This document shows, one piece after another, positions 1-64,000 of a stretch of DNA of 64,000 nt. Source of the stretch: Paucidesulfovibrio gracilis DSM 16080 (GTDB taxonomy: Bacteria; Desulfobacterota; Desulfovibrionia; Desulfovibrionales; Desulfovibrionaceae); assembly GCF_900167125.1 (NCBI RefSeq), contig NZ_FUYC01000003.1:347996-411995 (forward strand). The letters run 5' to 3'. A model generated the notes under the pieces. The model searched no databases. It saw nothing but the letters and a program-made list of their open reading frames with translations, and was not told where the DNA came from. The translations under genes and the position numbers were made by a program. Within the stretch, counting starts at the first letter, position 1; each line of letters opens with the position of its first letter.

Positions 1-347
1 GTCAGACTGCCAGCTCCCAGGGATGAGGCGTAGAGCAACAATCCCAGCGGAAAAGCCGTGAACGAAAGGAACGACGAGCGCAGTCTCCAGCGGAGAACCA
101 AAAAAAGGGCGAAAAGCGTCCAGCCCACAAAACTAAAATAAAAGGTACCGCGGAGTAAAACCATTTTGCCGGATAAAACCGGCATGATGGCAAGGTCAAG
201 AGTGTGCAGGGCGAACCCGCCGATGGCCAGCGCACCGGCAACGGTTGAAAGCCGCTCATTGCCGAGGGTAAGCCCCACAAAGAACAGCATTGCGCCCAGA
301 AAATAGAGTCCGATGATGGCCAGGGGAAGTAGATCAAAAAACTCCAT
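1..347 (-). CDS. HemX/CcsA-like cytochrome c assembly membrane protein (5' part only)
   Basis: Reading the minus strand from the ATG at 347 gives MEFFDLLPLAIIGLYFLGAM and then an open frame to the window edge, about 115 residues with at least three hydrophobic helices, so the rest of the gene lies off the left end. The start lies inside the last 14 bases of the upstream siroheme gene, a translational-coupling overlap. A HemX/CcsA-type membrane protein directly after a Met8/CysG-N-like dehydrogenase and before hemA is a known order in Desulfovibrio; such proteins are linked to haem export or haem synthesis. The family is inferred from the context and the hydrophobic profile, because the tryptophan-rich signature part is not in the window. 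Confidence 0.6.
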   Translation of the reverse strand, partial: MEFFDLLPLAIIGLYFLGAMLFFVGLTLGNERLSTVAGALAIGGFALHTLDLAIMPVLSGKMVLLRGTFYFSFVGWTLFALFLVLRWRLRSSFLSFTAFPLGLLLYASSLGAGSL

Positions 348-1029
348 CCAGCAACTCCGGAAGGTTGGAATGCAAGGCGCTGGGCAAGCGCTCCCGTAGG
401 GAGCGTTTCGCCGCGTCCACATCGTTGGTTTCAATGTCGCGCAACAGGTTTGACGTGGTAATAGACCGAAAAATCTCCGTGTTTTTTTGGGTCGGCAGAC
501 CGAGTTCCAGCAACATAGGGCGCAGCCTGCCCAAAATAGTGAGCAAGTCAGCGTATTCGGATCCAAAGGTTTCTTCAAGATCGGAACGAACAAGCCGGGC
601 CAAAGCCGGGCTCTGGCCACAAGTGGAAACCGAAAGGGTCAAATCGCCGCGGCAGACGGTTGCCGGGACGATGAAATTTCCAAGTTTCGGCGCATCCGCC
701 ACGTTGCAAAGCAAGCCGCGCTCCCGGCAGGCTTCGGCAATGGTCCGATTTACTGCCGCATTGGACGTCGCCGCCACAACGAGAAATGCATTATCCAAAT
801 CTGAAAGTTGGAATTCTCGTTCCTCAAACCGAACTTCGGGTCGGTTCAGCAGCATCTGCAACTCATGCCCAGTTTGATCCGCCGGGTAGCATCGATCCAA
901 TGCCAGGACCGTTCGGGCACCATTGTCCAGGAGGCCGCGAATTTTTCGTATTCCCACGGCGCCGGCCCCGACCACGAGGCACTGTTTGTCCGTAAGATTC
1001 AACAAAATAGGATAATAGCGCATCCCCAT
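334..1029 (-). CDS. Precorrin-2 dehydrogenase / sirohydrochlorin ferrochelatase (Met8/CysG-N type)
   Basis: 231 residues. The N-terminus MGMRYYPILLNLTDKQCLVV runs into a Rossmann nucleotide-binding motif, GAGAVGIRKIRGLLDNGA (about residues 21-38), typical of the NAD-dependent siroheme synthase N-terminal family. A further motif, AATSNAAVNRTIAEACRERG, and NVADAPKLGNFIVPA match the family pattern. The enzyme oxidises precorrin-2 to sirohydrochlorin in the cytosol, towards siroheme and, in this group, alternative haem synthesis. A second ATG two codons in (1023) is an equally good start. The next gene downstream (HemX-like) overlaps its 3' end by 14 bases. Confidence 0.88.
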   Translation of the reverse strand: MGMRYYPILLNLTDKQCLVVGAGAVGIRKIRGLLDNGARTVLALDRCYPADQTGHELQMLLNRPEVRFEEREFQLSDLDNAFLVVAATSNAAVNRTIAEACRERGLLCNVADAPKLGNFIVPATVCRGDLTLSVSTCGQSPALARLVRSDLEETFGSEYADLLTILGRLRPMLLELGLPTQKNTEIFRSITTSNLLRDIETNDVDAAKRSLRERLPSALHSNLPELLDGVF

Positions 1030-1170
1030 ATACTATACCATGGCCCTCGGGGTGTAAAACAGGAAAAAGGTGTCCCGCTTGCCAGGGATAGGCCGATTCG
1101 GTACACCACAAGCATTGGGGAACCTTTTAGAATCGAGCGGTCCGGAAAACAAGGGAGGGGATGGCGTCCT

Positions 1171-2457
1171 ATGGGACGAGAGTTGGTGGTGCAACTGGCA
1201 CGCTTTGGCGATCTGGTTCAGACCAAACGTTTGGTGCGGTCCCTGGAACTCTGCGGCTCCGAGGTTCATCTTTGCGTGGACCGGTCCCTGCGGGGTCTGG
1301 CGAAATTATTGTATCCTCATGCTGTGGTGCATGGCGTGTGCGCTCATGGTGGTGGCACCAATGCCGGCGAGGTCGTGCTGAACAACCGTGCAGCCTTCGA
1401 CACACTCGCGGACTTGAAATTTGATACGGTTTATAATCTCAATTTTTCCCCGCTCAATTTTCGTCTTGCGAGCCTTTTTGCTCCGGAAACCGTTCGAGGC
1501 TATCAATCGTTTGACGGTCAGGACGTGGTCAGTCCTTGGGCGGGCATGGGAATCCGGTGGTCCAAAGAACGGCGCATTGCACTGAATCTTGTCGATTTTT
1601 GGGGTGGGTATGCTCCTCGTCCCTGCCCGCCGGAAGCAGTCAATCCTGTTGCGAGACCAGGAGGCAACGGCATCGGCATTGCTTTGGCAGGCCGAGAGTC
1701 CCGCCGTTCTCTGCCTGTTCCAACACTACGTGAGGTGGCAAAAACAGCCTGGAACATACTGGGAAAACCACACGTAAAACTGCTCGGAACCGCTACGGAA
1801 GCAGGAGCCGCTCGAGCGCTGCGTAAGGAATTGCCTTCTGAAATGCAGGAACGGACCTCCGATCTCACGGGGAAAACCGATTGGGCTACATTGATTGAAG
1901 CAGTCCAGGGCATGGATCTTCTGCTCACACCCGATACCGGGATCATGCACCTCGCCGCCCACTTGGGTGTACCGGTGGCCGCTTTTTTCCTTTCCTCGGC
2001 CTGGTGCTTTGAAACAGGTCCGTACGGTAAGGGGCATACTGTCTTTCAGGCGCTTCAACCTTGCTTGCCCTGTCTGGAGCATGAGTCCTGCCCTTATAAC
2101 GTGCGTTGTGGAGAAGGGTTTGATGACCCCATGTTTTTGCGTTTTTTCACTACCCGCAAGGCGGAACATGCCCCTGCAGGCATTATGGGATTGCGCAGCG
2201 ATCTTGATTCCCTTGGGGTGGAGTTTATTTCTTTTGGCGGCGAAGATGCCGATACCCGAAGCAGGGTCGCGTTACGCACGTTCGTGGCAGAACATCTCGG
2301 TATCTCCGGTCCCAATCTCGATTCCAAAAGCAACATCTCCCTGGCACAGCGCTTGTATCATGAACGCGATTGGGTTGTGGCTCCGAAGGAAAAGCAGACC
2401 CCGGATCTGCTGACAAACGGCGAATATGATTCTCAACAAAAGCTAGAAAATATCTAG
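1171..2457 (+). CDS. Glycosyltransferase family 9 (heptosyltransferase-like)
   Basis: 428 residues from the ATG at 1171, chosen because GGGAGGGG lies 10 bases upstream and homology-like sequence begins there (MGRELVVQLARFGDLVQTKR); the longer open frame to 808 runs antisense to the siroheme gene and is rejected. The GT9 signature is visible: the N-terminal LARFGDLVQT loop and the C-terminal DTGIMHLAAHLGVPVAAFF, which contacts the nucleotide sugar. A Cys-rich patch (CLPCLEHESCPYNVRCGEGF) follows, as in several GT9 proteins of deltaproteobacteria. It likely adds a sugar to LPS core or another surface glycan. Followed after 15 bases by another glycosyltransferase gene. Confidence 0.85.
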   Translation: MGRELVVQLARFGDLVQTKRLVRSLELCGSEVHLCVDRSLRGLAKLLYPHAVVHGVCAHGGGTNAGEVVLNNRAAFDTLADLKFDTVYNLNFSPLNFRLASLFAPETVRGYQSFDGQDVVSPWAGMGIRWSKERRIALNLVDFWGGYAPRPCPPEAVNPVARPGGNGIGIALAGRESRRSLPVPTLREVAKTAWNILGKPHVKLLGTATEAGAARALRKELPSEMQERTSDLTGKTDWATLIEAVQGMDLLLTPDTGIMHLAAHLGVPVAAFFLSSAWCFETGPYGKGHTVFQALQPCLPCLEHESCPYNVRCGEGFDDPMFLRFFTTRKAEHAPAGIMGLRSDLDSLGVEFISFGGEDADTRSRVALRTFVAEHLGISGPNLDSKSNISLAQRLYHERDWVVAPKEKQTPDLLTNGEYDSQQKLENI

Positions 2458-2472
2458 ACTAAGAGTAGTACA

Positions 2473-3726
2473 TTGAAAATACTCATTGTTTTGCCAATGT
2501 ATGGGGGGTCGCTTCCTGTTGGAGAATTTTGCGCAACAGCCTTGCGCCAGGAAGAGCATGTCGTGGAGGTTTTCCAGGCGGATCAGTTCTACGACGCATA
2601 CAGCGCCCTCAAAGGACTGCGGGTTACTTCGGATCGTCTCGAATTTCTCCAGAACAATTATGTTCAACTCCTTTCGCAAGCCGTGCTGGCCAAAGTGCAT
2701 AGCTTTGAGCCTGATCTTGTGCTGGCAATGGCCCAAGCCCCTCTTTCGCGCCAGATTCTGCGGCGGCTCCGAAAGGATGGTGTCGCCACGGCAATGTGGT
2801 TTGTGGAAGACTACCGATTGTTCACGTACTGGAAAAGCTTTGCACCGCTTTATGACGTTTTTGCGGTGATTCAAAAAGATCCCTTTTTTGAAGAACTGCA
2901 ATCCGCAGGGCAACACAATGTCCTGTATCTGCCCATGGCGGCGCAACCGGATTTCCACCATCCCCAGGAAGTGTCCGCTGTAGAGCGGCGGAAATGGGGG
3001 GCAGAGCTTTCCTTTATGGGAGCTGGCTATCCCAACCGGCGAAAGGCCTTTCGCGAATTGCTGCAGTACGATTTTAAGATCTGGGGATCAGACTGGGACG
3101 GCGACCACGTGTTGGCACCTTACCTTCAAATGGGGGGGCGTCGAGTGACATCGGAGGAGTGCGTACGCATCTTCAACGCAAGTACCATCAATTTGAATCT
3201 GCATTCCTCAATCCATCCTGACCAGTTGATAAGCCAAGGTGATTTCATCAACCCTCGCACCTTTGAAGTGGCCTGCTGCGGAGCATTTCAACTCGTGGAC
3301 AGGCGGTCCCTTCTTGCTGAGGCGTTTGCCGAGGATGAATTGATTACCTTTGAATCACTTACGGATTTGAAAGAAAAAGTAGAATATTTTCTGCACGCTC
3401 CGGAACAGCGCCAGGCCATCGCTGAAAAAGGGCGTAGGCGGGTGCTCATGGAACACACCTATGCACACCGCATGCGGCGGTTGCTCGAGTTTACCGCAGA
3501 ACGCATCCCCAATTGGCCGCTACCACGGCAGGGCAACGAAGCCTTGGCCGTACTCCCAAAAGAATTGACCACGGAGGTCAATGGCCTTCTGGAGCGGTTG
3601 AATCTTCCGAAGAACGTCACTTTTCCCGATTTGGTGTGGGCTGTTCGTCAACAGCAAGGCCGACTTTCAGGACTCGAAACATCCATTCTCTTTTTGGATG
3701 AATGGAAAAAAATGTACGAAAAATAA
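2473..3726 (+). CDS. CgeB/DUF3880-like glycosyltransferase
   Basis: 417 residues with a TTG start (MKILIVLPMYGGSLPVGEFC); no ATG sits near the start of the Rossmann-like first strand. The N-terminal half holds an FVEDYRLFTYWKSFAPLYDV stretch and the C-terminal half a glycosyltransferase-1-like block with NLNLHSSIHPDQLISQGDFI, NPRTFEVACCGAFQLVDRRS and a closing helix EHTYAHRMRRLLEF, the order seen in CgeB-type enzymes of surface or flagellar glycosylation. The acceptor cannot be told. It lies 15 bases after the GT9 gene, so the two probably act on the same glycan. Its stop is only 6 bases from the convergent rarA stop. Confidence 0.75.
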   Translation: MKILIVLPMYGGSLPVGEFCATALRQEEHVVEVFQADQFYDAYSALKGLRVTSDRLEFLQNNYVQLLSQAVLAKVHSFEPDLVLAMAQAPLSRQILRRLRKDGVATAMWFVEDYRLFTYWKSFAPLYDVFAVIQKDPFFEELQSAGQHNVLYLPMAAQPDFHHPQEVSAVERRKWGAELSFMGAGYPNRRKAFRELLQYDFKIWGSDWDGDHVLAPYLQMGGRRVTSEECVRIFNASTINLNLHSSIHPDQLISQGDFINPRTFEVACCGAFQLVDRRSLLAEAFAEDELITFESLTDLKEKVEYFLHAPEQRQAIAEKGRRRVLMEHTYAHRMRRLLEFTAERIPNWPLPRQGNEALAVLPKELTTEVNGLLERLNLPKNVTFPDLVWAVRQQQGRLSGLETSILFLDEWKKMYEK

Positions 3727-3732
3727 AGCGGT

Positions 3733-4980
3733 TCAACGACGAGGCGGTTTTCGTAAAGACCGTAAATGCCCTTTGATCCAAGCGAGCAATCGCGGTTCCG
3801 CACCTTGTTCTTTCGGCTCATAGAAACGGCGTTCCCCGAGGGACTCCGGCAAATAACGCTGTTCCACCCAGGAGCCGGGAAACGAGTGAGGATATTGATA
3901 ATTTCGCCCATAGCCCCATTCTTTTTGAAGCGATGTGCTGGCATTACGCAAATGAAGCGGCACGGGCTGTACCCCATTTTGGCGCACTTCCTTTTGCGCT
4001 GTCGCGTAAGCGGCGTATGTGGAGTTACTTTTGGGAGCCAAGGCCAGATAGACAACGGTTTCCGCCATAGGGATGCGCCCTTCGGGCATGCCCACCGCCT
4101 CCACTGATTGGTGACAAGAAACAGCCATCGGCAGCGCCTGCGGATCGGCCAGGCCGACATCCTCGCTGGCTGAAATCATAAGCCGCCGTGTGACGAAACG
4201 GGGATCTTCCCCGGATTCCAATAGACAAGCCAGATAATACAACGCCGCGTCCGGATCGCTACCGCGGATTGATTTGATCAAAGCGGATGCCAATTCATAA
4301 TGAGAATCGCCGCCACGATCCCCGCGAATGATCACTTCCGGCAGATTTTTAGCCAAATGCTCGGGCGTGCGCGACTCTTCAGGCAGACCAAGAGCATATT
4401 CGAGCAGATTCAGCAGGCTACGGGCATCCCCGCCGGAAATACCGCACAAGTACTCTCTGGCAGCATCTGTAAGCGAGTCCCCGAGTTCGGATTCTCCACG
4501 TTTGGCCACGTCCAGCAATTCGTCATGACTTAACGGGCGAAAACGGAGCACATGCAGACGGGAAAGCAATTGCCGGGTAATGCTGAAAGATGGATTTTCC
4601 GTGGTGGTGGCGATGAGGGTTATGGTGCCGTTTTCCAAACCAGGAAGGAAAAAGTCTTGCTGCGCCTTGGAAAAACGATGCAGTTCATCCAGAATCAACA
4701 GTTTGTGGCCCGCCAGTTTTTTTCGCAATACGGGCAATCCGGCCTCCGGGGCACTCACACGTACAAAGGGACGGCCTGTGGCTTGCGCCAGAAGCAAGGC
4801 CAATGTGGATTTCCCACAGCCAGGAGGCCCAAAGAAAAGCAGACTCGGAAGTCGATTGGCCCGCAGAAAGGCGTCAACACGTTCCCGGAGTTGCGGTTGC
4901 CCGATAAACTCCGTCATGTTTTTGGGACGAATACGGTCCGCCAGGGGCTGATTGTCGTTCTCCGTCAGCGAAAGCTGCAT
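3733..4980 (-). CDS. rarA: Replication-associated recombination protein A (AAA+ ATPase)
   Basis: 415 residues from the ATG at 4980 (MQLSLTENDNQPLADRIRPK). Walker A GPPGCGKST (about residues 51-59), Walker B LLILDELHRF, sensor 1 IATTTENPSFS and the RarA/MgsA C-terminal block (IRGSDPDAALYYLACLLESGEDPRF) are present. RarA acts at stalled replication forks. The start codon shares one base with the stop of rsmE (TAATG), so the two genes are translationally coupled. The longer frame upstream of 4980 lies inside rsmE and is not used. Confidence 0.95.
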   Translation of the reverse strand: MQLSLTENDNQPLADRIRPKNMTEFIGQPQLRERVDAFLRANRLPSLLFFGPPGCGKSTLALLLAQATGRPFVRVSAPEAGLPVLRKKLAGHKLLILDELHRFSKAQQDFFLPGLENGTITLIATTTENPSFSITRQLLSRLHVLRFRPLSHDELLDVAKRGESELGDSLTDAAREYLCGISGGDARSLLNLLEYALGLPEESRTPEHLAKNLPEVIIRGDRGGDSHYELASALIKSIRGSDPDAALYYLACLLESGEDPRFVTRRLMISASEDVGLADPQALPMAVSCHQSVEAVGMPEGRIPMAETVVYLALAPKSNSTYAAYATAQKEVRQNGVQPVPLHLRNASTSLQKEWGYGRNYQYPHSFPGSWVEQRYLPESLGERRFYEPKEQGAEPRLLAWIKGHLRSLRKPPRR

Positions 4981-5732
4981 TATACATCTCCGTTGGTCTG
5001 CGACGCCGTCATGAGGCCGTGGAAAGCCAAACTCAGGCAGTGCAGTGCCGCGGTTTCCCATCGAAGGACGCTTTTCCCCAGGCTGACGGGCAAAAAATCT
5101 GCTTCCTGTAAGTGCTCCGCTTCTTGTTCCGTAATGCCGCCTTCCGGTCCGATCACGGCCAGACTCCTCCCATGGGAAAGCATGTCAGGTTGCAGCAGTG
5201 TTCCGAGCTGCGGGGATTCCCAAAGTAAAAAACGCTGCTCAAATCCAGCAGCAAAGGTAATCAGATCCTGAATTCCGCCAATAGTGTATAGATGGGGAAG
5301 CCAAGGATTGCCGCACTGTTTGGCAGACTGGACGATTTTTTCCTTCCAGGAGTCTTTTACTGTTTTGGGAAGGGCGCCTTGGCTTCGTTCGGAACGCCAA
5401 AACGCCACACCGTTTCCGTACAGCTCCACACTTTTTTCCAACAGCCAACCCCGCCGGGAGGCTTTACTCCAGGCTAAAGCAAGCGTTACGCCCGACCTGC
5501 GGGCAGGGTGGCGACGGACGGACCCGGGACGCAACACAGCTTTTCGCTTGGCGGATTCGACCAAAACAAAATGCCCGGTGCGCCCCTCGCCGTCAAAAAG
5601 GCGCACCTCGGTTCCCGGCATGGTGCGAAGAACCTGAAGCATGTGGCGTGCTTCCGGTCCTTCAAGCAGGATATCTTCTCCAGCCCTGGGCCAATGGTCC
5701 GATGCCAGAAAAAACGAATTCAAGCGAGACAT
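4980..5732 (-). CDS. rsmE: 16S rRNA (uracil1498-N3)-methyltransferase
   Basis: 250 residues. An N-terminal PUA-like part (residues 1-75) is followed by the SPOUT methyltransferase domain with KSVELYGNG, VIGPEGGITEQEAE and LGKSVLRWETAALHCLSLA, which form the trefoil-knot SAM site in this family. RsmE methylates U1498 of 16S rRNA in the 30S subunit. It lies 20 bases downstream of lysA and overlaps rarA by one base. Confidence 0.93.
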   Translation of the reverse strand: MSRLNSFFLASDHWPRAGEDILLEGPEARHMLQVLRTMPGTEVRLFDGEGRTGHFVLVESAKRKAVLRPGSVRRHPARRSGVTLALAWSKASRRGWLLEKSVELYGNGVAFWRSERSQGALPKTVKDSWKEKIVQSAKQCGNPWLPHLYTIGGIQDLITFAAGFEQRFLLWESPQLGTLLQPDMLSHGRSLAVIGPEGGITEQEAEHLQEADFLPVSLGKSVLRWETAALHCLSLAFHGLMTASQTNGDV

Positions 5733-5752
5733 GAGCGCTTCACTTCAGCAGG

Positions 5753-6991
5753 CTATGGCTCCAGGGCCACAAGATCGTCATAGGTTTCACGGCGTCGCGC
5801 CAGCTGTACTTCCGTGCCGTCAACGATCAATTCCGCTGGCCGCGGCCGCGAATTGTAATTGGAGGCCATGGTAAAGCCATACGCTCCGGCCGAATACACG
5901 GCCAGCAATTCTCCCTGACGAGGTTCCGGCAATTCACGATCCCGAGCCAGGAAATCACTTGTTTCGCAGATGGGTCCCACCACATCGTACGACTTAGCCG
6001 GACGGGAATGTTGCTCAACTTCACCGATGGCATGGAAGGATTGATACAGGGCCGGGCGGACCAGATCGTTCATGGCCGCATCCACAATGACGAAATTTTT
6101 GCTGGGCGTACTTTTAAGGTATTGTACTTCGGTCACCAGAATGCCTGTATTTCCGGCAATGACCCGGCCCGGCTCCAAAATCAGCGTCAAAGGAAGGCCT
6201 TGCAGGGCGTTGGTCAGGGCGTTGCCGAACTCCTCGGGGTGAGGCGGCTCCTCCTGGTCGTAGGTGATGCCCAGCCCTCCGCCAAGGTCGAGATAGCGAA
6301 TCTTGATCCCCTGCTCGTCCAGTTCACGGTAAAAAGCGAGCAGTTTTTCCAGTGTTTCCAGGAAGGGGTCGATGCTCGTAAGCTGTGAACCGATATGACA
6401 ATCCATGCCTACCGGTTCAATGCCCGGCAATTGTTGAGCCAATTTGTAGGCCTGACGGGAGTGGTCGATATCTAGTCCAAATTTGTTTTTTTTCATCCCC
6501 GTGGAAATGTAAGGGTGGGTCTTGGGATCCACATCCGGATTGATGCGAAAGCTGATGCGTGCCACCCGTCCCATGTCCTGAGCTATTTCATTAATGCGCT
6601 CCAGTTCCTGCATGGATTCCACATTGAACATAAGGATGTCGGCTTCCAAGGCTTCCCGGATTTCATGATCCTTCTTGCCCACGCCGGAATAGACTATTTT
6701 TTCCGAAGGAACGCCTGCCTTGAGTGCGCGATACAGTTCACCGCCGGAAACGATGTCAACGCCTCCACCAAGTTCCGCCATCAGACGCAGGACGCTGAGG
6801 TTCGAGTTGGCCTTAACGGAAAAGCAGGTCAAATGATCCAACCCACGGAAAGCGGAGTCAAACGCCTTGAAATGCCGACGGATAGTGGATGCGGAATATA
6901 CATATAGTGGCGTTCCATACTCGGCGGCCAAATCTGCGACCGGAACATCCTCGGCATACAGCCGTCCATCGCGATATTCGAAATGATGCAT
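5753..6991 (-). CDS. lysA: Diaminopimelate decarboxylase
   Basis: 412 residues from the ATG at 6991, with GGAG nine bases upstream. The PLP-binding lysine lies in CFSVKANSN (about residue 60). Other family marks are the HIGSQ loop, the phosphate-binding GGG loop (LDLGGGLGI), EPGRVIAGNTG, and the active-site Cys in PICETSDFLARD. The enzyme makes L-lysine from meso-DAP, the last step of a pathway whose aminotransferase step is encoded by dapL at 16.7 kb. Confidence 0.95.
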   Translation of the reverse strand: MHHFEYRDGRLYAEDVPVADLAAEYGTPLYVYSASTIRRHFKAFDSAFRGLDHLTCFSVKANSNLSVLRLMAELGGGVDIVSGGELYRALKAGVPSEKIVYSGVGKKDHEIREALEADILMFNVESMQELERINEIAQDMGRVARISFRINPDVDPKTHPYISTGMKKNKFGLDIDHSRQAYKLAQQLPGIEPVGMDCHIGSQLTSIDPFLETLEKLLAFYRELDEQGIKIRYLDLGGGLGITYDQEEPPHPEEFGNALTNALQGLPLTLILEPGRVIAGNTGILVTEVQYLKSTPSKNFVIVDAAMNDLVRPALYQSFHAIGEVEQHSRPAKSYDVVGPICETSDFLARDRELPEPRQGELLAVYSAGAYGFTMASNYNSRPRPAELIVDGTEVQLARRRETYDDLVALEP

Positions 6992-7072
6992 TATCAACGC
7001 TCCTTGTGCTCTCGGGTAATCGTTCTTAAATCCTGACCTGTCAGCTCGGAGAAATCAAGTTCGGGCAACAGA

Positions 7073-7507
7073 CTATGGTTCGGCGATCAAGACACCGCTC
7101 TTTCGCTCTGGAATTGAACGAAGGGAATTGTGTCCCACAATGCGGAATTTATACGTCAAATCACGCTCCAATCCGCAAACCGTCAATCGGACGTACGGAC
7201 CGATTTCGCTGTATCCCTGATCGCCCCGACGCATGTCCAGGATTTTTCGGGGAGTAAACGGGCATTCCACACATCCAGCACCGGGAACCAGCGGCTCAAG
7301 TTGCACCGTGACGAAATCCAGCCGTTGATAGGCGCCCTGCAACCGACCTTCAATAACGAGGCAACCGTCCTTACGCTCCGCAGTAACCAACCGCCAGGAA
7401 AAGGTGTCTTCCTTTTCAACAGGCTCGGGCCAAGCCTTGTAGCCAAGTGTGCAGGCGGAGCAAACCAAACAAAAAACCGCGAGCAACAACGGCAGGAATC
7501 GAGACAT
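7073..7507 (-). CDS. Predicted lipoprotein, function unknown
   Basis: 144 residues starting with a lipoprotein signal peptide: charged n-region MSRF, hydrophobic core LPLLLAVFCLVC, and a lipobox ending in Cys19 (VCSAC). The mature part is a short, probably beta-rich domain with a second Cys pair (GCVECPF). It resembles small Desulfovibrio lipoproteins, but I recognise no functional family. It lies 19 bases after mutS and about 80 bases before lysA on the same strand. Confidence 0.7.
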   Translation of the reverse strand: MSRFLPLLLAVFCLVCSACTLGYKAWPEPVEKEDTFSWRLVTAERKDGCLVIEGRLQGAYQRLDFVTVQLEPLVPGAGCVECPFTPRKILDMRRGDQGYSEIGPYVRLTVCGLERDLTYKFRIVGHNSLRSIPERKSGVLIAEP

Positions 7508-7526
7508 AAAGGCTCCCGCGTGTGGG

Positions 7527-10154
7527 TTAATGAAGATTTTGCTTCCAATGGTGGAGCATGGTCAAAGCCTGCAACGGAGTCAAGCCGTCCAAGTCCAATG
7601 CCCGGATTTCCTGGAGCAGGTCTTCCGCCTGGGAATCGACGTTAGACGCAACGGGATCTTCGTTTTCCACTGCCATGCCTGGAAGCAGTGTCTGCGAAGC
7701 CCGCTCCATAGCCTGTGCTCGCTCATCGCCGGCCTTGTCTTCCAGGTGGGAAAGCAATTCACGAGCACGTTGCACAACGGATAGAGGGACTCCTGCCAAG
7801 CGGGCCACTTCAATGCCGTAACTTTTGTCAGCCGGTCCAGGGATGAGTTTACGCAGAAAAACAATGTCCCCTTTCCATTCTTTGACTGCAATGTTTAGAT
7901 TTCGCAGCCCATCAATGCGGCCCTCAAGGGATGTCAGTTCATGGTAGTGGGTCGCGAATAATGTTCTGATGCCGCCCTTGGCTCGGCGGGCAAGTTCTTC
8001 CACAACAGCCCAGGCCAGAGCCAGGCCGTCAAATGTACTGGTGCCACGACCAATTTCATCCAGGATAACAAGACTTTTTTTGGTGGCCAGGCGAAGAATG
8101 CGCGCCGTCTCCATCATCTCCACCATAAAGGTGGATTGGCCCTGGCTCAGATTGTCGGACGCACCGACGCGGGAAAAAATACGATCCGCCAATCCCAAAC
8201 GCGCCTGCTTGGCGGGAACAAAGGAACCGATTTGCGCCAGCAGTACAATGATGGCCACCTGGCGCAGAACTGTTGATTTTCCCGCCATATTAGGTCCGGT
8301 AATAAGCAGGATCCGACGGTCGGGGGTGATGGTCAAGGAGTTGGGGATATAATTGCCTCCGACCGATGCCTCTACCACGGGATGCCGTCCGTCCGTGATC
8401 TCAATATCCATCCCGTCATGCAAGTCCGGCGCGGTCCAGGCCTGGGCGCGGGCAGTCTCTGCAAGTCCCTGCCAATAGTCCAATGCCGCCAGGGTTCCCG
8501 CCATGTACATAAAGCGGTCCCGAGCTTGGGAAAGAATTTCACGCAACTCCATAAACAAATTATATTCCATGGCCTTGCGTTCATCTGAAGCCGAAAGAAG
8601 TCGTTCTTCCATCTCCTTAAGAGCGGGAGTGACGTAGCGTTCCGAGTTGACCAGGGTTTGACGGCGAATAAAATGATCAGGGACTTGTCCCTGATACGCC
8701 TTGGACACTTCAAGGAAGTAGCCGAAGACCTTATTGAATCCCAATTTTAGCTTTGGAATCTCCGCGTCTGTTCGTTCCTGTTCCAGAAGTCGCTGGATTG
8801 CGGCTTCTCCGTGTTCTGTCAGCTCGATAAGTTCATCAAGCTCCGGTCGGTATCCGCTTCGAAAAAGGCCGCCCTCTGTAATATGCGGGGGAGGGGAGTC
8901 CACGAACGCCGCAGAAAGCAACTCTCCGACATCTTTAAGGGAATCCCAGTTGCGGTACACATCCTGAAGGCCAGTTGGAAGATTATCAATGCGTTGCAGC
9001 AGGTCTTGGATCGGCGGCAATGTCTGAAGACTGCGTCGCATGGCAACCATGTCTTTTGGGGTGGCCCGCCCCAAAGCAATGCGCGTGCTGAGGCGTTCCA
9101 TATCATATACGGCGTCCAGCAGGCGGCGGAGATCCGCTCGCAGCGAATCGTTGTCGGCAAAAAGAGCCACGCATTCTTGACAGGTCCGAATGGGAGCCAT
9201 ATCCCGCCAAGGTCGTTTGAGACGTTCTTCCAAAAGTCTGCCGCCCATGGGGGTCATGGTCCTGTCCAGCACGTTCCAGAGCGTACCGGCTCCTCCGCGA
9301 CCGTCCAGCCGACGAAAAAGCTCGAGGTTGCGTTCGGTGACTTCATCCAAGAGCAGATGGCGGGAGAGGTTCAACTGTTGAAATTCACCAAGATGGTCGG
9401 CATCGCGCATCTGGGTTTGACGCAGGTAGGAGAGTTGCGCCCCGCAAGCCCGCACCAGTTCAGGACGATTCGAAAGATCAAGGACATCAAGATGTTCCAC
9501 TCCTTGATTCTGCAACAAGGCTCGTTCCGCCGTTGTTATATCAAAATGGGGCAGGGAAGGGAGAGTGGTACAGACCAGGGCAAGATCCGCATATGCCGAA
9601 GGTGGTTTTGTTCCCTTGGGCAGCAATAATTCACTGGGATTGATCTTGACGGCCCACTGCCATAATTCCTCCTCGCGGCGCGAGGTCATGCCCGACCATT
9701 CTCCTGTGGAGAAATCCAGCCAGGCCAGGCCGCCCCGCCCCTTGTCCGGATTCCAATACAGTGATGCAAGATAGTTATGAAATTTTGCCGTCAGGTCGTC
9801 GTCTTCGGAAAGGGTTCCTGGTGTAAGGACACGAGTGACTTCACGTTTTACAAGCCCCTTGGCCTGTTTTGGATCCTCCACCTGGTCGCAGAGGGTCACC
9901 TTGTACCCTTTTCCCAGCAGTTGCCCAACGTATCGGCGTACCGCATGGTGCGGAACTCCGCACATGGGAACCTTGTTTTTGGAATTGGGATTGCGACAGG
10001 TCAGGGCAATCTGTAACTCCCTGGCCGCCACTTCAGCGTCCTCGAAAAACACCTCGTAAAAGTCGCCCATGCGGTAAAGGAGCAGCGTATCGGGGTGCTG
10101 CTTCTTGACCTGAAGGTAATGCTCCAGCATGGGGGTCAGTTTTTTTCCTGCCAC
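7527..10154 (-). CDS. mutS: DNA mismatch repair protein MutS
   Basis: 875 residues, full MutS length. The N-terminal mismatch-binding domain has the GDFYEVFFEDA motif with the Phe and Glu that contact the mismatch. The C-terminal ATPase has Walker A GPNMAGKSTVLRQ, DNLSQGQSTFMVEM, Walker B LVILDEIGRGTSTFDGLALA and the ATHYHEL motif. No mutL lies nearby. It follows lapB by 18 bases. Confidence 0.97.
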   Translation of the reverse strand: MAGKKLTPMLEHYLQVKKQHPDTLLLYRMGDFYEVFFEDAEVAARELQIALTCRNPNSKNKVPMCGVPHHAVRRYVGQLLGKGYKVTLCDQVEDPKQAKGLVKREVTRVLTPGTLSEDDDLTAKFHNYLASLYWNPDKGRGGLAWLDFSTGEWSGMTSRREEELWQWAVKINPSELLLPKGTKPPSAYADLALVCTTLPSLPHFDITTAERALLQNQGVEHLDVLDLSNRPELVRACGAQLSYLRQTQMRDADHLGEFQQLNLSRHLLLDEVTERNLELFRRLDGRGGAGTLWNVLDRTMTPMGGRLLEERLKRPWRDMAPIRTCQECVALFADNDSLRADLRRLLDAVYDMERLSTRIALGRATPKDMVAMRRSLQTLPPIQDLLQRIDNLPTGLQDVYRNWDSLKDVGELLSAAFVDSPPPHITEGGLFRSGYRPELDELIELTEHGEAAIQRLLEQERTDAEIPKLKLGFNKVFGYFLEVSKAYQGQVPDHFIRRQTLVNSERYVTPALKEMEERLLSASDERKAMEYNLFMELREILSQARDRFMYMAGTLAALDYWQGLAETARAQAWTAPDLHDGMDIEITDGRHPVVEASVGGNYIPNSLTITPDRRILLITGPNMAGKSTVLRQVAIIVLLAQIGSFVPAKQARLGLADRIFSRVGASDNLSQGQSTFMVEMMETARILRLATKKSLVILDEIGRGTSTFDGLALAWAVVEELARRAKGGIRTLFATHYHELTSLEGRIDGLRNLNIAVKEWKGDIVFLRKLIPGPADKSYGIEVARLAGVPLSVVQRARELLSHLEDKAGDERAQAMERASQTLLPGMAVENEDPVASNVDSQAEDLLQEIRALDLDGLTPLQALTMLHHWKQNLH

Positions 10155-10172
10155 CGTATTCGCTAAGCTTGG

Positions 10173-11369
10173 TTAAGTGTCGATGCTGGCGCGGAAGGTG
10201 ATGGAGTGCCAGCTTTTGCAACGCGGACAAACAAAGAAAAGAGTATCGCGCTTAAGTCCACAGCGTTTACAAACGAAACGCTTCACCGTCCTGGCCTTCT
10301 CAATAAAAAATACCAACTGTTCTTCAAAAAAAGGCGTAAGTTGCTGGTCAGCCCGTGCCAAATTAAAAAGTTCCAGCCGTGCCAGCCAGAAATCTGGATC
10401 CAGCTTCAGCGCCCGTTCAAACCATGCCCTGGCCACAGCGGCATATCCGCCTGCCTGAAGCAGCAACGCTCCGTAATAACTGAGCATAGCATCAGGTTGA
10501 CGTTCATCGATGACAGGCAGGATTTCCCGCTTGAGTTCTTCGTCGTCCAGGCCGCCATGCGAAACCTGGCGAGCGTCTTCCACATCGCAGCCCTCTTCAT
10601 CACTGGCGGGGAGTGCGGCATCGCGCCAATGGCGAACATGGTCCATGAGTCCTTCGAGCACGGCAAAACGCATGGCTTCCGGCACGTGGTCCAATGCCTC
10701 CCGCATGGCTTTGCCAAAACGTTCAGCGTCGTTGAGGTCGTGCAGCCGAATCAATCGTTCCAACCATGCTTCCACAGAGCCGGGATGTGCCTTGAGAGCA
10801 TGGCGCAGAGAGCGTTCAGCCTGTGAGGTATTACCGGCACGCCGCTCCTCCTGGGACTGACGCACGAGGTAATGCGCCTGTGCAGGTGAAAAATTCAACT
10901 CACCATACAGTTTGGCAGCCAAACCATAGTCATTGCCCTGCGCTGCCAACCGCGCACGCTCAAGAAGAATATGGGGATTACGCCCACCGAGTTTTTCAGC
11001 CTGATCCAGCGCGGTCGCAGCGCGATCGAGAAAGCCCCCACGCCGGAAGTCACGCCCAAGCTCGTAGTACGCCCTGGCCCGGAATTCCGGAGCCAAACCC
11101 GGGCGTACCGTGATGTTGTTGCGGATTTGAATGGCCCGTTCAATTTCACCCTGGGCGCGATACAGGCTGCCCAGCGCAAGGTAGATTTCAACCACTTCGG
11201 AATTGTTCCGCACCACCTTACTAAGTTCGTCGATGGCCGCCTTGGTGTCCAGATCCGAAGCAAAGTCGAATCGGCCCTCAGGTTGGGACAGATCGGGCAG
11301 CCGGTTCGAATCGAACCGTCGTCGGGATCGAAACAAATTGCGCAACAAGGGATCCCCCTTATGAGTCAA
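10173..11369 (-). CDS. lapB: LapB-like TPR protein with a C-terminal rubredoxin-like knuckle
   Basis: 398 residues of TPR-type helices, ending in a metal-binding knuckle: CKRCGLKRDTLFFVCPRC. TPR plus a rubredoxin-like Cys4 end is the layout of LapB/YciM, which regulates LPS synthesis through LpxC turnover in E. coli. The pairing with lapA just upstream supports the call. Unlike E. coli LapB, no N-terminal membrane helix is visible before the TPRs. The start is uncertain: the TTG at 11369 has no clear ribosome site, while a TTG at 11348 is preceded by AAGGGGGAT. Confidence 0.82.
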   Translation of the reverse strand: MTHKGDPLLRNLFRSRRRFDSNRLPDLSQPEGRFDFASDLDTKAAIDELSKVVRNNSEVVEIYLALGSLYRAQGEIERAIQIRNNITVRPGLAPEFRARAYYELGRDFRRGGFLDRAATALDQAEKLGGRNPHILLERARLAAQGNDYGLAAKLYGELNFSPAQAHYLVRQSQEERRAGNTSQAERSLRHALKAHPGSVEAWLERLIRLHDLNDAERFGKAMREALDHVPEAMRFAVLEGLMDHVRHWRDAALPASDEEGCDVEDARQVSHGGLDDEELKREILPVIDERQPDAMLSYYGALLLQAGGYAAVARAWFERALKLDPDFWLARLELFNLARADQQLTPFFEEQLVFFIEKARTVKRFVCKRCGLKRDTLFFVCPRCKSWHSITFRASIDT

Positions 11370-11402
11370 TAAGTGAACAGTGCAAAGGGTAACTGGCGGA
11401 CT

Positions 11403-11780
11403 TTATTTCCCTTCCTCGGATTCAGCGGCCGAAGCATTTCCTTCCCCGTCAAATCCATTGGAATAACCAGTGTCGTTCAGAGGGAGGTTCCGAAGGGAGT
11501 TCAGTTCCTGCTCAAGGCTGCGCATTTTTTTGTTGCAGGCGCGCAGCTGGCGAGAGGAGCCGATTTTTTCAGCCACAAAATAGAGCAGCCCAAGCAGCAC
11601 GCCAAGTAGAAACGCGGAAATCACGACCGCATACAGCGGAATTCCCATCCCTACAAATTTCACTGCATAGAGATCAAGCTTAATATTCAAAAGCGCCGTG
11701 AACTGGGCATCGTTTTGCATGAAGAAAAGGACGCCCGCGGCGACGCAGAGAGCCAAAATGGCCAGTTTGACGTAGCGCAT
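11403..11780 (-). CDS. lapA: LapA domain membrane protein (DUF1049)
   Basis: 125 residues with two membrane helices (about residues 5-22 and 45-70), then a charged coiled segment (CNKKMRSLEQELNSL). This is the LapA/DUF1049 layout, an inner-membrane partner of LapB in LPS assembly. RBS GGAG precedes the ATG by 6 bases. It sits between the HIT gene and lapB on the same strand. Confidence 0.85.
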   Translation of the reverse strand: MRYVKLAILALCVAAGVLFFMQNDAQFTALLNIKLDLYAVKFVGMGIPLYAVVISAFLLGVLLGLLYFVAEKIGSSRQLRACNKKMRSLEQELNSLRNLPLNDTGYSNGFDGEGNASAAESEEGK

Positions 11781-11794
11781 GCTTTGCTCCGAAG

Positions 11795-12286
11795 TTAGAG
11801 GGTTTCAAAGTAGGGTTTAAGTTGATCGTAGGTGGATTCCAAATGCTGCGGAATCACGGTTGTTTCTCCAAACACGGCCATAAAGGAAGCGTCTCCGTTC
11901 CAGCGTGGCACGAGTTGCCAATGCAGGTGCGCGGCAATGCCGGCTCCTGCAGCCTCCCCCAGATTCAATCCCACGTTGATCCCTTGAGGCTGAAAAGCCA
12001 TTTTATAGATAGAAACGCACGATTGGATCAGTTGCACTGATTCGTGGGTCTCCTCGGCCGACAGTTCCGTAATACAGGAAATGTGCCGGTACGGGCAAAT
12101 CATGAGGTGGCCGTTGTTGTAAGGAAATTTGTTCATGATCACAAAACAATGATCCGCACGATGCAGGATCAGCCGCTCCCGGTCCTCGGAATCGTCATTG
12201 CGCGGTACGCAAAACACACATTCGTCGGGCTTGGGTCCAAGAATATAGTTCATGCGCCATGGCGCCCAAAGAACTTCCATTGCCAT
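11795..12286 (-). CDS. HIT family nucleotide hydrolase/phosphorylase
   Basis: 163 residues. The histidine triad is AHLHWQLVPR, a variant of HxHxHxx common in Ap4A-phosphorylase-like HIT proteins. A CVFC pair and a further H near the N-terminus (HRADHCF) could bind zinc, as in related enzymes. The substrate is probably a dinucleoside polyphosphate or adenylated nucleotide, but this is inferred from the family. It leads a minus-strand run with lapA and lapB. Confidence 0.85.
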   Translation of the reverse strand: MAMEVLWAPWRMNYILGPKPDECVFCVPRNDDSEDRERLILHRADHCFVIMNKFPYNNGHLMICPYRHISCITELSAEETHESVQLIQSCVSIYKMAFQPQGINVGLNLGEAAGAGIAAHLHWQLVPRWNGDASFMAVFGETTVIPQHLESTYDQLKPYFETL

Positions 12287-12339
12287 CGGTTAAAGTAACC
12301 TTTCCTTGAAGATGAAAATATGTTCCCGTTTCGGCGTTT

Positions 12340-12819
12340 TCACGCGGAAAAGGGAGCCATTTTACGGATAAGAGTCACGGCTTCGGACGCGTCCCGGGCC
12401 GGGAGTACACCCGGCAGTTCGCTCCAGCGGCCAATGGCCACTACGGGAATTTCAGCTTTAAGCGCGAGCCCCACCTCGGAGAGGGTGCCGTTTCCGCCTT
12501 CTACGGCAACCACGGCAAATCCGTTGCGAACAACCAGGCTGTTGCGCATTTGACCGAGTCCCGTAGCAATGGGGATATCCACGTACGCATTGGCGGTCGC
12601 ACGATCCGTGCCTGGAAGGATTCCGATGGTTAGTCCCCCGGCGCTTCTGGCTCCCTTGCATGCAGCCTCCATGACTCCGGAAAGGCCACCGCAAACCACG
12701 GAAAAGCCGGTTTCGGCCAACAGTCGGCCCAACGATTCGGCCAATAAGCTGGTTTGATGCCCACATTGCCCCGCACCAATGACGGCCACGGTGCGCAGTC
12801 GTTGTTCCATTCGTGGCAT
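12340..12819 (-). CDS. LOG-family (TIGR00725-type) nucleotide-binding protein
   Basis: 159 residues from the ATG at 12819, chosen for AGGAG six bases upstream. It has the Rossmann start VAVIGAGQCG, the SVVCGGLSGVMEAACKGA turn and the GGNGTLSEVGLALK motif that corresponds to PGGxGTxxE of the LOG/lysine-decarboxylase-like fold. Relatives cleave nucleotide 5'-monophosphates in cytokinin activation; the bacterial role of this subgroup is not established. Confidence 0.8.
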   Translation of the reverse strand: MPRMEQRLRTVAVIGAGQCGHQTSLLAESLGRLLAETGFSVVCGGLSGVMEAACKGARSAGGLTIGILPGTDRATANAYVDIPIATGLGQMRNSLVVRNGFAVVAVEGGNGTLSEVGLALKAEIPVVAIGRWSELPGVLPARDASEAVTLIRKMAPFSA

Positions 12820-12941
12820 GGCGGCTCCTTTGGTTCCCAAACTTGCGCCCGCTCGAAAACGTAACGTCCTTTACTACACGCCTCGCAGAGCAAGGGCAAG
12901 GGTGCGGCCGGCCACGAAAACAAGGAAAAACCACTGTTGCG

Positions 12942-15599
12942 CTACCGCATCTTGACCAATCTGGCGGCCATGGCGAGTTGGTCTTCGCGCCCTGGTGCTT
13001 CTCCATCAATGGCAGCAGCCAGAATACGGCGTAAAATACGGGTGTAGTCCGGGCCAGGGGATAAGCCGAGCTGTTTTAAATCTGTGCCGGAAACCTCCAG
13101 TGTATGGAAGCGCCACGTGGTAAGATACTGGGATATATGTTTCCGTACAGCGTCCTTTCGGCTTTTGGCCATTAAAAACAAAACGCCCTCCAACGGAAGC
13201 CTTTCCAATGCGAAATAAATATCACTCGGCCGGGAAACCCCTTCCCGCCACTGCATGAGCTTGCCCAAGGCTTTCCCGACCATCTCCCGAGTGGAAAGAT
13301 GTTCGCGCTCCTCTCGCGGGGCAACACCCAACCGCCGAAGCAGTTGAGCAGCTTCGTTGCGTTCCATGTTCATGGTCAAGCCCTGAAAGAACAACTTCCA
13401 GCCGGTAACAGGCGGTTCCACGTAGAGCAGCGTATACAGAGTCCGGACTTTTTCAAGCTCCTCCAGGATGTCGATACGTTTGGCCGTCAATTGAAAAAGA
13501 GGATGGATAGCCTGTAGCACCTTGAGTTCCTGGAGCCGCTTCAGGCAATCCGTGGGATGTTCCTCTTCCATAATCAGTTGAAGTTCATGAAAAATTCGAG
13601 CACCGGAAAGCCGGTTGAACAGGTTGAGTTGCAGTGCATTTTTGATCAGCCGTAGCGTCTGGCCGCCGATTTGGAATTCAAAACGACGTTCAAAACGGAC
13701 GGCACGAAGAATGCGCGTGGGGTCTTCCACAAAACTGAGCGAATGCAACACTCGGATATTACGACCCTTGATGTCGCGTTGCGCACCAAAAAAATCAACT
13801 AATGTCCCGAAACTGCCGGGCGTCAGGTTGACCGCCAGGGCGTTGACGGTAAAATCTCGCCGGTAGAGGTCCATTTTGATGGATGACAACTGTACCGTGG
13901 GCAACGCCGCAGGTCGTTCATAATATTCAAGCCTTGCCGTGGCTACGTCGATACGGGTGTTGTCCGGAAAGATAACCACCGCGGTTTTGAACTTGTGGTG
14001 CGCCTTGACACGGGCATTGTGCTGCTCGGCAAAAGCACGGGCAAAGGCGATGCCGTCTCCCTCCACCACGAGATCCAAATCCATGTTGGGACGGGCCAGC
14101 AGCAAATCCCGAACAAATCCTCCCACAGCGTATACTCCGTACCCCAAGGATTGCGCGAGTTCTCCGGCTCCGCGCAACATCTCCACCAAAGGGCGCGGCA
14201 AGCGTTCGCGCATCACGGAAACGATGCTGCGTTCCCTGTTGCGCTCTGGTTTGAGGGACTCGGGAATACGGGCAGGTTCTTCGATCAGCAGGTTGAGCAG
14301 GTCGGTCTTGGTAATGATCCCAACAACCTGGTCGTTCTTGATCACGGGCAACAGGCGCTGGCGCTTGCCCAGAATGATCTCCATTACCTTATAGAGATCC
14401 GTATCAGGTGGAACCGTAGCAAAGCGGGTTCCCATATAGTCGCTGACGGGCTGCTCTCCCAGTTGATGCGCCAAGGCTTTGTCGGCAACCGCATGTTCCA
14501 ACAGTCCCACACATTCCATCCCGCCCTCGCGAACAACAGGGAGTCCCTTGAATCCATAGCGAGTCATGATTTCCACGGCATCCCGCATGGGGGACGTGTC
14601 CTCCACCACCACGGCGGGACGTGACATGATGCTGTTCACAACCAGTTGTGGATTGATCAGCGAGTAGAGCAGGGCAAACAGGTCATCACGGGTTTCCGCG
14701 AGGGTTTTGTCCTTGATTGTGGCCGAAGCAGCATAAGGGTGTCCGCCCCCACCGAACGAAGAGCAAATTTGTCCGGCATCAACATCTGGACTGCGCGAAC
14801 GTCCCACAAGGTGAATCCGGTCACCCATGCGGCCCAGGGCAAAAAGAACCCGAATATTCTCCATGTCCACAAGCTTATGGATCAGCAAAGCAAAGTCGTT
14901 CACATAGTGATCGGCACTCATTTGGGTGATGACGACTTCAACGCCATTGATGTCATGGGTGGTGGCCGACTCCAACAATTCTCCCAGAATGGCGATCTGC
15001 TGGGCCGACAACTCACGGCTCAACAGGTCGGAAATGACGTTCAAATCCATTCCTCGGCCCCGAAGCCAGGAAGCTGCCTCAAAATCCTCGGGTACTGTTG
15101 AATTGAACGTGAAGGAGCCGGTGTCCTCAAAAATACCCAACCCCAAAACAGTGGCTTCCTCACTATTTATTTCACACTCTTGTCGCATCATCTCATGAAC
15201 GAGAATCGAGGTAGTGGAACCCCAGCTTTTCACAACCTCCCGAACGGCAGGCACATCCTCGTCGGAGTCGGGGTGATGATCGTAGCTGTGGATTTCAATG
15301 TCGCTCCGATTCAGCAAAGGTTCCACATGCGGCACCCGGGAACGCTGGCGGGTGTCGACCAGTACCAAAAGCTCCACGGCATCTTGATCAATCTCCTTAA
15401 AATTACGAAAGTTGAAAAGGTAGATTGTACTTTGGATATAAAAATTTCGCAGATCCTTTTCCTGGGTTCCCGGAAAGATAAGCACAGCCCCAGGGTACAG
15501 TTTCGCCGCGGCCACCATGGCGGCCAAGGCATCAAAGTCCGCGTTGGCGTGTCCGGTAATGACGGTATGTGCTTGAATCTTTTTGCCTTTAGTAGACAT
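12942..15599 (-). CDS. DHH phosphoesterase - CBS pair - tRNA nucleotidyltransferase fusion
   Basis: 885 residues. Domains in order: DHH/DHHA1 phosphoesterase (about 1-310; HANADFDALAAM and SYDHHPDS, then GGGGHPYAAS); two CBS domains (about 317-435); class II nucleotidyltransferase head (about 475-600; YAVGGFVRDLLL and the MDLDLVVEG acidic pair); and the RNA-binding helical tail with RILRAVRFERR. Such fusions are known in delta-proteobacteria and Aquificae and are annotated as A-adding or CCA enzymes. The DHH part may be a nanoRNase or proofreading domain, but its role in the fusion is unclear. Its start overlaps the stop of xerD (TAATG). Confidence 0.88.
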   Translation of the reverse strand: MSTKGKKIQAHTVITGHANADFDALAAMVAAAKLYPGAVLIFPGTQEKDLRNFYIQSTIYLFNFRNFKEIDQDAVELLVLVDTRQRSRVPHVEPLLNRSDIEIHSYDHHPDSDEDVPAVREVVKSWGSTTSILVHEMMRQECEINSEEATVLGLGIFEDTGSFTFNSTVPEDFEAASWLRGRGMDLNVISDLLSRELSAQQIAILGELLESATTHDINGVEVVITQMSADHYVNDFALLIHKLVDMENIRVLFALGRMGDRIHLVGRSRSPDVDAGQICSSFGGGGHPYAASATIKDKTLAETRDDLFALLYSLINPQLVVNSIMSRPAVVVEDTSPMRDAVEIMTRYGFKGLPVVREGGMECVGLLEHAVADKALAHQLGEQPVSDYMGTRFATVPPDTDLYKVMEIILGKRQRLLPVIKNDQVVGIITKTDLLNLLIEEPARIPESLKPERNRERSIVSVMRERLPRPLVEMLRGAGELAQSLGYGVYAVGGFVRDLLLARPNMDLDLVVEGDGIAFARAFAEQHNARVKAHHKFKTAVVIFPDNTRIDVATARLEYYERPAALPTVQLSSIKMDLYRRDFTVNALAVNLTPGSFGTLVDFFGAQRDIKGRNIRVLHSLSFVEDPTRILRAVRFERRFEFQIGGQTLRLIKNALQLNLFNRLSGARIFHELQLIMEEEHPTDCLKRLQELKVLQAIHPLFQLTAKRIDILEELEKVRTLYTLLYVEPPVTGWKLFFQGLTMNMERNEAAQLLRRLGVAPREEREHLSTREMVGKALGKLMQWREGVSRPSDIYFALERLPLEGVLFLMAKSRKDAVRKHISQYLTTWRFHTLEVSGTDLKQLGLSPGPDYTRILRRILAAAIDGEAPGREDQLAMAARLVKMR

Positions 15600-16543
15600 T
15601 ATTCATCCTTGGAGAGTTGGGCGCGGGGGTGAAAGCGCTCATGAATGCGGAGAAGGCGGCCTGTTTCAACATGGGTATAGATTTCTGTGGAGCTGATGTC
15701 CGCGTGACCCAGAAGAATTTGTACACTCCGAAGGTCCGCTCCACCTTCCAGCAGGTGCGTGGCAAAAGAGTGCCGGAAGGTATGCGGAGAAATTTCCCGC
15801 CTGATACCGGCTTCCAGGGCATAACGCTTCACAGCCTTCCAAACGGCCTGTCGTGTTAAGCCTTTCCCGGAACGATTGAGAAAAATCCGATCCTCTTTTG
15901 GAGAAAAATCTTTCCGCCAAGTGGTTAAATATTCATGCAGTACCTGTTGGGCTTGGTAGTGTACCGGCACCAGGCGTTCTTTGCCGCCCTTGCCGAAAAT
16001 CCGCAACAGGCCGACCTGATCATCAAAATCAAGGGGACGCAGGGCAATCAGTTCCGAAACCCGAAGCCCCGACGCATAGAGCAATTCCAACATGGTCCGG
16101 TCCCTGGCACCGAGTTTGGTCCCACGTACCGGTCGTTGCAGGATGGCGGCCACTTCCTTTTTGGTCAAAACCTCGGGCAATGCTTTCGGAGTCTTGGGAC
16201 TCCGTAACAAACGAGCCGGATCATCACTCAACATTTTTTCTTTATAAAGATAGCCAAAGAAGCCGCGCAACGTGGAAACATGACGGCTCAATGAGCGGCT
16301 GCTCAACCCTTGTGCACGCAGGTGAACAAGATGAAGCGACAAGACTTCGGCGGTGACGCGTTTCAAATCCCCCTGGCGATCATCCAAAAACGCACACAAG
16401 GAGGACAAATCCTGTGAATAATTTTGCAGGCTGTTTTCGGAAAGTCCTTTATCGATCAGTAAAAACTGAAGATAGGCGTCAATCCATGGATGTCCATGCA
16501 GGGCAGAGCTGCTCAAGCTTTGTGGATTCTGGCTGTTGTTCAC
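15599..16543 (-). CDS. xerD: Site-specific tyrosine recombinase XerD
   Basis: 314 residues. The N-terminal SAM-like DNA-binding domain spans about residues 20-110. The catalytic domain carries the Arg in YASGLRVSELIAL, HTFRHSFATHLLEGGADLRS, LGHADISSTEIYTH and the nucleophile Tyr just after (IYTHV). XerD, with XerC, resolves chromosome dimers at dif. There is no phage context here, so a housekeeping role is likely. The TAA stop overlaps the ATG of the following fusion gene. Confidence 0.9.
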   Translation of the reverse strand: MNNSQNPQSLSSSALHGHPWIDAYLQFLLIDKGLSENSLQNYSQDLSSLCAFLDDRQGDLKRVTAEVLSLHLVHLRAQGLSSRSLSRHVSTLRGFFGYLYKEKMLSDDPARLLRSPKTPKALPEVLTKKEVAAILQRPVRGTKLGARDRTMLELLYASGLRVSELIALRPLDFDDQVGLLRIFGKGGKERLVPVHYQAQQVLHEYLTTWRKDFSPKEDRIFLNRSGKGLTRQAVWKAVKRYALEAGIRREISPHTFRHSFATHLLEGGADLRSVQILLGHADISSTEIYTHVETGRLLRIHERFHPRAQLSKDE

Positions 16544-16651
16544 TGTTGGTCACCGGCGTAGCCTACTGAGTGTACTGTGGAAACAAAAAAACATTTGGGG
16601 CATCAGCAACAGGGTACCTGGGGTGCCTGCCGGGTGCAACCGGCCGCAACA

Positions 16652-16680
16652 TTGACAGCGCGGCCTTGCCATTTTAAAAG
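16652..16680 (+). promoter_or_regulatory. Sigma70-type promoter of dapL
   Basis: TTGACA at 16652-16657 and TAAAAG at 16675-16680, spaced by exactly 17 bases, inside the 167-base divergent gap between xerD and dapL. The dapL ribosome site (AAGGAG) lies about 20 bases beyond. The -35 is perfect and the -10 matches 4 of 6 bases. Confidence 0.5.
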
Positions 16681-16710
16681 GCAGCTTGCAAAATTTTCAA
16701 GGAGTTCTTC

Positions 16711-17880
16711 ATGCCAAACTTTGCACTTGCCGAGCGAGTCGCCAGTCTGCCTCCCTATCTGTTTGCCGCCATCGACAAGGCCAAGGCCGAAGTCGCGGCA
16801 CAGGGAGTGGACATCATCTCTCTGGGAATTGGGGATCCGGATCTGCCCACGCCCGAATTCATTATTGACGCCCTGTACGAGGCGGCCAAAAATCCTGCTA
16901 ACCATCAATACCCATCCTATACGGGCATGATGCGTTTTCGGGAAGCCGTTGCACGGTGGTATGCGCAACGCTTCGACGTGGAAGGACTTGATCCCGCAAC
17001 CGAGGTCATCACCCTTATCGGATCCAAGGAAGGCATTGGTCACCTGCCATGGGCGTTCATCAATCCCGGGGACTTGGCGCTGATTTGTCCCCCTTGCTAC
17101 CCTGTGTATGCCACGGGAGTGAAATTTGCCGGGGGCGAGGTGCAGGAACTGCCGCTCCTGGAGGAGAACGACTATCTTCCCGACCTGGACGGCCTTGATG
17201 AAGAGACCTGGAACCGGGCCAAGATGATTTTTGTAAACTATCCCGGGAATCCCACGGCGGCCACTGCCACAACGGAATTCTACGCACGATTGGTGGAAAA
17301 GGCCAAAGCCACAAACACCATTGTGGTTTCCGATCTGGCATATTCCGAAATTTATTACGATGCTGCTCAAAAGCCGCCGTCCATCCTCGCGGTTCCCGGT
17401 GCCAAGGATGTGGCCATCGAATTCCATTCGTTGTCCAAAACGTATAACATGACGGGGTGGCGGATCGCCATGGCCGTGGGCAACGAACAGCTCATCAATG
17501 GGCTGGGCAAGATCAAGGAAAACGTTGACTCTGGCGCGTTCAACGCGGTTCAGGAAGCGGGGATCGCCGCCTTGGAGCAGGGCGAACCACATGTGGAGAA
17601 AGCGCGGGCCATTTACAAGGAACGCCGGGACGCCACGTGCGCCGCTCTCAGTGCGGCGGGCATTGAGCACCGTGTTCCAGAGGCCTCTGTATTTGTCTGG
17701 GCCAGGGTGCCGGGCAACAAGACCTCTGCGGAATTCGTCACGCATCTGCTCAAAAAAACCGGTGTGGTCGTGACGCCCGGAAGCGGTTTTGGCGAATGCG
17801 GTGAAGGCTACTTCCGTATTTCCCTTACCGTGGACACGGACAGACTCAAGGAGGCGGTATCTCGTATCTCCCAACTGTAG
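16711..17880 (+). CDS. dapL: LL-diaminopimelate aminotransferase
   Basis: 389 residues, fold-type I PLP aminotransferase. The Schiff-base lysine is Lys243 in HSLSKTYNMTGWR, with the NYPGNPTAA and SDLAYSEIYYD motifs around the cofactor. The N-terminus (RVASLPPYLFAAIDKAKAEV) and GIGDPDLPTP fit the DapL group found in Desulfovibrio, which makes LL-DAP directly from tetrahydrodipicolinate. RBS AAGGAG is 9 bases before the ATG. folK follows within 8 bases. Confidence 0.88.
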   Translation: MPNFALAERVASLPPYLFAAIDKAKAEVAAQGVDIISLGIGDPDLPTPEFIIDALYEAAKNPANHQYPSYTGMMRFREAVARWYAQRFDVEGLDPATEVITLIGSKEGIGHLPWAFINPGDLALICPPCYPVYATGVKFAGGEVQELPLLEENDYLPDLDGLDEETWNRAKMIFVNYPGNPTAATATTEFYARLVEKAKATNTIVVSDLAYSEIYYDAAQKPPSILAVPGAKDVAIEFHSLSKTYNMTGWRIAMAVGNEQLINGLGKIKENVDSGAFNAVQEAGIAALEQGEPHVEKARAIYKERRDATCAALSAAGIEHRVPEASVFVWARVPGNKTSAEFVTHLLKKTGVVVTPGSGFGECGEGYFRISLTVDTDRLKEAVSRISQL

Positions 17881-17888
17881 ATGTCTTC

Positions 17889-18374
17889 GTGAGCCTGGGG
17901 ACCAATCTGGGCGACCTGGAGGACAATCTCAATCAGGCGTTGGCTCGTATGGAAGCGTATGGCGAAGACATTACGCTGCAGGCCATGTCTTCGACGTACT
18001 TCACCAAGCCGCAAGGACCGGTGCAGGAACAGCCATGGTTCCTGAACCAGGTTGCGTGGTATCGTGTAGATTCGGAAATCTGGTCTCCGGAAGGATTCCT
18101 GTCCGCACTCATGGCCATTGAGGATCAAATGCACCGCGAGCGGGGAGAACCGGGCGGACCGCGCATCATTGATCTGGATGTGCTGCTATTCGGCGACCTG
18201 GAGCAGACCACGGGCTTCTTGGATATCCCCCATCCTCGGATGCTGGAGCGGGCTTTTGTGCTTGTTCCGCTGACGGAAATTGCACCTAATCTGGTTCTGC
18301 CCAATGGAATCAAAGCCGTAGACGCATTGAATCAGCTTACGTATGAACTCAAGGGCGGCAAGATTTCTCAGTAA
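17889..18374 (+). CDS. folK: 2-amino-4-hydroxy-6-hydroxymethyldihydropteridine pyrophosphokinase
   Basis: 161 residues from the GTG at 17889. The family motifs are present: SLGTNLGDLEDN at the start, then GEPGGPRIIDLDVLLFGD, and DIPHPRMLERAFVLVPLTEI. The enzyme transfers pyrophosphate from ATP to the pterin in folate synthesis. The start is odd. The GTG removes most of the first beta strand and has no clear ribosome site; in frame, the sequence VDVFVSLGTNLGD continues upstream into dapL, but no ATG, GTG or TTG is available there. Confidence 0.88.
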   Translation: MSLGTNLGDLEDNLNQALARMEAYGEDITLQAMSSTYFTKPQGPVQEQPWFLNQVAWYRVDSEIWSPEGFLSALMAIEDQMHRERGEPGGPRIIDLDVLLFGDLEQTTGFLDIPHPRMLERAFVLVPLTEIAPNLVLPNGIKAVDALNQLTYELKGGKISQ

Positions 18375-18413
18375 CAAGTCCCTACGCCACCATACAAGTA
18401 GAGGAGGGCGGAC

Positions 18414-18758
18414 ATGTCCCGGTTCCTGTTCATCGCTATTGCCATTGGTATCATTTACCTGCTGCTCAAAGGCGATAAAAAGAAGAAAGTGGAACGGCAG
18501 CGCAAAGAGGAGGAACGGCTCAAGGCCTCGGGCGATCTTGTCAAGGATCCCATTTGCGGTGCCTATGTGGACAGGAACGGTCAAATCCGCGTACGCCAGG
18601 GCGACCAAGTCCATTTTTTTTGTTCATACGAATGCCGGGACAAATTCCTCAAACGCCTTGAAGGGGGCGAATCAGCGGAAGAACAGGCCTCGGCCGATTC
18701 AAAATCCGTTGCAGACGATTCTGACGCGTCTTCGGACGCATCCGGTTCGAAACAATAA
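18414..18758 (+). CDS. Membrane-anchored Cys-rich (YHS/TRASH-like) small protein
   Basis: 114 residues. One N-terminal membrane helix (FLFIAIAIGIIYLLLK), a lysine-rich cytoplasmic run, then a short domain with DPICGAYVDRNGQI and FFCSYECRDKFLK, which has the Cys spacing of TRASH/YHS metal-sensing or metal-binding domains. An acidic Ser/Asp tail closes the protein. RBS GAGGAGG is clear. I infer a metal- or redox-linked role; no specific function is known to me. Confidence 0.72.
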   Translation: MSRFLFIAIAIGIIYLLLKGDKKKKVERQRKEEERLKASGDLVKDPICGAYVDRNGQIRVRQGDQVHFFCSYECRDKFLKRLEGGESAEEQASADSKSVADDSDASSDASGSKQ

Positions 18759-18779
18759 CGGATCAGGATTCAAAAAATG

Positions 18780-18814
18780 AAAAAAGCGCGGGGAGCCTTC
18801 TCCGCGCTTTTTTT
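18780..18814 (+). terminator. Intrinsic terminator after the dapL-folK operon
   Basis: Stem AAGCGCGG / CCGCGCTT (18784-18791 and 18802-18809) with a 10-base loop, followed by a T run. It lies 25 bases after the stop of the Cys-rich protein gene. Confidence 0.85.
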
Positions 18815-19060
18815 GAGTAGTAACCTTTTCAGACCAACAAGCCGCTTAATTCAGATGCTTTGTTCCATGGAAGAAAACAGCGGAAGGATGTCGTTATTTA
18901 TCCTATTGGTTACGATTGGTTCTTCGGAACAATGCGTAATATTGTAGGGATGCCCGGTCCAGGCCGCGCAAAGCGCTTCACCGTACACGTTTTCCGAGGG
19001 AGGGAATGTTTTAGGACCAGCCACCTTTGATGACTTACCAATTCGGACAATACCGCCACG
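18815..19060. other. Intergenic stretch with no gene seen
   Basis: Between the dapL-operon terminator and the tRNA-Met terminator. I see no ORF with a ribosome site, no hairpin of note and no repeat here. The only longer frame on the minus strand runs through the tRNA and is spurious. Confidence 0.6.
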
Positions 19061-19096
19061 AAAAAGCCCCGTTGAACCAATGTCCAACGGGGCTTT
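19061..19096 (-). terminator. Intrinsic terminator of the tRNA-Met gene
   Basis: AAGCCCCGTTG (19064-19074) pairs with CAACGGGGCTT (19085-19095). On the minus strand it follows the tRNA by 8 bases and ends in TTTTT. Confidence 0.85.
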
Positions 19097-19103
19097 GAAG
19101 TCT

Positions 19104-19180
19104 TGGTAGCGAGGGAGGGACTTGAACCCCCGACGCTGCGGATATGAGCCGCATGCTCTAACCAACTGAGCTACCTCGCC
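19104..19180 (-). tRNA. tRNA-Met (CAU)
   Basis: 77 bases including an encoded CCA. The acceptor stem is GGCGAGG / CCTCGCT. The D arm is GTAGCTCAGTTGGTTAGAGC, the anticodon loop is CTCATAT between TGCGG and CCGCA, and the T arm contains GGTTCAAGT. The D arm and CTCATA loop look like elongator tRNA-Met; a tRNA-Ile2 read by a modified CAU cannot be fully excluded. Confidence 0.93.
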
Positions 19181-19269
19181 ATGCGTTCAGGGCTTTCCCC
19201 CCGAAGCGGAACCGCTGTATATCCCCTCTCTTTTTCGTTTGCAAGGGGAAAAAGACATTTTTTTCCGAT

Positions 19270-20064
19270 TTAGAAAAAAAACCATAAAACCAAGCAAGCA
19301 AGGGCTATGCGATACAAGGCGAACGAACGGAGCGTCAATCGGCCCAACAGAAAAATAAAACCTCGAATCGCTACCCAGGCGGACAAAAAGCTTACGATGA
19401 AGCCGATTGCCAGGAAGACGAGATCGCTTGGCCCAAACAGTTGGTAATTTTTTAAAAAATCATACCCAGTGGCAGCAAACATGATCGGAACCGCAGCAAT
19501 GAACGAATATTCCGCCGATGTTTTGCGTTCCACTCCCAAGAGCATTCCACCCATGATCGTGGAAGCTGAACGCGAAAACCCCGGCCAAAGAGCCAAGCAT
19601 TGGCAGAAGCCGATCCCAAGAGCAATCTTTGGTGTAATGGTGTCAAGGTTTCGGACAACCTCCCGACGCGGTAAGGCTTCCACAATGAAAATGCACACGG
19701 CACCCACCAGAAGGGCAAGAGCCACGGGAACAGGTTTGAAAAGCTGCTCCTTGATGTAAGAGTGTGCCAAAAGCCCAACGATCGACGCTGGCAAACTGGT
19801 GAGAAACAAAAGCCACAGCCCTCGTACGCCGGACAATCCTTCGGGGCAGGTAGGGCGGAGCAGGCCGATGAACCGAGACCAATACAGCAAAAGTACCGCC
19901 AGTATGGCCCCCAATTGGATTACGATTTGAAATGTTTCGGCCTTTAGCCCGGTAAATGACAGAACGTGTCCGGCGATGATGAGATGTCCAGTGCTGGAGA
20001 TCGGCAAAAATTCGGTCAGCCCTTCCACAACACCCAATATCGCGGCCACAATCCATTGATCCAA
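19270..20064 (-). CDS. uppP: Undecaprenyl-diphosphatase
   Basis: 264 residues from a TTG at 20064 with AGGAG seven bases upstream; the longer frame adds 44 non-matching residues. BacA/UppP motifs are present: VEGLTEFLPISSTGHLIIAG near the N-terminus and LWPGFSRSASTIMGGMLLG in the middle, with about eight membrane helices. It dephosphorylates undecaprenyl diphosphate at the inner membrane, recycling the carrier for peptidoglycan and O-antigen. Confidence 0.93.
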   Translation of the reverse strand: MDQWIVAAILGVVEGLTEFLPISSTGHLIIAGHVLSFTGLKAETFQIVIQLGAILAVLLLYWSRFIGLLRPTCPEGLSGVRGLWLLFLTSLPASIVGLLAHSYIKEQLFKPVPVALALLVGAVCIFIVEALPRREVVRNLDTITPKIALGIGFCQCLALWPGFSRSASTIMGGMLLGVERKTSAEYSFIAAVPIMFAATGYDFLKNYQLFGPSDLVFLAIGFIVSFLSAWVAIRGFIFLLGRLTLRSFALYRIALACLVLWFFF

Positions 20065-20351
20065 AACAAAACTCCTTTCTCTGAAGAACCGCCGCGTCAA
20101 CTGAGCCGGGGTATCCCGACAAGGCGAAAGTTGCAAGGCAAAGGAAGGTGGTGTACTTCCTAACCACCCGCAAAGGTCCGTGAAAAACGAGGACATTGGT
20201 GTTGCCCGGCAAAGCTGGCGCTGAGCGGAGCGATTTCCTTGAACACGACTTTATTGTATACATTTTGAATGTCGCGTTGCCGAGCCTTTTCGGTGACAAT
20301 CTTCAAAAACCCCGGACTGAACCTTTCGAAACCGGGGGGGAGGCTCCAATC

Positions 20352-20531
20352 ATGAGTACCGTCATGTCTCAAAGCGCGCAGTGCAAAAAAGCCATGGCCT
20401 GGATCGACGAACAGCGCCGTGACACGGACACGCCTCTTCCTAAACTGCTTGAAGAGGCGTCAATGCGTTTTAATCTCGGCCCGAACGATTGCGCATTCCT
20501 CCAGCGGTTTTATTCCGAAACGCAAGACTGA
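20352..20531 (+). CDS. Small conserved-looking protein upstream of lptF
   Basis: 59 residues: MSTVMSQSAQCKKAMAWIDE, then a helical, charged sequence ending NDCAFLQRFYSETQD. The start is supported by GGGGGGAGG eight bases before the ATG. No family recognised. It lies 24 bases before lptF on the same strand, so it is probably co-transcribed with the LPS export genes. Confidence 0.55.
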   Translation: MSTVMSQSAQCKKAMAWIDEQRRDTDTPLPKLLEEASMRFNLGPNDCAFLQRFYSETQD

Positions 20532-20555
20532 CCGGTCGTATACAGGTAGAACGGC

Positions 20556-21722
20556 TTGCTCAAGCTCGTCCATCGACAGATCCTCAAGGAACTGCTGCAC
20601 CTCTTTGCCCTTTCGCTGGGCTGCCTGCTGGGTATCATCCTGCTCGGGCGAATGCTCCAGTTGCGCGATGTCCTGCTGGCGCAAAACGTGGGCGGTATGG
20701 ATCTGCTCACACTGTTTTTTTTCTTGGTCCCCACCATTTTGCTCATGATCATGCCCATTGCGAGCATGCTGTCCGTCTTTTTGACTTTTCTGCGTATGAG
20801 TACGGATCGCGAAATGGTCGCTCTCAAGGCCAGTGGTGTGAGCTTATATCGAATGCTTCCCGCCCCCTTGATTTTTGCGCTGCTTTGCAGTGCGGGCGCG
20901 CTGTTTATTTCGCACCACGGCATCTCCTGGGGGATGAATCATTTCAAGAGCACCTTGATGAACTTGGTGAGTTCTCAAACCAGGTTGGCTCTCCAAGCCG
21001 GGATATTTAACCAGGATCTTTCCGGACTCACACTCTACGCCCATAAGGTGGATGAGCAGTCCGGAGTGATGGAATTCGTGTTCGTACAAGACAAACGACA
21101 AAAAAATATCACCGTGAATATTGTCTCGGAGCGGGCCAAGGTGGTCACTGATGTCACGCAGGGAGACCTCCTGATCACTTTTGACCGGGGCCGTATTTAT
21201 CGTCGAGAAGGAACTCGTCTCGATGTGCTGCGGTTTGGGACGTATGTGATACGTTTACCTCTGGCGGAACTCTTCGGCGGCGGGTACGATCCGGGGGAGC
21301 GGAAGGCCAGCGAACTTTCCGTGGCGGAATTACGTTTACTGCAAGAAGATCCTGAGGCCTTGGAACGCGTGGATACCACGGCAAACAAGGTCGATGTGGA
21401 GTTGGTAAAACGCTTTGCATTGCCTGCGGGGTGTTTTGTGCTGGCCCTCTTCGCCATGCCCATTGCCTGCGCTTTTCAAGGACTGCGGCAACATTGGGGA
21501 CTTATGCTCTCATTGGGACTTTTCATTGTTTACTATACGATGTTCTCTTTCGGCGTAAGTCTTGGAGAAACTGGGGTGCTTGATCCTCGCATCGGCCTTT
21601 GGGTGCCCAACATACTGTTCTTGTTAATATTTGGAATGGGTCTTTTCCTTTCCGCCGAGGAAAGGGTGCCGAGAATTTCGCTACGGCTTCCGCGTTGGCG
21701 TTTCGGGGGAACCAATTCATGA
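20556..21722 (+). CDS. lptF: LPS export permease LptF
   Basis: 388 residues with a TTG start. Six membrane helices are split three and three around a periplasmic beta-jellyroll part (about residues 120-270), the YjgP/YjgQ layout. Marks include LVHRQILKELLHLF at the start, LRMSTDREMVALKASGVSLYRM, and a C-terminal helix pair. LptF and LptG form the LptB2FG transporter that extracts LPS from the inner membrane. Its TGA overlaps the ATG of lptG (ATGA). Assignment of F rather than G rests on gene order. Confidence 0.88.
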   Translation: MLKLVHRQILKELLHLFALSLGCLLGIILLGRMLQLRDVLLAQNVGGMDLLTLFFFLVPTILLMIMPIASMLSVFLTFLRMSTDREMVALKASGVSLYRMLPAPLIFALLCSAGALFISHHGISWGMNHFKSTLMNLVSSQTRLALQAGIFNQDLSGLTLYAHKVDEQSGVMEFVFVQDKRQKNITVNIVSERAKVVTDVTQGDLLITFDRGRIYRREGTRLDVLRFGTYVIRLPLAELFGGGYDPGERKASELSVAELRLLQEDPEALERVDTTANKVDVELVKRFALPAGCFVLALFAMPIACAFQGLRQHWGLMLSLGLFIVYYTMFSFGVSLGETGVLDPRIGLWVPNILFLLIFGMGLFLSAEERVPRISLRLPRWRFGGTNS

Positions 21723-22855
21723 TCGGAATCCTGCGCGGTTATCTTGTGCGCCAAAACCTTTTTTTGCTTGGAGTGTGCCTGAGCATCGGTATCGGGGTGT
21801 ATCTCTTAGCGGACATGTTTGATCGCCTGGACGATTTTGTGGACGCCGGTTTAGGCGTCTCCACGGTGGCTGCCTATTACGGATACAAGCTTCCTCTCAT
21901 CATCTCCCAAATTTTACCCGCAGTCTTTTTTCTTTCCTTTATCATTCAACTTGGCCTGCTGGCCCGCAGTCGGGAGATGCTGGCTTTACGGGCTGGGGGT
22001 TGCTCGTTCGGACGACTCGTACGCTTTTTTTTCATCTATGCCGTGCTGTTGAGCCTCGTTCAACTCAGCTTTTCACAATTCGTGGGCGCGTGGGGGGAAA
22101 ACCAATCCCGACGAATTTGGAAAGAAGACGTGCGGAAAAAGCAATTGGATGAACTGGTCATGCGGGATATCTGGTTCCGTAGTGGAGAGTTCATCGTTCA
22201 TAGCGAAGAAATCGCTCCAGGAAAGATGTCCGCAAAAAACGTCACCGTCTATGAGTTTGACCTGGATAGTCGCAAGATGATCCGCGTGCTCAATGCGGAG
22301 CGGGTCAAGGTCGAAGAATTCGGATGGCGTGTCTTTTATCCTGTGATCCTGGACACACAAAGTTTTTCGTCGGATACAAGACGAAGTATGCTTTTGCCCG
22401 TGATGCAGGACGTTAAGGCGCTTGCTGCGGTCAATGAAGCTTCGGGACGTGAGAAATTGCCTTTGCTCGCTCTAGGGAAAGCCATCAAGGATCTTGAGGC
22501 TTCCGGGTCAAATGTAGAGCGGCTGCGCACCATTTGGCACGCCAAAATATCCTATGCGTTTACTATCGCCTGTATGGCACTTATGGCCCTGGCCCTAAAT
22601 TCCTGCACGGAAAATATGTATTTGGGGGTCGGCTTGGGATTAGCCCTTATTTTCGCGCAATACGGCCTGCACATGGTGGGGGTGGCCGCAGGGCAGCAAG
22701 GCGTAGTACCCCCGCTCATCGGTGCATGGGTCGGCAATGCGGTCTTTGGAACGCTTTCCCTTTTTCGGCTTCTTTACGTTGGATCCCCTTTGGTGGAGCG
22801 TGTGGTAAGTGCTCCATTTCGGTATCTGGCACCACCGGTCAGGGATTTGGAATAA
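21719..22855 (+). CDS. lptG: LPS export permease LptG
   Basis: 378 residues from the ATG at 21719, which overlaps the lptF stop by four bases. Layout as LptF: helices at residues 10-30, 45-80 and 95-115, a periplasmic middle with RIWKEDVRKKQLDELVMRDI, and three C-terminal helices (IACMALMALALNS, GLGLALIFAQYGLHMVG, IGAWVGNAVFGTLSLFRLLY). Conserved ARSREMLALRAGGCSFGRLV is the coupling region to LptB. Ends 17 bases inside the convergent engB gene. Confidence 0.88.
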   Translation: MIGILRGYLVRQNLFLLGVCLSIGIGVYLLADMFDRLDDFVDAGLGVSTVAAYYGYKLPLIISQILPAVFFLSFIIQLGLLARSREMLALRAGGCSFGRLVRFFFIYAVLLSLVQLSFSQFVGAWGENQSRRIWKEDVRKKQLDELVMRDIWFRSGEFIVHSEEIAPGKMSAKNVTVYEFDLDSRKMIRVLNAERVKVEEFGWRVFYPVILDTQSFSSDTRRSMLLPVMQDVKALAAVNEASGREKLPLLALGKAIKDLEASGSNVERLRTIWHAKISYAFTIACMALMALALNSCTENMYLGVGLGLALIFAQYGLHMVGVAAGQQGVVPPLIGAWVGNAVFGTLSLFRLLYVGSPLVERVVSAPFRYLAPPVRDLE

Positions 22856-23423
22856 CGGCTTCCACAAGCCGATTCCAGAGTTTTTCCCGCCCCCGTCCCG
22901 TTTTGCTGGAAAAATGAACCGGGATATTCGAACCAAGCAGCTCTTTCCATTCATTGCCGCGTTTGGCCAAATCTTTTTGTTTGCATTTATCGACCTTGGT
23001 CAGAACAGGAATCAGCCGAATGGATGCTGCCTTGAGGTAGGCGATGAGTTCCAAATCAATTTTTTGTGGTGGCAATCGTCCATCCAGCAACACGGCAACG
23101 GCACACAGATGTTGCGAGTCGCGAATATAGCTTTCGATGAGCCGTCCCCACTTGGCACGTTCTGTTTTGGACGTTCTTGCGTATCCGTATCCGGGCAAAT
23201 CAACCAAATAGAACTGTTCCGGGTGGACCAGATAAAAATTCAGGCTTCGGGTCTTTCCCGGTGTGGAGCTGATGCGTGCGAGGGCTTTTCTTCCGGCAAG
23301 GCAGTTGACGAGCGAAGATTTGCCAACATTTGACCGACCAGCCAGCGCAACTTGCGGTGCTTCCATCGGTTCCAGTTGATTTATTTCAAAAATTGTTTTT
23401 ACGAGTTCCAAAGAATGGTTCAT
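22839..23423 (-). CDS. engB: Ribosome biogenesis GTPase EngB/YsxC
   Basis: 194 residues from the ATG at 23423. G1 AGRSNVGKSSLVN, G2 ISSTPGKTRSLNFY, G3 DLPGYGYA and G4 TKVDK are all visible. EngB supports late 50S subunit assembly. The frame extends further upstream but the extra residues (MLRCDHEKITFHYI...) do not match the family. The 3' ends of engB and lptG overlap by 17 bases. Confidence 0.93.
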   Translation of the reverse strand: MNHSLELVKTIFEINQLEPMEAPQVALAGRSNVGKSSLVNCLAGRKALARISSTPGKTRSLNFYLVHPEQFYLVDLPGYGYARTSKTERAKWGRLIESYIRDSQHLCAVAVLLDGRLPPQKIDLELIAYLKAASIRLIPVLTKVDKCKQKDLAKRGNEWKELLGSNIPVHFSSKTGRGREKLWNRLVEAVIPNP

Positions 23424-23619
23424 AATTTGCTTCCCATGCAATCTTGCAGGTGGTCGGGTTCCAAAGGACAGAGGCGATATACGGCCTGTGTTGCCTCCTT
23501 TGCCTTGCCGCGTCAAGGTTGGCATAATGGGGTTTGCTGAGATATAATGAAACGTGATCTTTTCATGATCACAACGCAACAACGGTGTCTGCCAGATAAT
23601 TCCGGGAGAAATCTACAGC

Positions 23620-24081
23620 ATGCAACACTATACTATGTTGGTTCTCAATGGACCGAATTTGGGACACTTGGGGGAGCGGCAACCCGAAATATACGGATCG
23701 CAAGGCATGGATGCTGTCCCCAACCTTGTGAAGGATCTCTTGGGAGCAAACGCCGACAGAGTTGGGTTGGAATTTGATCAGCATAACTCCGAGGGAGCCC
23801 TCATTGACCGTTTGGAGTTAGCTCGCGCTCAAGGAGTGGACGGCGTCGTCTTCAATGCTGGTGCCTACACCCATACCAGCTTGGCGATTGCGGATTGCCT
23901 TGCCTGGATTCAAATCCCTTGCGTGGAGGTCCATTTATCCAATATCTGGGCCAGAACCGATCAGCCCCTGCGACAACAAAGCCTGTTGGGAAGGCAGGCC
24001 GTGGGAGTTATTGCCGGATTTGGCATTCTCGGTTATGCCATGGCTGTCGCGGCGCTGGTCCAACGATTGGACAAGGCATGA
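23620..24081 (+). CDS. aroQ: 3-dehydroquinate dehydratase, type II
   Basis: 153 residues. Type II motifs: VLNGPNLGHLGERQPEIYG with the active-site Tyr25 and Arg20, DQHNSEGALID, FNAGAYTHTSLAI and EVHLSNIWAR with the catalytic His. It removes water from 3-dehydroquinate in the shikimate pathway. RBS GGGAGA precedes the ATG. Followed by efp after 165 bases. Confidence 0.95.
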   Translation: MQHYTMLVLNGPNLGHLGERQPEIYGSQGMDAVPNLVKDLLGANADRVGLEFDQHNSEGALIDRLELARAQGVDGVVFNAGAYTHTSLAIADCLAWIQIPCVEVHLSNIWARTDQPLRQQSLLGRQAVGVIAGFGILGYAMAVAALVQRLDKA

Positions 24082-24246
24082 CCGAGGCATCCCTGACGAT
24101 CCGCCCCTTCTTCGGGCTGACGGATGATGCTGTGTAGCAACAACGACACGTTCTAATGAGCATCTCGGATCGTCGCCATATAGAAGGCAATGGATATTTT
24201 ATATGCGGCGTAAGCCGGTAATTGCAATGAAGAAGGAAGTAACACC

Positions 24247-24804
24247 ATGTATTCCACTAAGGACTTTCGCGTCGGCCTGAAAATTGAAATTGACGGCAAG
24301 CCCTTTGAAATTGTTGAGTTTCAGCACTTCAAGCCCGGCAAAGGCGGCGCTATGGTCCGCACCAAACTCCGTCAGATGATTACGGGCCAGATGCTGGACA
24401 ATACGTTCCGTTCCGGTGAAAAAGTCGCCAAGCCTGATCTGGTTTCTCAGGATATGCAATATCTTTATAAGGATGGTGAGGATTTTGTATTCATGGACCT
24501 GGAGTCCTATGAACAAATGAACGTGCAGGCTGAAGCCCTGGGCGATGAAGGCGGGTTCATCAAGGAAGGGGATACCGTCAAGACGTTGTTGTACCAAGGT
24601 CGGCTCATCGGCGTGGAATTGCCTGCTTCCGTGGTGCTCACCGTGGCTGAAACCGAGCCAGGCATCCAGGGAGACCGCGTCAGCGGTGCCACAAAGCCAG
24701 CCATCCTTGAAACGGGAAAAAAGATCAATGTTCCCCTGTTCATCAATACGGGTGATTCCATCAAGGTGGACACCCGGAGCAGCGAATACATTGGTCGAGA
24801 ATAG
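24247..24804 (+). CDS. efp: Elongation factor P
   Basis: 185 residues, three OB-type domains. The loop that reaches the peptidyl-transferase centre is [12 protein letters not shown], with Lys32 as the likely modified residue. The C-terminal domain ends [14 protein letters not shown] as in EF-P. EF-P relieves ribosome stalling at polyproline. RBS GAAGGAAG lies about 8 bases before the ATG. Confidence 0.96.
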
Positions 24805-24829
24805 TTCATAATTTTAGATAAATACAAAT

Positions 24830-24862
24830 ATTGGGGTCAAGAAGCATCATCTTGGCCCCAAT
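24830..24862. other. Hairpin between efp and ftsK
   Basis: A 13-base stem, ATTGGGGTCAAGA (24830-24842) against TCTTGGCCCCAAT (24850-24862), with one G-U wobble and a 7-base loop. No T run follows on either strand, so it is not a standard intrinsic terminator. It lies 20 bases before the ftsK start and could be a processing or attenuation site. Confidence 0.5.
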
Positions 24863-24882
24863 GTACGGTATGGGAGAAGGGT

Positions 24883-27117
24883 TTGGCCAAAAAATCCGCG
24901 AAAAAGACGACCAAAACTCCGGCTGCGGAAGAAGCCAAAAACCTTACGCCAGAACTGGCTGGGCTGGCCTTCATCTTTTTGGCGGCCTTTCTTTTTCTCA
25001 GCGTCTTTTCTTTTGATTCTGCCGACCCGACATTCAATCAGTCCGTAGCCGTTCCAACCATCAACAACCTCGCAGGTGCGGTCGGTGCCTATGCTTCAGG
25101 GTTGCTGGTCAATTTTTTTGGCCTTGGTGCGACTCTGTGGCCCGTGCTGTTCCTGTATCTTGGGTTGTCCCGCTTTGTCCGCCGAATTCGACTCACGCCT
25201 CGGCAATGGTCAGGCACGCTGCTTTTGTTTGTTCTACTCACGGCTTGGATGCAACATCCGTGGTTGGCACCGGATCCGGAACATTCCTATGCCATCATAA
25301 GCGGAGGCTGGCTGGGGAGGGGGCTTAATGCCTTGGTCGTCCCCTATTGCCGAAGCTGGGGCAGTTTCTTGATTTGGCTGTTTCTCACGTTGGTAGGCGC
25401 TCATTTGCTGATCGGCTTCAGTTGGCGGAGGATAGGAAAACGCGTCACGACAGCCCTGAACAACATTTGGCAGGCATGGCATGAGCAACATCGTAAAGCT
25501 GCTGCGCGTCGGAAATTTGTGCGTGAAGAAAGACAGCGCGCCCCCAAAAAGCAAGGGAACGACGTGGCGTTTCCAGAGCCGCCCCAACCGGTGCGTGAAG
25601 ACTTGGTGCTGGAGCCGTTCCAGGAACGGCCCGCTCCCCAATCGTCAAAAGCAGGCACCAAAGGAAACCGATCTTCCCACTCACGACAACGCGGAACTCT
25701 TCCGGCAACGACGCTCCTCAGTGAGCCGAACGCCAAGCAGCCCAAGGAATCTCCACAGGAGTTGGCGGCCCAGGCCGACCGCTTGCAAGCCTGCCTCTCC
25801 GATTTCGGTGTTCAAGGTGAAATTCAGAAGGTAGTCCCCGGTCCTGTCGTGACGATGTTTGAGTTCAAGCCGGCCCCCGGTGTGAAGGTCAGCCGCATCG
25901 CCGCACTTTCTGACGACATCGCCCTGGCGCTCAAGGCCATGTCCGTCCGTATCGAGGCTCCTATCCCGGGAAAAGACAGCGTGGGCGTGGAAATTCCAAA
26001 CACCATGCGTCAAACAGTTTTCCTGCGCGAAATGCTTGAATCACGTTCGTTCACACAAGGCCGGTCCCTGCTAAGCCTTGCTCTGGGAAAAGATATCCAT
26101 GGACGGCCCACAGTGGCGGACTTGACCCGCATGCCGCACCTTCTCGTCGCGGGAGCCACAGGAAAAGGAAAGAGCGTCTTTCTCAACGGGATTTTGTTAA
26201 GCATGCTCTACAAAGCCGACCCGCAGCGGCTCAAGCTGCTGTTGGTGGATCCCAAAAGAATTGAACTGGCTGTCTACGCAGACTTGCCTCACTTGGTGCA
26301 TCCTGTGGTGACAGACATGGCCCTGGCGAAAAATGCGCTGGAATGGGCAGTCCAGGAGATGGATCGGCGGTACGAAAATATGGCCCGCGTCGGTGTCCGC
26401 AATATCGAATCCTACAATCAGTGCCTTGCCAGACAAGGGGACGACCTGCCACCGGAACAGCAGGATCTGGAACCCATGCCGTTTCTCGTCATCATCATTG
26501 ATGAGTTGGCGGACCTGATGCTTACCGCAGCAAAGGAAGTGGAAACGTCCATCGTCCGACTGGCGCAGCTGGCCCGAGCCGCGGGAATTCATCTGATTCT
26601 CGCCACACAGCGTCCCAGTGTTGATGTGGTGACCGGATTGATCAAAGCCAACTTTCCGACCAGAATTTCCTTCCAGGTATCCTCTCGTCATGACTCCCGC
26701 ACCATTCTGGACGCCGTCGGCGCAGAACGTCTGCTGGGATTGGGAGATATGCTGTTTAAACCCAGCGGCGCGGGGATGCAGCGCTTGCACGCCGCGTATG
26801 TAGACGATGCGGAGATCGTTTCCGTGGTTGCGCATTGGAAAAAACAATGTGAACAGCGTTTTGATTTGGATTTTACCGAATGGCAGTCTTCGGAGAACGG
26901 CTCGGGCGGCAACAACACCGGAACCAATGACGACCCGGTATATGATGAGGCTGTAGAATTTGTCCTTAGCCAAGGCAAGGCTTCCATCTCCTTGATTCAA
27001 CGTCGGTTCCGCATCGGATTCAACCGGGCCGCCAGATTTATAGAGCAAATGGAACAAGACGGGCTGCTTGGGCCGCAGGAAGGCAGTAAGCCCAGAACCG
27101 TAATCCGTGCCAAATAG
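24883..27117 (+). CDS. ftsK: DNA translocase FtsK/SpoIIIE
   Basis: 744 residues with a TTG start and GGGAGAAGG just upstream. Four to five N-terminal membrane helices (about residues 25-180), a charged linker (180-290), then the RecA-like motor with Walker A VAGATGKGKSVFLNG, Walker B FLVIIIDELADLM and ATQRPSVDVVTGLIKANFPT. The C-terminal gamma winged helix (VLSQGKASISLIQRRFRIGF) reads KOPS. It pumps chromosome ends through the division septum and activates XerCD; xerD is also in this window. Confidence 0.94.
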   Translation: MAKKSAKKTTKTPAAEEAKNLTPELAGLAFIFLAAFLFLSVFSFDSADPTFNQSVAVPTINNLAGAVGAYASGLLVNFFGLGATLWPVLFLYLGLSRFVRRIRLTPRQWSGTLLLFVLLTAWMQHPWLAPDPEHSYAIISGGWLGRGLNALVVPYCRSWGSFLIWLFLTLVGAHLLIGFSWRRIGKRVTTALNNIWQAWHEQHRKAAARRKFVREERQRAPKKQGNDVAFPEPPQPVREDLVLEPFQERPAPQSSKAGTKGNRSSHSRQRGTLPATTLLSEPNAKQPKESPQELAAQADRLQACLSDFGVQGEIQKVVPGPVVTMFEFKPAPGVKVSRIAALSDDIALALKAMSVRIEAPIPGKDSVGVEIPNTMRQTVFLREMLESRSFTQGRSLLSLALGKDIHGRPTVADLTRMPHLLVAGATGKGKSVFLNGILLSMLYKADPQRLKLLLVDPKRIELAVYADLPHLVHPVVTDMALAKNALEWAVQEMDRRYENMARVGVRNIESYNQCLARQGDDLPPEQQDLEPMPFLVIIIDELADLMLTAAKEVETSIVRLAQLARAAGIHLILATQRPSVDVVTGLIKANFPTRISFQVSSRHDSRTILDAVGAERLLGLGDMLFKPSGAGMQRLHAAYVDDAEIVSVVAHWKKQCEQRFDLDFTEWQSSENGSGGNNTGTNDDPVYDEAVEFVLSQGKASISLIQRRFRIGFNRAARFIEQMEQDGLLGPQEGSKPRTVIRAK

Positions 27118-27207
27118 CGCCGGTAATAATCATCGCAATACCCGACAGGCAAAGCTCCCTGAGAGCAAGACCACGCCTGTCTCCCAATATCCTTTTGGAG
27201 GATCGGC

Positions 27208-27891
27208 ATGCGCTTTATTCAATGGTTGACGATTTTTTTTCTGATTTTCATGTTGCAGTTGCCCGCCGGGGCGGAAGACACCACTGAAGTCGCCGACAAA
27301 ATTCAGCAACGGTATGAAACGATTCAATCCTTTGAGGCCGATTTTACCCAACGCCTTACACGCGCCGCCATAGGCACAACCACCGAAACCAAAGGACGTA
27401 TTTGGTTTCAGCGGCCAGCACTGGTCCGGTGGGAAACGCGTGAACCCGAAGAGGCCATGGAAACCATCGTGGTCACAGAGGATGCCGTATGGGACTATCT
27501 GCACGAGCTGAACACGGTCAACCAAATGCCGGTTGAGCAATTGCTAAATTCCCGTACGTTGATGCGGTTTTTGACGGGCAGCGCCAATCTCGTGGAGGAT
27601 TTCCGTGTTGAAGGCGTCTGGGATGGACAAGAAAAACTTGCCGAACATTGGGCCGACTCCGGGTTGATGCTTTTTCGATTGGTTCCGCATGAGCCTGAAC
27701 CCGGTATGCTCTTCGCTTATATTGGAGTGGAGCCGGAAACCTTTATTCTCCGTCGAATCATGACCGTGGATTTTCAGGGCAACGGAAATGAAATCCACCT
27801 TGAAAATCTAACCGTTGATGTGGACCTGGATGCAAACTTGTTCACGTTCACACCGCCAGAGGGAGCCGTTGTCAACGAAAGCATGCAATAA
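27208..27891 (+). CDS. lolA: Outer-membrane lipoprotein carrier protein LolA
   Basis: 227 residues with a cleavable signal peptide (MRFIQWLTIFFLIFMLQLPA). The mature part starts with IQQRYETIQSFEADFTQRLT and has the KGRIWFQRPALVRWE strand of LolA. It carries lipoproteins across the periplasm to LolB. RBS TTGGAGG is clear. It is followed by an intrinsic terminator and lies 90 bases after ftsK, as in many proteobacteria. Confidence 0.88.
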   Translation: MRFIQWLTIFFLIFMLQLPAGAEDTTEVADKIQQRYETIQSFEADFTQRLTRAAIGTTTETKGRIWFQRPALVRWETREPEEAMETIVVTEDAVWDYLHELNTVNQMPVEQLLNSRTLMRFLTGSANLVEDFRVEGVWDGQEKLAEHWADSGLMLFRLVPHEPEPGMLFAYIGVEPETFILRRIMTVDFQGNGNEIHLENLTVDVDLDANLFTFTPPEGAVVNESMQ

Positions 27892-27901
27892 GCGGTACGG
27901 T

Positions 27902-27940
27902 GAAAAAAAAGCGCGTTCCAATTAAAACGCGCTTTTTTCT
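27902..27940. terminator. Bidirectional intrinsic terminator between lolA and rluB
   Basis: AAAGCGCGT / ACGCGCTTT stem around a TTCCAATTAA loop, flanked by A and T runs on both sides, so it can serve both convergent genes. Confidence 0.85.
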
Positions 27941-27955
27941 TTTATCGTGACAAGC

Positions 27956-28717
27956 TCAAAGCGCAACAGCGGCCCGAAGCTTGGCAAGTTCCTGCGAAGA
28001 CAGTTCCCGCCATTTCCCAACGTCAAGTGATCCTAAATGAATTGGTCCTTGGGCCACCCGTCGAAGCCGAAGTAGCGTGAGGTCAAGATCGCGGCACATC
28101 CGCCGAATCTGACGGTTGACACCTTGGGACAATCGTAACTCAAGCCGGGTATCCCCGTGTGGTAAAGGTTTGGCCTTTACGCCGACAGGGGCCAGCATTT
28201 CTCCCTCAGAAAGGCGCATTCCCTGCCGCATGGTCTGCAATGCAGCTTCCGAAACAGCGCCACGAATCGTAACGTCGTAATGCTTGGCCAAATGATGCCG
28301 CGGATGGGTCAATCGGTTGCAGAGTTCGCCATCCGTCGTCATCAGCAGCAGCCCCTCGGAAAAGAAATCCAAACGCCCGACCGGAACAGGCCGAACCTGC
28401 CGTAAATATGCAGGAAGTAAATCAAGTACCGTGGTCCGTTGTTGCGGATCGTGCAATGTGGTGACCACCCGCACAGGCTTATGCAAAATCAAAGTAACCT
28501 GTTCTTGCCGGGGGTGAACGGGCTTGCCGTCTACCGTGACCTTGTCCAGGTCCATCATGATTTTTTGCCCGGGCTGTGCAGGGGTGCCATTCACCCGTAC
28601 CTTGCCGGACTCAATGAGCGCATCGGCCCCACGCCGGGAGGCAATGCCACATTGCGAAAGAAACTTATTCAGTCGTATCGGTTTGTTGTCGTTCATAGGC
28701 TCCATCACGGCCACCAT
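27956..28717 (-). CDS. 23S rRNA pseudouridine synthase, RluB/RluE group
   Basis: 253 residues. An N-terminal S4 domain (RLNKFLSQCGIASRRGADAL) is followed by the RsuA/RluB catalytic domain with the active-site Asp in VGRLDFFSEGLLLMT, then ELRLSQGVNRQIRRMCRDL. It converts uridine to pseudouridine in 23S rRNA; B versus E cannot be decided. Three in-frame ATGs (28717, 28705, 28696) compete as starts and none has an ideal ribosome site. Confidence 0.88.
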   Translation of the reverse strand: MVAVMEPMNDNKPIRLNKFLSQCGIASRRGADALIESGKVRVNGTPAQPGQKIMMDLDKVTVDGKPVHPRQEQVTLILHKPVRVVTTLHDPQQRTTVLDLLPAYLRQVRPVPVGRLDFFSEGLLLMTTDGELCNRLTHPRHHLAKHYDVTIRGAVSEAALQTMRQGMRLSEGEMLAPVGVKAKPLPHGDTRLELRLSQGVNRQIRRMCRDLDLTLLRLRRVAQGPIHLGSLDVGKWRELSSQELAKLRAAVAL

Positions 28718-28773
28718 AGGTTGCTTGAAACACGCGACGTGTTCACAAAGCTGTGGAGCCGCGTAGCCGCAAC

Positions 28774-29406
28774 CTAAACATTGATGACCTTGGTGGCAAG
28801 CTGAAGACTGGTAACCACATCAAGCATGTTGGTTGTTTCCCCAATCTTCTTTTGTGCCAACAAATCAAAATGGTCCAGGCAGGTGCCGCATACAAGCACC
28901 CCGACACCGGCAGCAGCCAGCTCCTGGATTTTTCCTAAGCAGGGATTACCATCACAGGCGAGCTTGACTCCGCCGTTCACAAGGACAAGGCGCCAAAGAG
29001 AACTCCCCAATTCCGGCAAGGTGGAAAGAAAGTTCAGCATCAATTTTGACCCCAGTTCATCGTCCCCCACACCAAGGCTACTGCTGGTGATGAACACCAC
29101 GGTACGAGCAGAAAACGACTGCAACTCCTCATCGGTCATGACCTGACAAACTGGACACTCCTGTTCCACGGAAGTGGCCGCGTCATCCTGTGCAGCCACT
29201 CCGACAACAGCCCAGTCGTTGCCGCGGCGTTCGGCACTGATGGTATAGCCCTTACCAGTCAAAAAGCGGGATACATTTTCCCGGGCCGGGTCATTGTCCA
29301 CCAACACGACGATACGTGCGGGGGCATCGGCTTCAAGGCATCGTTTCGCCTTGAGCACCGGCTGAGGGCAGGGCAGTCCCTGACATTCAAGCAATTTTTC
29401 ATCCAT
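28774..29406 (-). CDS. yedF: YedF selenium-metabolism protein (TusA-like + DsrE-like)
   Basis: 210 residues. The N-terminal TusA/SirA-like domain carries the CPQPVL motif (ECQGLPCPQPVLKAKRCLE). The C-terminal half is DsrE-like, starting TVVFITSSSLGVGDDELGSK, with Cys in ACDGNPCLGKIQ and VCGTCLDHF. This fusion is the TIGR03527 type found in genomes that use selenium, probably delivering selenium or sulfur as a persulfide. No selenocysteine gene is in the window. Located 56 bases upstream of the pseudouridine synthase. Confidence 0.85.
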   Translation of the reverse strand: MDEKLLECQGLPCPQPVLKAKRCLEADAPARIVVLVDNDPARENVSRFLTGKGYTISAERRGNDWAVVGVAAQDDAATSVEQECPVCQVMTDEELQSFSARTVVFITSSSLGVGDDELGSKLMLNFLSTLPELGSSLWRLVLVNGGVKLACDGNPCLGKIQELAAAGVGVLVCGTCLDHFDLLAQKKIGETTNMLDVVTSLQLATKVINV

Positions 29407-29562
29407 GACAATTCCTCCACAATGAAAGGACCACAGAGATAAAACCCGGTCAAATCGTTCATCTCAATGCAACATACGACAAGCGATTGTCTGTCTCAAT
29501 GGCTGAAACCTTGCCTTTCCATGATGTAGTACGTACAAACCGCCAGGGAGAACTAGTCAGCA

Positions 29563-30198
29563 ATGAAGATCAATCCGGCACTGGTAACGACGCCCTTGAG
29601 CCTCCTTTTTCGGGTGTGGACACGGCTGATTCGCTATCGAGATAATCAAGAGTGGAAGGCCATCTCCAAGGCGCACAAGGAAGGACGGCCTGTTGTCGTA
29701 GCTCTTTGGCACAACGAGTTGGTCGGGGTGGCCGGGTACGGGTATCGGTCCGGCGACAACTATACGGTAATGGTCAGTCAAAGCCGGGATGGGGAAATCA
29801 TTGCCCGCATGGTAGAGCGGTTGGGCCTCACGGTATGCAGAGGGTCCAGCAGCCGTGGGGGATTGAAAGCCTTACTGCGCATGTCCCGAGAGGTGGAGCG
29901 TCATGGACGAATCGGCGTCTTTACAGTGGACGGCCCACGCGGTCCGCGCCATGAAGTGAAGGATGGCGTAGTGTTCATGGGGCAGCGAAGCAACGCACTG
30001 GTTTTTCCGGTTCGCGCATTACCCGCAAAGAAAATCGTCTTCAACAAGTCCTGGGACAAATTTGAGATGCCGGTCCCCCTGGCCCGTTGCCGAATCCGCG
30101 TGGGTACTCCTTTAGTCATCAGCAGCGAAAAGCTCAAAGACGATGTTTTGGCAAAGGAAAGGGAACGCATCCGTATTGCACTGGAACGACTTGAATAA
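29563..30198 (+). CDS. DUF374-type lysophospholipid acyltransferase-like protein
   Basis: 211 residues. Marks of the family: VVALWHNELVGVAGYGYR (with the HN variant of the acyltransferase HX4D box), VMVSQSRDGEIIARMVERLG, RGSSSRGG, and FTVDGPRGPRHEVKDG. Such proteins are membrane-associated and linked to lipid A or lysophospholipid acylation. A hydrophobic N-terminus (TTPLSLLFRVWTRLI) may anchor it. RBS GGGAGAA. Substrate is not known. Confidence 0.82.
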   Translation: MKINPALVTTPLSLLFRVWTRLIRYRDNQEWKAISKAHKEGRPVVVALWHNELVGVAGYGYRSGDNYTVMVSQSRDGEIIARMVERLGLTVCRGSSSRGGLKALLRMSREVERHGRIGVFTVDGPRGPRHEVKDGVVFMGQRSNALVFPVRALPAKKIVFNKSWDKFEMPVPLARCRIRVGTPLVISSEKLKDDVLAKERERIRIALERLE

Positions 30199-30203
30199 TA
30201 ACA

Positions 30204-30232
30204 AAAAAGGCGACCTCCAAGGCCGCCTTTTG
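30204..30232. terminator. Bidirectional terminator between the acyltransferase gene and gcvT
   Basis: AAAAGGCG (30205-30212) pairs with CGCCTTTT, and an inner CCT/AGG pair extends the stem past one mismatch. A and T runs on the two sides fit termination of both convergent genes. Confidence 0.8.
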
Positions 30233-30267
30233 ATCACTGGCAGACCATCTGGCCCGCTTTCTCAAGG

Positions 30268-31362
30268 CTAGTCCACTTTTTTCCGGGCAGTCCCTTCCTT
30301 GAAAAAAGGCAGCTCCGTTCGTTGAGCTGGCAGGTTGGTGCGTGTCCCCTCGACCAGATATTCCACATCGCTTTCCTTTCCGGCGTCGATCCAGGCAAGG
30401 GCAATGCTGTGTCCCAGAGTGGGGGAGTAGGAGCCGCTTGTCACCACGCCCACAACGTCCCCGTTTACATTAAGAAGCTTGTCATTGTGCCGTGCGGCTC
30501 GCCGACCTTGAATGCTCAAGGGCACCAAATGTTGACGAACGACCTCAAGGCCGGATTTGCCGATAAATTCCAATTCCTTTTTCAAAAGGAACCCATATCC
30601 GGCCTCACGAGGGGTATGCTCTTCGTCCAAATCCTGACCATAGAGCGGATAGCCGCATTCCAGGCGCAAGGTATCACGCGCCCCCAGACCTGCAGGTTGA
30701 ACCCGACTGTCCGCAGCAAGAGCTTCCCAAAGGGAAAGCGCTTGTTCCGCTGGCAAATACAACTCATACCCCAGTTCCCCGGTATAGCCTGTACGGCTGA
30801 CGCGAAGAGGCGCTCCATTCCAGCTTGAGGGGGTATGGTTAAAATATTTCAAATGCCGCCAGGACTCTCCCAGTACCTCTTCCAGTACATCCAGGGCCAA
30901 CGGACCCTGCAGATCGATTTTTGCGGTGTTGGCGGAGATGTTCTGCAGCGGAATTCCCTGGGGAAGATGCCCGGATATCCATTCAAAATCTTTCTCCTCA
31001 CACGAACCATTGACCACAAGCATGTATTCGTCTTCGGCAAGACAATAAATGATCAAATCATCCAAAACGCCACCGGATTCCTTGAGCAAAAATCCGTACC
31101 GGCACTTTCCCTGAGCCAGTGTATTCAAATCCTGGGTCACCAACTGGTTGAGGGCATCCTTGGCACCCTTGCCGGAAAGCAGGAATTCGCCCATATGGCT
31201 GATGTCGAAAATGCTGACCTGATTGCGAGTGTGGTTGTGCTCCGCAAGAATACCGGCATACTGGATCGGCATATCAAATCCGGCAAACGGTGCCATTTTG
31301 GCACCATGTTCCCGGTGCCAGTCGGAGAGGGGGGTGGTGCGCAGAGTCTCGGGAGTGGACAC
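30268..31362 (-). CDS. gcvT: Glycine cleavage system T protein
   Basis: 364 residues with a GTG start and AAGGAGG four bases upstream; the overlapping ATG in the other frame is not used. Motifs: MAPFAGFDMPIQY, ISHMGEFLLSGKGAKDALNQ, SRTGYTGELGYELY and GLGARDTLRLECGYPLYGQD. GcvT is the tetrahydrofolate-dependent aminomethyltransferase. No gcvH or gcvP follows in the window, and I see no glycine riboswitch upstream. Confidence 0.93.
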   Translation of the reverse strand: MSTPETLRTTPLSDWHREHGAKMAPFAGFDMPIQYAGILAEHNHTRNQVSIFDISHMGEFLLSGKGAKDALNQLVTQDLNTLAQGKCRYGFLLKESGGVLDDLIIYCLAEDEYMLVVNGSCEEKDFEWISGHLPQGIPLQNISANTAKIDLQGPLALDVLEEVLGESWRHLKYFNHTPSSWNGAPLRVSRTGYTGELGYELYLPAEQALSLWEALAADSRVQPAGLGARDTLRLECGYPLYGQDLDEEHTPREAGYGFLLKKELEFIGKSGLEVVRQHLVPLSIQGRRAARHNDKLLNVNGDVVGVVTSGSYSPTLGHSIALAWIDAGKESDVEYLVEGTRTNLPAQRTELPFFKEGTARKKVD

Positions 31363-31424
31363 ATTGCCTCCTTGTGAGGGATAAAAGTGAACGTCGGGGG
31401 GCGGTGCGGGAAGGAAAACCGCAA

Positions 31425-33173
31425 TCAGCGGATTTCGCCCAAATCTGGGGAGGTCCGCTGTCTCCGTGATTTTCGGATAGCTGCGATCTCGTCCAGCAGG
31501 GTTACAACACGTCCGTACAACTTTTTGATTTCCCGTCCATTACGGGTGAGCTCGTCGTCGCGTTTTTGAACATACGTGCGTCGCAGGTACTTGTTGTTCA
31601 GCACGCGCTTGCCGATTTCCAAGGCAGAAACAACCGGCCTGTCAAAATACTTGACGATCTCAAACTTCAAATCATTCAGTATCTCGGCAATTTGAGAAAG
31701 CATTTCCAAATAACCGATTCGTTGCCCCTTGTACCGCCTCCGGCTCAAGTCTTCAAGCATCTTGATCCGACGCGTCTGCTGAATATAGCTAAACCGTGCC
31801 CAAACCTCCTGATGCAGGGCATGGAGCTGCGCAAATGCCTCGAAATTGTCGGGCATCAACAAATAACTATCCAGCACCTGCACCAACTTGGAATAGAAAT
31901 CTTCGGAATATCCTATGATACGACGTTGATGCTTGCTCAACCAGCTTGAGAGGAACTTGAGCCGTTTTTCATGCGTGTCGGGATCCCGGATAATCTCATT
32001 CCGGGCGTAAGTGATGGCTCCCCGGTGCTCGCCGCGCACGATGTCATTGAGTTGCAAAATCATGCTCGACGGCTCCTTAATGATATTAAGGTCCGCAATC
32101 ACACGCCCCGTCAGCGGGTGGATGATCTCCTGGCCCTGGACGGAAAGCGCCCGGTCTTCTTGGATGTTGTTGGGGTTGAATCGATGCTGTCCGTAAATGA
32201 CCCGTAAAATGATGACCCGCTTTGCAGCGTCAACGAAAAAACCTTGTTCTCCCAGGCGGTTGATGATTTCCTTCTGATCTTCGGAAACTTGCACAAGAGC
32301 GATTTTTTCAACGCGGGGATAACGCCGTGCGCGCTTGGGCGTACACAATGTGGTGATGGTTCTATCCGACTGCCCAAGAACGCGAACCAGAAACCGTTCC
32401 CCCATGCGATGGAGTCGCCGCGCAAAAAGCGCAGCCGAAGTACGCCGCTCCGAAACAATGGAAAAACCGTGTAGTTCCATTAAAAACTGGTAAACAAAAG
32501 CACGGTTGCACTCATAAAGCGCATTGTCGCCGGTCCGGAATTTGCCGATCTTCAGACCAAAGCGCTTCAACTCGGAGTCCAGGTCCGACGGAAGCGAGGC
32601 ATAGACACCGGCAAGACAAAATTCTCTGAGGTCATTATGGGCAAGCACATGCGCCCGCTCCAGGCGAAGAAGAAAAGGTAAAAGTCGGTCATAGTCATGG
32701 AGTTCACTGGGATCAAGACTTCCGAAGTCCTGATTGAACTCAGCGTGATACCGACGTGGAAGGCGTGTCAATAAGGTCTCAATGTTCCCGGCATGGCGGT
32801 TGGCCTCTTCACATTGCGAAAGATCCGTTTGAGCATGAGGCTCGGATGCGGCGTGGCTTGTTTGCAATACATCATATTGAAACACTTCTTCAAAAGAACT
32901 CAACGGCCGTTCCAGTGCGACCATACTGAAACCGGGAAGATGCTTATACTCAAAAAGATCGACCTCAAATGAAGGGAGCAACTCCCGTGATTCCACAAGG
33001 GGGTAGTCCTCATCCTCCTCATAGGGGCGCAATAGGCATTGCCGAATATGAATTCTATCCAGGCACGCCTTCAACTCCTCAAGAGTTCGAGGCGGAGGCG
33101 GGCCGGATGAATCATGGCCGGAAACGGCTGGGTTATCAGGATCTTCACTGAATGCCTTTTCCCACTTGGTCAA
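31425..33173 (-). CDS. Protein of unknown function, 582 residues
   Basis: The start is set at a TTG (33173) because GGAGG lies six bases upstream; the frame continues to 33371 but that extension has no ribosome site. The N-terminal 60 residues are acidic and Pro-rich (SGHDSSGPPPPRTLEELKAC), followed by a largely helical, charged protein with LPRRYHAEFNQDFGSLDPSE and RAHVLAHNDLREFCLAGVYA. The C-terminal 200 residues look like coiled coil (TYVQKRDDELTRNGREIKKL). No signal peptide, no membrane helix, no motif I know. gcvT follows after 62 bases on the same strand. Confidence 0.7.
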   Translation of the reverse strand: MTKWEKAFSEDPDNPAVSGHDSSGPPPPRTLEELKACLDRIHIRQCLLRPYEEDEDYPLVESRELLPSFEVDLFEYKHLPGFSMVALERPLSSFEEVFQYDVLQTSHAASEPHAQTDLSQCEEANRHAGNIETLLTRLPRRYHAEFNQDFGSLDPSELHDYDRLLPFLLRLERAHVLAHNDLREFCLAGVYASLPSDLDSELKRFGLKIGKFRTGDNALYECNRAFVYQFLMELHGFSIVSERRTSAALFARRLHRMGERFLVRVLGQSDRTITTLCTPKRARRYPRVEKIALVQVSEDQKEIINRLGEQGFFVDAAKRVIILRVIYGQHRFNPNNIQEDRALSVQGQEIIHPLTGRVIADLNIIKEPSSMILQLNDIVRGEHRGAITYARNEIIRDPDTHEKRLKFLSSWLSKHQRRIIGYSEDFYSKLVQVLDSYLLMPDNFEAFAQLHALHQEVWARFSYIQQTRRIKMLEDLSRRRYKGQRIGYLEMLSQIAEILNDLKFEIVKYFDRPVVSALEIGKRVLNNKYLRRTYVQKRDDELTRNGREIKKLYGRVVTLLDEIAAIRKSRRQRTSPDLGEIR

Positions 33174-33401
33174 GCAACGCCTCCAACAGCGTTTGATGGG
33201 TGTTGACAAAAAATATCCATTGTCCTTTTCAGTTATACTTTTCTCATCAAAAAAACAAGCTCGGCCGAACGGAACCTTTGCTCCGGGTGCCGTCGTTCCC
33301 GCTGGACAGGCGGCGTCCCGCGTTGACAGGGCGAAACGATTCCATATACTGCAACCGGCATCAGTGAGCAATAAACCAGGAAGAAAAGGGTATCATAATC
33401 C

Positions 33402-33623
33402 ATGCGAAAACAGGATCAGTGTCCGCGAGCGCAGATCAACCGAAAGTATTGCAACTGTACGTATGATTGCGAAAAGCACGGGCTGTGCTGCGAGTGCCTG
33501 CACTATCACCGTCAGCGCAATGAGCTTCCGGCCTGCTATTTTACGCCGGAGGAAGAAAAAACATACAACCGCAGTATTGATTTTTTTCTTCAAAGACGCG
33601 CCAAGACCTCTTCTTCCAAATAA
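33402..33623 (+). CDS. DUF6485-like Cys-rich small protein
   Basis: 73 residues. Seven Cys and several His in a tight pattern: [20 protein letters not shown], then [21 protein letters not shown]. This pattern fits the DUF6485 family of small, probably metal-binding proteins of anaerobes. Function unknown. It lies 24 bases before mreB on the same strand. Confidence 0.75.
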
Positions 33624-33647
33624 AAAAAGCAATATAGGCAGGGTGCC

Positions 33648-34676
33648 TTGATACGAAAACTCTCCGCTCTTTTCGGCGGTCAAAGTCTGGCCATGGATCT
33701 GGGAACAGCGAACATTCTGCTTGCTGTTCCAGGAAAAGGCATTGTCGCCAATGAACCGTCCGTCATCGCCATCGACAGCTATACTGACAAAGTCATCAGC
33801 GTGGGCAGCGAGGCCAAAGCCTTTATCGGCAGAGCCCCCGAACGAATTCAAGTCCTCCGGCCCATACGCAATGGCGTCATCGCCCACTATGACGCCGCCA
33901 GACAAATGATCGCTCACTTCGTACGGGAGACAAGCCGCAAGTTGAACATGCGAAAACCGCGGCTGGTCATCTGTGTTCCCATGGGGGTCACGCCCGTTGA
34001 AAAACGTGCCGTGATCGAAGCGGGCATGGAAGGTGGAGCCAGGCAAGTGGATCTGATCATTGAGCCATTGGCCGCTGCCATCGGCGCGGGCCTTCCCATT
34101 CAGGAACCACTGGGAAGCATGGTTTTAGACATTGGGGGCGGCACATCCGAGGTGGCCGTCATCAGCCTTTCCGCCATAGCCTTCGCCGAGTCGGTCCGCG
34201 TTGCAGGGGATGCCATGAACGTAGCGATTCAACGTTATTTTCAAGATAAGCGGCAACTTCTCATCGGCGAAATTATGGCTGACACAGCCAAAATCGAAGT
34301 TGGCGCAGCCGTCCCCCAAGAGGAAACCCGGACCATGCTGGTTTATGGGAAAAACCTTGTGGATGGCGCCCCCTCATCCGTAACAGCGGAAGACGCGGAC
34401 ATTCGAGAAGCTATTCGTGAGCCATTGAGCGCGATTGTGGAGGCCGTTAAAAACGCTCTGGAACGCACCTCGCCTTCCCTTTCGGCAGACATTTTCGACA
34501 ACGGTCTCTTACTGGCCGGCGGCGGCTCCATGCTGGCCGGCCTGGAAGACCTGATCAGTAACCAATGCGGTATCAGCGTAATTCGTGACAATGATCCCCT
34601 GACCACTGTGGTTCGCGGTACTGCCAAAGTTCTTGAGGCGGACGGCGCATTGGATCATGTCCTCCTGGATCGCTGA
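33648..34676 (+). CDS. mreB: MreB-like actin protein
   Basis: 342 residues with a TTG start and GGCAGGGTG upstream. Actin-fold motifs: phosphate 1 AMDLGTANILLAVPGKGIV, VCVPMGVTPVEKRAV (as VICVPMGVT here), phosphate 2 VLDIGGGTSEVAVISLS, and adenosine LLAGGGSMLAGLEDLI. MreB sets rod shape by guiding wall synthesis. No mreC or mreD lies next to it, so it may be a second copy; genomes of this group can have more than one. Confidence 0.9.
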   Translation: MIRKLSALFGGQSLAMDLGTANILLAVPGKGIVANEPSVIAIDSYTDKVISVGSEAKAFIGRAPERIQVLRPIRNGVIAHYDAARQMIAHFVRETSRKLNMRKPRLVICVPMGVTPVEKRAVIEAGMEGGARQVDLIIEPLAAAIGAGLPIQEPLGSMVLDIGGGTSEVAVISLSAIAFAESVRVAGDAMNVAIQRYFQDKRQLLIGEIMADTAKIEVGAAVPQEETRTMLVYGKNLVDGAPSSVTAEDADIREAIREPLSAIVEAVKNALERTSPSLSADIFDNGLLLAGGGSMLAGLEDLISNQCGISVIRDNDPLTTVVRGTAKVLEADGALDHVLLDR

Positions 34677-34769
34677 CCTGGTTGGACCGGGGGCTTACCC
34701 GGTCTTCACAGCCGTGATCAACGCCCACAAAAGAATTGTGTCCACGCTTGACATTTTGAGGAGTACCCC

Positions 34770-35564
34770 GTGACAAAACTGGATCTCGCCGCACTGCTTC
34801 CCCAACTCGTTTCAATCGTACAGGACGCCGGGGAGTTGATTGTCCGCAACAGCACACTTCCAAAGGACATTCGCAAAAAGGGCGGAAACGATCTGGTTAC
34901 AGAGACGGACGTTGCGGTGGAGGAGCAACTCAAACACCGGCTGATCGAGCTGCTGCCGGAGTCAAAATTCTTGGCCGAGGAGTCTTCTGCACAGAATACC
35001 CTGGGTGATCTTACCTGGGTCATTGATCCACTCGATGGGACAACGAATTTTGCCCACGGCCTGCCTTTTGTCGCGACTTCGGTGGCGCTTTGGGGTCAGG
35101 GGCGGCCAGTGCTTGGCGTGATCAATCTTCCCTTACTGAGGGAAGTATTCGCAGCCAGTTACGGCGGTGGTGCCTGGTGCAATGGAGAGGCAATCCACGT
35201 TTCCACTACGTCGGAACTGTCCCAAGCTCTTGTGGCAACGGGATTTCCCTATGATATCAAAACATACCTTCCAGAAATTCTGAACAATCTTGAAAAATTC
35301 CTCCCGCGTACGCGCGGAGTCCGTCGTCCCGGGGCCGCAGCATTGGATCTGGCTTATGTGGCATGTGGCCGGTATGACGGCTTCTGGGAAAGTGCGTTGC
35401 ATCCTTGGGACACCGCAGCAGGTCTTTTGCTGGTAACGGAAGCGGGCGGACGTGTCAGCCAATACGATGCCCACGAGAAGTATATCCCTGGCGACACCGG
35501 CATTCTGGCAACCAATGGTTTACTGCACGAAACCATGAGTGACCTTTTGTGCACTGAGGCTTAA
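34770..35564 (+). CDS. suhB: Inositol monophosphatase family protein
   Basis: 264 residues with a GTG start preceded by GAGGAG. Metal-binding motifs: EESSAQN with FLAEE, WVIDPLDGTTNFAHGLPF, and the C-terminal GRYDGFWESALHPWDTAAG. These bind the two or three Mg2+ ions of the IMPase fold. It may act on inositol 1-phosphate or, as SuhB, bind transcription complexes. The symbol is tentative. Confidence 0.85.
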   Translation: MTKLDLAALLPQLVSIVQDAGELIVRNSTLPKDIRKKGGNDLVTETDVAVEEQLKHRLIELLPESKFLAEESSAQNTLGDLTWVIDPLDGTTNFAHGLPFVATSVALWGQGRPVLGVINLPLLREVFAASYGGGAWCNGEAIHVSTTSELSQALVATGFPYDIKTYLPEILNNLEKFLPRTRGVRRPGAAALDLAYVACGRYDGFWESALHPWDTAAGLLLVTEAGGRVSQYDAHEKYIPGDTGILATNGLLHETMSDLLCTEA

Positions 35565-36109
35565 ACGGACTCCCAGACTGGAAAAGGAATTCCCTCTTCC
35601 CAGAGGTAGACGAGACGGGGGGTAAGCAATTCGCGAAATTCCCGCACAAGATATTGAATTTCTTCGGCACTGTAAAAATACCCTTCGCCGACTTCCTGGG
35701 GATTTGGCTCCACTTGTTCGTTGACCCGCTCCAAAGCGTACAATGAAGTAAATTCAAATCCGGTCCCGGGTGTGGCCGCAAGATGCCGAACAAACTTGAG
35801 CCGGTCGGCCCTGATGTTCAACTCATGCTCCAGTTTGCGTTCTGCCGTGTCCACTGTTCCTTCAAAGGGTCGAACATGTCCACACGTTGATATGTCCCAG
35901 CGTCCCGGAAAAACATTTTTTTTGTGGCTTCGTTTTTGTAAGTACAGTTTGCCGTCCTGACGGAAGACCAACACCACAACGCTCCGATGGGGCAGCAGTT
36001 GTCGATGGATTTCGGAAACACGCATAACCATGAGCGACCGGTTGCCCCGGTCCATGACTTCCGCCAATCCGTGTTGACCTCGTAACGAGTCATAATCAGA
36101 GGATTGCAT
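35561..36109 (-). CDS. Nudix hydrolase, IPP-isomerase-like subgroup
   Basis: 182 residues from the ATG at 36109 with AGGA just upstream; the frame reaches 36550 but that part is antisense to rimI. The N-terminus (GLAEVMDRGNRSLMVMRVSE) and LPHRSVVVLVFRQDGKLYLQ match Nudix proteins of the YfcD type. The Nudix box is degenerate: DISTCGHVRPFEGTVDTAERKLEHELNI, where the usual GGxxxxGE is GHVRPFEG, still with the REL/E part as RKLEHEL. Its 3' end overlaps the suhB stop by four bases. Confidence 0.85.
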   Translation of the reverse strand: MQSSDYDSLRGQHGLAEVMDRGNRSLMVMRVSEIHRQLLPHRSVVVLVFRQDGKLYLQKRSHKKNVFPGRWDISTCGHVRPFEGTVDTAERKLEHELNIRADRLKFVRHLAATPGTGFEFTSLYALERVNEQVEPNPQEVGEGYFYSAEEIQYLVREFRELLTPRLVYLWEEGIPFPVWESV

Positions 36110-36194
36110 AGAGTCCTGAACGTTTCTATTGTTGCTACGCGTTCCACCGCCCTTGTAGAAGGTAAGCTCGGCGAGCGCGTTGGAGGATTGCTTC

Positions 36195-36671
36195 ATGAAC
36201 ACCAACACAAACCCACTGAAGCCGACAGAGTTACGCGTCTTTGATATCCCAGCATTGATGCGCCTTGAACGTCGGTGTTTTGAATACCATTGGAACGAAA
36301 GCCAATACAAGCTCGGACTGGAGCGAGGGGCTTTCCGGATATACGGGATCAAAACCGATGGACGGCTCGTGGCATATTTAGCTTTTTCACTGATTGCCGG
36401 GGAAATGGAAATACTCAACCTGGCGGTGCATCCTGATTTCCGCAGGCAAGGATTGGCCAAAATCCTGTTGCGGAAACTCTTTTCCTTTTGCGCAGCCCGA
36501 CAAACAGAAGCTGGATTTTTGGACGTCAAACGGTCCAATGCCCCGGCCATAGCCTTATACCAACAATTTGGATTCGAGCAATACGGAGTCAGAAAGCGAT
36601 ATTATCCCGATACGAAGGAAGATGCGCTTCTTTTCAGATGTTCCTTTTTGGGGCATACTACCCCCGCCTAA
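36195..36671 (+). CDS. rimI: Ribosomal-protein-alanine N-acetyltransferase-like GNAT
   Basis: 158 residues from the ATG at 36195 with GGAGG nine bases upstream. GNAT motif A: EILNLAVHPDFRRQGLAKIL, and motif B: DVKRSNAPAIALYQQFGFEQYGVRKRYY, which closely matches RimI. It would acetylate the N-terminus of S18 (RimI) or another protein. pgk follows after 39 bases. Confidence 0.85.
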   Translation: MNTNTNPLKPTELRVFDIPALMRLERRCFEYHWNESQYKLGLERGAFRIYGIKTDGRLVAYLAFSLIAGEMEILNLAVHPDFRRQGLAKILLRKLFSFCAARQTEAGFLDVKRSNAPAIALYQQFGFEQYGVRKRYYPDTKEDALLFRCSFLGHTTPA

Positions 36672-36710
36672 AAATGATTGCGTTTGCCGATTGGAGGGAA
36701 AAATACCATT

Positions 36711-37910
36711 ATGAAATGCATCGATACTATGGAGCTTGAGGGAAAAACCGTTTTGGTCCGCGTTGATTTCAACGTTCCTCTCAACGAAGGGCAAATTACG
36801 GACGACAATCGAATTCGCGCGGCTTTGCCCACTTTGCGCCATATTTTGGATCAAGGAGCCGCACTCGTTATTTGTGCTCATTTGGGAAAACCCAAAGGAA
36901 AAGTCGTACCGGAACTGAGTCTGGCTCCTGTGGCGGCTCATTTGGGCGCATTGCTGGAAAGAAAAGTGAGACTTGCTCCCGACTGCATCGGCGAAGCTAC
37001 CGAAAAATTGGTACGGAATCTTGCAGCGGGCGAGGTGCTGATGTTGGAAAACCTGCGATTTCACCCGGAAGAGCAGGGGAAAAAGCCGGAGGATCGGGGG
37101 GATTTCGGCAAACAGCTTGCGGCCCTTTGTGATGTGTTCATCAATGATGCCTTTGGGGTTGCGCATCGAGCCAATGCTTCAGTGGTGGATATCCCAGCCA
37201 ACGCGGCGGAATGCGGTGCCGGTTTTTTGATGAAAAAAGAATGGGATTACCTGCAGATGGCGGTTGCCTCCCCGAAGCGTCCCTATGTGGCTGTCTCCGG
37301 CGGAGCCAAGGTTTCGTCAAAGCTCGGCATTCTCAACAGCCTGATTCATAAAGTGGACCATCTCGTCATTGGCGGGGCTATGGCCAATACTTTTCTGCTT
37401 GCCCAGGGACACAGTGTCGGCAATTCGCTTGCCGAGCGGGATATGCTCGACCAAGCGCGAGAAATTCTGCAACTGGCTTCCACATCCGGCGTTGAGATAC
37501 ATTTGCCAGTGGATGTCGTTTACGCTCAAGACGTGCAGGACACCGAGGCCGCAGGCACATGTGCCGTGGATAGCGTTCCCGAACAAGCCGTTATCCTTGA
37601 CGCCGGCCCACAAACCATACAAAACTATTGCGCTGTCCTGCGTGAAGCTCGTACCGTAGTCTGGAACGGTCCCATGGGACTTTTCGAACGCCCGGCCTTC
37701 GCTCAAGGCTCTCTCGAATTGTGTCGATGCATGGCCGACTTGAAAGACGCACAGACCATCGTTGGCGGCGGCGACACGGATGCTGTCGTTCATTTGGCCG
37801 GGCTGCAGGATCGTTTCAGCTTTATTTCCACTGGCGGGGGAGCATTTTTGGAATTTATGGAAGGCAAGGAACTCCCCGGTTTTAAGGCGCTCAAGGAGTG
37901 TTCCGCATGA
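36711..37910 (+). CDS. pgk: Phosphoglycerate kinase
   Basis: 399 residues from the ATG at 36711. The signature VLVRVDFNVPLNEGQI, the DNRIRAALPT loop, CAHLGKPKG, FGVAHRANASVVD and the nucleotide-site GGGDTDAVV are present. It interconverts 1,3-bisphosphoglycerate and 3-phosphoglycerate with ADP/ATP. The stop overlaps the tpiA start (ATGA). Confidence 0.97.
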   Translation: MKCIDTMELEGKTVLVRVDFNVPLNEGQITDDNRIRAALPTLRHILDQGAALVICAHLGKPKGKVVPELSLAPVAAHLGALLERKVRLAPDCIGEATEKLVRNLAAGEVLMLENLRFHPEEQGKKPEDRGDFGKQLAALCDVFINDAFGVAHRANASVVDIPANAAECGAGFLMKKEWDYLQMAVASPKRPYVAVSGGAKVSSKLGILNSLIHKVDHLVIGGAMANTFLLAQGHSVGNSLAERDMLDQAREILQLASTSGVEIHLPVDVVYAQDVQDTEAAGTCAVDSVPEQAVILDAGPQTIQNYCAVLREARTVVWNGPMGLFERPAFAQGSLELCRCMADLKDAQTIVGGGDTDAVVHLAGLQDRFSFISTGGGAFLEFMEGKELPGFKALKECSA

Positions 37911-38662
37911 AGCAGCTCATGGCAGCCAACTGGAAGATGTACAAAACCTGGAACCAGGCCCGGGATACCGCTTCGGAACTGGCCCAAAACATCCGTGGCC
38001 AATTGCCGGAAAACAGGGAAGTGTTGATCTTCCCTCCCTTTACTGCGCTTAAGGGAGTGGCCGAGGCTCTACAAAATGAGCCTGGCATGGCCGCCGGTGC
38101 ACAAAACATGTACCCCGCCGCGGAAGGAGCGTTCACTGGAGAAATTTCTCCGGATATGCTCCTCGACGTAGGGGCGAGTTGGGTGCTCACAGGCCATTCC
38201 GAACGTCGGCATGTTCTGGGAGAGGACAACGCTTTCGTGGGACGTAAGACAGCCTTTGCCCTTAACAACAATCTGAACGTCATCCTGTGCATTGGTGAGC
38301 TTATTGAGGAGCGCCGCGCGGATCGCGTCGAAGAAGTGTTGTCTGAACAACTTGAGGCTGGACTGGCCGAAATTCCCGTGGGGTTGACTTCGGATTCATT
38401 GGTCATAGCCTATGAACCCGTCTGGGCCATCGGCACCGGAGAAGTCGCCGGACCAGATGAAATCGCAACCACACACACATTTGTCAGAAAAAAAATCGAA
38501 GAGCTTTTGCCGTCAATAGCAAGTGAAATCAGTATCTTGTACGGCGGAAGTGTGAAACCTGACAATATTTCCGCAATAATGACGCTTGACAACGTGGACG
38601 GCGTCTTGGTAGGAGGCGCGAGCTTGACGGCTGAAAGCTTCAGCAAAATTGTTCTCGCTTGA
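37907..38662 (+). CDS. tpiA: Triosephosphate isomerase
   Basis: 251 residues. Start MKQLMAANWKMYKT with the catalytic Lys; catalytic His in TGHSERRHVLGE; catalytic Glu in AYEPVWAIGTGEVAGP; phosphate loop ILYGGSVKPDN. Overlaps pgk by four bases with AAGGAG inside the pgk end, so the two are coupled. secG follows after 38 bases. Confidence 0.97.
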   Translation: MKQLMAANWKMYKTWNQARDTASELAQNIRGQLPENREVLIFPPFTALKGVAEALQNEPGMAAGAQNMYPAAEGAFTGEISPDMLLDVGASWVLTGHSERRHVLGEDNAFVGRKTAFALNNNLNVILCIGELIEERRADRVEEVLSEQLEAGLAEIPVGLTSDSLVIAYEPVWAIGTGEVAGPDEIATTHTFVRKKIEELLPSIASEISILYGGSVKPDNISAIMTLDNVDGVLVGGASLTAESFSKIVLA

Positions 38663-38700
38663 ATTGTATCCAGAGAACAGTAAAGGATCGAGGAAGTTAC

Positions 38701-39024
38701 GTGGAAACTTTGGTCTTGACCATTCACATTTTGGCCTGTATTTTCCTGGTCGTCGTGGTGCTGCTCCAATCCGGCCATGAAGGCATGGGAGCCATCTTCG
38801 GCGGTAGCAGTCAAACAATGTTCGGTGCCGGTGGTGCCGGTGGGCTGCTTGGAAGAGTTACTGCTGGCCTTGCGGCGATTTTCCTTGTAACGTCCCTGAC
38901 GTACAATATCTTGACCAAGGAAAGTACGGACTCCATCATGGACAGTGTTGCTGTTGAGCAACCTGCTCAGGCTCAACCTGAAGCTCCGGCTCCTGTTGAA
39001 ATTCCGGCTGAACAAGCCGACTAA
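38701..39024 (+). CDS. secG: Preprotein translocase subunit SecG
   Basis: 107 residues with a GTG start (VETLVLTIHILACIFLVVVV), GAGGAA upstream. Two membrane helices flank the conserved loop VLLQSGHEGMGAIFGG, then FGAGGAGGLLGRVTA. The C-terminal tail is Pro/Ala/Glu-rich. Part of SecYEG in the inner membrane. The tpiA-secG-tRNA-Leu order is common in proteobacteria. Confidence 0.93.
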   Translation: METLVLTIHILACIFLVVVVLLQSGHEGMGAIFGGSSQTMFGAGGAGGLLGRVTAGLAAIFLVTSLTYNILTKESTDSIMDSVAVEQPAQAQPEAPAPVEIPAEQAD

Positions 39025-39054
39025 AAAGATTTATTGCCCTCATATCATATATGT

Positions 39055-39141
39055 GCCGAGGTGGTGGAATTGGTAGACACGCTATCTTGAGGGGGTAGTG
39101 ACCGAAAGGTCGTGGGGGTTCGAGTCCCCCCCTCGGCACCA
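39055..39141 (+). tRNA. tRNA-Leu (GAG)
   Basis: 87 bases with an encoded CCA. Acceptor GCCGAGG / CCTCGGC, a long variable arm typical of tRNA-Leu (TGACCGAAAGGTCG), and an anticodon arm CTATC-TTGAGGG-GGTAG that gives anticodon GAG. T arm GGGGGTTCGAGTCCCCC. Confidence 0.95.
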
Positions 39142-39142
39142 T

Positions 39143-39180
39143 AAAAAGCGGGTCATGACGATTGTCATGACCCGCTTTTT
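39143..39180 (+). terminator. Intrinsic terminator after tRNA-Leu
   Basis: A 17-base perfect stem (39143-39159 with 39164-39180) whose core is GCGGGTCATGAC, a four-base loop GATT, and closing A and T runs. It follows the tRNA CCA end directly. Confidence 0.92.
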
Positions 39181-39181
39181 A

Positions 39182-39464
39182 TGGTGCGGTCCTTCTTAAT
39201 TCACCGGCCCAAGAAGAGCGGCGCCGCCATGGAGCCGTTCCCGTTCAAAATCATCTACGACAAGATTCTCAATCAAAAACTGTATACTCAGAGAGATACG
39301 ATTTTACGATATTTTTCCTAGACAAATTCAAGTAGAATGTTCAACGCTCCCATCTCCATTGCATCCATCACTAGCTGTTCGGAACAACAGAAGATTATTG
39401 GGTTGGTTTTATGTGGTCTGAAACACGGCAAGAAAAGTCTGTCGATTGATGCGGCGTTCACCAC
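39182..39464. other. Intergenic stretch between tRNA-Leu and the tonB gene
   Basis: No convincing gene. An open frame from a GTG at 39184 to a TAG at about 39321 reads MRSFLIHRPKKSGAAMEPFP and then KIIYDKILNQKLYTQRDTIL; it has no ribosome site and no family match and could be a remnant. No direct repeat of the tRNA 3' end is visible in this stretch. Confidence 0.4.
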
Positions 39465-39989
39465 CTACATCTGATATTGATATTTTACCGTCACAACCAG
39501 CCGAAACGTGCGGTGACCAAGAAGGGCAGGCCGTTCCACAACACCACTTGCCGCCTGAATGGCCGAGCGGGCCGCATTATCCAGACGTGCATCTCCCGAA
39601 GAACGCACCAAGCGGATGTCACGGAACACATCATCTGCGGTAATGGTAAATACATATTGCACATTCCCTATCAGGCCCGCCACACGCTGTCCGTTGGAAA
39701 AAAATTTTCGTTCTTCAATGGCCCGACGCACTTGGGACAAATACCACTTTTCGGCTTGGACCTGTCGGTCCAACCGAGCATCGCCAGATGCGTCCATTGC
39801 TTCTTCCACCATACGCCCCAAGGTGATGCCCTGGTTCCGAACAGCACGGGCGTCCATGGAACCATCCTCGAAAAATGTAATCTTTTCTGGCGAGTTCCGT
39901 GGTTCGGCAAAAAGGATATCCAACTGAAGAACAAAAAAATGAATACTAAAAGAGATGATGAGGCAAGCAATAACTCGATGTTGTACCAT
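39465..39989 (-). CDS. TonB-family protein
   Basis: 174 residues from the ATG at 39989. One N-terminal membrane helix (VIACLIISFSIHFFVLQLDI), a periplasmic spacer without the usual Pro-rich repeat, and a C-terminal TonB-like domain (YVFTITADDVFRDIRLVRSS, then DNAARSAIQAASG and FRLVVTVKYQYQM). It follows exbB and exbD directly, so it probably transmits proton-motive force to an outer-membrane receptor. No TonB-dependent receptor gene is in the window. Confidence 0.75.
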   Translation of the reverse strand: MVQHRVIACLIISFSIHFFVLQLDILFAEPRNSPEKITFFEDGSMDARAVRNQGITLGRMVEEAMDASGDARLDRQVQAEKWYLSQVRRAIEERKFFSNGQRVAGLIGNVQYVFTITADDVFRDIRLVRSSGDARLDNAARSAIQAASGVVERPALLGHRTFRLVVTVKYQYQM

Positions 39990-39993
39990 GGGA

Positions 39994-40422
39994 TCAGGAA
40001 TCCGCCTCGGGTGATGAGAGGGAGCGTGTGGCAATGACCAAATTCTGGAAGCCATGTTTGCGCACCAGATCAACAAGATCCAGAAATGGTTGGACCTGGG
40101 AATGTGGATCGGCCTTGAGCACTATCTGCCCAGGACGTGCGGATTGCGGCAATGCTGCAGCATGGTCCAGGGCATACCGAATATCCAGCAAAGTTGCTTC
40201 AGCTCCGTCCATGAGTAAGGATCCATCAGCCCGTAATACAATTTCCAAGCATCGGCCGGATATGGATTGGGAGGTTTCTGCCTTTGGCAGCTCCATGTCC
40301 ATACCTTTGAGCGTAAAGACGGCGGAGACGACAAAAAAAATCAATAAAATAAAGACAACATCCAAAAGCGGCGTTATGTCTGGTCCGGTGGTATGACCCG
40401 TCTTGTTCCGAAAACGAATCAC
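39994..40422 (-). CDS. exbD: ExbD/TolR biopolymer transport protein
   Basis: 142 residues from a GTG at 40422 that overlaps the exbB stop (GTGA). N-terminal PDITPLLDVVFILLIFFVVS contains the membrane helix with the conserved Asp. The periplasmic part has LELPKAETSQS (as MELPKAETSQS) and IVLKADPHSQVQPFLDLVDLV. With ExbB it forms the proton channel that drives TonB. Confidence 0.92.
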   Translation of the reverse strand: MIRFRNKTGHTTGPDITPLLDVVFILLIFFVVSAVFTLKGMDMELPKAETSQSISGRCLEIVLRADGSLLMDGAEATLLDIRYALDHAAALPQSARPGQIVLKADPHSQVQPFLDLVDLVRKHGFQNLVIATRSLSSPEADS

Positions 40423-41024
40423 AAAGCATCGTCCTCGTGAAACGCCTCCAGCAAATACGCCGCACCAACCTGCATGGCATGCGCCACTTTTTCTTGTTGG
40501 CGAAGAAACCAACGATGCGCCAGGAGGGTTGGTATGGCTATGGCCAAGCCAGTTGCCGTGGTCAACAGAGCCTGCCAGATACCACCAGCCAACAATGAAA
40601 TATCGACATCGCTTGAAGCGGCAAGCGTAGAGAAAGCGGATATCATGCCGATAACCGTACCGAGCAATCCCATTAACGGAGCAACATTGGAGAGTGTGGA
40701 CAGCAAATCCAGTCCACGATTCAACCGAAACAGTATTTCCTCGCCCGCGGCTTGGGCCGTGGCCTCACGCTGCGACTTGGAGCACTCCTCAAAAAGCAAC
40801 GCCTCAAAAAAAGGGACAAACGCAGGATACCGATCCGCAATGTCACTCGGCAACTGAGCCGCCTTGGAGTCCTGGATATCGTCCCGTAAGGCCGAAAGCA
40901 CCCTCAAGGCGGGAAAGCGAGTGGTAGAGATCACAACAAAGCGCTCAAGAATAACCCCCAAGGCCACTACGGAAACGACAAGCAGGGGCCACATCATTAG
41001 ACCGCCTTGCTGAACAATATTCAT
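40419..41024 (-). CDS. exbB: ExbB/MotA/TolQ proton channel protein
   Basis: 201 residues. Helix 1 WPLLVVSVVALGVILERFVV, a cytoplasmic loop, and the signature helices NVAPLMGLLGTVIGMISAFS and GIWQALLTTATGLAIAIPTLLAH. Starts inside the stop of the CobW-like gene (ATGA), so the two are translated together. Confidence 0.93.
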   Translation of the reverse strand: MNIVQQGGLMMWPLLVVSVVALGVILERFVVISTTRFPALRVLSALRDDIQDSKAAQLPSDIADRYPAFVPFFEALLFEECSKSQREATAQAAGEEILFRLNRGLDLLSTLSNVAPLMGLLGTVIGMISAFSTLAASSDVDISLLAGGIWQALLTTATGLAIAIPTLLAHRWFLRQQEKVAHAMQVGAAYLLEAFHEDDAL

Positions 41025-42847
41025 GCGTATTTTTCCTCAAGTTTTTCCAATGCACCGAGCTTCATGTCTTTCCCAATGGCAACTAAAAAGGATTCCTCGG
41101 CAAAAGGAACACCGAGATCGGACAATTCATATCGACCCGAAACGAATTGAACCACCCGCGCGTTGATAGCATCACGAACCATAACGATCCCTTTAAGGCG
41201 GAAAACATTGGCTGACCCCATTTCTTCCAGAAGCTTCAACAATTCCGACTCGTTCAGAGGAGCAGAAAAAGTGAAGCGCCTGGAAAAAAATCCCTCCATG
41301 CCGTGGTCATGATGGTGCTGAGGTGGTTTGTTGGCTGCTGCTGCGGGCCAAAGCGTTTTTTCCAACGGATCATCGTCATACAAAAGCCCCGGATTGATTA
41401 CTCCGTGAGAAACGTGAACGAGTACGGCTCGGGGGTTTATCTTTTGCAAAATGCCGGCAAGCTCCCGTTGATCCGCTTCGGAAGCCAAATCACATTTGTT
41501 GAGGAGCAGAACATCCGCAGCCTTGACCTGATCACGCCCCACATCACTGGCGGCCAGGATATGCCTAGCGTTGACGGCATCCACCAGCGTGGTGATGGAA
41601 TCCAGGCGGACCAACGGACGAAGTGTTTCCAGTTCATTTAATATATTGAAAGGATTAGCTAGTCCGGTACTTTCAAGCACGATGATTTTGGGATGAAACT
41701 GTTCCTTGAGCTGTGCAACACCTTTTGAAAGATTTCCAGCCAAGGTGCAACAAACGCATCCTTCATCCATTTCAATGATGGAATCATCTCCCTCCAGCAA
41801 TTTCCCATCCACACCGGTCTGCCCAACTTCATTTTGAATGATGGCCACAAGTTCGTCACGAGCGGCATGGTATTCCAGCAACTGATTCAGAAAGGTCGTT
41901 TTCCCTGAACCGAGAAATCCGCTCAATACGATGAGTCGCGGACGAGAATCAAACGCATGTGCGTATTGGGGGCAACGTTGGAGCCGCTGTGCGTCATGCA
42001 CATCCCACAACAGCGCCGTATTGAACGGGGAGGGCATGTGTCGGCGATCAGAAAAAGTCCAAAAAAAATCCTGAAACTGGGAAACGGTCGCTGTGGAGGT
42101 GACACGATCCGTTCCCCAGCTCAGGATATCCGTAAAAAATAGAGAGGTTGAGGCAGAAGAAAAGGATTGTCCGTCTTGTCGAACCATCCGGGCTGTGCCG
42201 GGCCGCTGCCGCCTCTCCAAGAATCGAGGAGGCTCTCCTAAACTATGGGACACAGAAGCAGCCAGGATAAGATATAAATCCAAAGCGAGCTGATGGGCCG
42301 GAATATCCTCTTCGGCCTCCCCAGGAGAGAGAATCCATTGACCATCTTGAGTCCGCATCCCGTCCTGGGCCACCGTAATAATCCGTTCCGGAGCTTCCAG
42401 AACCAAAGATAGCGTTGTTTCCAAATGATCCAGCGCCAGACACACCCGACCAATATGAAACGGAGCGGCCCATGGTAGAACCGCTGAAAAATTACGGACA
42501 CGGTGTCGGTACTCTTCCTGCATCACGGAATGATTGGCAGCGAGCGACATGCATTCCAGGAGTTTTTCATCTGGATCGGGAAAATAAAAAATATCGAATG
42601 ATGCCGAATGGTCCTGACAGGAAGCCTCGTGTGTTTTGGCGCACAGTCCAAACACACCCGGCCGAGTTTGCAACTTCAGCGTCCGGGCCATGGGTCCACG
42701 GGGACAGACAGCCATTCCCTTCCATCCGCTCAAACGCTTGAACGCATCATCTCGGCATGCCGCGAGTAGGCAATTCATCAACATTTCATGCATATCAACA
42801 AATTGGCCGACTTGACGCTGAGGAGGGAGAAGGGCGGAGAGCTGCAT
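41021..42847 (-). CDS. CobW/YjiA-type metallochaperone GTPase with a novel N-terminal half
   Basis: 608 residues. Residues about 303-608 are a complete CobW protein: P-loop GFLGSGKTTFLNQLL (310 on), metal-binding GCVCC (363-367), ESTGLANPFN, NKCD, a His-rich loop HHHDHG near 500, and the C-terminal CobW_C domain. Residues 1-303 match nothing I know; they contain Cys (FGLCAKTHEASC) and a helical repeat-like region. CobW proteins deliver metal ions (Zn, Co). The overlap with exbB suggests a metal-acquisition role, for example for an outer-membrane importer. RBS AGGA lies 10 bases upstream. Confidence 0.85.
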   Translation of the reverse strand: MQLSALLPPQRQVGQFVDMHEMLMNCLLAACRDDAFKRLSGWKGMAVCPRGPMARTLKLQTRPGVFGLCAKTHEASCQDHSASFDIFYFPDPDEKLLECMSLAANHSVMQEEYRHRVRNFSAVLPWAAPFHIGRVCLALDHLETTLSLVLEAPERIITVAQDGMRTQDGQWILSPGEAEEDIPAHQLALDLYLILAASVSHSLGEPPRFLERRQRPGTARMVRQDGQSFSSASTSLFFTDILSWGTDRVTSTATVSQFQDFFWTFSDRRHMPSPFNTALLWDVHDAQRLQRCPQYAHAFDSRPRLIVLSGFLGSGKTTFLNQLLEYHAARDELVAIIQNEVGQTGVDGKLLEGDDSIIEMDEGCVCCTLAGNLSKGVAQLKEQFHPKIIVLESTGLANPFNILNELETLRPLVRLDSITTLVDAVNARHILAASDVGRDQVKAADVLLLNKCDLASEADQRELAGILQKINPRAVLVHVSHGVINPGLLYDDDPLEKTLWPAAAANKPPQHHHDHGMEGFFSRRFTFSAPLNESELLKLLEEMGSANVFRLKGIVMVRDAINARVVQFVSGRYELSDLGVPFAEESFLVAIGKDMKLGALEKLEEKYA

Positions 42848-42865
42848 GCCGTGTCCTTGTGGAGC

Positions 42866-42895
42866 GCGTCCGACCGACGTTTGCCGGTCGGACGC
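42866..42895. other. Strong inverted repeat between the MBL and CobW genes
   Basis: GCGTCCGACCG (42866-42876) pairs with CGGTCGGACGC (42885-42895) across an 8-base loop. There is no T run on either side, so it is either a Rho-linked or processing hairpin rather than a standard terminator. It lies 20 bases after the MBL gene stop in the minus direction. Confidence 0.65.
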
Positions 42896-42915
42896 ATGGG
42901 GTAGGGTGACGGTTG

Positions 42916-44085
42916 TTAGACGCCGAAAGTGATCTTATCGCCGTTGCCGAGGTAATCCTTCGAAGCGGAGCGGAATCGGGCTGTTCCGCGAACCACTGGA
43001 TATCCAGCCTCAATGAATTTTTTGGCCGTCAGGTGACCGGTACAATGGTTGCAACCAATGCGTTCAAAATCCCACTCACCCAGAGAGATAACCAAGTCGT
43101 CATATTTGGGATCCCAATCCTCGAAGGGTGAGATGTGCAGTCCACCATAGATTCCGTAAAATCTATCCTGGTCGTATTTCAGGTTGGCATAGGCAAAATC
43201 GGCAAACTTGAGCACGCCCTGATGGCAACACCCCGAAACCAGCACCAGTCCCTTATCCTTGATATTAAAGGCCAGAGAGGTTTCACCAAAGACCCGGTTG
43301 ATGATGGGGACGTTGAACTTCAACAAAGCCACACCCGGAGCGATTTCGGTCACGGGCTGGTTGACGATAACAGGTTCCCCTTTATACCCGGAATCCTTGA
43401 TATACTGTAACCCCTCCTTATAAAATCCATCATGGACATACAGCGGGATGCGGTTGTCATACTTCATGGTCACGGGCAGTCCCCAGAAGTGATCCCAGTG
43501 CTCGTGAGAGATGAACAGGGCTTCGATCTGCTGGTCGCGGAGCATCTGGTCCACACCCTCGCGTTTGAAGCAATCATTCATCCAGGAATAAGACCACCCG
43601 GTATCCAGCAGGTATTTGTGCATGGAACCGTCGAGCGCCTCAACTTCGATGAGGCAGGAATACCCGCCGGGGTTTTCCGGGTGCAAAGCAAGCTTTTTCT
43701 GAATATCCCAGGCTTTTTCAATGTCATGAGGGATCAGATCTTTGATTGTGGAGATGCCGTCCTCATATGACCCCATAGCCGACCCCTTGCCGTTGGCAAA
43801 AGGTGCCCAGTTCAGGGTGTATTGGTTCACCAACAGCCCACCAGCCTCATGGATGTCCCCGATCAGGTGGGCATTGTTGAACCAGCTGGTTTCCGAGATG
43901 TTGGTGATGCGAATGCTACGGCAGGCTCCAAAATCATGTTGCTTGCGCTGCACTTCCGGCAGACGGTCGTACGACCACGGGGTATAGGAATACATGCCCA
44001 TTCCGGCAAACGCCCCGACCAAAGCACCGGTGGCGGCGCCTTTCACGAAGTCGCGTCGACTCAGGTTCTTTTTTTCGTTGCTCAT
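42916..44085 (-). CDS. Tat-exported metallo-beta-lactamase-fold protein
   Basis: 389 residues. A twin-arginine signal (NLSRRDFVKGAATGALVGAF) with a hydrophobic core to about residue 30. The MBL fold is complete: HEHWDH at 194-199, SGCCHQG at 284-290 (as the GCSHxG motif of the RFAP-synthase-like subgroup), GGLH at 314-317 and NHCTGH at 346-351. Zinc or iron binding is expected. The subgroup includes beta-RFAP synthase relatives, but an exported member has no obvious pterin substrate. RBS GGAGC. It is the last gene of the gntR operon; 24 bases separate it from the membrane protein gene. Confidence 0.85.
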   Translation of the reverse strand: MSNEKKNLSRRDFVKGAATGALVGAFAGMGMYSYTPWSYDRLPEVQRKQHDFGACRSIRITNISETSWFNNAHLIGDIHEAGGLLVNQYTLNWAPFANGKGSAMGSYEDGISTIKDLIPHDIEKAWDIQKKLALHPENPGGYSCLIEVEALDGSMHKYLLDTGWSYSWMNDCFKREGVDQMLRDQQIEALFISHEHWDHFWGLPVTMKYDNRIPLYVHDGFYKEGLQYIKDSGYKGEPVIVNQPVTEIAPGVALLKFNVPIINRVFGETSLAFNIKDKGLVLVSGCCHQGVLKFADFAYANLKYDQDRFYGIYGGLHISPFEDWDPKYDDLVISLGEWDFERIGCNHCTGHLTAKKFIEAGYPVVRGTARFRSASKDYLGNGDKITFGV

Positions 44086-44108
44086 TTTTTAGCTCCTTAT
44101 TCCCCTGC

Positions 44109-45512
44109 TTAGTCGATGATAGTGAAGTTCGCGCCGATCCAAGGCAGAACGTTGATCACGGCAAAATACGCGAGAGCGCCTATGGCCAATCCGATCAAAA
44201 GTCCCTTGGCGATGCCAGGAGTCCACTTCACGTCATGGGCGACAATTTCTTCATGAACTTCATTCAACTCTTCCGGAGATTTGGATTCAGCCTTCCACCC
44301 CGGCCAACCATCCATGAACCAATAGTTGATCAGGAAGATATTGATGAGCCAAATCATTGGAATCATGGGGAACTGCTGGGGATGCGAGAAGCCCTTTTGT
44401 GTCCCCAGGAAGAGGTGGGATGTCTTGTAGTAGATGACGTAAACCAGGACGGCTCCTGCCGCAGTGATCAACGTCCGCAAAAAGACGTTCACCGGACGAC
44501 TGAACTTCGTGGGCCAATTGTTGCAGTAGAAGCTCAGGTACAACGTGGGTACAAGCCAAAAAATGGCCATTTCCCCGACATGCAACCAACGCCAATCCGG
44601 TGCCATAAGGCGGCGGGTTCCACGAATAGTTTCGCCCCAAACAAGATCTTGCGCATAATACAGGAAGAAGCACAGGGCCACGGCAATGCCGATGATACCG
44701 AAGAACGATGCCGTGCGGCGCAAGGCATTATTTTTTATTAAGTTAAAGGGGTATCGTTCCCAAATGGTCTCATACAACCAAACAATCACGGTGCAGCACA
44801 TAATCCAGGCGATATGGAAGTTGCCGGACACGGTGTTGGCAAAGTCTTCCCAATAGGGAGGACAAATAGCTGTGAATTTCTGCCAAGGGTAGAACAAGAT
44901 GGCCATATGGGAGTGCATGGTCAGGAAGAAGACTATCATGCTGAAAAAGAAGGTCACCAACACAATGGTGATACCTCTTGCAGGTTGGGTCAATTTCTGC
45001 CAGGGCGCATTTTCGCAGGCCACCACCCAGCTGGGGGACAGCCAGGAAGCAATGGCCGCAAACATCATAATCGCCTCGGCCGCATATTCAATGGAATAGA
45101 AATCCGTAATACCCATGGCCATAAGACGGTCTGGATCAAAATAGGCAATACCGAAGTTGCCAAGAATCTCGACAAAAAAGCCCTTGATGAGCAGAACCAT
45201 GGCCGCGACACTTACCAAAGTGAGCACAGCCCCTTTAACCAAGGGGTGGGTCTTGTTCAACCAGGAACGTCGGAACGGCCAGAAGTCAAAGATATATGCG
45301 ACCCAGATGAACAAAATCAAAAGCCAGCGGCAGACCATGTAGCCCACATAGGGGGTATACATACGCATAAGACCCCGTGGGTCTTGAAAAATCCACCAAG
45401 TAGCATAAAAAAAAGCCAAAATGAGGACGGTGTTGACCAATGCCGGAATAGGTCCACTCCAGCGTTTGACCAACTTCCTGCTCTCAAGATAGCTGAAGTC
45501 GTGACTGTCCAT
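44109..45512 (-). CDS. Multi-helix membrane protein, function unknown
   Basis: 467 residues with about 11 membrane helices by reading, rich in Trp, Phe and Tyr, with His and Cys in the membrane part (FFLTMHSHMAILFYPW, NFHIAWIMCCTVIVWLY, RWLHVGEMAIFWLVPTLYL). No ATP-binding, redox or transporter signature I recognise. It resembles neither the TRAP DctM nor the common major-facilitator layout. The N- and C-termini are charged. It is in tight order between the small RREFF protein and the Tat MBL protein, so the two are likely partners. RBS GGAG six bases before the ATG. Confidence 0.8.
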   Translation of the reverse strand: MDSHDFSYLESRKLVKRWSGPIPALVNTVLILAFFYATWWIFQDPRGLMRMYTPYVGYMVCRWLLILFIWVAYIFDFWPFRRSWLNKTHPLVKGAVLTLVSVAAMVLLIKGFFVEILGNFGIAYFDPDRLMAMGITDFYSIEYAAEAIMMFAAIASWLSPSWVVACENAPWQKLTQPARGITIVLVTFFFSMIVFFLTMHSHMAILFYPWQKFTAICPPYWEDFANTVSGNFHIAWIMCCTVIVWLYETIWERYPFNLIKNNALRRTASFFGIIGIAVALCFFLYYAQDLVWGETIRGTRRLMAPDWRWLHVGEMAIFWLVPTLYLSFYCNNWPTKFSRPVNVFLRTLITAAGAVLVYVIYYKTSHLFLGTQKGFSHPQQFPMIPMIWLINIFLINYWFMDGWPGWKAESKSPEELNEVHEEIVAHDVKWTPGIAKGLLIGLAIGALAYFAVINVLPWIGANFTIID

Positions 45513-45546
45513 TTCAAACTCCTTCGCGAACGGGGAGGGAGGGTGA

Positions 45547-45801
45547 TCAATCCTCGGTCTCCAAACGCTCTCTCTTCATGGGTGATGACGTCGGTTCCGG
45601 GTCGGGAACCAGCTCCTCCAATCGCCCGGGCGAAACAGTCGCCGGATCAATACCCAAAGCCATGGCGCGCAAAAACCGTTGCTCTTCCGTAAGGCGAACC
45701 GATTTGGAAGTCTGGGCAACGGAGTGGGGCTGCGTCGCTCCGGAGTCGTCAGAATCTCCGAGGTTGGGGACGATGCGGCGAAAAAATTCTCTACGATTCA
45801 T
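45547..45801 (-). CDS. Small RREFF protein of the gntR operon
   Basis: 84 residues beginning MNRREFFRRIVPNLGDSDDS. RREFF recalls a twin-arginine motif but no hydrophobic core follows, so it is not a normal Tat signal. A second half reads EEQRFLRAMALGIDPATVSPG, followed by a charged tail. No family recognised. RBS AGGAATA; gap of 16 bases after gntR and 34 bases before the membrane protein gene. Confidence 0.7.
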   Translation of the reverse strand: MNRREFFRRIVPNLGDSDDSGATQPHSVAQTSKSVRLTEEQRFLRAMALGIDPATVSPGRLEELVPDPEPTSSPMKRERLETED

Positions 45802-45817
45802 GGTCTATTCCTGCCGA

Positions 45818-46501
45818 TTACAACACATCTTCCGGAAGGATCAGTTTGGAATAGAGCCGGATGCATTCACCAGCAGCTTTGAACGCCTCTTCACTTTTAC
45901 CGCTGCGTAGCGCATTGAACAGCTCAACGTGATAAGCAAAGAGGGAGTCGGTTTGCACTTCCGCCAGGCCGATTCCGGTAAACTCCAAATTGTCCGCGGC
46001 AGCCAACAGCTCATTGAAGAGCAAAATTAAATAGTCATTTTGTGTCGAACTGGCGAGAAGCAGGAAAAAAGAGATGTACTCCCTATTAAACGAGCGGACT
46101 TCAAAATTGAATACAGCTTCTCCCAATCGGGCCGTTGCTTTTTCAAGGCCGGCAACCGCTTCCGGCGAAAGTGTACCTGACTGCTCTCGGACCAGAGCCG
46201 GAACAAGCAATGAAAGCGTCTGCAGTAACTGGCGTATGGCTTGTTGCGATTTTCTGTTTCGTAGCTGCTCCCAGCTGATGCGACCCTCTTTGCTCTTCAA
46301 ATAGCAGCCGCTTTTTTCACGAATTTCCACATATCCCATGGTTTCGAGATTGCAGAGCACTTCTCGGATAGTATTTCGGCTGGTAACAAACATTTCGGCC
46401 AAACGTCGCTCTCCGGGAATACGGTCTCCAATGGAAAACCTGTTTCCTTGAAGCATTTCGATCATCCGCTGACATAGTATGGGGCGTTGTGCTGTAGCCA
46501 T
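45818..46501 (-). CDS. GntR/FadR-family transcription regulator
   Basis: 227 residues. N-terminal winged helix (about 8-75) with IGDRIPGERRLAEMFVTSRN, then TIREVLCNLETMGYVEIREK. The C-terminal part is helical (FCD-like), with REYISFFLLLASSTQNDYLI and YHVELFNALRSGKSEEAFKA, as in FadR, PdhR and LldR relatives that sense acids or carboxylates. Three matching operator-like sites lie upstream; one sits next to the start codon. It leads the small protein - membrane protein - MBL operon. Confidence 0.9.
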   Translation of the reverse strand: MATAQRPILCQRMIEMLQGNRFSIGDRIPGERRLAEMFVTSRNTIREVLCNLETMGYVEIREKSGCYLKSKEGRISWEQLRNRKSQQAIRQLLQTLSLLVPALVREQSGTLSPEAVAGLEKATARLGEAVFNFEVRSFNREYISFFLLLASSTQNDYLILLFNELLAAADNLEFTGIGLAEVQTDSLFAYHVELFNALRSGKSEEAFKAAGECIRLYSKLILPEDVL

Positions 46502-46503
46502 TT

Positions 46504-46514
46504 TGGTCCAACCA
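46504..46514. promoter_or_regulatory. GntR operator-like site 1
   Basis: TGGTCCAACCA, a perfect TGGT-N3-ACCA dyad of the kind bound by FadR/PdhR/LldR-type GntR proteins. Two bases upstream of the gntR ATG, so binding should block initiation (autorepression). Confidence 0.7.
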
Positions 46515-46532
46515 GTTGTTTGCTATTTTTCA

Positions 46533-46571
46533 CATTTTGTTTCCTGGCTGCCATCTTTCAGAAACAAAATG
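46533..46571. repeat. Inverted repeat in the gntR leader region
   Basis: CATTTTGTTTC (46533-46543) is perfectly complementary to GAAACAAAATG (46561-46571) with a 17-base gap. It lies between operator sites 1 and 2. It could be a second regulator's site or a leader hairpin. Confidence 0.55.
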
Positions 46572-46608
46572 CGTAAGGCAAGGTTTTTTGCACGTTCCTT
46601 CTCAAAAC

Positions 46609-46619
46609 TGGACCAACCA
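46609..46619. promoter_or_regulatory. GntR operator-like site 2
   Basis: TGGACCAACCA, one base off the TGGT-N3-ACCA dyad, inside CTGG-N5-CCAG. It is 105 bases from site 1, ten helical turns. Confidence 0.55.
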
Positions 46620-46772
46620 GATTTAAAAAAAGCGTGCAAGAAAAAGAAAAGGAAAAGAAATGAGCACCTGAAATTGTTAACTAAAGAATGGAACATAAAA
46701 ATTGGCCAGGTCCATGATGAAAAATGAAGCCATGATCGTAAAAAAGAGTACGTCTACCGAAATGTGTCTGTC

Positions 46773-46783
46773 TGGTTGGACCA
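46773..46783. promoter_or_regulatory. GntR operator-like site 3
   Basis: TGGTTGGACCA, a perfect TGGT-N3-ACCA dyad. With its flanks it is the reverse complement of site 1 over 13 bases. It lies about 270 bases upstream of gntR. Confidence 0.65.
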
Positions 46784-46807
46784 AACAATAGCGGCAGGGA
46801 ACATTTC

Positions 46808-46850
46808 AAAATGCTCATGGCCGGCGGAGCAACCCCACCGACCATGAGCA
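46808..46850 (-). terminator. Hairpin downstream of the PAS gene, likely terminator
   Basis: TGCTCATGG (46812-46820) pairs with CCATGAGCA (46842-46850), extended inward by CGGCGG/CCACCG with one mismatch. In the minus direction it is followed by TTTT. It lies 70 bases after the PAS gene stop, before the gntR regulatory stretch. Confidence 0.6.
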
Positions 46851-46919
46851 CCAAAATACCAAACGGTATCTGACAATTAATAAGGGAAAGAGAAGCGGAA
46901 AAGCCTCACCCAGGGAGGA

Positions 46920-48200
46920 TCACGAAAGACAGCGTTCGAGATGATCCAAAAAATCAGGATACAACTCCTGCATCGGAGCCGGGGCGTCAGGATCATAATT
47001 GCCTGCTCCCCGGGAACAAAAAATCAAAACTTTGGTCAAGACTCCATCATCAAAAAAGGGCTGAGCATAGTAGGAATGAATTCCCCTGGGGATGAACAAA
47101 GCCCAGTCAATCGCTTTGATGCTTTTCGATGTCTCCATGACCACGTGGTTGCTCAAGTTGAAACGAACTATATTTTCGGCAATCGATCCTTCGTAAAGAT
47201 GGCTCCGATTTTCAGGAACACTTTCGAACGGCTCACCAGCACCTGTGACCAGTACTTGATTCTGCGCTATGAAAATTCTGGAAAGCATAATGGCGTCAGT
47301 AGGGGATTCCGGGGGCAGGGCCGCAAGCATGGCCTCAAGAAGTTGCTTCACGGTGCGACATTTTTTCATCGCCGCACGAACTTCACGCACTGAAACAGAT
47401 TCATTGCCCCGAACAGGGATACCCTTGCATGCCTGGCAACTATTCAGGTGCGACAAGGTGACCCACAGCACGTTTTCATCATCTCTGGCTATGCCCTCGA
47501 TATGTGCGGAACACTGATGATGTCTCCCCATGGCGTCACTGACCTTGATTTCCCCACACCATGCGTCGGAAAAGATAAGGCCTTCGTAAATTTCGAACAA
47601 TCTGTTCTTGGGATTGTTCTGAAGCAGCATATCCAAATCGAGGGAGGTGATTTGCTGCGATGAATAGCCCAACAACTGAAGCGCTGCTTGATTGGCACGA
47701 AATACGCGGCGATCCGAAAAACGCACCAGAAGGACCGGATCAGGTACCAAGTCTATTTTTTCGGACAATCCGGGACGACCTTCGGTGGAAAGAATCGTGT
47801 TCACATGGGCGGTAATATCCAACAGCAACCCAACGGAACAAGAGGGATTTTCCGGGTCCGGCATGGCAATGATCTTGAACCAGCCCATACTGCCGTTTTC
47901 CAACCGCATGCGGAAGGTGCAAGCCGTGGCATGGCGGTTCCGGACCTGATTATAGCAATGGTGAAAGCGTTGACGATCCTCCTTCGGAATGCGCTCCTCG
48001 GCCTGCACCGGATTTTGCAACACGGCTCTGGCGTATTCACCTAAAGACGGAATCGTATAATTATTCAAGAAGGTTATTTCGTTTCCGACAATATCAATTC
48101 GCCAAACAACGGCGGGAAGCGCTTCAATATAGGCGGCAAGACAATGCTCCTTCCCTGAAAGCACGGTCGATGACATATCCACTCTAAAATTCTTTGCCAT
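46920..48200 (-). CDS. PAS-domain sensory protein without a visible output domain
   Basis: 426 residues. Two PAS-like domains: about 25-135 (AYIEALPAVVWRIDIVGNEI ... MRLENGSMGWFKIIAMPDPE) and about 150-265 (PDPVLLVRFSDRRVFRANQA, LQLLGYSSQQITS). The C-terminal 150 residues look GAF-like (VRAAMKKCRTVKQLLEAMLA ... PRGIHSYYAQPFFDDGVLTK). There is no HisKA, GGDEF, EAL or HTH part. It lies between the TRAP genes and the gntR operon on the same strand and may sense a compound for one of them. Confidence 0.78.
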   Translation of the reverse strand: MAKNFRVDMSSTVLSGKEHCLAAYIEALPAVVWRIDIVGNEITFLNNYTIPSLGEYARAVLQNPVQAEERIPKEDRQRFHHCYNQVRNRHATACTFRMRLENGSMGWFKIIAMPDPENPSCSVGLLLDITAHVNTILSTEGRPGLSEKIDLVPDPVLLVRFSDRRVFRANQAALQLLGYSSQQITSLDLDMLLQNNPKNRLFEIYEGLIFSDAWCGEIKVSDAMGRHHQCSAHIEGIARDDENVLWVTLSHLNSCQACKGIPVRGNESVSVREVRAAMKKCRTVKQLLEAMLAALPPESPTDAIMLSRIFIAQNQVLVTGAGEPFESVPENRSHLYEGSIAENIVRFNLSNHVVMETSKSIKAIDWALFIPRGIHSYYAQPFFDDGVLTKVLIFCSRGAGNYDPDAPAPMQELYPDFLDHLERCLS

Positions 48201-48322
48201 TTACGGTCGGTCCTCAATGTTGCTGTTGCTCACTTTTTCTTCAATCGCAGGATAGCCCGTATTCCCAGCCCTTGGCAAATTCCCTTGAATGCTGGTCCCA
48301 CCAGGAGACAAAACAATAGCAA

Positions 48323-48360
48323 TGCCGGACAGACGCACATGGAAGGCAATCTGTCCGGCA
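48323..48360 (-). other. Hairpin after dctM
   Basis: TGCCGGACAGA (48323-48333) pairs with TCTGTCCGGCA (48350-48360). On the minus strand it follows the dctM stop by about 30 bases with a weak T-rich tail (TTGCTATTGTTTTG), so it may terminate the TRAP operon before the PAS gene. Confidence 0.6.
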
Positions 48361-48391
48361 GTATGCTGAAAAGAAAGGCAAGGCATGCAGA

Positions 48392-49705
48392 CTAATACAT
48401 AAGACCCGGCAACCAAAGAATGATCTGCGGAAACACGAACAATAGAGAGATCCCCAAGGCAATGGCCGCCAGAAACGGACCAATGCCTCGGAATATCGAC
48501 TCCAGCCGAATTCCGGTTCGCAATTGTTGCGTAATCCCATAGACCACATAAACATTGATACCAACAGGCGGCGTAATGACACCCATTTCCGTGACGAGCA
48601 CAATGATGATCCCGAACCAGATCGGATCATACCCTAGACTCTGCACCACAGGGTAAAAGACCGGAATGGTGAGCATGATCAAAGCCAGGGAATCCATGAA
48701 ACAGCCGCCGATAAAGTAAATCAGGACAATCACGGCCATCACGGCAAACGCAGGCAAGTCAAACCCTGCCACCCAGGAGGCGATATCAAAGGGGATACGC
48801 GTCACCGCCAAAAATTTGCCGAAAACCACGGCTCCGGCAATAAGAAAGAGCACCATGCAGGATGTTCGCAACGTCTCATGCAGCGACTTAACCAAGGCCT
48901 TCCAGGTCAGACGGCCGCGAAAAAAAGAAAGCAGGCTGATGCCGATCACTCCTACGGAGGCTGCTTCCGTAGGAGTAAACCAACCTTGAAACATACCGCC
49001 AATAACCAATAGAAACACTATCAATGTGTCCGAAAGGCCAGACAGAGAGGCCAATCGTTGCCTCCAGGAGCACCGTTCCCCTTTGGGTCCCTGTTCCGGC
49101 GAACGCCGACAAACAAGCCAGACGGCACCGATGAAAAGCAGGGTGAGCAGCAATGCCGGAAAAATGCCTGCCACAAATAATTCGCCAATGGATTGCTCGG
49201 TGAGCACACCATAAACGATGAGCACGACACTAGGGGGCATGATCATGCCTAATCCACCGCCGGAAGCGACGGACCCGGCGGCCAGGGAATCCGCATAGCC
49301 AAAACGCTTCATCTCGGGAATGCCCACAGTGGCCATGGTGGCCGCCGTGGCTGGACTTGATCCGCAGATTGCCCCGAATCCAGTGCATGCCGTTACAGTC
49401 GCCATAGCAAGCCCACCGTTCACATGGCCGAAAAAACGGTATCCGGTATCATAGAGCTTTCGGCTAATGCCACAGTTGAAAGCAATCTGTCCCATGAGGA
49501 TGAACAGTGGAATGGTGCTTAAATCATAGGAGGCAAATGCGGAATAAATATTTCGGGATAAAAGGTTCAGTCCGCCTTTGGGGGAGATCAAAAGACTGAA
49601 GCCCACAAACCCAACCAGCGTCATCACGTAGGCAACAGGCATGCGTGTCATGAACAGCACGAGCATGAACGCAATGCCCAGAATGCCGACAAGAGTGGGA
49701 TCCAT
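48392..49705 (-). CDS. dctM: TRAP transporter large permease DctM
   Basis: 437 residues from the ATG at 49705 with GGAG upstream. Hydrophobic throughout, about 12 helices, with the DctM marks RMPVAYVMTLVGFVGFSLLI, CTGFGAICGSSPATAATMAT, PPSVVLIVYGVLTEQSIGEL and FIGGCFMDSLALIMLTIPVF. It forms the Na+-driven permease with DctQ. Last of the dctPQM set; only two bases separate it from dctQ. Confidence 0.92.
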   Translation of the reverse strand: MDPTLVGILGIAFMLVLFMTRMPVAYVMTLVGFVGFSLLISPKGGLNLLSRNIYSAFASYDLSTIPLFILMGQIAFNCGISRKLYDTGYRFFGHVNGGLAMATVTACTGFGAICGSSPATAATMATVGIPEMKRFGYADSLAAGSVASGGGLGMIMPPSVVLIVYGVLTEQSIGELFVAGIFPALLLTLLFIGAVWLVCRRSPEQGPKGERCSWRQRLASLSGLSDTLIVFLLVIGGMFQGWFTPTEAASVGVIGISLLSFFRGRLTWKALVKSLHETLRTSCMVLFLIAGAVVFGKFLAVTRIPFDIASWVAGFDLPAFAVMAVIVLIYFIGGCFMDSLALIMLTIPVFYPVVQSLGYDPIWFGIIIVLVTEMGVITPPVGINVYVVYGITQQLRTGIRLESIFRGIGPFLAAIALGISLLFVFPQIILWLPGLMY

Positions 49706-49707
49706 GA

Positions 49708-50205
49708 TTACTCCTGACGTGTTTCGGGTGAGGCGGTAAACCATGTTACCACGTCCCGCACCAAATGGAGGGTGAAGATCAGAAAACCGAAGGCAAGCAC
49801 AAACACGACGAGATATTCGGGAAAACCGAGGTTCATGGAACGGACCCCGGACGTTTGCATGGTCAGGCCGTAATCAACCATCCGCCAGGCGACTACGGCA
49901 AAAAGTCCCAATGCTGCTGACGTGGTGATCAGGTGGATGATGTCACGGACCTTTTTCGGCAAGAATCGGACAAAAATCTCCACACCAATATGGCTTCGAT
50001 GCCAGTGGGCTTCGGGGAGGCTGAGACCGACAACGAGTACGGCAAGCATGGTCACGATTTCTTCGGAACCGAAGAGAGGGGAGTCCCAAAACCGCCCCAC
50101 AACATCGGTTCCCGTGACTAGCGCCATAGCGCAAAGAGCTGTTGCGGCCACAGCGCGCATCACTTTTCGCATACCAGACAATGCGGAAAACAACGATTGC
50201 AGCAT
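49708..50205 (-). CDS. dctQ: TRAP transporter small permease DctQ
   Basis: 165 residues from the ATG at 50205. Four helices (AVAATALCAMALVTGTDVVG, IVTMLAVLVVGLSLPEAHWH, ITTSAALGLFAVVAWRMV, LVVFVLAFGFLIFTLHLV) with the conserved WHRSHIGVEIFVRFLPKKVR loop of DctQ. Confidence 0.88.
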   Translation of the reverse strand: MLQSLFSALSGMRKVMRAVAATALCAMALVTGTDVVGRFWDSPLFGSEEIVTMLAVLVVGLSLPEAHWHRSHIGVEIFVRFLPKKVRDIIHLITTSAALGLFAVVAWRMVDYGLTMQTSGVRSMNLGFPEYLVVFVLAFGFLIFTLHLVRDVVTWFTASPETRQE

Positions 50206-50246
50206 GGAACCTATTCCTTCCAATGTATATCCGTATGAACAAGATA

Positions 50247-50270
50247 CGGGCAGACCCAAAAGTCTGCCCG
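50247..50270 (-). other. Intercistronic hairpin between dctP and dctQ
   Basis: CGGGCAGAC (50247-50255) pairs with GTCTGCCCG (50262-50270), loop of six. Placed right after the dctP stop. Hairpins here commonly protect the binding-protein mRNA so that more DctP than permease is made; that role is inferred. Confidence 0.65.
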
Positions 50271-50293
50271 CTTCAAATTAAAAGCAGCAACGC

Positions 50294-51304
50294 TTAACGC
50301 AGCTCTTGGAGCGCGTCGCGGGTAAAACGTAAAACAGCGTCTCCATCCACTCCCCGGGCGGACACTTCATCCACGTATGTACGGAGCAGGGGAGCGGCAG
50401 CATTTTGCCAACGCTCAGCTTCCTCAGCAGCAAGCGGAACAATCTGATTACCTTGCTCAAGAAAAGCTGCTCGACCAACCTTGTCCGCCTCATCCCAGGC
50501 CTGTCCGTGCTTGGCGATCCACTCGGCATTAACTTCCTGGATAGCTTTCCGCACGTCGTCCGGCAGGGATTCCCAGCGGTCCTTGTTCATGACCACAAAA
50601 AAAGTCGTGGTGTATCCAGTGGAGTAGCTTTCGGTCATGTAGTCCACGACCTCGGCCATTTTCCACCCTTTGTTGGTTTCAACGGGATACATACCGCCAT
50701 CGACCACGCCTTTTTGGATGCTTTGATACGCCTCGGGCATGGATTGCGCCACGGGAGTCCCGCCAAGAGCTTGAACGAGTTGAGCACTGTTTCCAGTTGC
50801 CCTGAGCTTGAGTCCTTTGAGCTGCTCCAGGCGGGTGACCGAAATTTCCCGAGTATGCAAAAGACCCGGACCATGAGCGTTGAAATACATGACCTGCACA
50901 TCCTGCAGTTCCTGCGGTTGAAAATGCTCATACACGCTGTTGGCGACCTTGGTGGCCTGCATCCCCGAGGTGTATCCCAAGGGTAAATCCACAGCAGCCA
51001 TGACCGGGAATCGACCTCGGGAGTAGGCCAGGGCGGAAAAGCCGATGTCTGAGATACCCTCTACCACGCCGTCATAGCATTGTTTTGCCTTTGTCAGCGT
51101 GCCACCAGGATAGTAATCAATACGCACCTGACCGTCAGTACGGGCTTCAACCTCCCGACACCATTGCTCCGCAAGCTGTGACTGCACATGGGTTGGAGGG
51201 AAAAAACAACTGTAACTCAGGCGAAACTCACTGGCGTGCGTGGGCAGCACCCATAAGGACAACAAAACAGCGAGGCATCCTGTCAAAAGGGTACGGGGTC
51301 GCAT
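50294..51304 (-). CDS. dctP: TRAP transporter solute-binding protein DctP
   Basis: 336 residues from the ATG at 51304 with GGAG upstream. Signal peptide (LLTGCLAVLLSLWVLPTHAS). The mature part starts FRLSYSCFFPPTHVQSQLAE, and the LKGLKLRATGNSAQLVQALG stretch includes the Arg that usually holds the ligand carboxylate. Ligand unknown; an organic acid is expected for the family. Unusual FF and Cys (YSCFFPP) near the site differ from typical C4-dicarboxylate binders. Confidence 0.9.
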   Translation of the reverse strand: MRPRTLLTGCLAVLLSLWVLPTHASEFRLSYSCFFPPTHVQSQLAEQWCREVEARTDGQVRIDYYPGGTLTKAKQCYDGVVEGISDIGFSALAYSRGRFPVMAAVDLPLGYTSGMQATKVANSVYEHFQPQELQDVQVMYFNAHGPGLLHTREISVTRLEQLKGLKLRATGNSAQLVQALGGTPVAQSMPEAYQSIQKGVVDGGMYPVETNKGWKMAEVVDYMTESYSTGYTTTFFVVMNKDRWESLPDDVRKAIQEVNAEWIAKHGQAWDEADKVGRAAFLEQGNQIVPLAAEEAERWQNAAAPLLRTYVDEVSARGVDGDAVLRFTRDALQELR

Positions 51305-51306
51305 GA

Positions 51307-51942
51307 TCACTCCTTACATTCGGGCGTTCGGGCCGGGAAGCCCAGTTGATCGGACTCAGGAAAGCAGTGCGCCCGGGCAAGAAGCAGGGCAGCCCGGCGA
51401 ATGTCTTCACGGTCCAGCACATTGGTTTGTAGAACGTTTTGAATCAAAAAACCTTCGAACAGCGCGGTATTGAGAGAACCAATCTTCTCAGGCGGCACAT
51501 CGGTACAAACAAAATCTCCCAACAGTTTGGAAAAGATATCATTTGACAACCTGTACTTGCTCCGATTCAGCTCTGTCTGAAGTCGTTCATCACGAGAAGC
51601 ATGAATCGTAAACTCCAAAAAGACCTTGGACCAGTTCATATCATCCATAATTGATTCAAGAAAATCCCATATAACGTGAAAAACTTCTTCAAACGATGAA
51701 GCCTTTTGAATCTTTTTTGAACGATCACGACGGTATTGGTCCATCTTGCGTTCTAAAATTTCCAAAAAAATATCGTCTTTACCCGGCCAGTGGCTGTAAA
51801 AACTCCCCTTGGCATAGCCGGCAGCCTTGGTGATCTCGGAAATGGTCGTGGCGGCAAATCCTTTTTCACCAAACAAACGCATGGCGCAGACCAACAGCTC
51901 TTCTTTGGTCTGACGACTTTTTTCCTGCTGCCTGCGTGCCAT
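51307..51942 (-). CDS. TetR-family regulator
   Basis: 211 residues. N-terminal HTH (ATTISEITKAAGYAKGSFYS, then HWPGKDDIFLEIL) in the TetR order; helical C-terminal ligand domain. It is the first gene of the dctPQM run; dctP starts three bases after its stop. Two copies of a GGTCA-N5-TGACC dyad overlap its promoter, which points to autorepression and control of the transporter. Confidence 0.9.
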   Translation of the reverse strand: MARRQQEKSRQTKEELLVCAMRLFGEKGFAATTISEITKAAGYAKGSFYSHWPGKDDIFLEILERKMDQYRRDRSKKIQKASSFEEVFHVIWDFLESIMDDMNWSKVFLEFTIHASRDERLQTELNRSKYRLSNDIFSKLLGDFVCTDVPPEKIGSLNTALFEGFLIQNVLQTNVLDREDIRRAALLLARAHCFPESDQLGFPARTPECKE

Positions 51943-51958
51943 GTGCGCTCCGTCCTTT

Positions 51959-51991
51959 GGTCAAAAAGTGACCGATGGTCATTTACTGACC
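51959..51991. promoter_or_regulatory. Tandem TetR operator-like dyads
   Basis: GGTCA-AAAAG-TGACC (51959-51973) and GGTCA-TTTAC-TGACC (51977-51991), centre to centre 18 bases. They lie 16-48 bases upstream of the tetR start and just past the -10 of the promoter below. Confidence 0.75.
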
Positions 51992-51992
51992 C

Positions 51993-52021
51993 TAGGTATG
52001 AGCTTTTTCCTATGCTGTCAA
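51993..52021 (-). promoter_or_regulatory. Promoter of the tetR-dctPQM operon
   Basis: A perfect TTGACA -35 (minus strand, 52021-52016) with a 17-base spacer and a weak -10, TACCTA (51998-51993). The tandem operator begins two bases beyond, over the transcription start. Confidence 0.5.
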
Positions 52022-52129
52022 CAGGAAAAAATCACAGAAAAACAGACTATAAACATTTTCGAATTATATATCCGATACTGACAATCAAAAGAGCTTGAAG
52101 AAACACAAAAAGATGACTAAAAAATAATC

Positions 52130-52552
52130 ATGAAAAAGCATGACGCGCTATGCATTCTTGGTAAAGGGAGCCAATGGAAAGGGCTACTCGAGTTTGAAGG
52201 ATCCGGAACAATTGATTCTTTTTTTGAAGGTGACATACGTACAAGGGGACTTTTAACCATTGGCCCGAATGGAAAAGTGGCAGGCAGCCTTCAAGTTGGC
52301 GAATTGGAAGTGTACGGCAAAGTGGAAGGGGATGTTCAGGCCGAGCGAAAAGTGCTCTTACGTGACGGCGCAACCTTGACCGGCAACATAGATTCCCCTT
52401 GCCTGGCCAGTGAAGAAGGGGCTTCATTTACCGGCAAATTGAACATGCTTAGCGGAAAGGGCAGTCCGAGAGCTCGCCGCACAATGCTCGTGCGCCCCGC
52501 CCCGGCATTGCCGAAAGAAGCGGAGCGCCATCTATCTGACGTGGCTTCATAA
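52130..52552 (+). CDS. Bactofilin-family protein
   Basis: 140 residues. The core is a right-handed beta-helix of short repeats (IDSFFEGDIRTRGLLTIGPN, GKVAGSLQVGELEVYGKVEG, DVQAERKVLLRDGATLTGNI), the DUF583/bactofilin pattern. Short disordered ends. Bactofilins self-assemble into filaments in the cytoplasm. No M23 peptidase partner is next to it. Diverges from tetR. Confidence 0.87.
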   Translation: MKKHDALCILGKGSQWKGLLEFEGSGTIDSFFEGDIRTRGLLTIGPNGKVAGSLQVGELEVYGKVEGDVQAERKVLLRDGATLTGNIDSPCLASEEGASFTGKLNMLSGKGSPRARRTMLVRPAPALPKEAERHLSDVAS

Positions 52553-52625
52553 ACCAACGAGCAAGGGAAGGCGAAACACTTTTCCCTAATGGAATGGCCA
52601 GGAAAACTATTGTAGGCCGAGACGA

Positions 52626-53351
52626 TCAAGCAGGTTTTTCATAAGAATTCGCTAAAAGTAATGTAAGATAGGTGGGGTCTTCAACAAGGTTTTCAATTCC
52701 TCGACAAATTTTCTCTCGCTCCAAACCAATGCGACTTGCATACACGCAGTCATGCGCCATGTTATTGTGTCGCAACTGGTCGCGTATGACTGTAAAATTC
52801 TTATACGCCTTGAGAATTACAAAATTTCCCTTTTGCGACAACGTCTCGGCAAGAGCGTCTTCCGACATGGTCCCCGCAAGAATGTGCAAAGGCTGCTCTC
52901 CTTCAGCCAGAATTGTTTGCGTCAGTGCTGCGGCCTGCTGGAAAGAAGTAATGCCGGGAATAATCTCCACAGGGTAATCCGGGTACGCACGGCGCAAGGT
53001 CCGCAAAATGTACCCAACCGTGCTATACAACAGCGGATCCCCCAACGTAACAAGAACAACGTCCTCTCCTTTGTCCAGGCACTGCACCAACTTGTGGGTA
53101 TTTTCTTCCCAGGCATGCTGCAACACTTCGACATCATTCGTCATTGGGAAACGAAGCCGGCGCACCTCAACACCTTCTCGCAGATGCGGACGCATAATTC
53201 CCTCCGCAACGGAAAATCCGTTTTTGCTGGAGGAACTTGCAAAGATATGCTTTACGCGACGTAAAACCTGCACAGCCTTCAACGTCAACAAATCCGGATC
53301 GCCAGGGCCGACACCGATACCGTACAAAGTTCCTTTGGATATATTGGTCAT
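52626..53351 (-). CDS. cobI: Precorrin-2/cobalt-factor-II C20-methyltransferase
   Basis: 241 residues. Start TLYGIGVGPGDPDLLTLKAV (SAM/corrin methyltransferase loop), then VVLVTLGDPLLYSTVGYILR and EIIPGITSFQQAAALTQ. Fits CbiL/CobI, which adds the C20 methyl group. In anaerobes the substrate is cobalt-factor II. RBS GGAG; last gene of the cobalamin operon, starting just past the btuF stop. Confidence 0.9.
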   Translation of the reverse strand: MTNISKGTLYGIGVGPGDPDLLTLKAVQVLRRVKHIFASSSSKNGFSVAEGIMRPHLREGVEVRRLRFPMTNDVEVLQHAWEENTHKLVQCLDKGEDVVLVTLGDPLLYSTVGYILRTLRRAYPDYPVEIIPGITSFQQAAALTQTILAEGEQPLHILAGTMSEDALAETLSQKGNFVILKAYKNFTVIRDQLRHNNMAHDCVYASRIGLEREKICRGIENLVEDPTYLTLLLANSYEKPA

Positions 53352-53353
53352 TA

Positions 53354-54334
53354 TTATTTCAACTCCATTGCTTGATTTCTTTCATAAAATTCAGGGAATA
53401 AATCAGGATACAGAATCCCGGCCAAACGTTCTACGGCATCGACGTTCCGAGGCCCAGGACGGGAAAACATCTGTTCATCCACCTGAAAAACTTGTCCGGC
53501 TTGCACGGCAGGAAGCGAAGCAAAACGGGATGAACTCCGTACGTCCACAGGAACGGGATTCATCGGCCCTTGCTGTGACAGGTAAACCTCAGGAGCAAGA
53601 CGAAGAAGCTCCTCTTCACTGAGGCGTACCAATCGAGAGTGGAGGGTCACACAGTTTTTACCGCCCGCATGCAAAATAATGTCGTTTACGATGGATTTCT
53701 GCCCGGCAGCCAACAAATTTCCGGACCGAACTTCAAAAAAGACTTGAGGCGAACCATTTTTCGGCAGACGTTGCCGCACCGCCTCAAGACGCCGACGCAT
53801 CTGCGCAACCAATGCTTTCGCCTCTTTCCCTGCTCCTGTGAGATCCCCAATTTTGTTTATCATCGCAAAAAGCTGCACAAAATCAGACACATGAAAAACA
53901 GCAACTGGAATGCCAAACCGTTCCAAGGCTTGAACACTTTGCAATGCCGCGCTTCTTCCTCCCATTTGCAACACAAGGTCCGGCTGCATCCCGACAATGC
54001 GTTCCACATTGGGGCGCATGTGCGTCCCGATGCAAGGAAGCTCACAAATTTGGGGCGGAACTCGATCCGCCTTGGTTCGAGCTACAATCCGATCACCAAG
54101 ATTCATGCCGTAAAGAATTTCATTGAAGGCACCATAAAGCGCGACAACACGCCGGGCAGGACGCTCCAACAGCACGACTTGTCCCCGATCGTCCGTAATT
54201 CTGATGCTGTCAGCATGGACTGTGATCACTGGAACGATCATGCTCCAGCAGACCAGAACGAACAGGACTCGGCATGGCAAAGGCCTGGGGGGTTCCCGTT
54301 CCGGGATGAACACCGATCTTGATTGTCGTTTCAT
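53354..54334 (-). CDS. BtuF-like periplasmic corrinoid/metal-binding protein
   Basis: 326 residues from the ATG at 54334. An extended signal peptide with a hydrophobic core VLFVLVCWSMIVPVITVHAD. The mature part has ITDDRGQVVLLERPARRVVA and the clamshell halves (GIGTHMRP-like CIGTHMRPNVERIVGMQPDL, DEQMFSRPGPRNVDAVERLA) of class III binding proteins. Likely delivers cobalamin, a precursor or cobalt chelate to BtuC. It overlaps the end of the ATPase gene by about 125 bases. Confidence 0.85.
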   Translation of the reverse strand: MKRQSRSVFIPEREPPRPLPCRVLFVLVCWSMIVPVITVHADSIRITDDRGQVVLLERPARRVVALYGAFNEILYGMNLGDRIVARTKADRVPPQICELPCIGTHMRPNVERIVGMQPDLVLQMGGRSAALQSVQALERFGIPVAVFHVSDFVQLFAMINKIGDLTGAGKEAKALVAQMRRRLEAVRQRLPKNGSPQVFFEVRSGNLLAAGQKSIVNDIILHAGGKNCVTLHSRLVRLSEEELLRLAPEVYLSQQGPMNPVPVDVRSSSRFASLPAVQAGQVFQVDEQMFSRPGPRNVDAVERLAGILYPDLFPEFYERNQAMELK

Positions 54335-55061
54335 AAAGCTCACTCAGGGTGGATTCGGAAAAAAGAGGCTCCACCGGCCCATCATAGGCTACCCGACCAT
54401 TCTTCAAAAAAATGATCCGGGTACAATACAGTGCCGCCAGATTGATATCATGCAAGGCCACAACCGTAGTTGCGGCCTCCAGCTCGCGGACCAAATCAAA
54501 ACAGCGTACTCGCCAAGCCATATCCATGGCAGAAAATGCCTCATCAAGAAGTAACAGCCCTGCCTGCTGCGCCAAGGCACGTGCCAACAGGACACGCTGC
54601 AGTTCACCGCCGGACAGTCCGTTCACAGTACGATTTTGCAATTCAACCGTTCCCGTGGCTTCCAAAGCATGATCAACAACTGCCTCGTCCTCAGCATCGG
54701 CATGCCCCCAAAACGGGAGATGGGCATGCCGCCCCATGGCGACCATGGTTCTAACGCGTAATCCAAAGAGTGTTTCCACACGTTGCGGCACCACGGCGCA
54801 CAACCGGGCAACCCTGGCTGGCGACAAATCTTCGATTGGGATCCCGCTAAGAAACGCCTGACCGTTCCGCGCTTTCAACGCACCACAAATGCCAGATAAA
54901 AGAGTACTTTTTCCTGATCCATTGGGACCGAGCAAGGCAACAACCTCGCCTACGGCCAGCGAGACATTCACCCCATGGAGAACGCAAGAACGTGAACCAT
55001 AGCCCAGCGACCAATCGTTGCAGGTGAATACCGGCGGGTTGTGGGGGATGGTCGAGGTCAT
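54210..55061 (-). CDS. BtuD/FecE-like ABC transporter ATPase
   Basis: 283 residues from the ATG at 55061, which overlaps the btuC stop (ATGA) and has GGGGGGA upstream. Walker A LLGPNGSGKSTLLSG, Q-loop VVPQRVETLFGLRV, signature LSGGELQRVLLARALAQ, Walker B GLLLLDEAFSAMD, switch His in ALHDINLA. The last 40 residues run into the btuF gene; the family usually ends near the GTPQAF stretch, so this tail is longer than usual. Confidence 0.92.
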   Translation of the reverse strand: MTSTIPHNPPVFTCNDWSLGYGSRSCVLHGVNVSLAVGEVVALLGPNGSGKSTLLSGICGALKARNGQAFLSGIPIEDLSPARVARLCAVVPQRVETLFGLRVRTMVAMGRHAHLPFWGHADAEDEAVVDHALEATGTVELQNRTVNGLSGGELQRVLLARALAQQAGLLLLDEAFSAMDMAWRVRCFDLVRELEAATTVVALHDINLAALYCTRIIFLKNGRVAYDGPVEPLFSESTLSELYETTIKIGVHPGTGTPQAFAMPSPVRSGLLEHDRSSDHSPC

Positions 55062-56101
55062 CTTGAATCCCCCCGTTGCTTTCGTAATAGAAAACAAAAA
55101 AACGGACCACCCAGGAGCGCTGTAATCACCCCCACGGGAAGCTCCGCACCGCCGGATAGAATCACCCGGGCAGCCACATCAGACCAAACCAGCAGCAATC
55201 CGCCAAGCAGAGTGGAGTGGAGTAGAAGGGGTCCGTGCTCCGCACCGATCACCAGCCGCACCATATGTGGCACGACAAGCCCCACAAAACCGATGATTCC
55301 GGCTACAGCCACACCAGCGGCCGTTACCAATCCGGCACCGCCGAGCAAAATCACGCGGACACGGGTTGTAGACACTCCGAGCTGTCGGGCTTGTCGCTCG
55401 CCCAAAGAGAGAATATCCAACTCACGGGAATGTAGAAACATGACCACCAATCCTACCAAAGAATAAGGTAAAACCAGCAAGACGTGTTCCCAGCCCCGGC
55501 CCTGGAGGCTCCCCATAATCCAAAACACTATAGCGGAAACCGATTCCTCATTCAGCGCCTTTGAAAGGGAAATACAGGCCGACAGGAATGTGGATATGAC
55601 AATTCCCGCCAGAACCAATGTTTCCCGTCGCAATCGGCCACCGATGCTGCCCAAGGCGATCACCGCCACAAGCGCAACAAGAGCCCCGAAAAAAGCAGCC
55701 ACAGGCAGAGCCACAACACCGAACAGACCCGTGACGCCGGCAAGCCCAAGGGTAATGGCCAAGGATGCGCCGAATGCTCCTCCACTGGACACGCCCAATG
55801 TGAACGGATCCGCCAGAGGATTGCGCAACAACCCCTGAAAGACTACTCCCGAGGCTCCCAGTCCCGCACCAATGATCCAGGATAGACAAATGCGGCTGAG
55901 CCGAATATCCCAAATAATTGTGGCACCGGGAGAGTCGGCATTGCCTTCGGACAAAATGGAAACAACTTCATGAAAAGGGATGGGAAAAGCTCCGGGAAAA
56001 ATCGCCAAGAACAGCGAAACGATTGTCAGTACGATCATTCCCAAGACAAAGCCTGGGCGGTGATCACTCCTTGCTATCTTTCTTTTTCCCGGAGCTTCCA
56101 T
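55058..56101 (-). CDS. BtuC/FecD-like ABC transporter permease
   Basis: 347 residues, nine to ten helices. Family marks: LSRICLSWIIGAGLGASGVV, FQGLLRNPLADPFTLGVSSG, ELDILSLGERQARQLGVSTT and the C-terminal GFVGLVVPHMVRLVIGAEH, which contacts the ATPase. Imports corrinoid, haem or a metal chelate; the riboswitch and cbiK favour corrinoid or cobalt. Confidence 0.92.
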   Translation of the reverse strand: MEAPGKRKIARSDHRPGFVLGMIVLTIVSLFLAIFPGAFPIPFHEVVSILSEGNADSPGATIIWDIRLSRICLSWIIGAGLGASGVVFQGLLRNPLADPFTLGVSSGGAFGASLAITLGLAGVTGLFGVVALPVAAFFGALVALVAVIALGSIGGRLRRETLVLAGIVISTFLSACISLSKALNEESVSAIVFWIMGSLQGRGWEHVLLVLPYSLVGLVVMFLHSRELDILSLGERQARQLGVSTTRVRVILLGGAGLVTAAGVAVAGIIGFVGLVVPHMVRLVIGAEHGPLLLHSTLLGGLLLVWSDVAARVILSGGAELPVGVITALLGGPFFCFLLRKQRGDSR

Positions 56102-56119
56102 ATCTTGCCTTCTCAGAGG

Positions 56120-57025
56120 CTAGCGCAATTCTTCCAGGGCGTGATCAAGATGGTCCACCCAAATTTGAACCACGTTGTCAAACTCCGCACTTCCTTTAAG
56201 GACGGGTGTACAGTTGACCCCATCCGCAGTGAGGATCGAAATCCAGGAGTCCTCTTCAGGACCAGCCATATCATTGCGTGCATGATCCCCGGCAACAGAC
56301 ATGAAAGGAACGAGCCATGCCTTATGCACATCGTTTTTTTTCAGTTCAGCACGTACTTGATCCAAGCTCGGAGAGCCTTCGACCGTACCGATAAACGCAA
56401 GGGGGTCGCGCGCCCGAAGAATTTCCTGCATGGCTATATAATAGACGTTGCCCGGATGATGGGTTCCATGTCCCATGAACACTACGGCTTCATCCGAGGT
56501 GCGGTCCTCGGGTACATTTGCCAGCATCGCCTCAGCGGCTCGCTCCAGATCCGCTGTCACGGCAAGCAATGGAGCACCGACGCTCAGATGGGCAATGCCT
56601 CCGGGGAAACGAAACGCGTTCACCGTTTGCAACAGGCCATGAAATTCTTCTCCGGGAATAGTGTGCAACGACTGAACCGCAACGTGCGTAAATCCACTGT
56701 CAGCCATAGCCGCCAATGCCTGCATCGGAGACAGCAAATCTTTGCCTTCGGTCCGAGCCAGTTTCTCCCGAATGATATGCGATGTGAATGCCCATTGCAC
56801 AGGGATATCCGGGTATGCCGCATGTACTTTGGCCTCGATGTTCCGGAATGAGGCTTGTGCCTCGGGCATGCTGGAGCCGAAAGCAACCAGAAGGATGCCG
56901 AGTTTTTCTTCCTCGGGAACCGCAGACCCGTGTGCCGACGATAAACAGGGAAAGCTGACCACAATCGTGACGAGTGCCAAGGTCAGCGCAGCAAGCGAAG
57001 AGCGAAATTTGAAACCGAACTGCAT
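56120..57025 (-). CDS. cbiK: Exported sirohydrochlorin cobaltochelatase (CbiK type)
   Basis: 301 residues from the ATG at 57025, set by GGGAGG eight bases upstream; the longer frame to 57286 crosses the riboswitch and terminator. Signal peptide with core SLAALTLALVTIVVSFPCLS. CbiK marks: ILLVAFGSSMPEAQASFRNI, FTSHIIREKLA with the first active-site His, VFMGHGTHHPGN and VPFMSVAGDHARNDMAG with the metal-site His. Periplasmic CbiK (CbiKp) is known in Desulfovibrio vulgaris. It inserts Co2+ or Fe2+ into sirohydrochlorin or handles haem; the exported site suggests a metal-linked role with the importer genes that follow. Confidence 0.92.
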   Translation of the reverse strand: MQFGFKFRSSLAALTLALVTIVVSFPCLSSAHGSAVPEEEKLGILLVAFGSSMPEAQASFRNIEAKVHAAYPDIPVQWAFTSHIIREKLARTEGKDLLSPMQALAAMADSGFTHVAVQSLHTIPGEEFHGLLQTVNAFRFPGGIAHLSVGAPLLAVTADLERAAEAMLANVPEDRTSDEAVVFMGHGTHHPGNVYYIAMQEILRARDPLAFIGTVEGSPSLDQVRAELKKNDVHKAWLVPFMSVAGDHARNDMAGPEEDSWISILTADGVNCTPVLKGSAEFDNVVQIWVDHLDHALEELR

Positions 57026-57064
57026 GAATCCCTCCCAACGAGAGGGGGCTGTTAAGGAGAACAT

Positions 57065-57100
57065 ACAAAAAATCCCTTGCGGGGCAATGCACGCAAGGGG
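57065..57100 (-). terminator. Intrinsic terminator of the cobalamin riboswitch
   Basis: CCCTTGCG / CGCAAGGG stem (plus 57092-57099 and 57074-57081), followed in the minus direction by ATTTTTTG. Between the riboswitch and the cbiK start: the expression platform for transcription termination when cobalamin is bound. Confidence 0.85.
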
Positions 57101-57139
57101 CTGTCTCCTATACTGCTTTTGCGACAATAGCCCCGTGTC

Positions 57140-57345
57140 GAAAAGCATTATCCGAGGAACCAATGGGCAGGTTTTCCGGCTTGTTCCCCGCAATCTCGGC
57201 CTTCCCAAACGAGCGTTCAGTGACCACAATTGGAATGAGATACGGTTTACAGAACTTACGGCGGCGGGTCCGCTCCCGATTTGCACGGGATTCCCTTTTC
57301 ATTCGCCATGTCTCAGAAAGGCGAACACCCACTTGAATATGTATG
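57140..57345 (-). promoter_or_regulatory. Cobalamin (AdoCbl) riboswitch
   Basis: On the minus strand, in order: GGGTGTTCGC (57330), GGGAATCCCGTGCAAATCGG (from 57295), GAGCGGACCCGCCGCCGTAA (near 57268-57256, the B12-box area), CACTG (57222), GGGAAGGC (57206) and ACCTGCCC (57172). Together these match the conserved core of cobalamin riboswitches. The intrinsic terminator follows 45 bases on. It should repress the cbiK-btuCDF-cobI operon when cobalamin is plentiful. Confidence 0.92.
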
Positions 57346-57417
57346 TCAGGCAGAGGAAAAGAGTCAAGGGCATCTTGCCCCAGCCTTAGGCGGGGGCAAG
57401 AAATCCAGACGATACTA

Positions 57418-59664
57418 TCAAAAAGGATAGGGAAGGGCGCCTGCGCCTGCCTCAACAGGTTTCCCCATTTTCCCCTCAATGCTCTCTAAACGGGCCTTGG
57501 CAGCATCCCTTTGCTTTGTGGTTTCCGCATTTTTAATCACGGTACGCAATAGCCGGGCTGCAGGTTCATATTCCTGTCTATCCTCATATATGCTGGCGGA
57601 CCGATACATGGCGGTCAGAGCCCACATGCTCTCCTGTGGGTATTGCCAGGCAAGCTTCAAGTAGTGGTCCAAGGCTTGATCGCGATTCCCCAGGGCAGCT
57701 TCCCCTTCGGCGAGATAAAAAAGGATTTCCGCCTGCATGGCCGTATCAAAGGTATCTTTCTTCTCCCAAAGACGAAGCAAATTTTCCTTTCCACCTTCAA
57801 GGTCGCCAAGCTGCTGCATCAAAAAAGCAATCTTCAACCTTGTAATATCGGAAATTGGCTCTCCAGTTTCCAACAGACGCTGGTACGCGGCATAGGCAGC
57901 GGCCATGTCCTCCTGTGCCACCTGAAAATCCGCCAAGACTTCAAGTCGACGGGCCAGCAGCCTGCGATCCTCAGGCTGTTCCGGGACCATGTCCAGATAG
58001 TAGCCAGCCAGACGCAACTGTTTTGCCTTTACGGCCTTATCCGCTAGAAACAAGGAACACTGCATTCCCAGGGCATGCTGAGGATAAAGATAGGCAGCTC
58101 TACGTGCTAAGCCCGTGGTGGGATTCGCCTCCCAGAGAACTTGCCACGAAGCCAATACCAATTCACGATCCAAAGGCCATTGCGTAAGCATGGTCTGCAA
58201 AAGTTGTGTAGAGCCGGGTTGTACCCAGAACGGGGCGGAGTGAGGCTGATCAGGAGAATTACCGGCAGCACTGGCCAACAGGGAGAGAAGGCGGTTAACA
58301 GGCGCTTCGGCCAGAGACTGAGAAGAGACGTGCGATACAGGCAAATGAAACCAAATCATCCCTGCAAGGCGTAATGCCAATGGAAGCTCCTCGACCTGGA
58401 GGGCATCCCACTCAGCGCGTGCCGAAGAAGCATCGCCGACAGAAAAAGCCAGTCCAAGCCGCAAAGGTCCGACACCATCCAACGGCTGAGAGTCAGGAAG
58501 CAGCTTTTCGGCTTCGCCGGATTGGAGCAGTTCATTGGCTCTGAAGGCTCCGAGTACAAGCAAATTGCTGGCAAAAACGGACAACCGGTGGTCTGAAGTG
58601 GAATATATCCATTGCCCTCTATTATTCAACAACTGCTTTAAATATGTATCCTGAACAAACGCCAATGCCTTGGGGTACTGTCCTTCCTGGTACAAATCCG
58701 CGTGAGACGCAACAGTCTTTCCGTCCAGCACCGCGCAGACATCGCTCCAAAACGTTCGAAGGCTTTCATTAGAAATTTGCTCCAAAGGAACAGTGGCGTC
58801 AGGCACTCCCAAAGCGGTCCGTGCCAATGCCTGAACTATGCAGCTTCGGTCCCTGCGCTGCACAAAAAAGACTTTGTTTTCGCGTTGATCCTCCGCGTTT
58901 GAAGCTCCAGTAACCGTTTGGTTAAAAACGGATTTCGCCGTACCCCAAAACGAGACATCCGGCCATGCCACCTGACCGACTTCAAGCATCTGTTGAAGAA
59001 AAGCCTTTTGTGCTTCTCGATTTACGCTATACGTAGAGATATATGTCCAAAAAAGGTTACGAAAAACATCAACCCAAATCGTATTCAATTCATATTCCGC
59101 TTGAAACACTTTTGGCACACGTTCCTGAGGAAGTGATCCAGCCGCCCGAACAAACCAAACAACAGCCTTGTCCGGTGCCCCAAGCGCCCGGAGCGCCTGC
59201 CCTCCATGCCACAATCGTCGAGCCTCCAAGGAACGCTCCTCAAAAGGCGGAGCACTTTCTATAAGCTGCATAGCCTTGGACGGTTGGGCTGCCTGGAGAA
59301 GATTTTCAATACGGCGCAGGATCGCCTGAGGCCGTTCATCCTGACCAGCATACACGGAATCCAGCTTGTCCCAGGCGCGATACCGTTCCAACCAGTCTTC
59401 ATACGTTTGATCGTTAACATTGCGGGGGGGGGAGGGAGGTGCAACGCCATCGTCAGAAGCTTCCAAAGCAGGCTCACTCTCAACTTCCACAAAATCAGAC
59501 TGTTCTTCCGCAAGAGGAGAAGCCTCAACGACTTGTGAGGTGGTTTCCGTATCCAACGAAGGCTCTACGCCGGAAGTTGTTGGCCCACCCAATACCAAGT
59601 GAGGGCAACAAACGGCCCCGGCAAGAATCATCAAACAAAGGAAACATGCAAGATAGCGATGCAT
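57418..59664 (-). CDS. Exported TPR-rich protein, function unknown
   Basis: 748 residues. Signal peptide (MHRYLACFLCLMILAGAVCC), an acidic low-complexity section (residues 30-85), then helical repeats to the end. The C-terminal 150 residues are clear TPR/Sel1-like units (FDTAMQAEILFYLAEGEAAL, GNRDQALDHYLKLAWQYPQE). No catalytic motif. The stop lies 73 bases before the riboswitch region, so it is transcribed separately from the cobalamin operon. Confidence 0.75.
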   Translation of the reverse strand: MHRYLACFLCLMILAGAVCCPHLVLGGPTTSGVEPSLDTETTSQVVEASPLAEEQSDFVEVESEPALEASDDGVAPPSPPRNVNDQTYEDWLERYRAWDKLDSVYAGQDERPQAILRRIENLLQAAQPSKAMQLIESAPPFEERSLEARRLWHGGQALRALGAPDKAVVWFVRAAGSLPQERVPKVFQAEYELNTIWVDVFRNLFWTYISTYSVNREAQKAFLQQMLEVGQVAWPDVSFWGTAKSVFNQTVTGASNAEDQRENKVFFVQRRDRSCIVQALARTALGVPDATVPLEQISNESLRTFWSDVCAVLDGKTVASHADLYQEGQYPKALAFVQDTYLKQLLNNRGQWIYSTSDHRLSVFASNLLVLGAFRANELLQSGEAEKLLPDSQPLDGVGPLRLGLAFSVGDASSARAEWDALQVEELPLALRLAGMIWFHLPVSHVSSQSLAEAPVNRLLSLLASAAGNSPDQPHSAPFWVQPGSTQLLQTMLTQWPLDRELVLASWQVLWEANPTTGLARRAAYLYPQHALGMQCSLFLADKAVKAKQLRLAGYYLDMVPEQPEDRRLLARRLEVLADFQVAQEDMAAAYAAYQRLLETGEPISDITRLKIAFLMQQLGDLEGGKENLLRLWEKKDTFDTAMQAEILFYLAEGEAALGNRDQALDHYLKLAWQYPQESMWALTAMYRSASIYEDRQEYEPAARLLRTVIKNAETTKQRDAAKARLESIEGKMGKPVEAGAGALPYPF

Positions 59665-61361
59665 AGTCGAATTATCCCCAAAAACGGCTCAGGTTGCATT
59701 TTTTCAATTTCAAAGTCCTCAACCCCACAAACTTGAATTCAAATCGTTTAGACTCAAAAAGAAAGAAGTGTTGTTGCAAAGAGCGCCCCAATAAATCGAG
59801 TTGTTGAGGTATACGTGGGATAGGTTCTTGGCACAAGTTGCGGTCGGATGAGGCCTTTAAATGAAATAGAAAACTAGAAACATTTTGTTTATCTGTAGAG
59901 CATAAACTTGTCAAGTTGACAAGCAGACAGCGTTGGCCGAGTCAAGTAGACACATAAACTTGACAAAAAAAAGGGAGAGGTTGCTTTTAAAGCGCTTAAA
60001 CGCGGAGTAAACACCGACAGAGAGGCCCTCAACTAGGTGATTTTGAATGTGGGTCCAAAAAAGGAGAAGCTGGGCCAAAGGGATCTCCTTCAACTTTATG
60101 AGTAAACAAAAACAGCCAGCCATTGTTGAAATTGGACGGCACACTAAATGTATATCTAAAATTTACATCCGTCAAGCGAGTAATTAGGGATCGCCACTCA
60201 GCGGATAGACTTACATGGACATCTCATCAAATACCCCTTTGTGGGGATGTTTTTCAATGCAATCTCATTCATTTTTTGGCCCAATAAGCTGGAGAGCGCA
60301 CCCTCATTGTGCCTACAGGCAAATAAAAGTGGTCTCGTATGAAGATTGTGAGCAACAATTTTGCCATGACGCTGCTTTTACCAAGTTTCACGCCTGCCAA
60401 CAGATCAAGTCACTCTTCACAACACAGCCCAACACGAGAGGACAGGGAACATTGTCAAAATCCTTTTGTCGAGTGACAAAACCAGAGCCAGTACATGAAC
60501 TTGACTTGCCCCCTCTCTTAAAGTAAACATGTCAACCCACGCAACTAAACACAATTGCGACTTCATGTGAAAATCCACTTTATCACGAGTTGTTCTTTAG
60601 TTGACCAAGTTGACACGTTGCACACATATTCATGACTCACCAACAAAGCGCAAGAATCCTGGAGCGCAAAATACATGATGGATTTCCGTACCCTCTCTCG
60701 GAACCAACTGTAGTGGCCCAAAGAATGTGCGCTCTCTCGCTGAAAGAGCGGGGCTTGCACTGATCTTGCTTAAAATATGTCCCAAATCACGGCACGACAA
60801 TGGGCTTGGCTCCCGCACCAGAAGCCGAATAGCCTTTGGCATCAATCTTTCATAGGCCAACTCAACGGCCCGATGCTGCAGTGGAGTGCATGGTTCACGA
60901 CGAATCGAACAAATCTACTTGCTGTGTCTAAATTTTTGGCATGCCGCAAAGGCACCTTACCGGTGTGCACCTTCAAAAACATCGTCGGGAAAGCTTTTTC
61001 CCATTTTGTAAGAGAGTTGTAAGGACGTTCGACTTGCCGGTCACTTCCTTTTTTTTATGTCAAAAGTTTACATAATATACATTATGAGACCAACATATCA
61101 TACAAAACCTTCCTATATTTCATAGTCGCGCCCCCCTCCAAGCAGTCAAAAGCTCTTAGCCCTTCCTGCCTAAAGGTAACGTTCCAGATGTCTCCCGCGA
61201 AAGTAGCAGCAGGCACAAGTTCTTTTTCCGGTCGCTGAAGAGCCTTGGTTGTTTTTCCCTACAGTGGGATTTTTACGGTTGCCATTCTGTCCACCGCCTA
61301 TTCTCCACCCCCAATCCCCTGATCCAGCGAAATACGCTCAGATTTAGCTCTAGATCGTTTT
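59665..61361. other. 1.7-kb stretch without a convincing gene
   Basis: Between the TPR gene and the transaldolase gene. Open frames at 60215-60526, 60630-60860 and 60777-61022 have no ribosome site or family match. The stretch is AT-rich in part and holds repeated AAGTTGACA/TGTCAACTT words (59907, 59953, 60496, 60530 and 60607) and a CATAAT-ATAC-ATTATG dyad near 61075. It could hold a small RNA, dead genes or a regulatory region. Confidence 0.5.
59907..59923. repeat. Palindromic CTTGTCAA-G-TTGACAAG element
   Basis: A perfect 8-base inverted repeat around one base. The preceding word CATAAACTTG recurs at 59951 before GACAAAAAA. Operator-like in form; no regulator gene is nearby. Confidence 0.5.
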
Positions 61362-62027
61362 TTAATATTCTTGTGGCCCCTTATCCATTTCCAAATTATA
61401 AATTGCTTCTCTAAAGGTTGTCAGCCCTTGCTCTGTCAGTGGATGTTTAAGGAGTCCCATCATGACCCCATACGGTATGGTGGCGACATGAGCACCAAGC
61501 AATGCCGATTCCAAAACATGACGGGGTGAGCGAATACTGGCAACCAATATCTCGGTAGAAAATTGATATGTGTTAAAAATTGTCACCAATTGACGTACAA
61601 GCTCCATCCCGTCATGGGCGATACCGTCCAGCCGCCCAACAAAAGGACTCACGTACGCAGCTCCGGCCTTCGCAGCCAGTAAGCCCTGAAGCGGTGAAAA
61701 AACCAATGTCATGTTCACGGCAACATCATTTTGGGACAACGTCCTGCAAGCCTTCAATCCAGCCTGAGTACACGGGCATTTTATTACGACATTCGGCCCC
61801 AGCTTCAGCAAGTTTCTTGCTTCTTCAAGCATCGATTCATATTCTTCTGAAAAAACCTCCAGACTGACCGGCCCCGTAACCTCGCGACAGATGCGAGTGG
61901 CCAGCCCGCGCCAATCGTCGTCTTCCCGTGCCAGCAGCGTCGGATTTGTGGTCACGCCATCGACCAAGCCGTAGTCGCAGGCTTTTTTCACTTCTTCCAA
62001 ATTTGCGGAATCAAGAAAAAACTTCAT
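61362..62027 (-). CDS. tal: Transaldolase-like (fructose-6-phosphate aldolase) family protein
   Basis: 221 residues, the short subfamily 3B length. Start MKFFLDSANLEEVKKACDYG, the VDGVTTNPTLLAR strand, Schiff-base Lys83 in NVVIKCPCTQAGLKA, and AYVSPFVGRLDGIAHDGMEL with SIRSPRHVLESALLGAHVAT. Pentose-phosphate transaldolase or F6P aldolase activity; the Lys-Cys-Pro context differs from the common VIKIP. RBS GGAGAA. Confidence 0.9.
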   Translation of the reverse strand: MKFFLDSANLEEVKKACDYGLVDGVTTNPTLLAREDDDWRGLATRICREVTGPVSLEVFSEEYESMLEEARNLLKLGPNVVIKCPCTQAGLKACRTLSQNDVAVNMTLVFSPLQGLLAAKAGAAYVSPFVGRLDGIAHDGMELVRQLVTIFNTYQFSTEILVASIRSPRHVLESALLGAHVATIPYGVMMGLLKHPLTEQGLTTFREAIYNLEMDKGPQEY

Positions 62028-62221
62028 AGGTTCTTCTCCGTTTCATCATATATGATTATATCCTGCCTCCATGGAACCCATCATACTCACGTAGCCCAAT
62101 TGTCGTCAAAACATCCCACAGCATAAATCGCTTCAAAAAAAATCGGCTTATTAAACCACTGTTGGAAACGGTCACATGTCCTCGACTTTGATAATTTGCA
62201 TCTTTTAGATCTGTCTTTATT

Positions 62222-62240
62222 GATTTTGATGCTCATTTTC
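62222..62240. promoter_or_regulatory. Fur-box-like site upstream of the DUF4198 gene
   Basis: GATTTTGATGCTCATTTTC matches 14 of 19 positions of the GATAATGATAATCATTATC consensus and sits within TTGA...TCAA arms. It is about 90 bases before the DUF4198 start. Weak evidence by itself. Confidence 0.35.
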
Positions 62241-62327
62241 AATACCAAGTACGGGTGTTCAGGTGGAATACAATGTCTCGGAAATTCCCTCACCCCGTAA
62301 TCATGCAAAGGATCGGAAGGAGAAACA

Positions 62328-63161
62328 ATGCGTCAATTTTTTTGGTGGACATTGCTGATCGTACTGATACCGGCCAGCGTTTCAGCACACTCCCTATTTA
62401 TTCAGTCAGGACGACACCATGTGCATGCTGGCAAGGGATCGCCCCTTTTCTTCTGTTATGGTCACCATTTCCCTGTTGACGATGCGGTTCGTCGCGGTAA
62501 GTTGTCCTATATAAAGATAATATCCCCACAATCTGAAATCAGAGATGTCTCACTTCGTGACGAAAAATGCCTGCATTCCTACATCGTGGACTATGATCAA
62601 CCAGGCACCTATGTGCTCACCGCGGAAACGACACCTGGGTATTTTACCATCTGGCACGATACCAAGGGCCGCAAACGTCACAGCATCAAACCTATGAGCG
62701 CAGTCGCAAAAAAAGCCGCAACAATCGACACCAGTCTGCGCAGCAGCCAATGGGCCAAGTCATATGTAACTTGTGACGCCCCCTCCCCTGTTTTTCCCGG
62801 AAATATCGGATTACCACTAGAATTGGTTCCGAGTAGGGACATTACCCAGGTCAAGCCAGGAGAATCCATCGAGATTAAAGTGTATTCCAATGGGAAACCC
62901 TATGCCGGTCCCGGCTATTGGGACGCCACATACGATGGTTTTTCAACCCAGGCCGAGGATATGTATATCCCTCGTACGAAAATTGAGGATGGAATCTTCC
63001 TGCTGCCAGTGGATGTTCCGGGTAGATGGTTTGTTCGTTTCTTTACAAAAACAGAAACGGCAAAGGAGTTTCAGTCTGAATGCCGACATGAAAAGCGGAC
63101 TGCAACCCTTGTGTTTCTCGTTCCCAATGAACGCAAACGGCCCAAAACAGATAGCCACTGA
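62328..63161 (+). CDS. DUF4198 periplasmic protein
   Basis: 277 residues with a signal peptide (MRQFFWWTLLIVLIPASVSA) and a mature start HSLFIQSGRHHVHAGKGSPL, His-rich as in DUF4198 proteins. Then GHHFPVDDAV and a second beta domain (VKPGESIEIKVYSNGKPYAG, YDGFSTQAEDMYIPRTKIED). DUF4198 proteins are often found with Ni/Co uptake or TonB-linked metal transport. RBS GGAAGGAG. Gene stands alone here; the partner transporter is not in the window. Confidence 0.85.
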   Translation: MRQFFWWTLLIVLIPASVSAHSLFIQSGRHHVHAGKGSPLFFCYGHHFPVDDAVRRGKLSYIKIISPQSEIRDVSLRDEKCLHSYIVDYDQPGTYVLTAETTPGYFTIWHDTKGRKRHSIKPMSAVAKKAATIDTSLRSSQWAKSYVTCDAPSPVFPGNIGLPLELVPSRDITQVKPGESIEIKVYSNGKPYAGPGYWDATYDGFSTQAEDMYIPRTKIEDGIFLLPVDVPGRWFVRFFTKTETAKEFQSECRHEKRTATLVFLVPNERKRPKTDSH

Positions 63162-63166
63162 CGGCC

Positions 63167-63212
63167 CACGGTACAGCAGGCCGTATGCCATCAAACGGCC
63201 TGCTGTACCGTG
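63167..63212. terminator. Long inverted repeat after the DUF4198 gene
   Basis: A 17-base perfect stem, CACGGTACAGCAGGCCG (63167-63183) against CGGCCTGCTGTACCGTG (63196-63212), loop of 12. It follows the stop by 6 bases. The T tail is weak, so termination is probable but not certain. Confidence 0.7.
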
Positions 63213-63325
63213 TTCATTATAAATAGGAAAACCGCACTTGTTCCTTCTTCATTTGTAACTTTGCGATGTTTCCCCTTGCCAAACGCACTTCAGATCATAT
63301 AATTAATCTATCCGCTCATTGACAT

Positions 63326-63719
63326 GGGGGCGCCCTGGTTTCGACGGAGATGCTGAAGCCAAGGTCGCAGGTCGGGGATGGCCGTTGGCCCCGTCATCAA
63401 TTCGGCCAGGCACACAAATGCCAACAATGACTACGAATACGCTATGGCTGCCTAGTTTAACTAAGCAACTGTAGTTCCAGGGCATGACCCTGGCGGCTCT
63501 CCGGGCCTACGCCCGATAAACCGGAGTTGTCGACGACACCCCTCGGGCTAGCGTTGTACGGTTGCACGTCCCGTATCGTGCGAAATCTTAGACGAGCTGG
63601 TCACATCGGCGCCTGTTCGTGGGCAACCTTTGTGGCGAGAATAAAAACACGGACTAAGCCTGTAGAAGCCTTGCGCGGATCGTTTTCGGACGGGGGTTCG
63701 ATTCCCCCCGCCTCCACCA
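63326..63719 (+). ncRNA. ssrA: tmRNA (ssrA)
   Basis: The tRNA-like ends pair: GGGGGCG at 63326 with CGCCTCC before ACCA at 63719. GGTTTCGACGGAG follows the 5' end and GGTTCGATTCCCC is the T arm. The tag frame starts at GCC (63420) and reads ANNDYEYAMAA then TAG (63453-63455), ending with the AA expected for protease recognition. About 394 bases in total, slightly long for the class. Rescues stalled ribosomes with SmpB. Confidence 0.96.
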
Positions 63720-63895
63720 AATCCAAGCCCCAGAACATCTCAAAGAGTCTAAAAGTCCTCGAAATTCGTGGGCTTTTTTCATTTTTATTGCCTAGTAACG
63801 TCTATTCCAATCTGTTGACGTACCCCCAGATTGTTTTTTTTTGGAGTAGATGGCCCTCACACAAACCTCGATCCCCTCACAAAGAGGACGACAAT
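63720..63895. other. Stretch between ssrA and the CRISPR end
   Basis: No gene. A possible weak terminator pairs AAGCCC (63725-63730) with GGGCTT (63770-63775) and ends in TTTTTT. The rest shows no repeat or ORF; it may mark the join between the ssrA locus and the CRISPR locus. Confidence 0.45.
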
Positions 63896-64000
63896 GAACC
63901 TGAACCCACGCGTGGGGGGAACACCATGTGCGCGTCTACTACTGCGCCCAGTACGGCGGTTCATCCCCACGGGCGTGGGGAACACGTTGTCCACGAACAG
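63896..64000 (-). CRISPR. Leader-distal end of a type I-E CRISPR array
   Basis: A full 29-base repeat at 63957-63985 contains TCCCCACGGGCGTGGGGAAC and has the inverted CCCCAC/GTGGGG stem of the E. coli-like repeat group. A degenerate copy lies at 63896-63924; its last 9 bases are intact but its first 9 do not match. The spacer between them (63925-63956) is exactly 32 bases, the type I-E length. A second spacer starts at 63986 and runs off the window. The crRNA sense is the minus strand, so the degenerate copy is the terminal repeat and the leader and cas genes should lie to the right. Confidence 0.88.

What the first reader, a model, noticed from the sequence alone, without database searches (positions are those of the whole stretch)
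42916..46501. Candidate undescribed system: gntR - small RREFF protein - 11-helix membrane protein - Tat-exported MBL hydrolase
Four genes in tight order, one regulator with its own operators, one membrane protein with no recognised family, and an exported metallo-hydrolase with all MBL metal motifs. The export of an RFAP-synthase-like MBL protein together with a Trp/His-rich membrane protein suggests periplasmic processing of a substrate and transport or electron transfer through the membrane protein. The GntR/FadR type suggests control by an organic acid.
Basis: inference. Interest (0 to 1): 0.8.

Follow-up and report, generated by a model that had tools for sequence, protein, structure and literature searches.

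The report
New periplasmic hydrolase-and-carrier gene module
Nine neighbouring genes, found in the same order in distantly related bacteria, encode an enzyme with an export signal, a membrane protein that matches no family in the databases searched here, and their helpers; together they likely cut a small compound just outside the inner membrane and would carry the product into the cell.

Summary
In detail: four genes with 11 predicted membrane helices, a complete MBL metal motif, a Tat-type signal and gntR operators. The unit is larger: PAS - GntR - RRxFF protein - membrane protein (MEM) - MBL - CobW fusion - ExbB - ExbD - TonB, all nine co-linear in 11 of 40 loci. MBL follows MEM in 38 of 38 loci with enough sequence and the CobW fusion in 34 of 35, across five phyla by record titles. 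The CobW N-domain and MEM share 50 of 199 genomes (MEM alone 1, domain alone 2). MEM passes no Pfam cut-off and has no NCBIfam match, PDB sequence match or significant Foldseek/PDB hit (best E 0.044). Its superfamily has three branches: two travel with MBL; the third lies beside acyl-CoA genes in 13 of 14 loci (11 without self-hits), beside MBL in 0 of 14.

Best explanation (inferred): CobW metallates MBL before Tat export, MBL releases a small carboxylate in the periplasm and MEM imports it. Confidence in this mechanism is 0.3; that the module is real, and undescribed in the papers searched, is much surer. The TRAP neighbours and the source label 'AAT amino acid transporter' are not supported.

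The parts
48293..48303 (.). TGGTCCCACCA (TGGTN3ACCA) 93 bp upstream of the PAS gene start; possible further GntR site, not shown to be conserved
   Evidence: few sites outside the gntR upstream region in relatives
46920..48200 (-). PAS-PAS protein with an unassigned C-terminal part (looks GAF-like by eye; no kinase or HTH domain matched); likely sensor
   Evidence: PF13426 33.2 bits, PF08447 32.7 bits; co-directional upstream of gntR in 19 of 25 GntR-bearing genome-contig loci
46773..46783 (.). Palindromic site TGGTTGGACCA (TGGTN3ACCA), distal GntR operator
   Evidence: similar spacing (about -285 from gntR) in close relatives
46608..46619 (.). Imperfect operator copy CTGGACCAACCA
   Evidence: a perfect copy at the equivalent place (about -120) in several relatives
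46504..46514 (.). Palindromic site TGGTCCAACCA, proximal GntR operator at the gntR start
45818..46501 (-). GntR/FadR-type (FCD) regulator of this module
   Evidence: PF00392 and PF07729 over cut-off; the only two exact TGGTCCAACCA sites of the genome lie here; the looser TGGTN3ACCA occurs at 29 places in the genome, these two being the only pair within 1 kb
45547..45801 (-). Small RRxFF protein (84 aa): N-terminal RREFF, C-terminal helix motif with G-I-D-P; no hydrophobic core right behind the RR
   Evidence: 13 of 40 loci by tblastn, divergent versions by eye in others; hydropathy
44109..45512 (-). Membrane protein MEM (467 aa, 11 TM), new superfamily; weak sign of five tandem two-helix units, each with a conserved Pro beside an aromatic residue at the predicted inner face
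   Evidence: relatives
42916..44085 (-). MBL-fold metallo-hydrolase with Tat-type signal (SRRDFVKG)
41021..42847 (-). CobW/COG0523 GTPase (about residues 300-608) fused to an N-terminal domain (1-295) that follows MEM; likely metallochaperone for the MBL
   Evidence: PF02492 148.7 bits, PF07683 39.5 bits; YjiA match; co-occurrence of the N-domain with MEM
40419..41024 (-). ExbB-type proton channel
   Evidence: PF01618 98.2 bits; co-linear in 12 of 40 loci
39994..40512 (-). ExbD
   Evidence: PF02472 80 bits; start codon not verified (ORF overlaps ExbB)
39465..40076 (-). TonB-type protein
   Evidence: PF13103 33.4 bits; co-linear in 12 of 40 loci

Best explanation
This is a conserved gene module around an MBL-fold hydrolase with a Tat signal and a membrane protein that matches no family searched, and it likely works as a hydrolysis-and-uptake route: the hydrolase would cut a substrate in the periplasm and the membrane protein would carry the product, probably a small carboxylate, into the cell.

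Steps: (1) GntR sits on TGGTN3ACCA sites before its own gene (sites and their conservation shown; binding and ligand inferred) and would release them when its ligand, probably an organic acid, is present; the PAS protein likely adds a second input. (2) The CobW-type GTPase, through its N-terminal domain, would load the metal ions into the MBL in the cytosol (inferred from co-occurrence; the metal-handling role of CobW proteins is published). (3) The folded, metal-bearing MBL would go out through Tat (signal shown, export inferred). (4) In the Desulfovibrionales and alphaproteobacterial versions ExbB/ExbD/TonB would energise entry of the substrate through an outer-membrane receptor encoded elsewhere (inferred). 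(5) The MBL would hydrolyse the substrate, and MEM would take up the product (inferred from the fixed MEM-MBL pairing, from the predicted periplasmic lean of conservation in the window's own branch, and from the distant MEM branch beside acyl-CoA genes). (6) The small RRxFF protein would stay at the cytosolic face as an assembly or export partner (inferred).
For: MEM-MBL pairing: 38 of 38 genome-contig loci with enough downstream sequence (the other 2 of 40 end at the contig edge); CobW directly downstream in 34 of 35, the 35th having it 3.9 kb away on the other strand. Nine-gene order in 11 of 40 loci. CobW N-domain in 52 and MEM in 51 of 199 genomes of the order, both in 50; the six genomes with two first-branch MEM genes have two N-domain genes. 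RRx[FLV] signal in 52 of 52 first-branch MBLs and RRxFLK in 8 of 8 second-branch MBLs; metal residues kept in both. Operators. In first-branch sequences (22, A2) the predicted periplasmic loops average 0.84 identity, inner loops 0.72. Third MEM branch beside acyl-CoA ligase, CoA transferase, methylmalonyl-CoA mutase, thiolase or acyl-CoA dehydrogenase genes in 13 of 14 loci, against 1 of 62 for the other branches (Pfam identity of examples); the branches are related (hhalign E 2.9e-59, 2.6e-15, 5.3e-15). Published logic: the Tat-exported MncA binds its metal in the cytosol before export, and CobW releases Co or Zn on nucleotide hydrolysis (PMC8867077, passages).
Against: No catabolic enzymes sit in the module, so the fate of a product is unknown. 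No outer-membrane receptor lies in it; the one receptor barrel over cut-off in this genome is on another contig with ExbB-type genes of its own within 10-15 kb. TonB/ExbBD, GntR and the RRxFF protein were not found in the 13 campylobacterotal loci, so they are not essential to the core. Second-branch pairs show no CobW although their MBL also bears an RR signal. In the wider alignment (59 sequences, A1) periplasmic and inner loops are equally conserved (0.53 and 0.50), so the periplasmic lean holds for the first branch only. No fold match to any transporter. The acyl-CoA link concerns relatives of 22-25% identity, and the query proteins came from those same loci: without self-hits it is 11 of 14. 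No substrate evidence.
Confidence: 0.3

Rival explanations
1. Redox module: MEM is a membrane electron carrier (quinone or haem site) and the MBL protein is its periplasmic electron-transfer or oxidative partner, sensed by the PAS protein or, in Campylobacterota, by a PAS histidine kinase.
For: Three of the four best Foldseek rows are alternative complex III subunit C, a membrane protein of a quinol-oxidising complex (function recalled); H202, H233, H311 and E314 kept in 90% or more of 59 sequences and many Trp/Tyr; many record titles name anaerobes or microaerobes (physiology recalled).
Against: Foldseek E 0.044, TM 0.16, not significant; no cytochrome or Fe-S partner among the nine genes; third-branch neighbours include non-redox CoA ligases and mutases.
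Confidence: 0.2
2. Detoxification or signal removal: the exported MBL destroys a harmful or signalling molecule in the periplasm, and MEM anchors it or exports the product; GntR senses the molecule.
For: Self-contained cassette without catabolic genes; present in different phyla with close sequence (81% MEM identity to Rhodobium), as expected for a transferred protective cassette; MBL proteins include lactonases (recalled; one such paper, passage only).
Against: The third branch fits uptake better; ExbBD-TonB would not be needed; I saw no recognisable resistance or toxin gene kept beside it (by eye, outputs, both cut).
Confidence: 0.21
3. Metal-supply module: CobW and TonB are the core, for scarce Zn or Co, and the MBL and MEM release or import a metal chelate.
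For: CobW fusion and TonB/ExbBD in the same unit; several papers on zinc-starvation regulons mention COG0523 and TonB together (search listing).
Against: Regulator is GntR/FCD, not a known metal regulator; the MEM-MBL pair exists without CobW and TonB; no metal receptor or ABC transporter in the conserved unit.
Confidence: 0.13
4. Independent ordinary genes that happen to be neighbours.
For: Each of MBL, CobW, GntR and TonB is by itself common.
Against: Order, co-occurrence, copy number and correlated divergence (distance r 0.75-0.87) kept across phyla.
Confidence: 0.02

Closest known systems
COG1237-type MBL hydrolases (PDB 7dck, 2p4z, 3h3e; COG assignment recalled)
   Same: HxHxDH, GCxHxG, GGxH and HCTG motifs; best sequence relatives of known structure
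   Different: Carries a Tat signal; paired with MEM in 38 of 38 loci with sequence; substrate unknown
COG0523/CobW metallochaperone GTPases (YjiA 1nij/4ixm)
   Same: GTPase and CobW_C domains, CxCC motif
   Different: Fused to a 295-residue N-terminal domain that in this order is found in 52 of 199 genomes, 50 of them with MEM
ExbB-ExbD-TonB energisation systems
   Same: All three families matched
   Different: No receptor in the unit; sits at the end of the hydrolase/membrane-protein operon
FadR/FCD regulators of the GntR family
   Same: Domains and TGGTN3ACCA palindrome (operator type recalled)
   Different: Usual FCD metal ligands (recalled) not conserved; no other gene known to be controlled
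Alternative complex III subunit C / NrfD-type membrane proteins
   Same: Best, non-significant Foldseek rows
   Different: No sequence or significant fold match
AAT family amino acid transporters (JGI label for many homologues)
   Same: Name given by a source
   Different: No amino-acid permease profile among the Pfam rows for 59 members

Membership tests
MBL-fold metallo-hydrolases | Pfam Lactamase_B/Lactamase_B_2 over curated cut-off | tested here: met
   27.7 vs 27 and 24.0 vs 22.7 bits
MBL-fold metallo-hydrolases | HxHxDH and downstream His ligands for two metals | tested here: met
   H194 H196 D198 H199 H288 H347 in at least 95% of 55 sequences and in the 8 second-branch ones
MBL-fold metallo-hydrolases | Hydrolase activity and bound metal | not testable with these tools
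   needs protein
Tat substrates (MBL) | Tat signal model match, RRxF | tested here: met
   TIGR01409 23.3 vs 16.7; PF10518 18.4, below its 22.7; 52 of 52 relatives with RRx[FLV]
Tat substrates (small RRxFF protein) | Hydrophobic core following the RR motif | tested here: not met
   Sequence right after RREFF is polar/charged; best 15-residue hydropathy window starts at residue 43; no TAT_signal match
COG0523/CobW GTPases | CobW GTPase domain, CobW_C, CxCC | tested here: met
   PF02492, PF07683; C364, C366, C367 invariant in 39
COG0523/CobW GTPases | Delivers metal to a client | not testable with these tools
   client inferred from context
GntR, FadR/FCD group | GntR HTH plus FCD domain | tested here: met
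GntR, FadR/FCD group | Palindromic operator before own gene, conserved | tested here: met
   21 of 23, 18 of 19, 12 of 17 loci; binding itself not tested
GntR, FadR/FCD group | Metal-ligand residues of FCD (ligand pattern recalled) | tested here: inconclusive
   one His (H191) is commonest at its place in 72% of 39 sequences; no full ligand set
TonB-ExbB-ExbD systems | Three protein families present | tested here: met
TonB-ExbB-ExbD systems | Partner TonB-dependent receptor in the unit | tested here: not met
   one receptor barrel over cut-off in the genome, on another contig
AAT/APC amino-acid permeases (for MEM) | Amino-acid permease profile match | tested here: not met
   not among the 6 Pfam rows at E<=0.1 for 59 members
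Ureide permease (for MEM) | PF07168 over cut-off | tested here: not met
   12.5 vs 27 bits for the window protein; 5 of 59 members listed, best E 0.0033
ActC/NrfD-type membrane proteins (for MEM) | Significant fold match | tested here: inconclusive

The most novel reading that the evidence does not exclude
MEM founds a new superfamily of carboxylate carriers built from five tandem two-helix hairpins, each capped by a proline-aromatic motif at the inner face. One branch serves anaerobic fatty-acid activation (acyl-CoA ligase, methylmalonyl-CoA mutase). Two branches have been coupled to a Tat-exported hydrolase, the window's branch with its own dedicated metallochaperone and TonB, forming a complete outer-membrane-to-cytosol processing route that spread as a cassette between phyla.
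Probability: 0.25. Interest if true: 0.8.

Novelty: categorically new. Interest (0 to 1): 0.63.

Why it matters
A membrane-protein superfamily that passes no Pfam or NCBIfam cut-off and has no PDB relative, present in five phyla by record titles and fixed beside an exported hydrolase and a CobW-type GTPase, is a whole uncharacterised pathway rather than one unknown gene. If the reading is right it gives a cytosolic-metallation-then-Tat-export route with its chaperone encoded next to the client, which makes a standing question (what are the clients of COG0523 GTPases?) directly testable with one gene pair. It would also point to a carboxylate carrier of acyl-CoA-using anaerobes through the third branch.

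Tried and rejected
TRAP transporter (DctPQM 48392-51310) and TetR as parts of the module: rejected, since Dct hits occur in only 2 of the 40 genome-contig loci (L004, L035). A single-operon regulon: the exact 11-mer occurs only here and one-mismatch sites are fewer than for the reversed control (61 in all against 103), but the looser TGGTN3ACCA occurs at 29 places in the genome (reversed control 104); the 27 other places were not read, so other targets are not excluded. TonB partner: the receptor on contig C5 has ExbB-type genes of its own in the region, so no link was found. Known family for MEM: Pfam, NCBIfam, PDB sequence, Foldseek and VIA-align all without a significant match (weak sub-cut-off rows such as Ureide_permease and, for a third-branch member, Abhydrolase_9_N at 19.2 against 27 bits). 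This does not show that the fold is new: no library of predicted cellular structures was on hand. CobW N-terminal domain: the 50 Foldseek rows shown are, by title, P-loop GTPase-type proteins; the domain was not folded or searched alone (structure cap reached). Acetone-degradation paper PMC7888143 (a listing hit on 'beta-lactamase superfamily II'): passages read, nothing on this module; PMC5320481: one passage. Library searches for a published description; none of the listed papers, by title and start of abstract, describes it; only open-licence PMC papers are held.

Counts to read with care: gene calls are from my own ORF heuristic and start codons are unverified; loci are not corrected for relatedness (some are near-identical, and the sets overlap); searches used only loci of 9 kb or more and left out L085 by hand; one search put L146 with the first branch, with the second; small RRxFF-like proteins in divergent loci were recognised by eye, and some start KR, RK or RRxI instead; the repeat test compared blocks of one alignment, forward better than reversed in 10 of 10 pairs but with probabilities of only 2-73%.


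Full report
What is there. On the minus strand the window holds, in order of transcription, a PAS protein (46920-48200), a gap with palindromic sites, GntR (45818-46501), an 84-residue RREFF protein (45547-45801), a 467-residue membrane protein called MEM here (44109-45512), an MBL protein with Tat signal (42916-44085), a 608-residue CobW fusion (41021-42847), ExbB, ExbD and TonB (39465-41024). TRAP and TetR genes further upstream (48392-51942) are neighbours in this genome but not part of the conserved unit.

Conservation. A scan of genome contigs with MEM gave 40 loci at 52-88% identity, by record titles in Desulfovibrionales, other sulfate reducers, Alphaproteobacteria (Rhodobium, Breoghania, Oleispirillum, Pseudovibrio and others), Campylobacterota, Bacteroidales and a Deferribacteraceae MAG. 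MBL lies directly downstream in 38 of 38 loci that have the sequence; the other two end at the contig edge. The CobW fusion follows in 34 of 35; in L037 it lies 3.9 kb away on the other strand. GntR precedes in 25 of 40. Of the 15 without it, 13 are campylobacterotal by title; 12 of these have a PAS histidine kinase upstream and 10 also a response regulator of one family (one pair checked by Pfam: HATPase_c with PAS, and Response_reg with Trans_reg_C). ExbB/ExbD/TonB are co-linear in 12 of 40, and all nine genes by tblastn in 11 of 40. In two other Desulfovibrionales loci the TonB trio stands before gntR (L081, L082). Among 199 genomes of the order MEM occurs in 51 and the CobW N-terminal domain in 52. 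Both lists share 50 genomes; MEM alone is G008, whose gene belongs to the third branch; the domain alone is in G041 and G129. The six genomes with two first-branch MEM genes (G058, G147, G156, G167, G177, G197) have two N-domain genes. Pairwise distances of MEM, MBL, CobW and GntR are correlated (r 0.75-0.87). The parts move and duplicate together.

Regulation. TGGTN3ACCA sites stand before gntR at similar distances (about -15, -120 and -285) in close relatives, in 21 of 23, 18 of 19 and 12 of 17 loci of three partly overlapping sets, with 4, 0 and 3 sites in the rest of the same sequence. In the own genome the exact 11-mer TGGTCCAACCA occurs only here. The looser palindrome occurs at 29 places, fewer than its reversed control (104); the two before gntR are the only pair within 1 kb, and a third lies 93 bp upstream of the PAS gene. 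So the regulator most likely controls mainly this unit, but other targets are not excluded. The residues usual for metal-binding FCD domains (recalled) are not conserved; the ligand is unknown.

Three branches. First branch: as in the window. Second branch (mostly 26-31% identity): MBL - MEM - small RRxFF-like protein, in six of eight loci read with a further protein of 240-335 residues, no CobW seen. In two loci (L097, L098) it stands behind what look like a PAS histidine kinase with an ABC_sub_bind domain and a sigma-54 response regulator (Pfam check of the L098 pair). Third branch (about 22-25% identity; hhalign E 2.6e-15 to the first and 5.3e-15 to the second branch): MBL in 0 of 14 loci, but acyl-CoA ligase, CoA transferase, methylmalonyl-CoA or related mutase with MeaB, thiolase or acyl-CoA dehydrogenase genes within 5.5 kb in 13 of 14 (Pfam check of examples), against 1 of 62 loci of the other two branches. 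The gene queries were taken from the third-branch loci; leaving self-hits out it is 11 of 14.

The hydrolase. MBL keeps a complete metal motif in both branches that have it and is closest by sequence to 7dck, 2p4z and 3h3e. The RR signal is kept in 52 of 52 first-branch and 8 of 8 second-branch proteins. The small protein shares an RRxFF start but has no hydrophobic core right after it, so it is probably not exported.

Mechanism. A Tat signal on a metalloenzyme next to a COG0523 GTPase suggests metallation in the cytosol before export: this is the published logic for MncA, and GTP-loaded CobW is reported to release Co or Zn on nucleotide hydrolysis (PMC8867077, passages read). The client assignment here is inference from co-occurrence. 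MEM is most simply a carrier for the product of MBL, and the third branch points to carboxylates. Shown: gene order, co-occurrence, motifs, operators, relationship of the branches. Inferred: metal loading, export, hydrolysis, transport, the ligand, and the TonB role. Against it: no catabolic genes, no receptor in the unit, no CobW seen in the second branch, no transporter fold match, periplasmic lean of conservation in one branch only.

Verdict. A real, widespread and, by the searches made, undescribed system whose central membrane protein belongs to a new superfamily. The module is well supported; the specific function is an informed guess.

Noticed in passing
L169 with L152 (G465 contig C14): One genome carries a first-branch MEM-MBL pair and a third-branch MEM gene about 15 kb apart on the same contig.
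   Followed up: no
L147:269-10307: A second-branch MBL-MEM-RRxFF cluster lies downstream of an ABC ATPase with CBS domain (Pfam; glycine-betaine type by eye) and a B12-binding-like protein just below its Pfam cut-off.
   Followed up: partly
L097:10875-11603 and relatives in L098, L143-L146: An unassigned 240-335 residue protein accompanies the second-branch MBL-MEM pair; the two versions scanned (L098, L143) match no Pfam family over its cut-off and no NCBIfam family.
   Followed up: partly
L013: In a Breoghania MAG the gntR, MEM and MBL frames are broken into pieces in my gene calls; sequencing errors or decay.
   Followed up: no
window 52626-57286: A tetrapyrrole methylase, a periplasmic binding protein with ABC genes (the latter by eye) and CbiK lie upstream, an apparent cobalamin or metal region not seen as part of the conserved unit.
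   Followed up: partly
G000 contig C5 (L111, L112): A TonB-dependent receptor, a second receptor-like gene by eye, and ExbB-type genes in the same 30 kb.
   Followed up: partly
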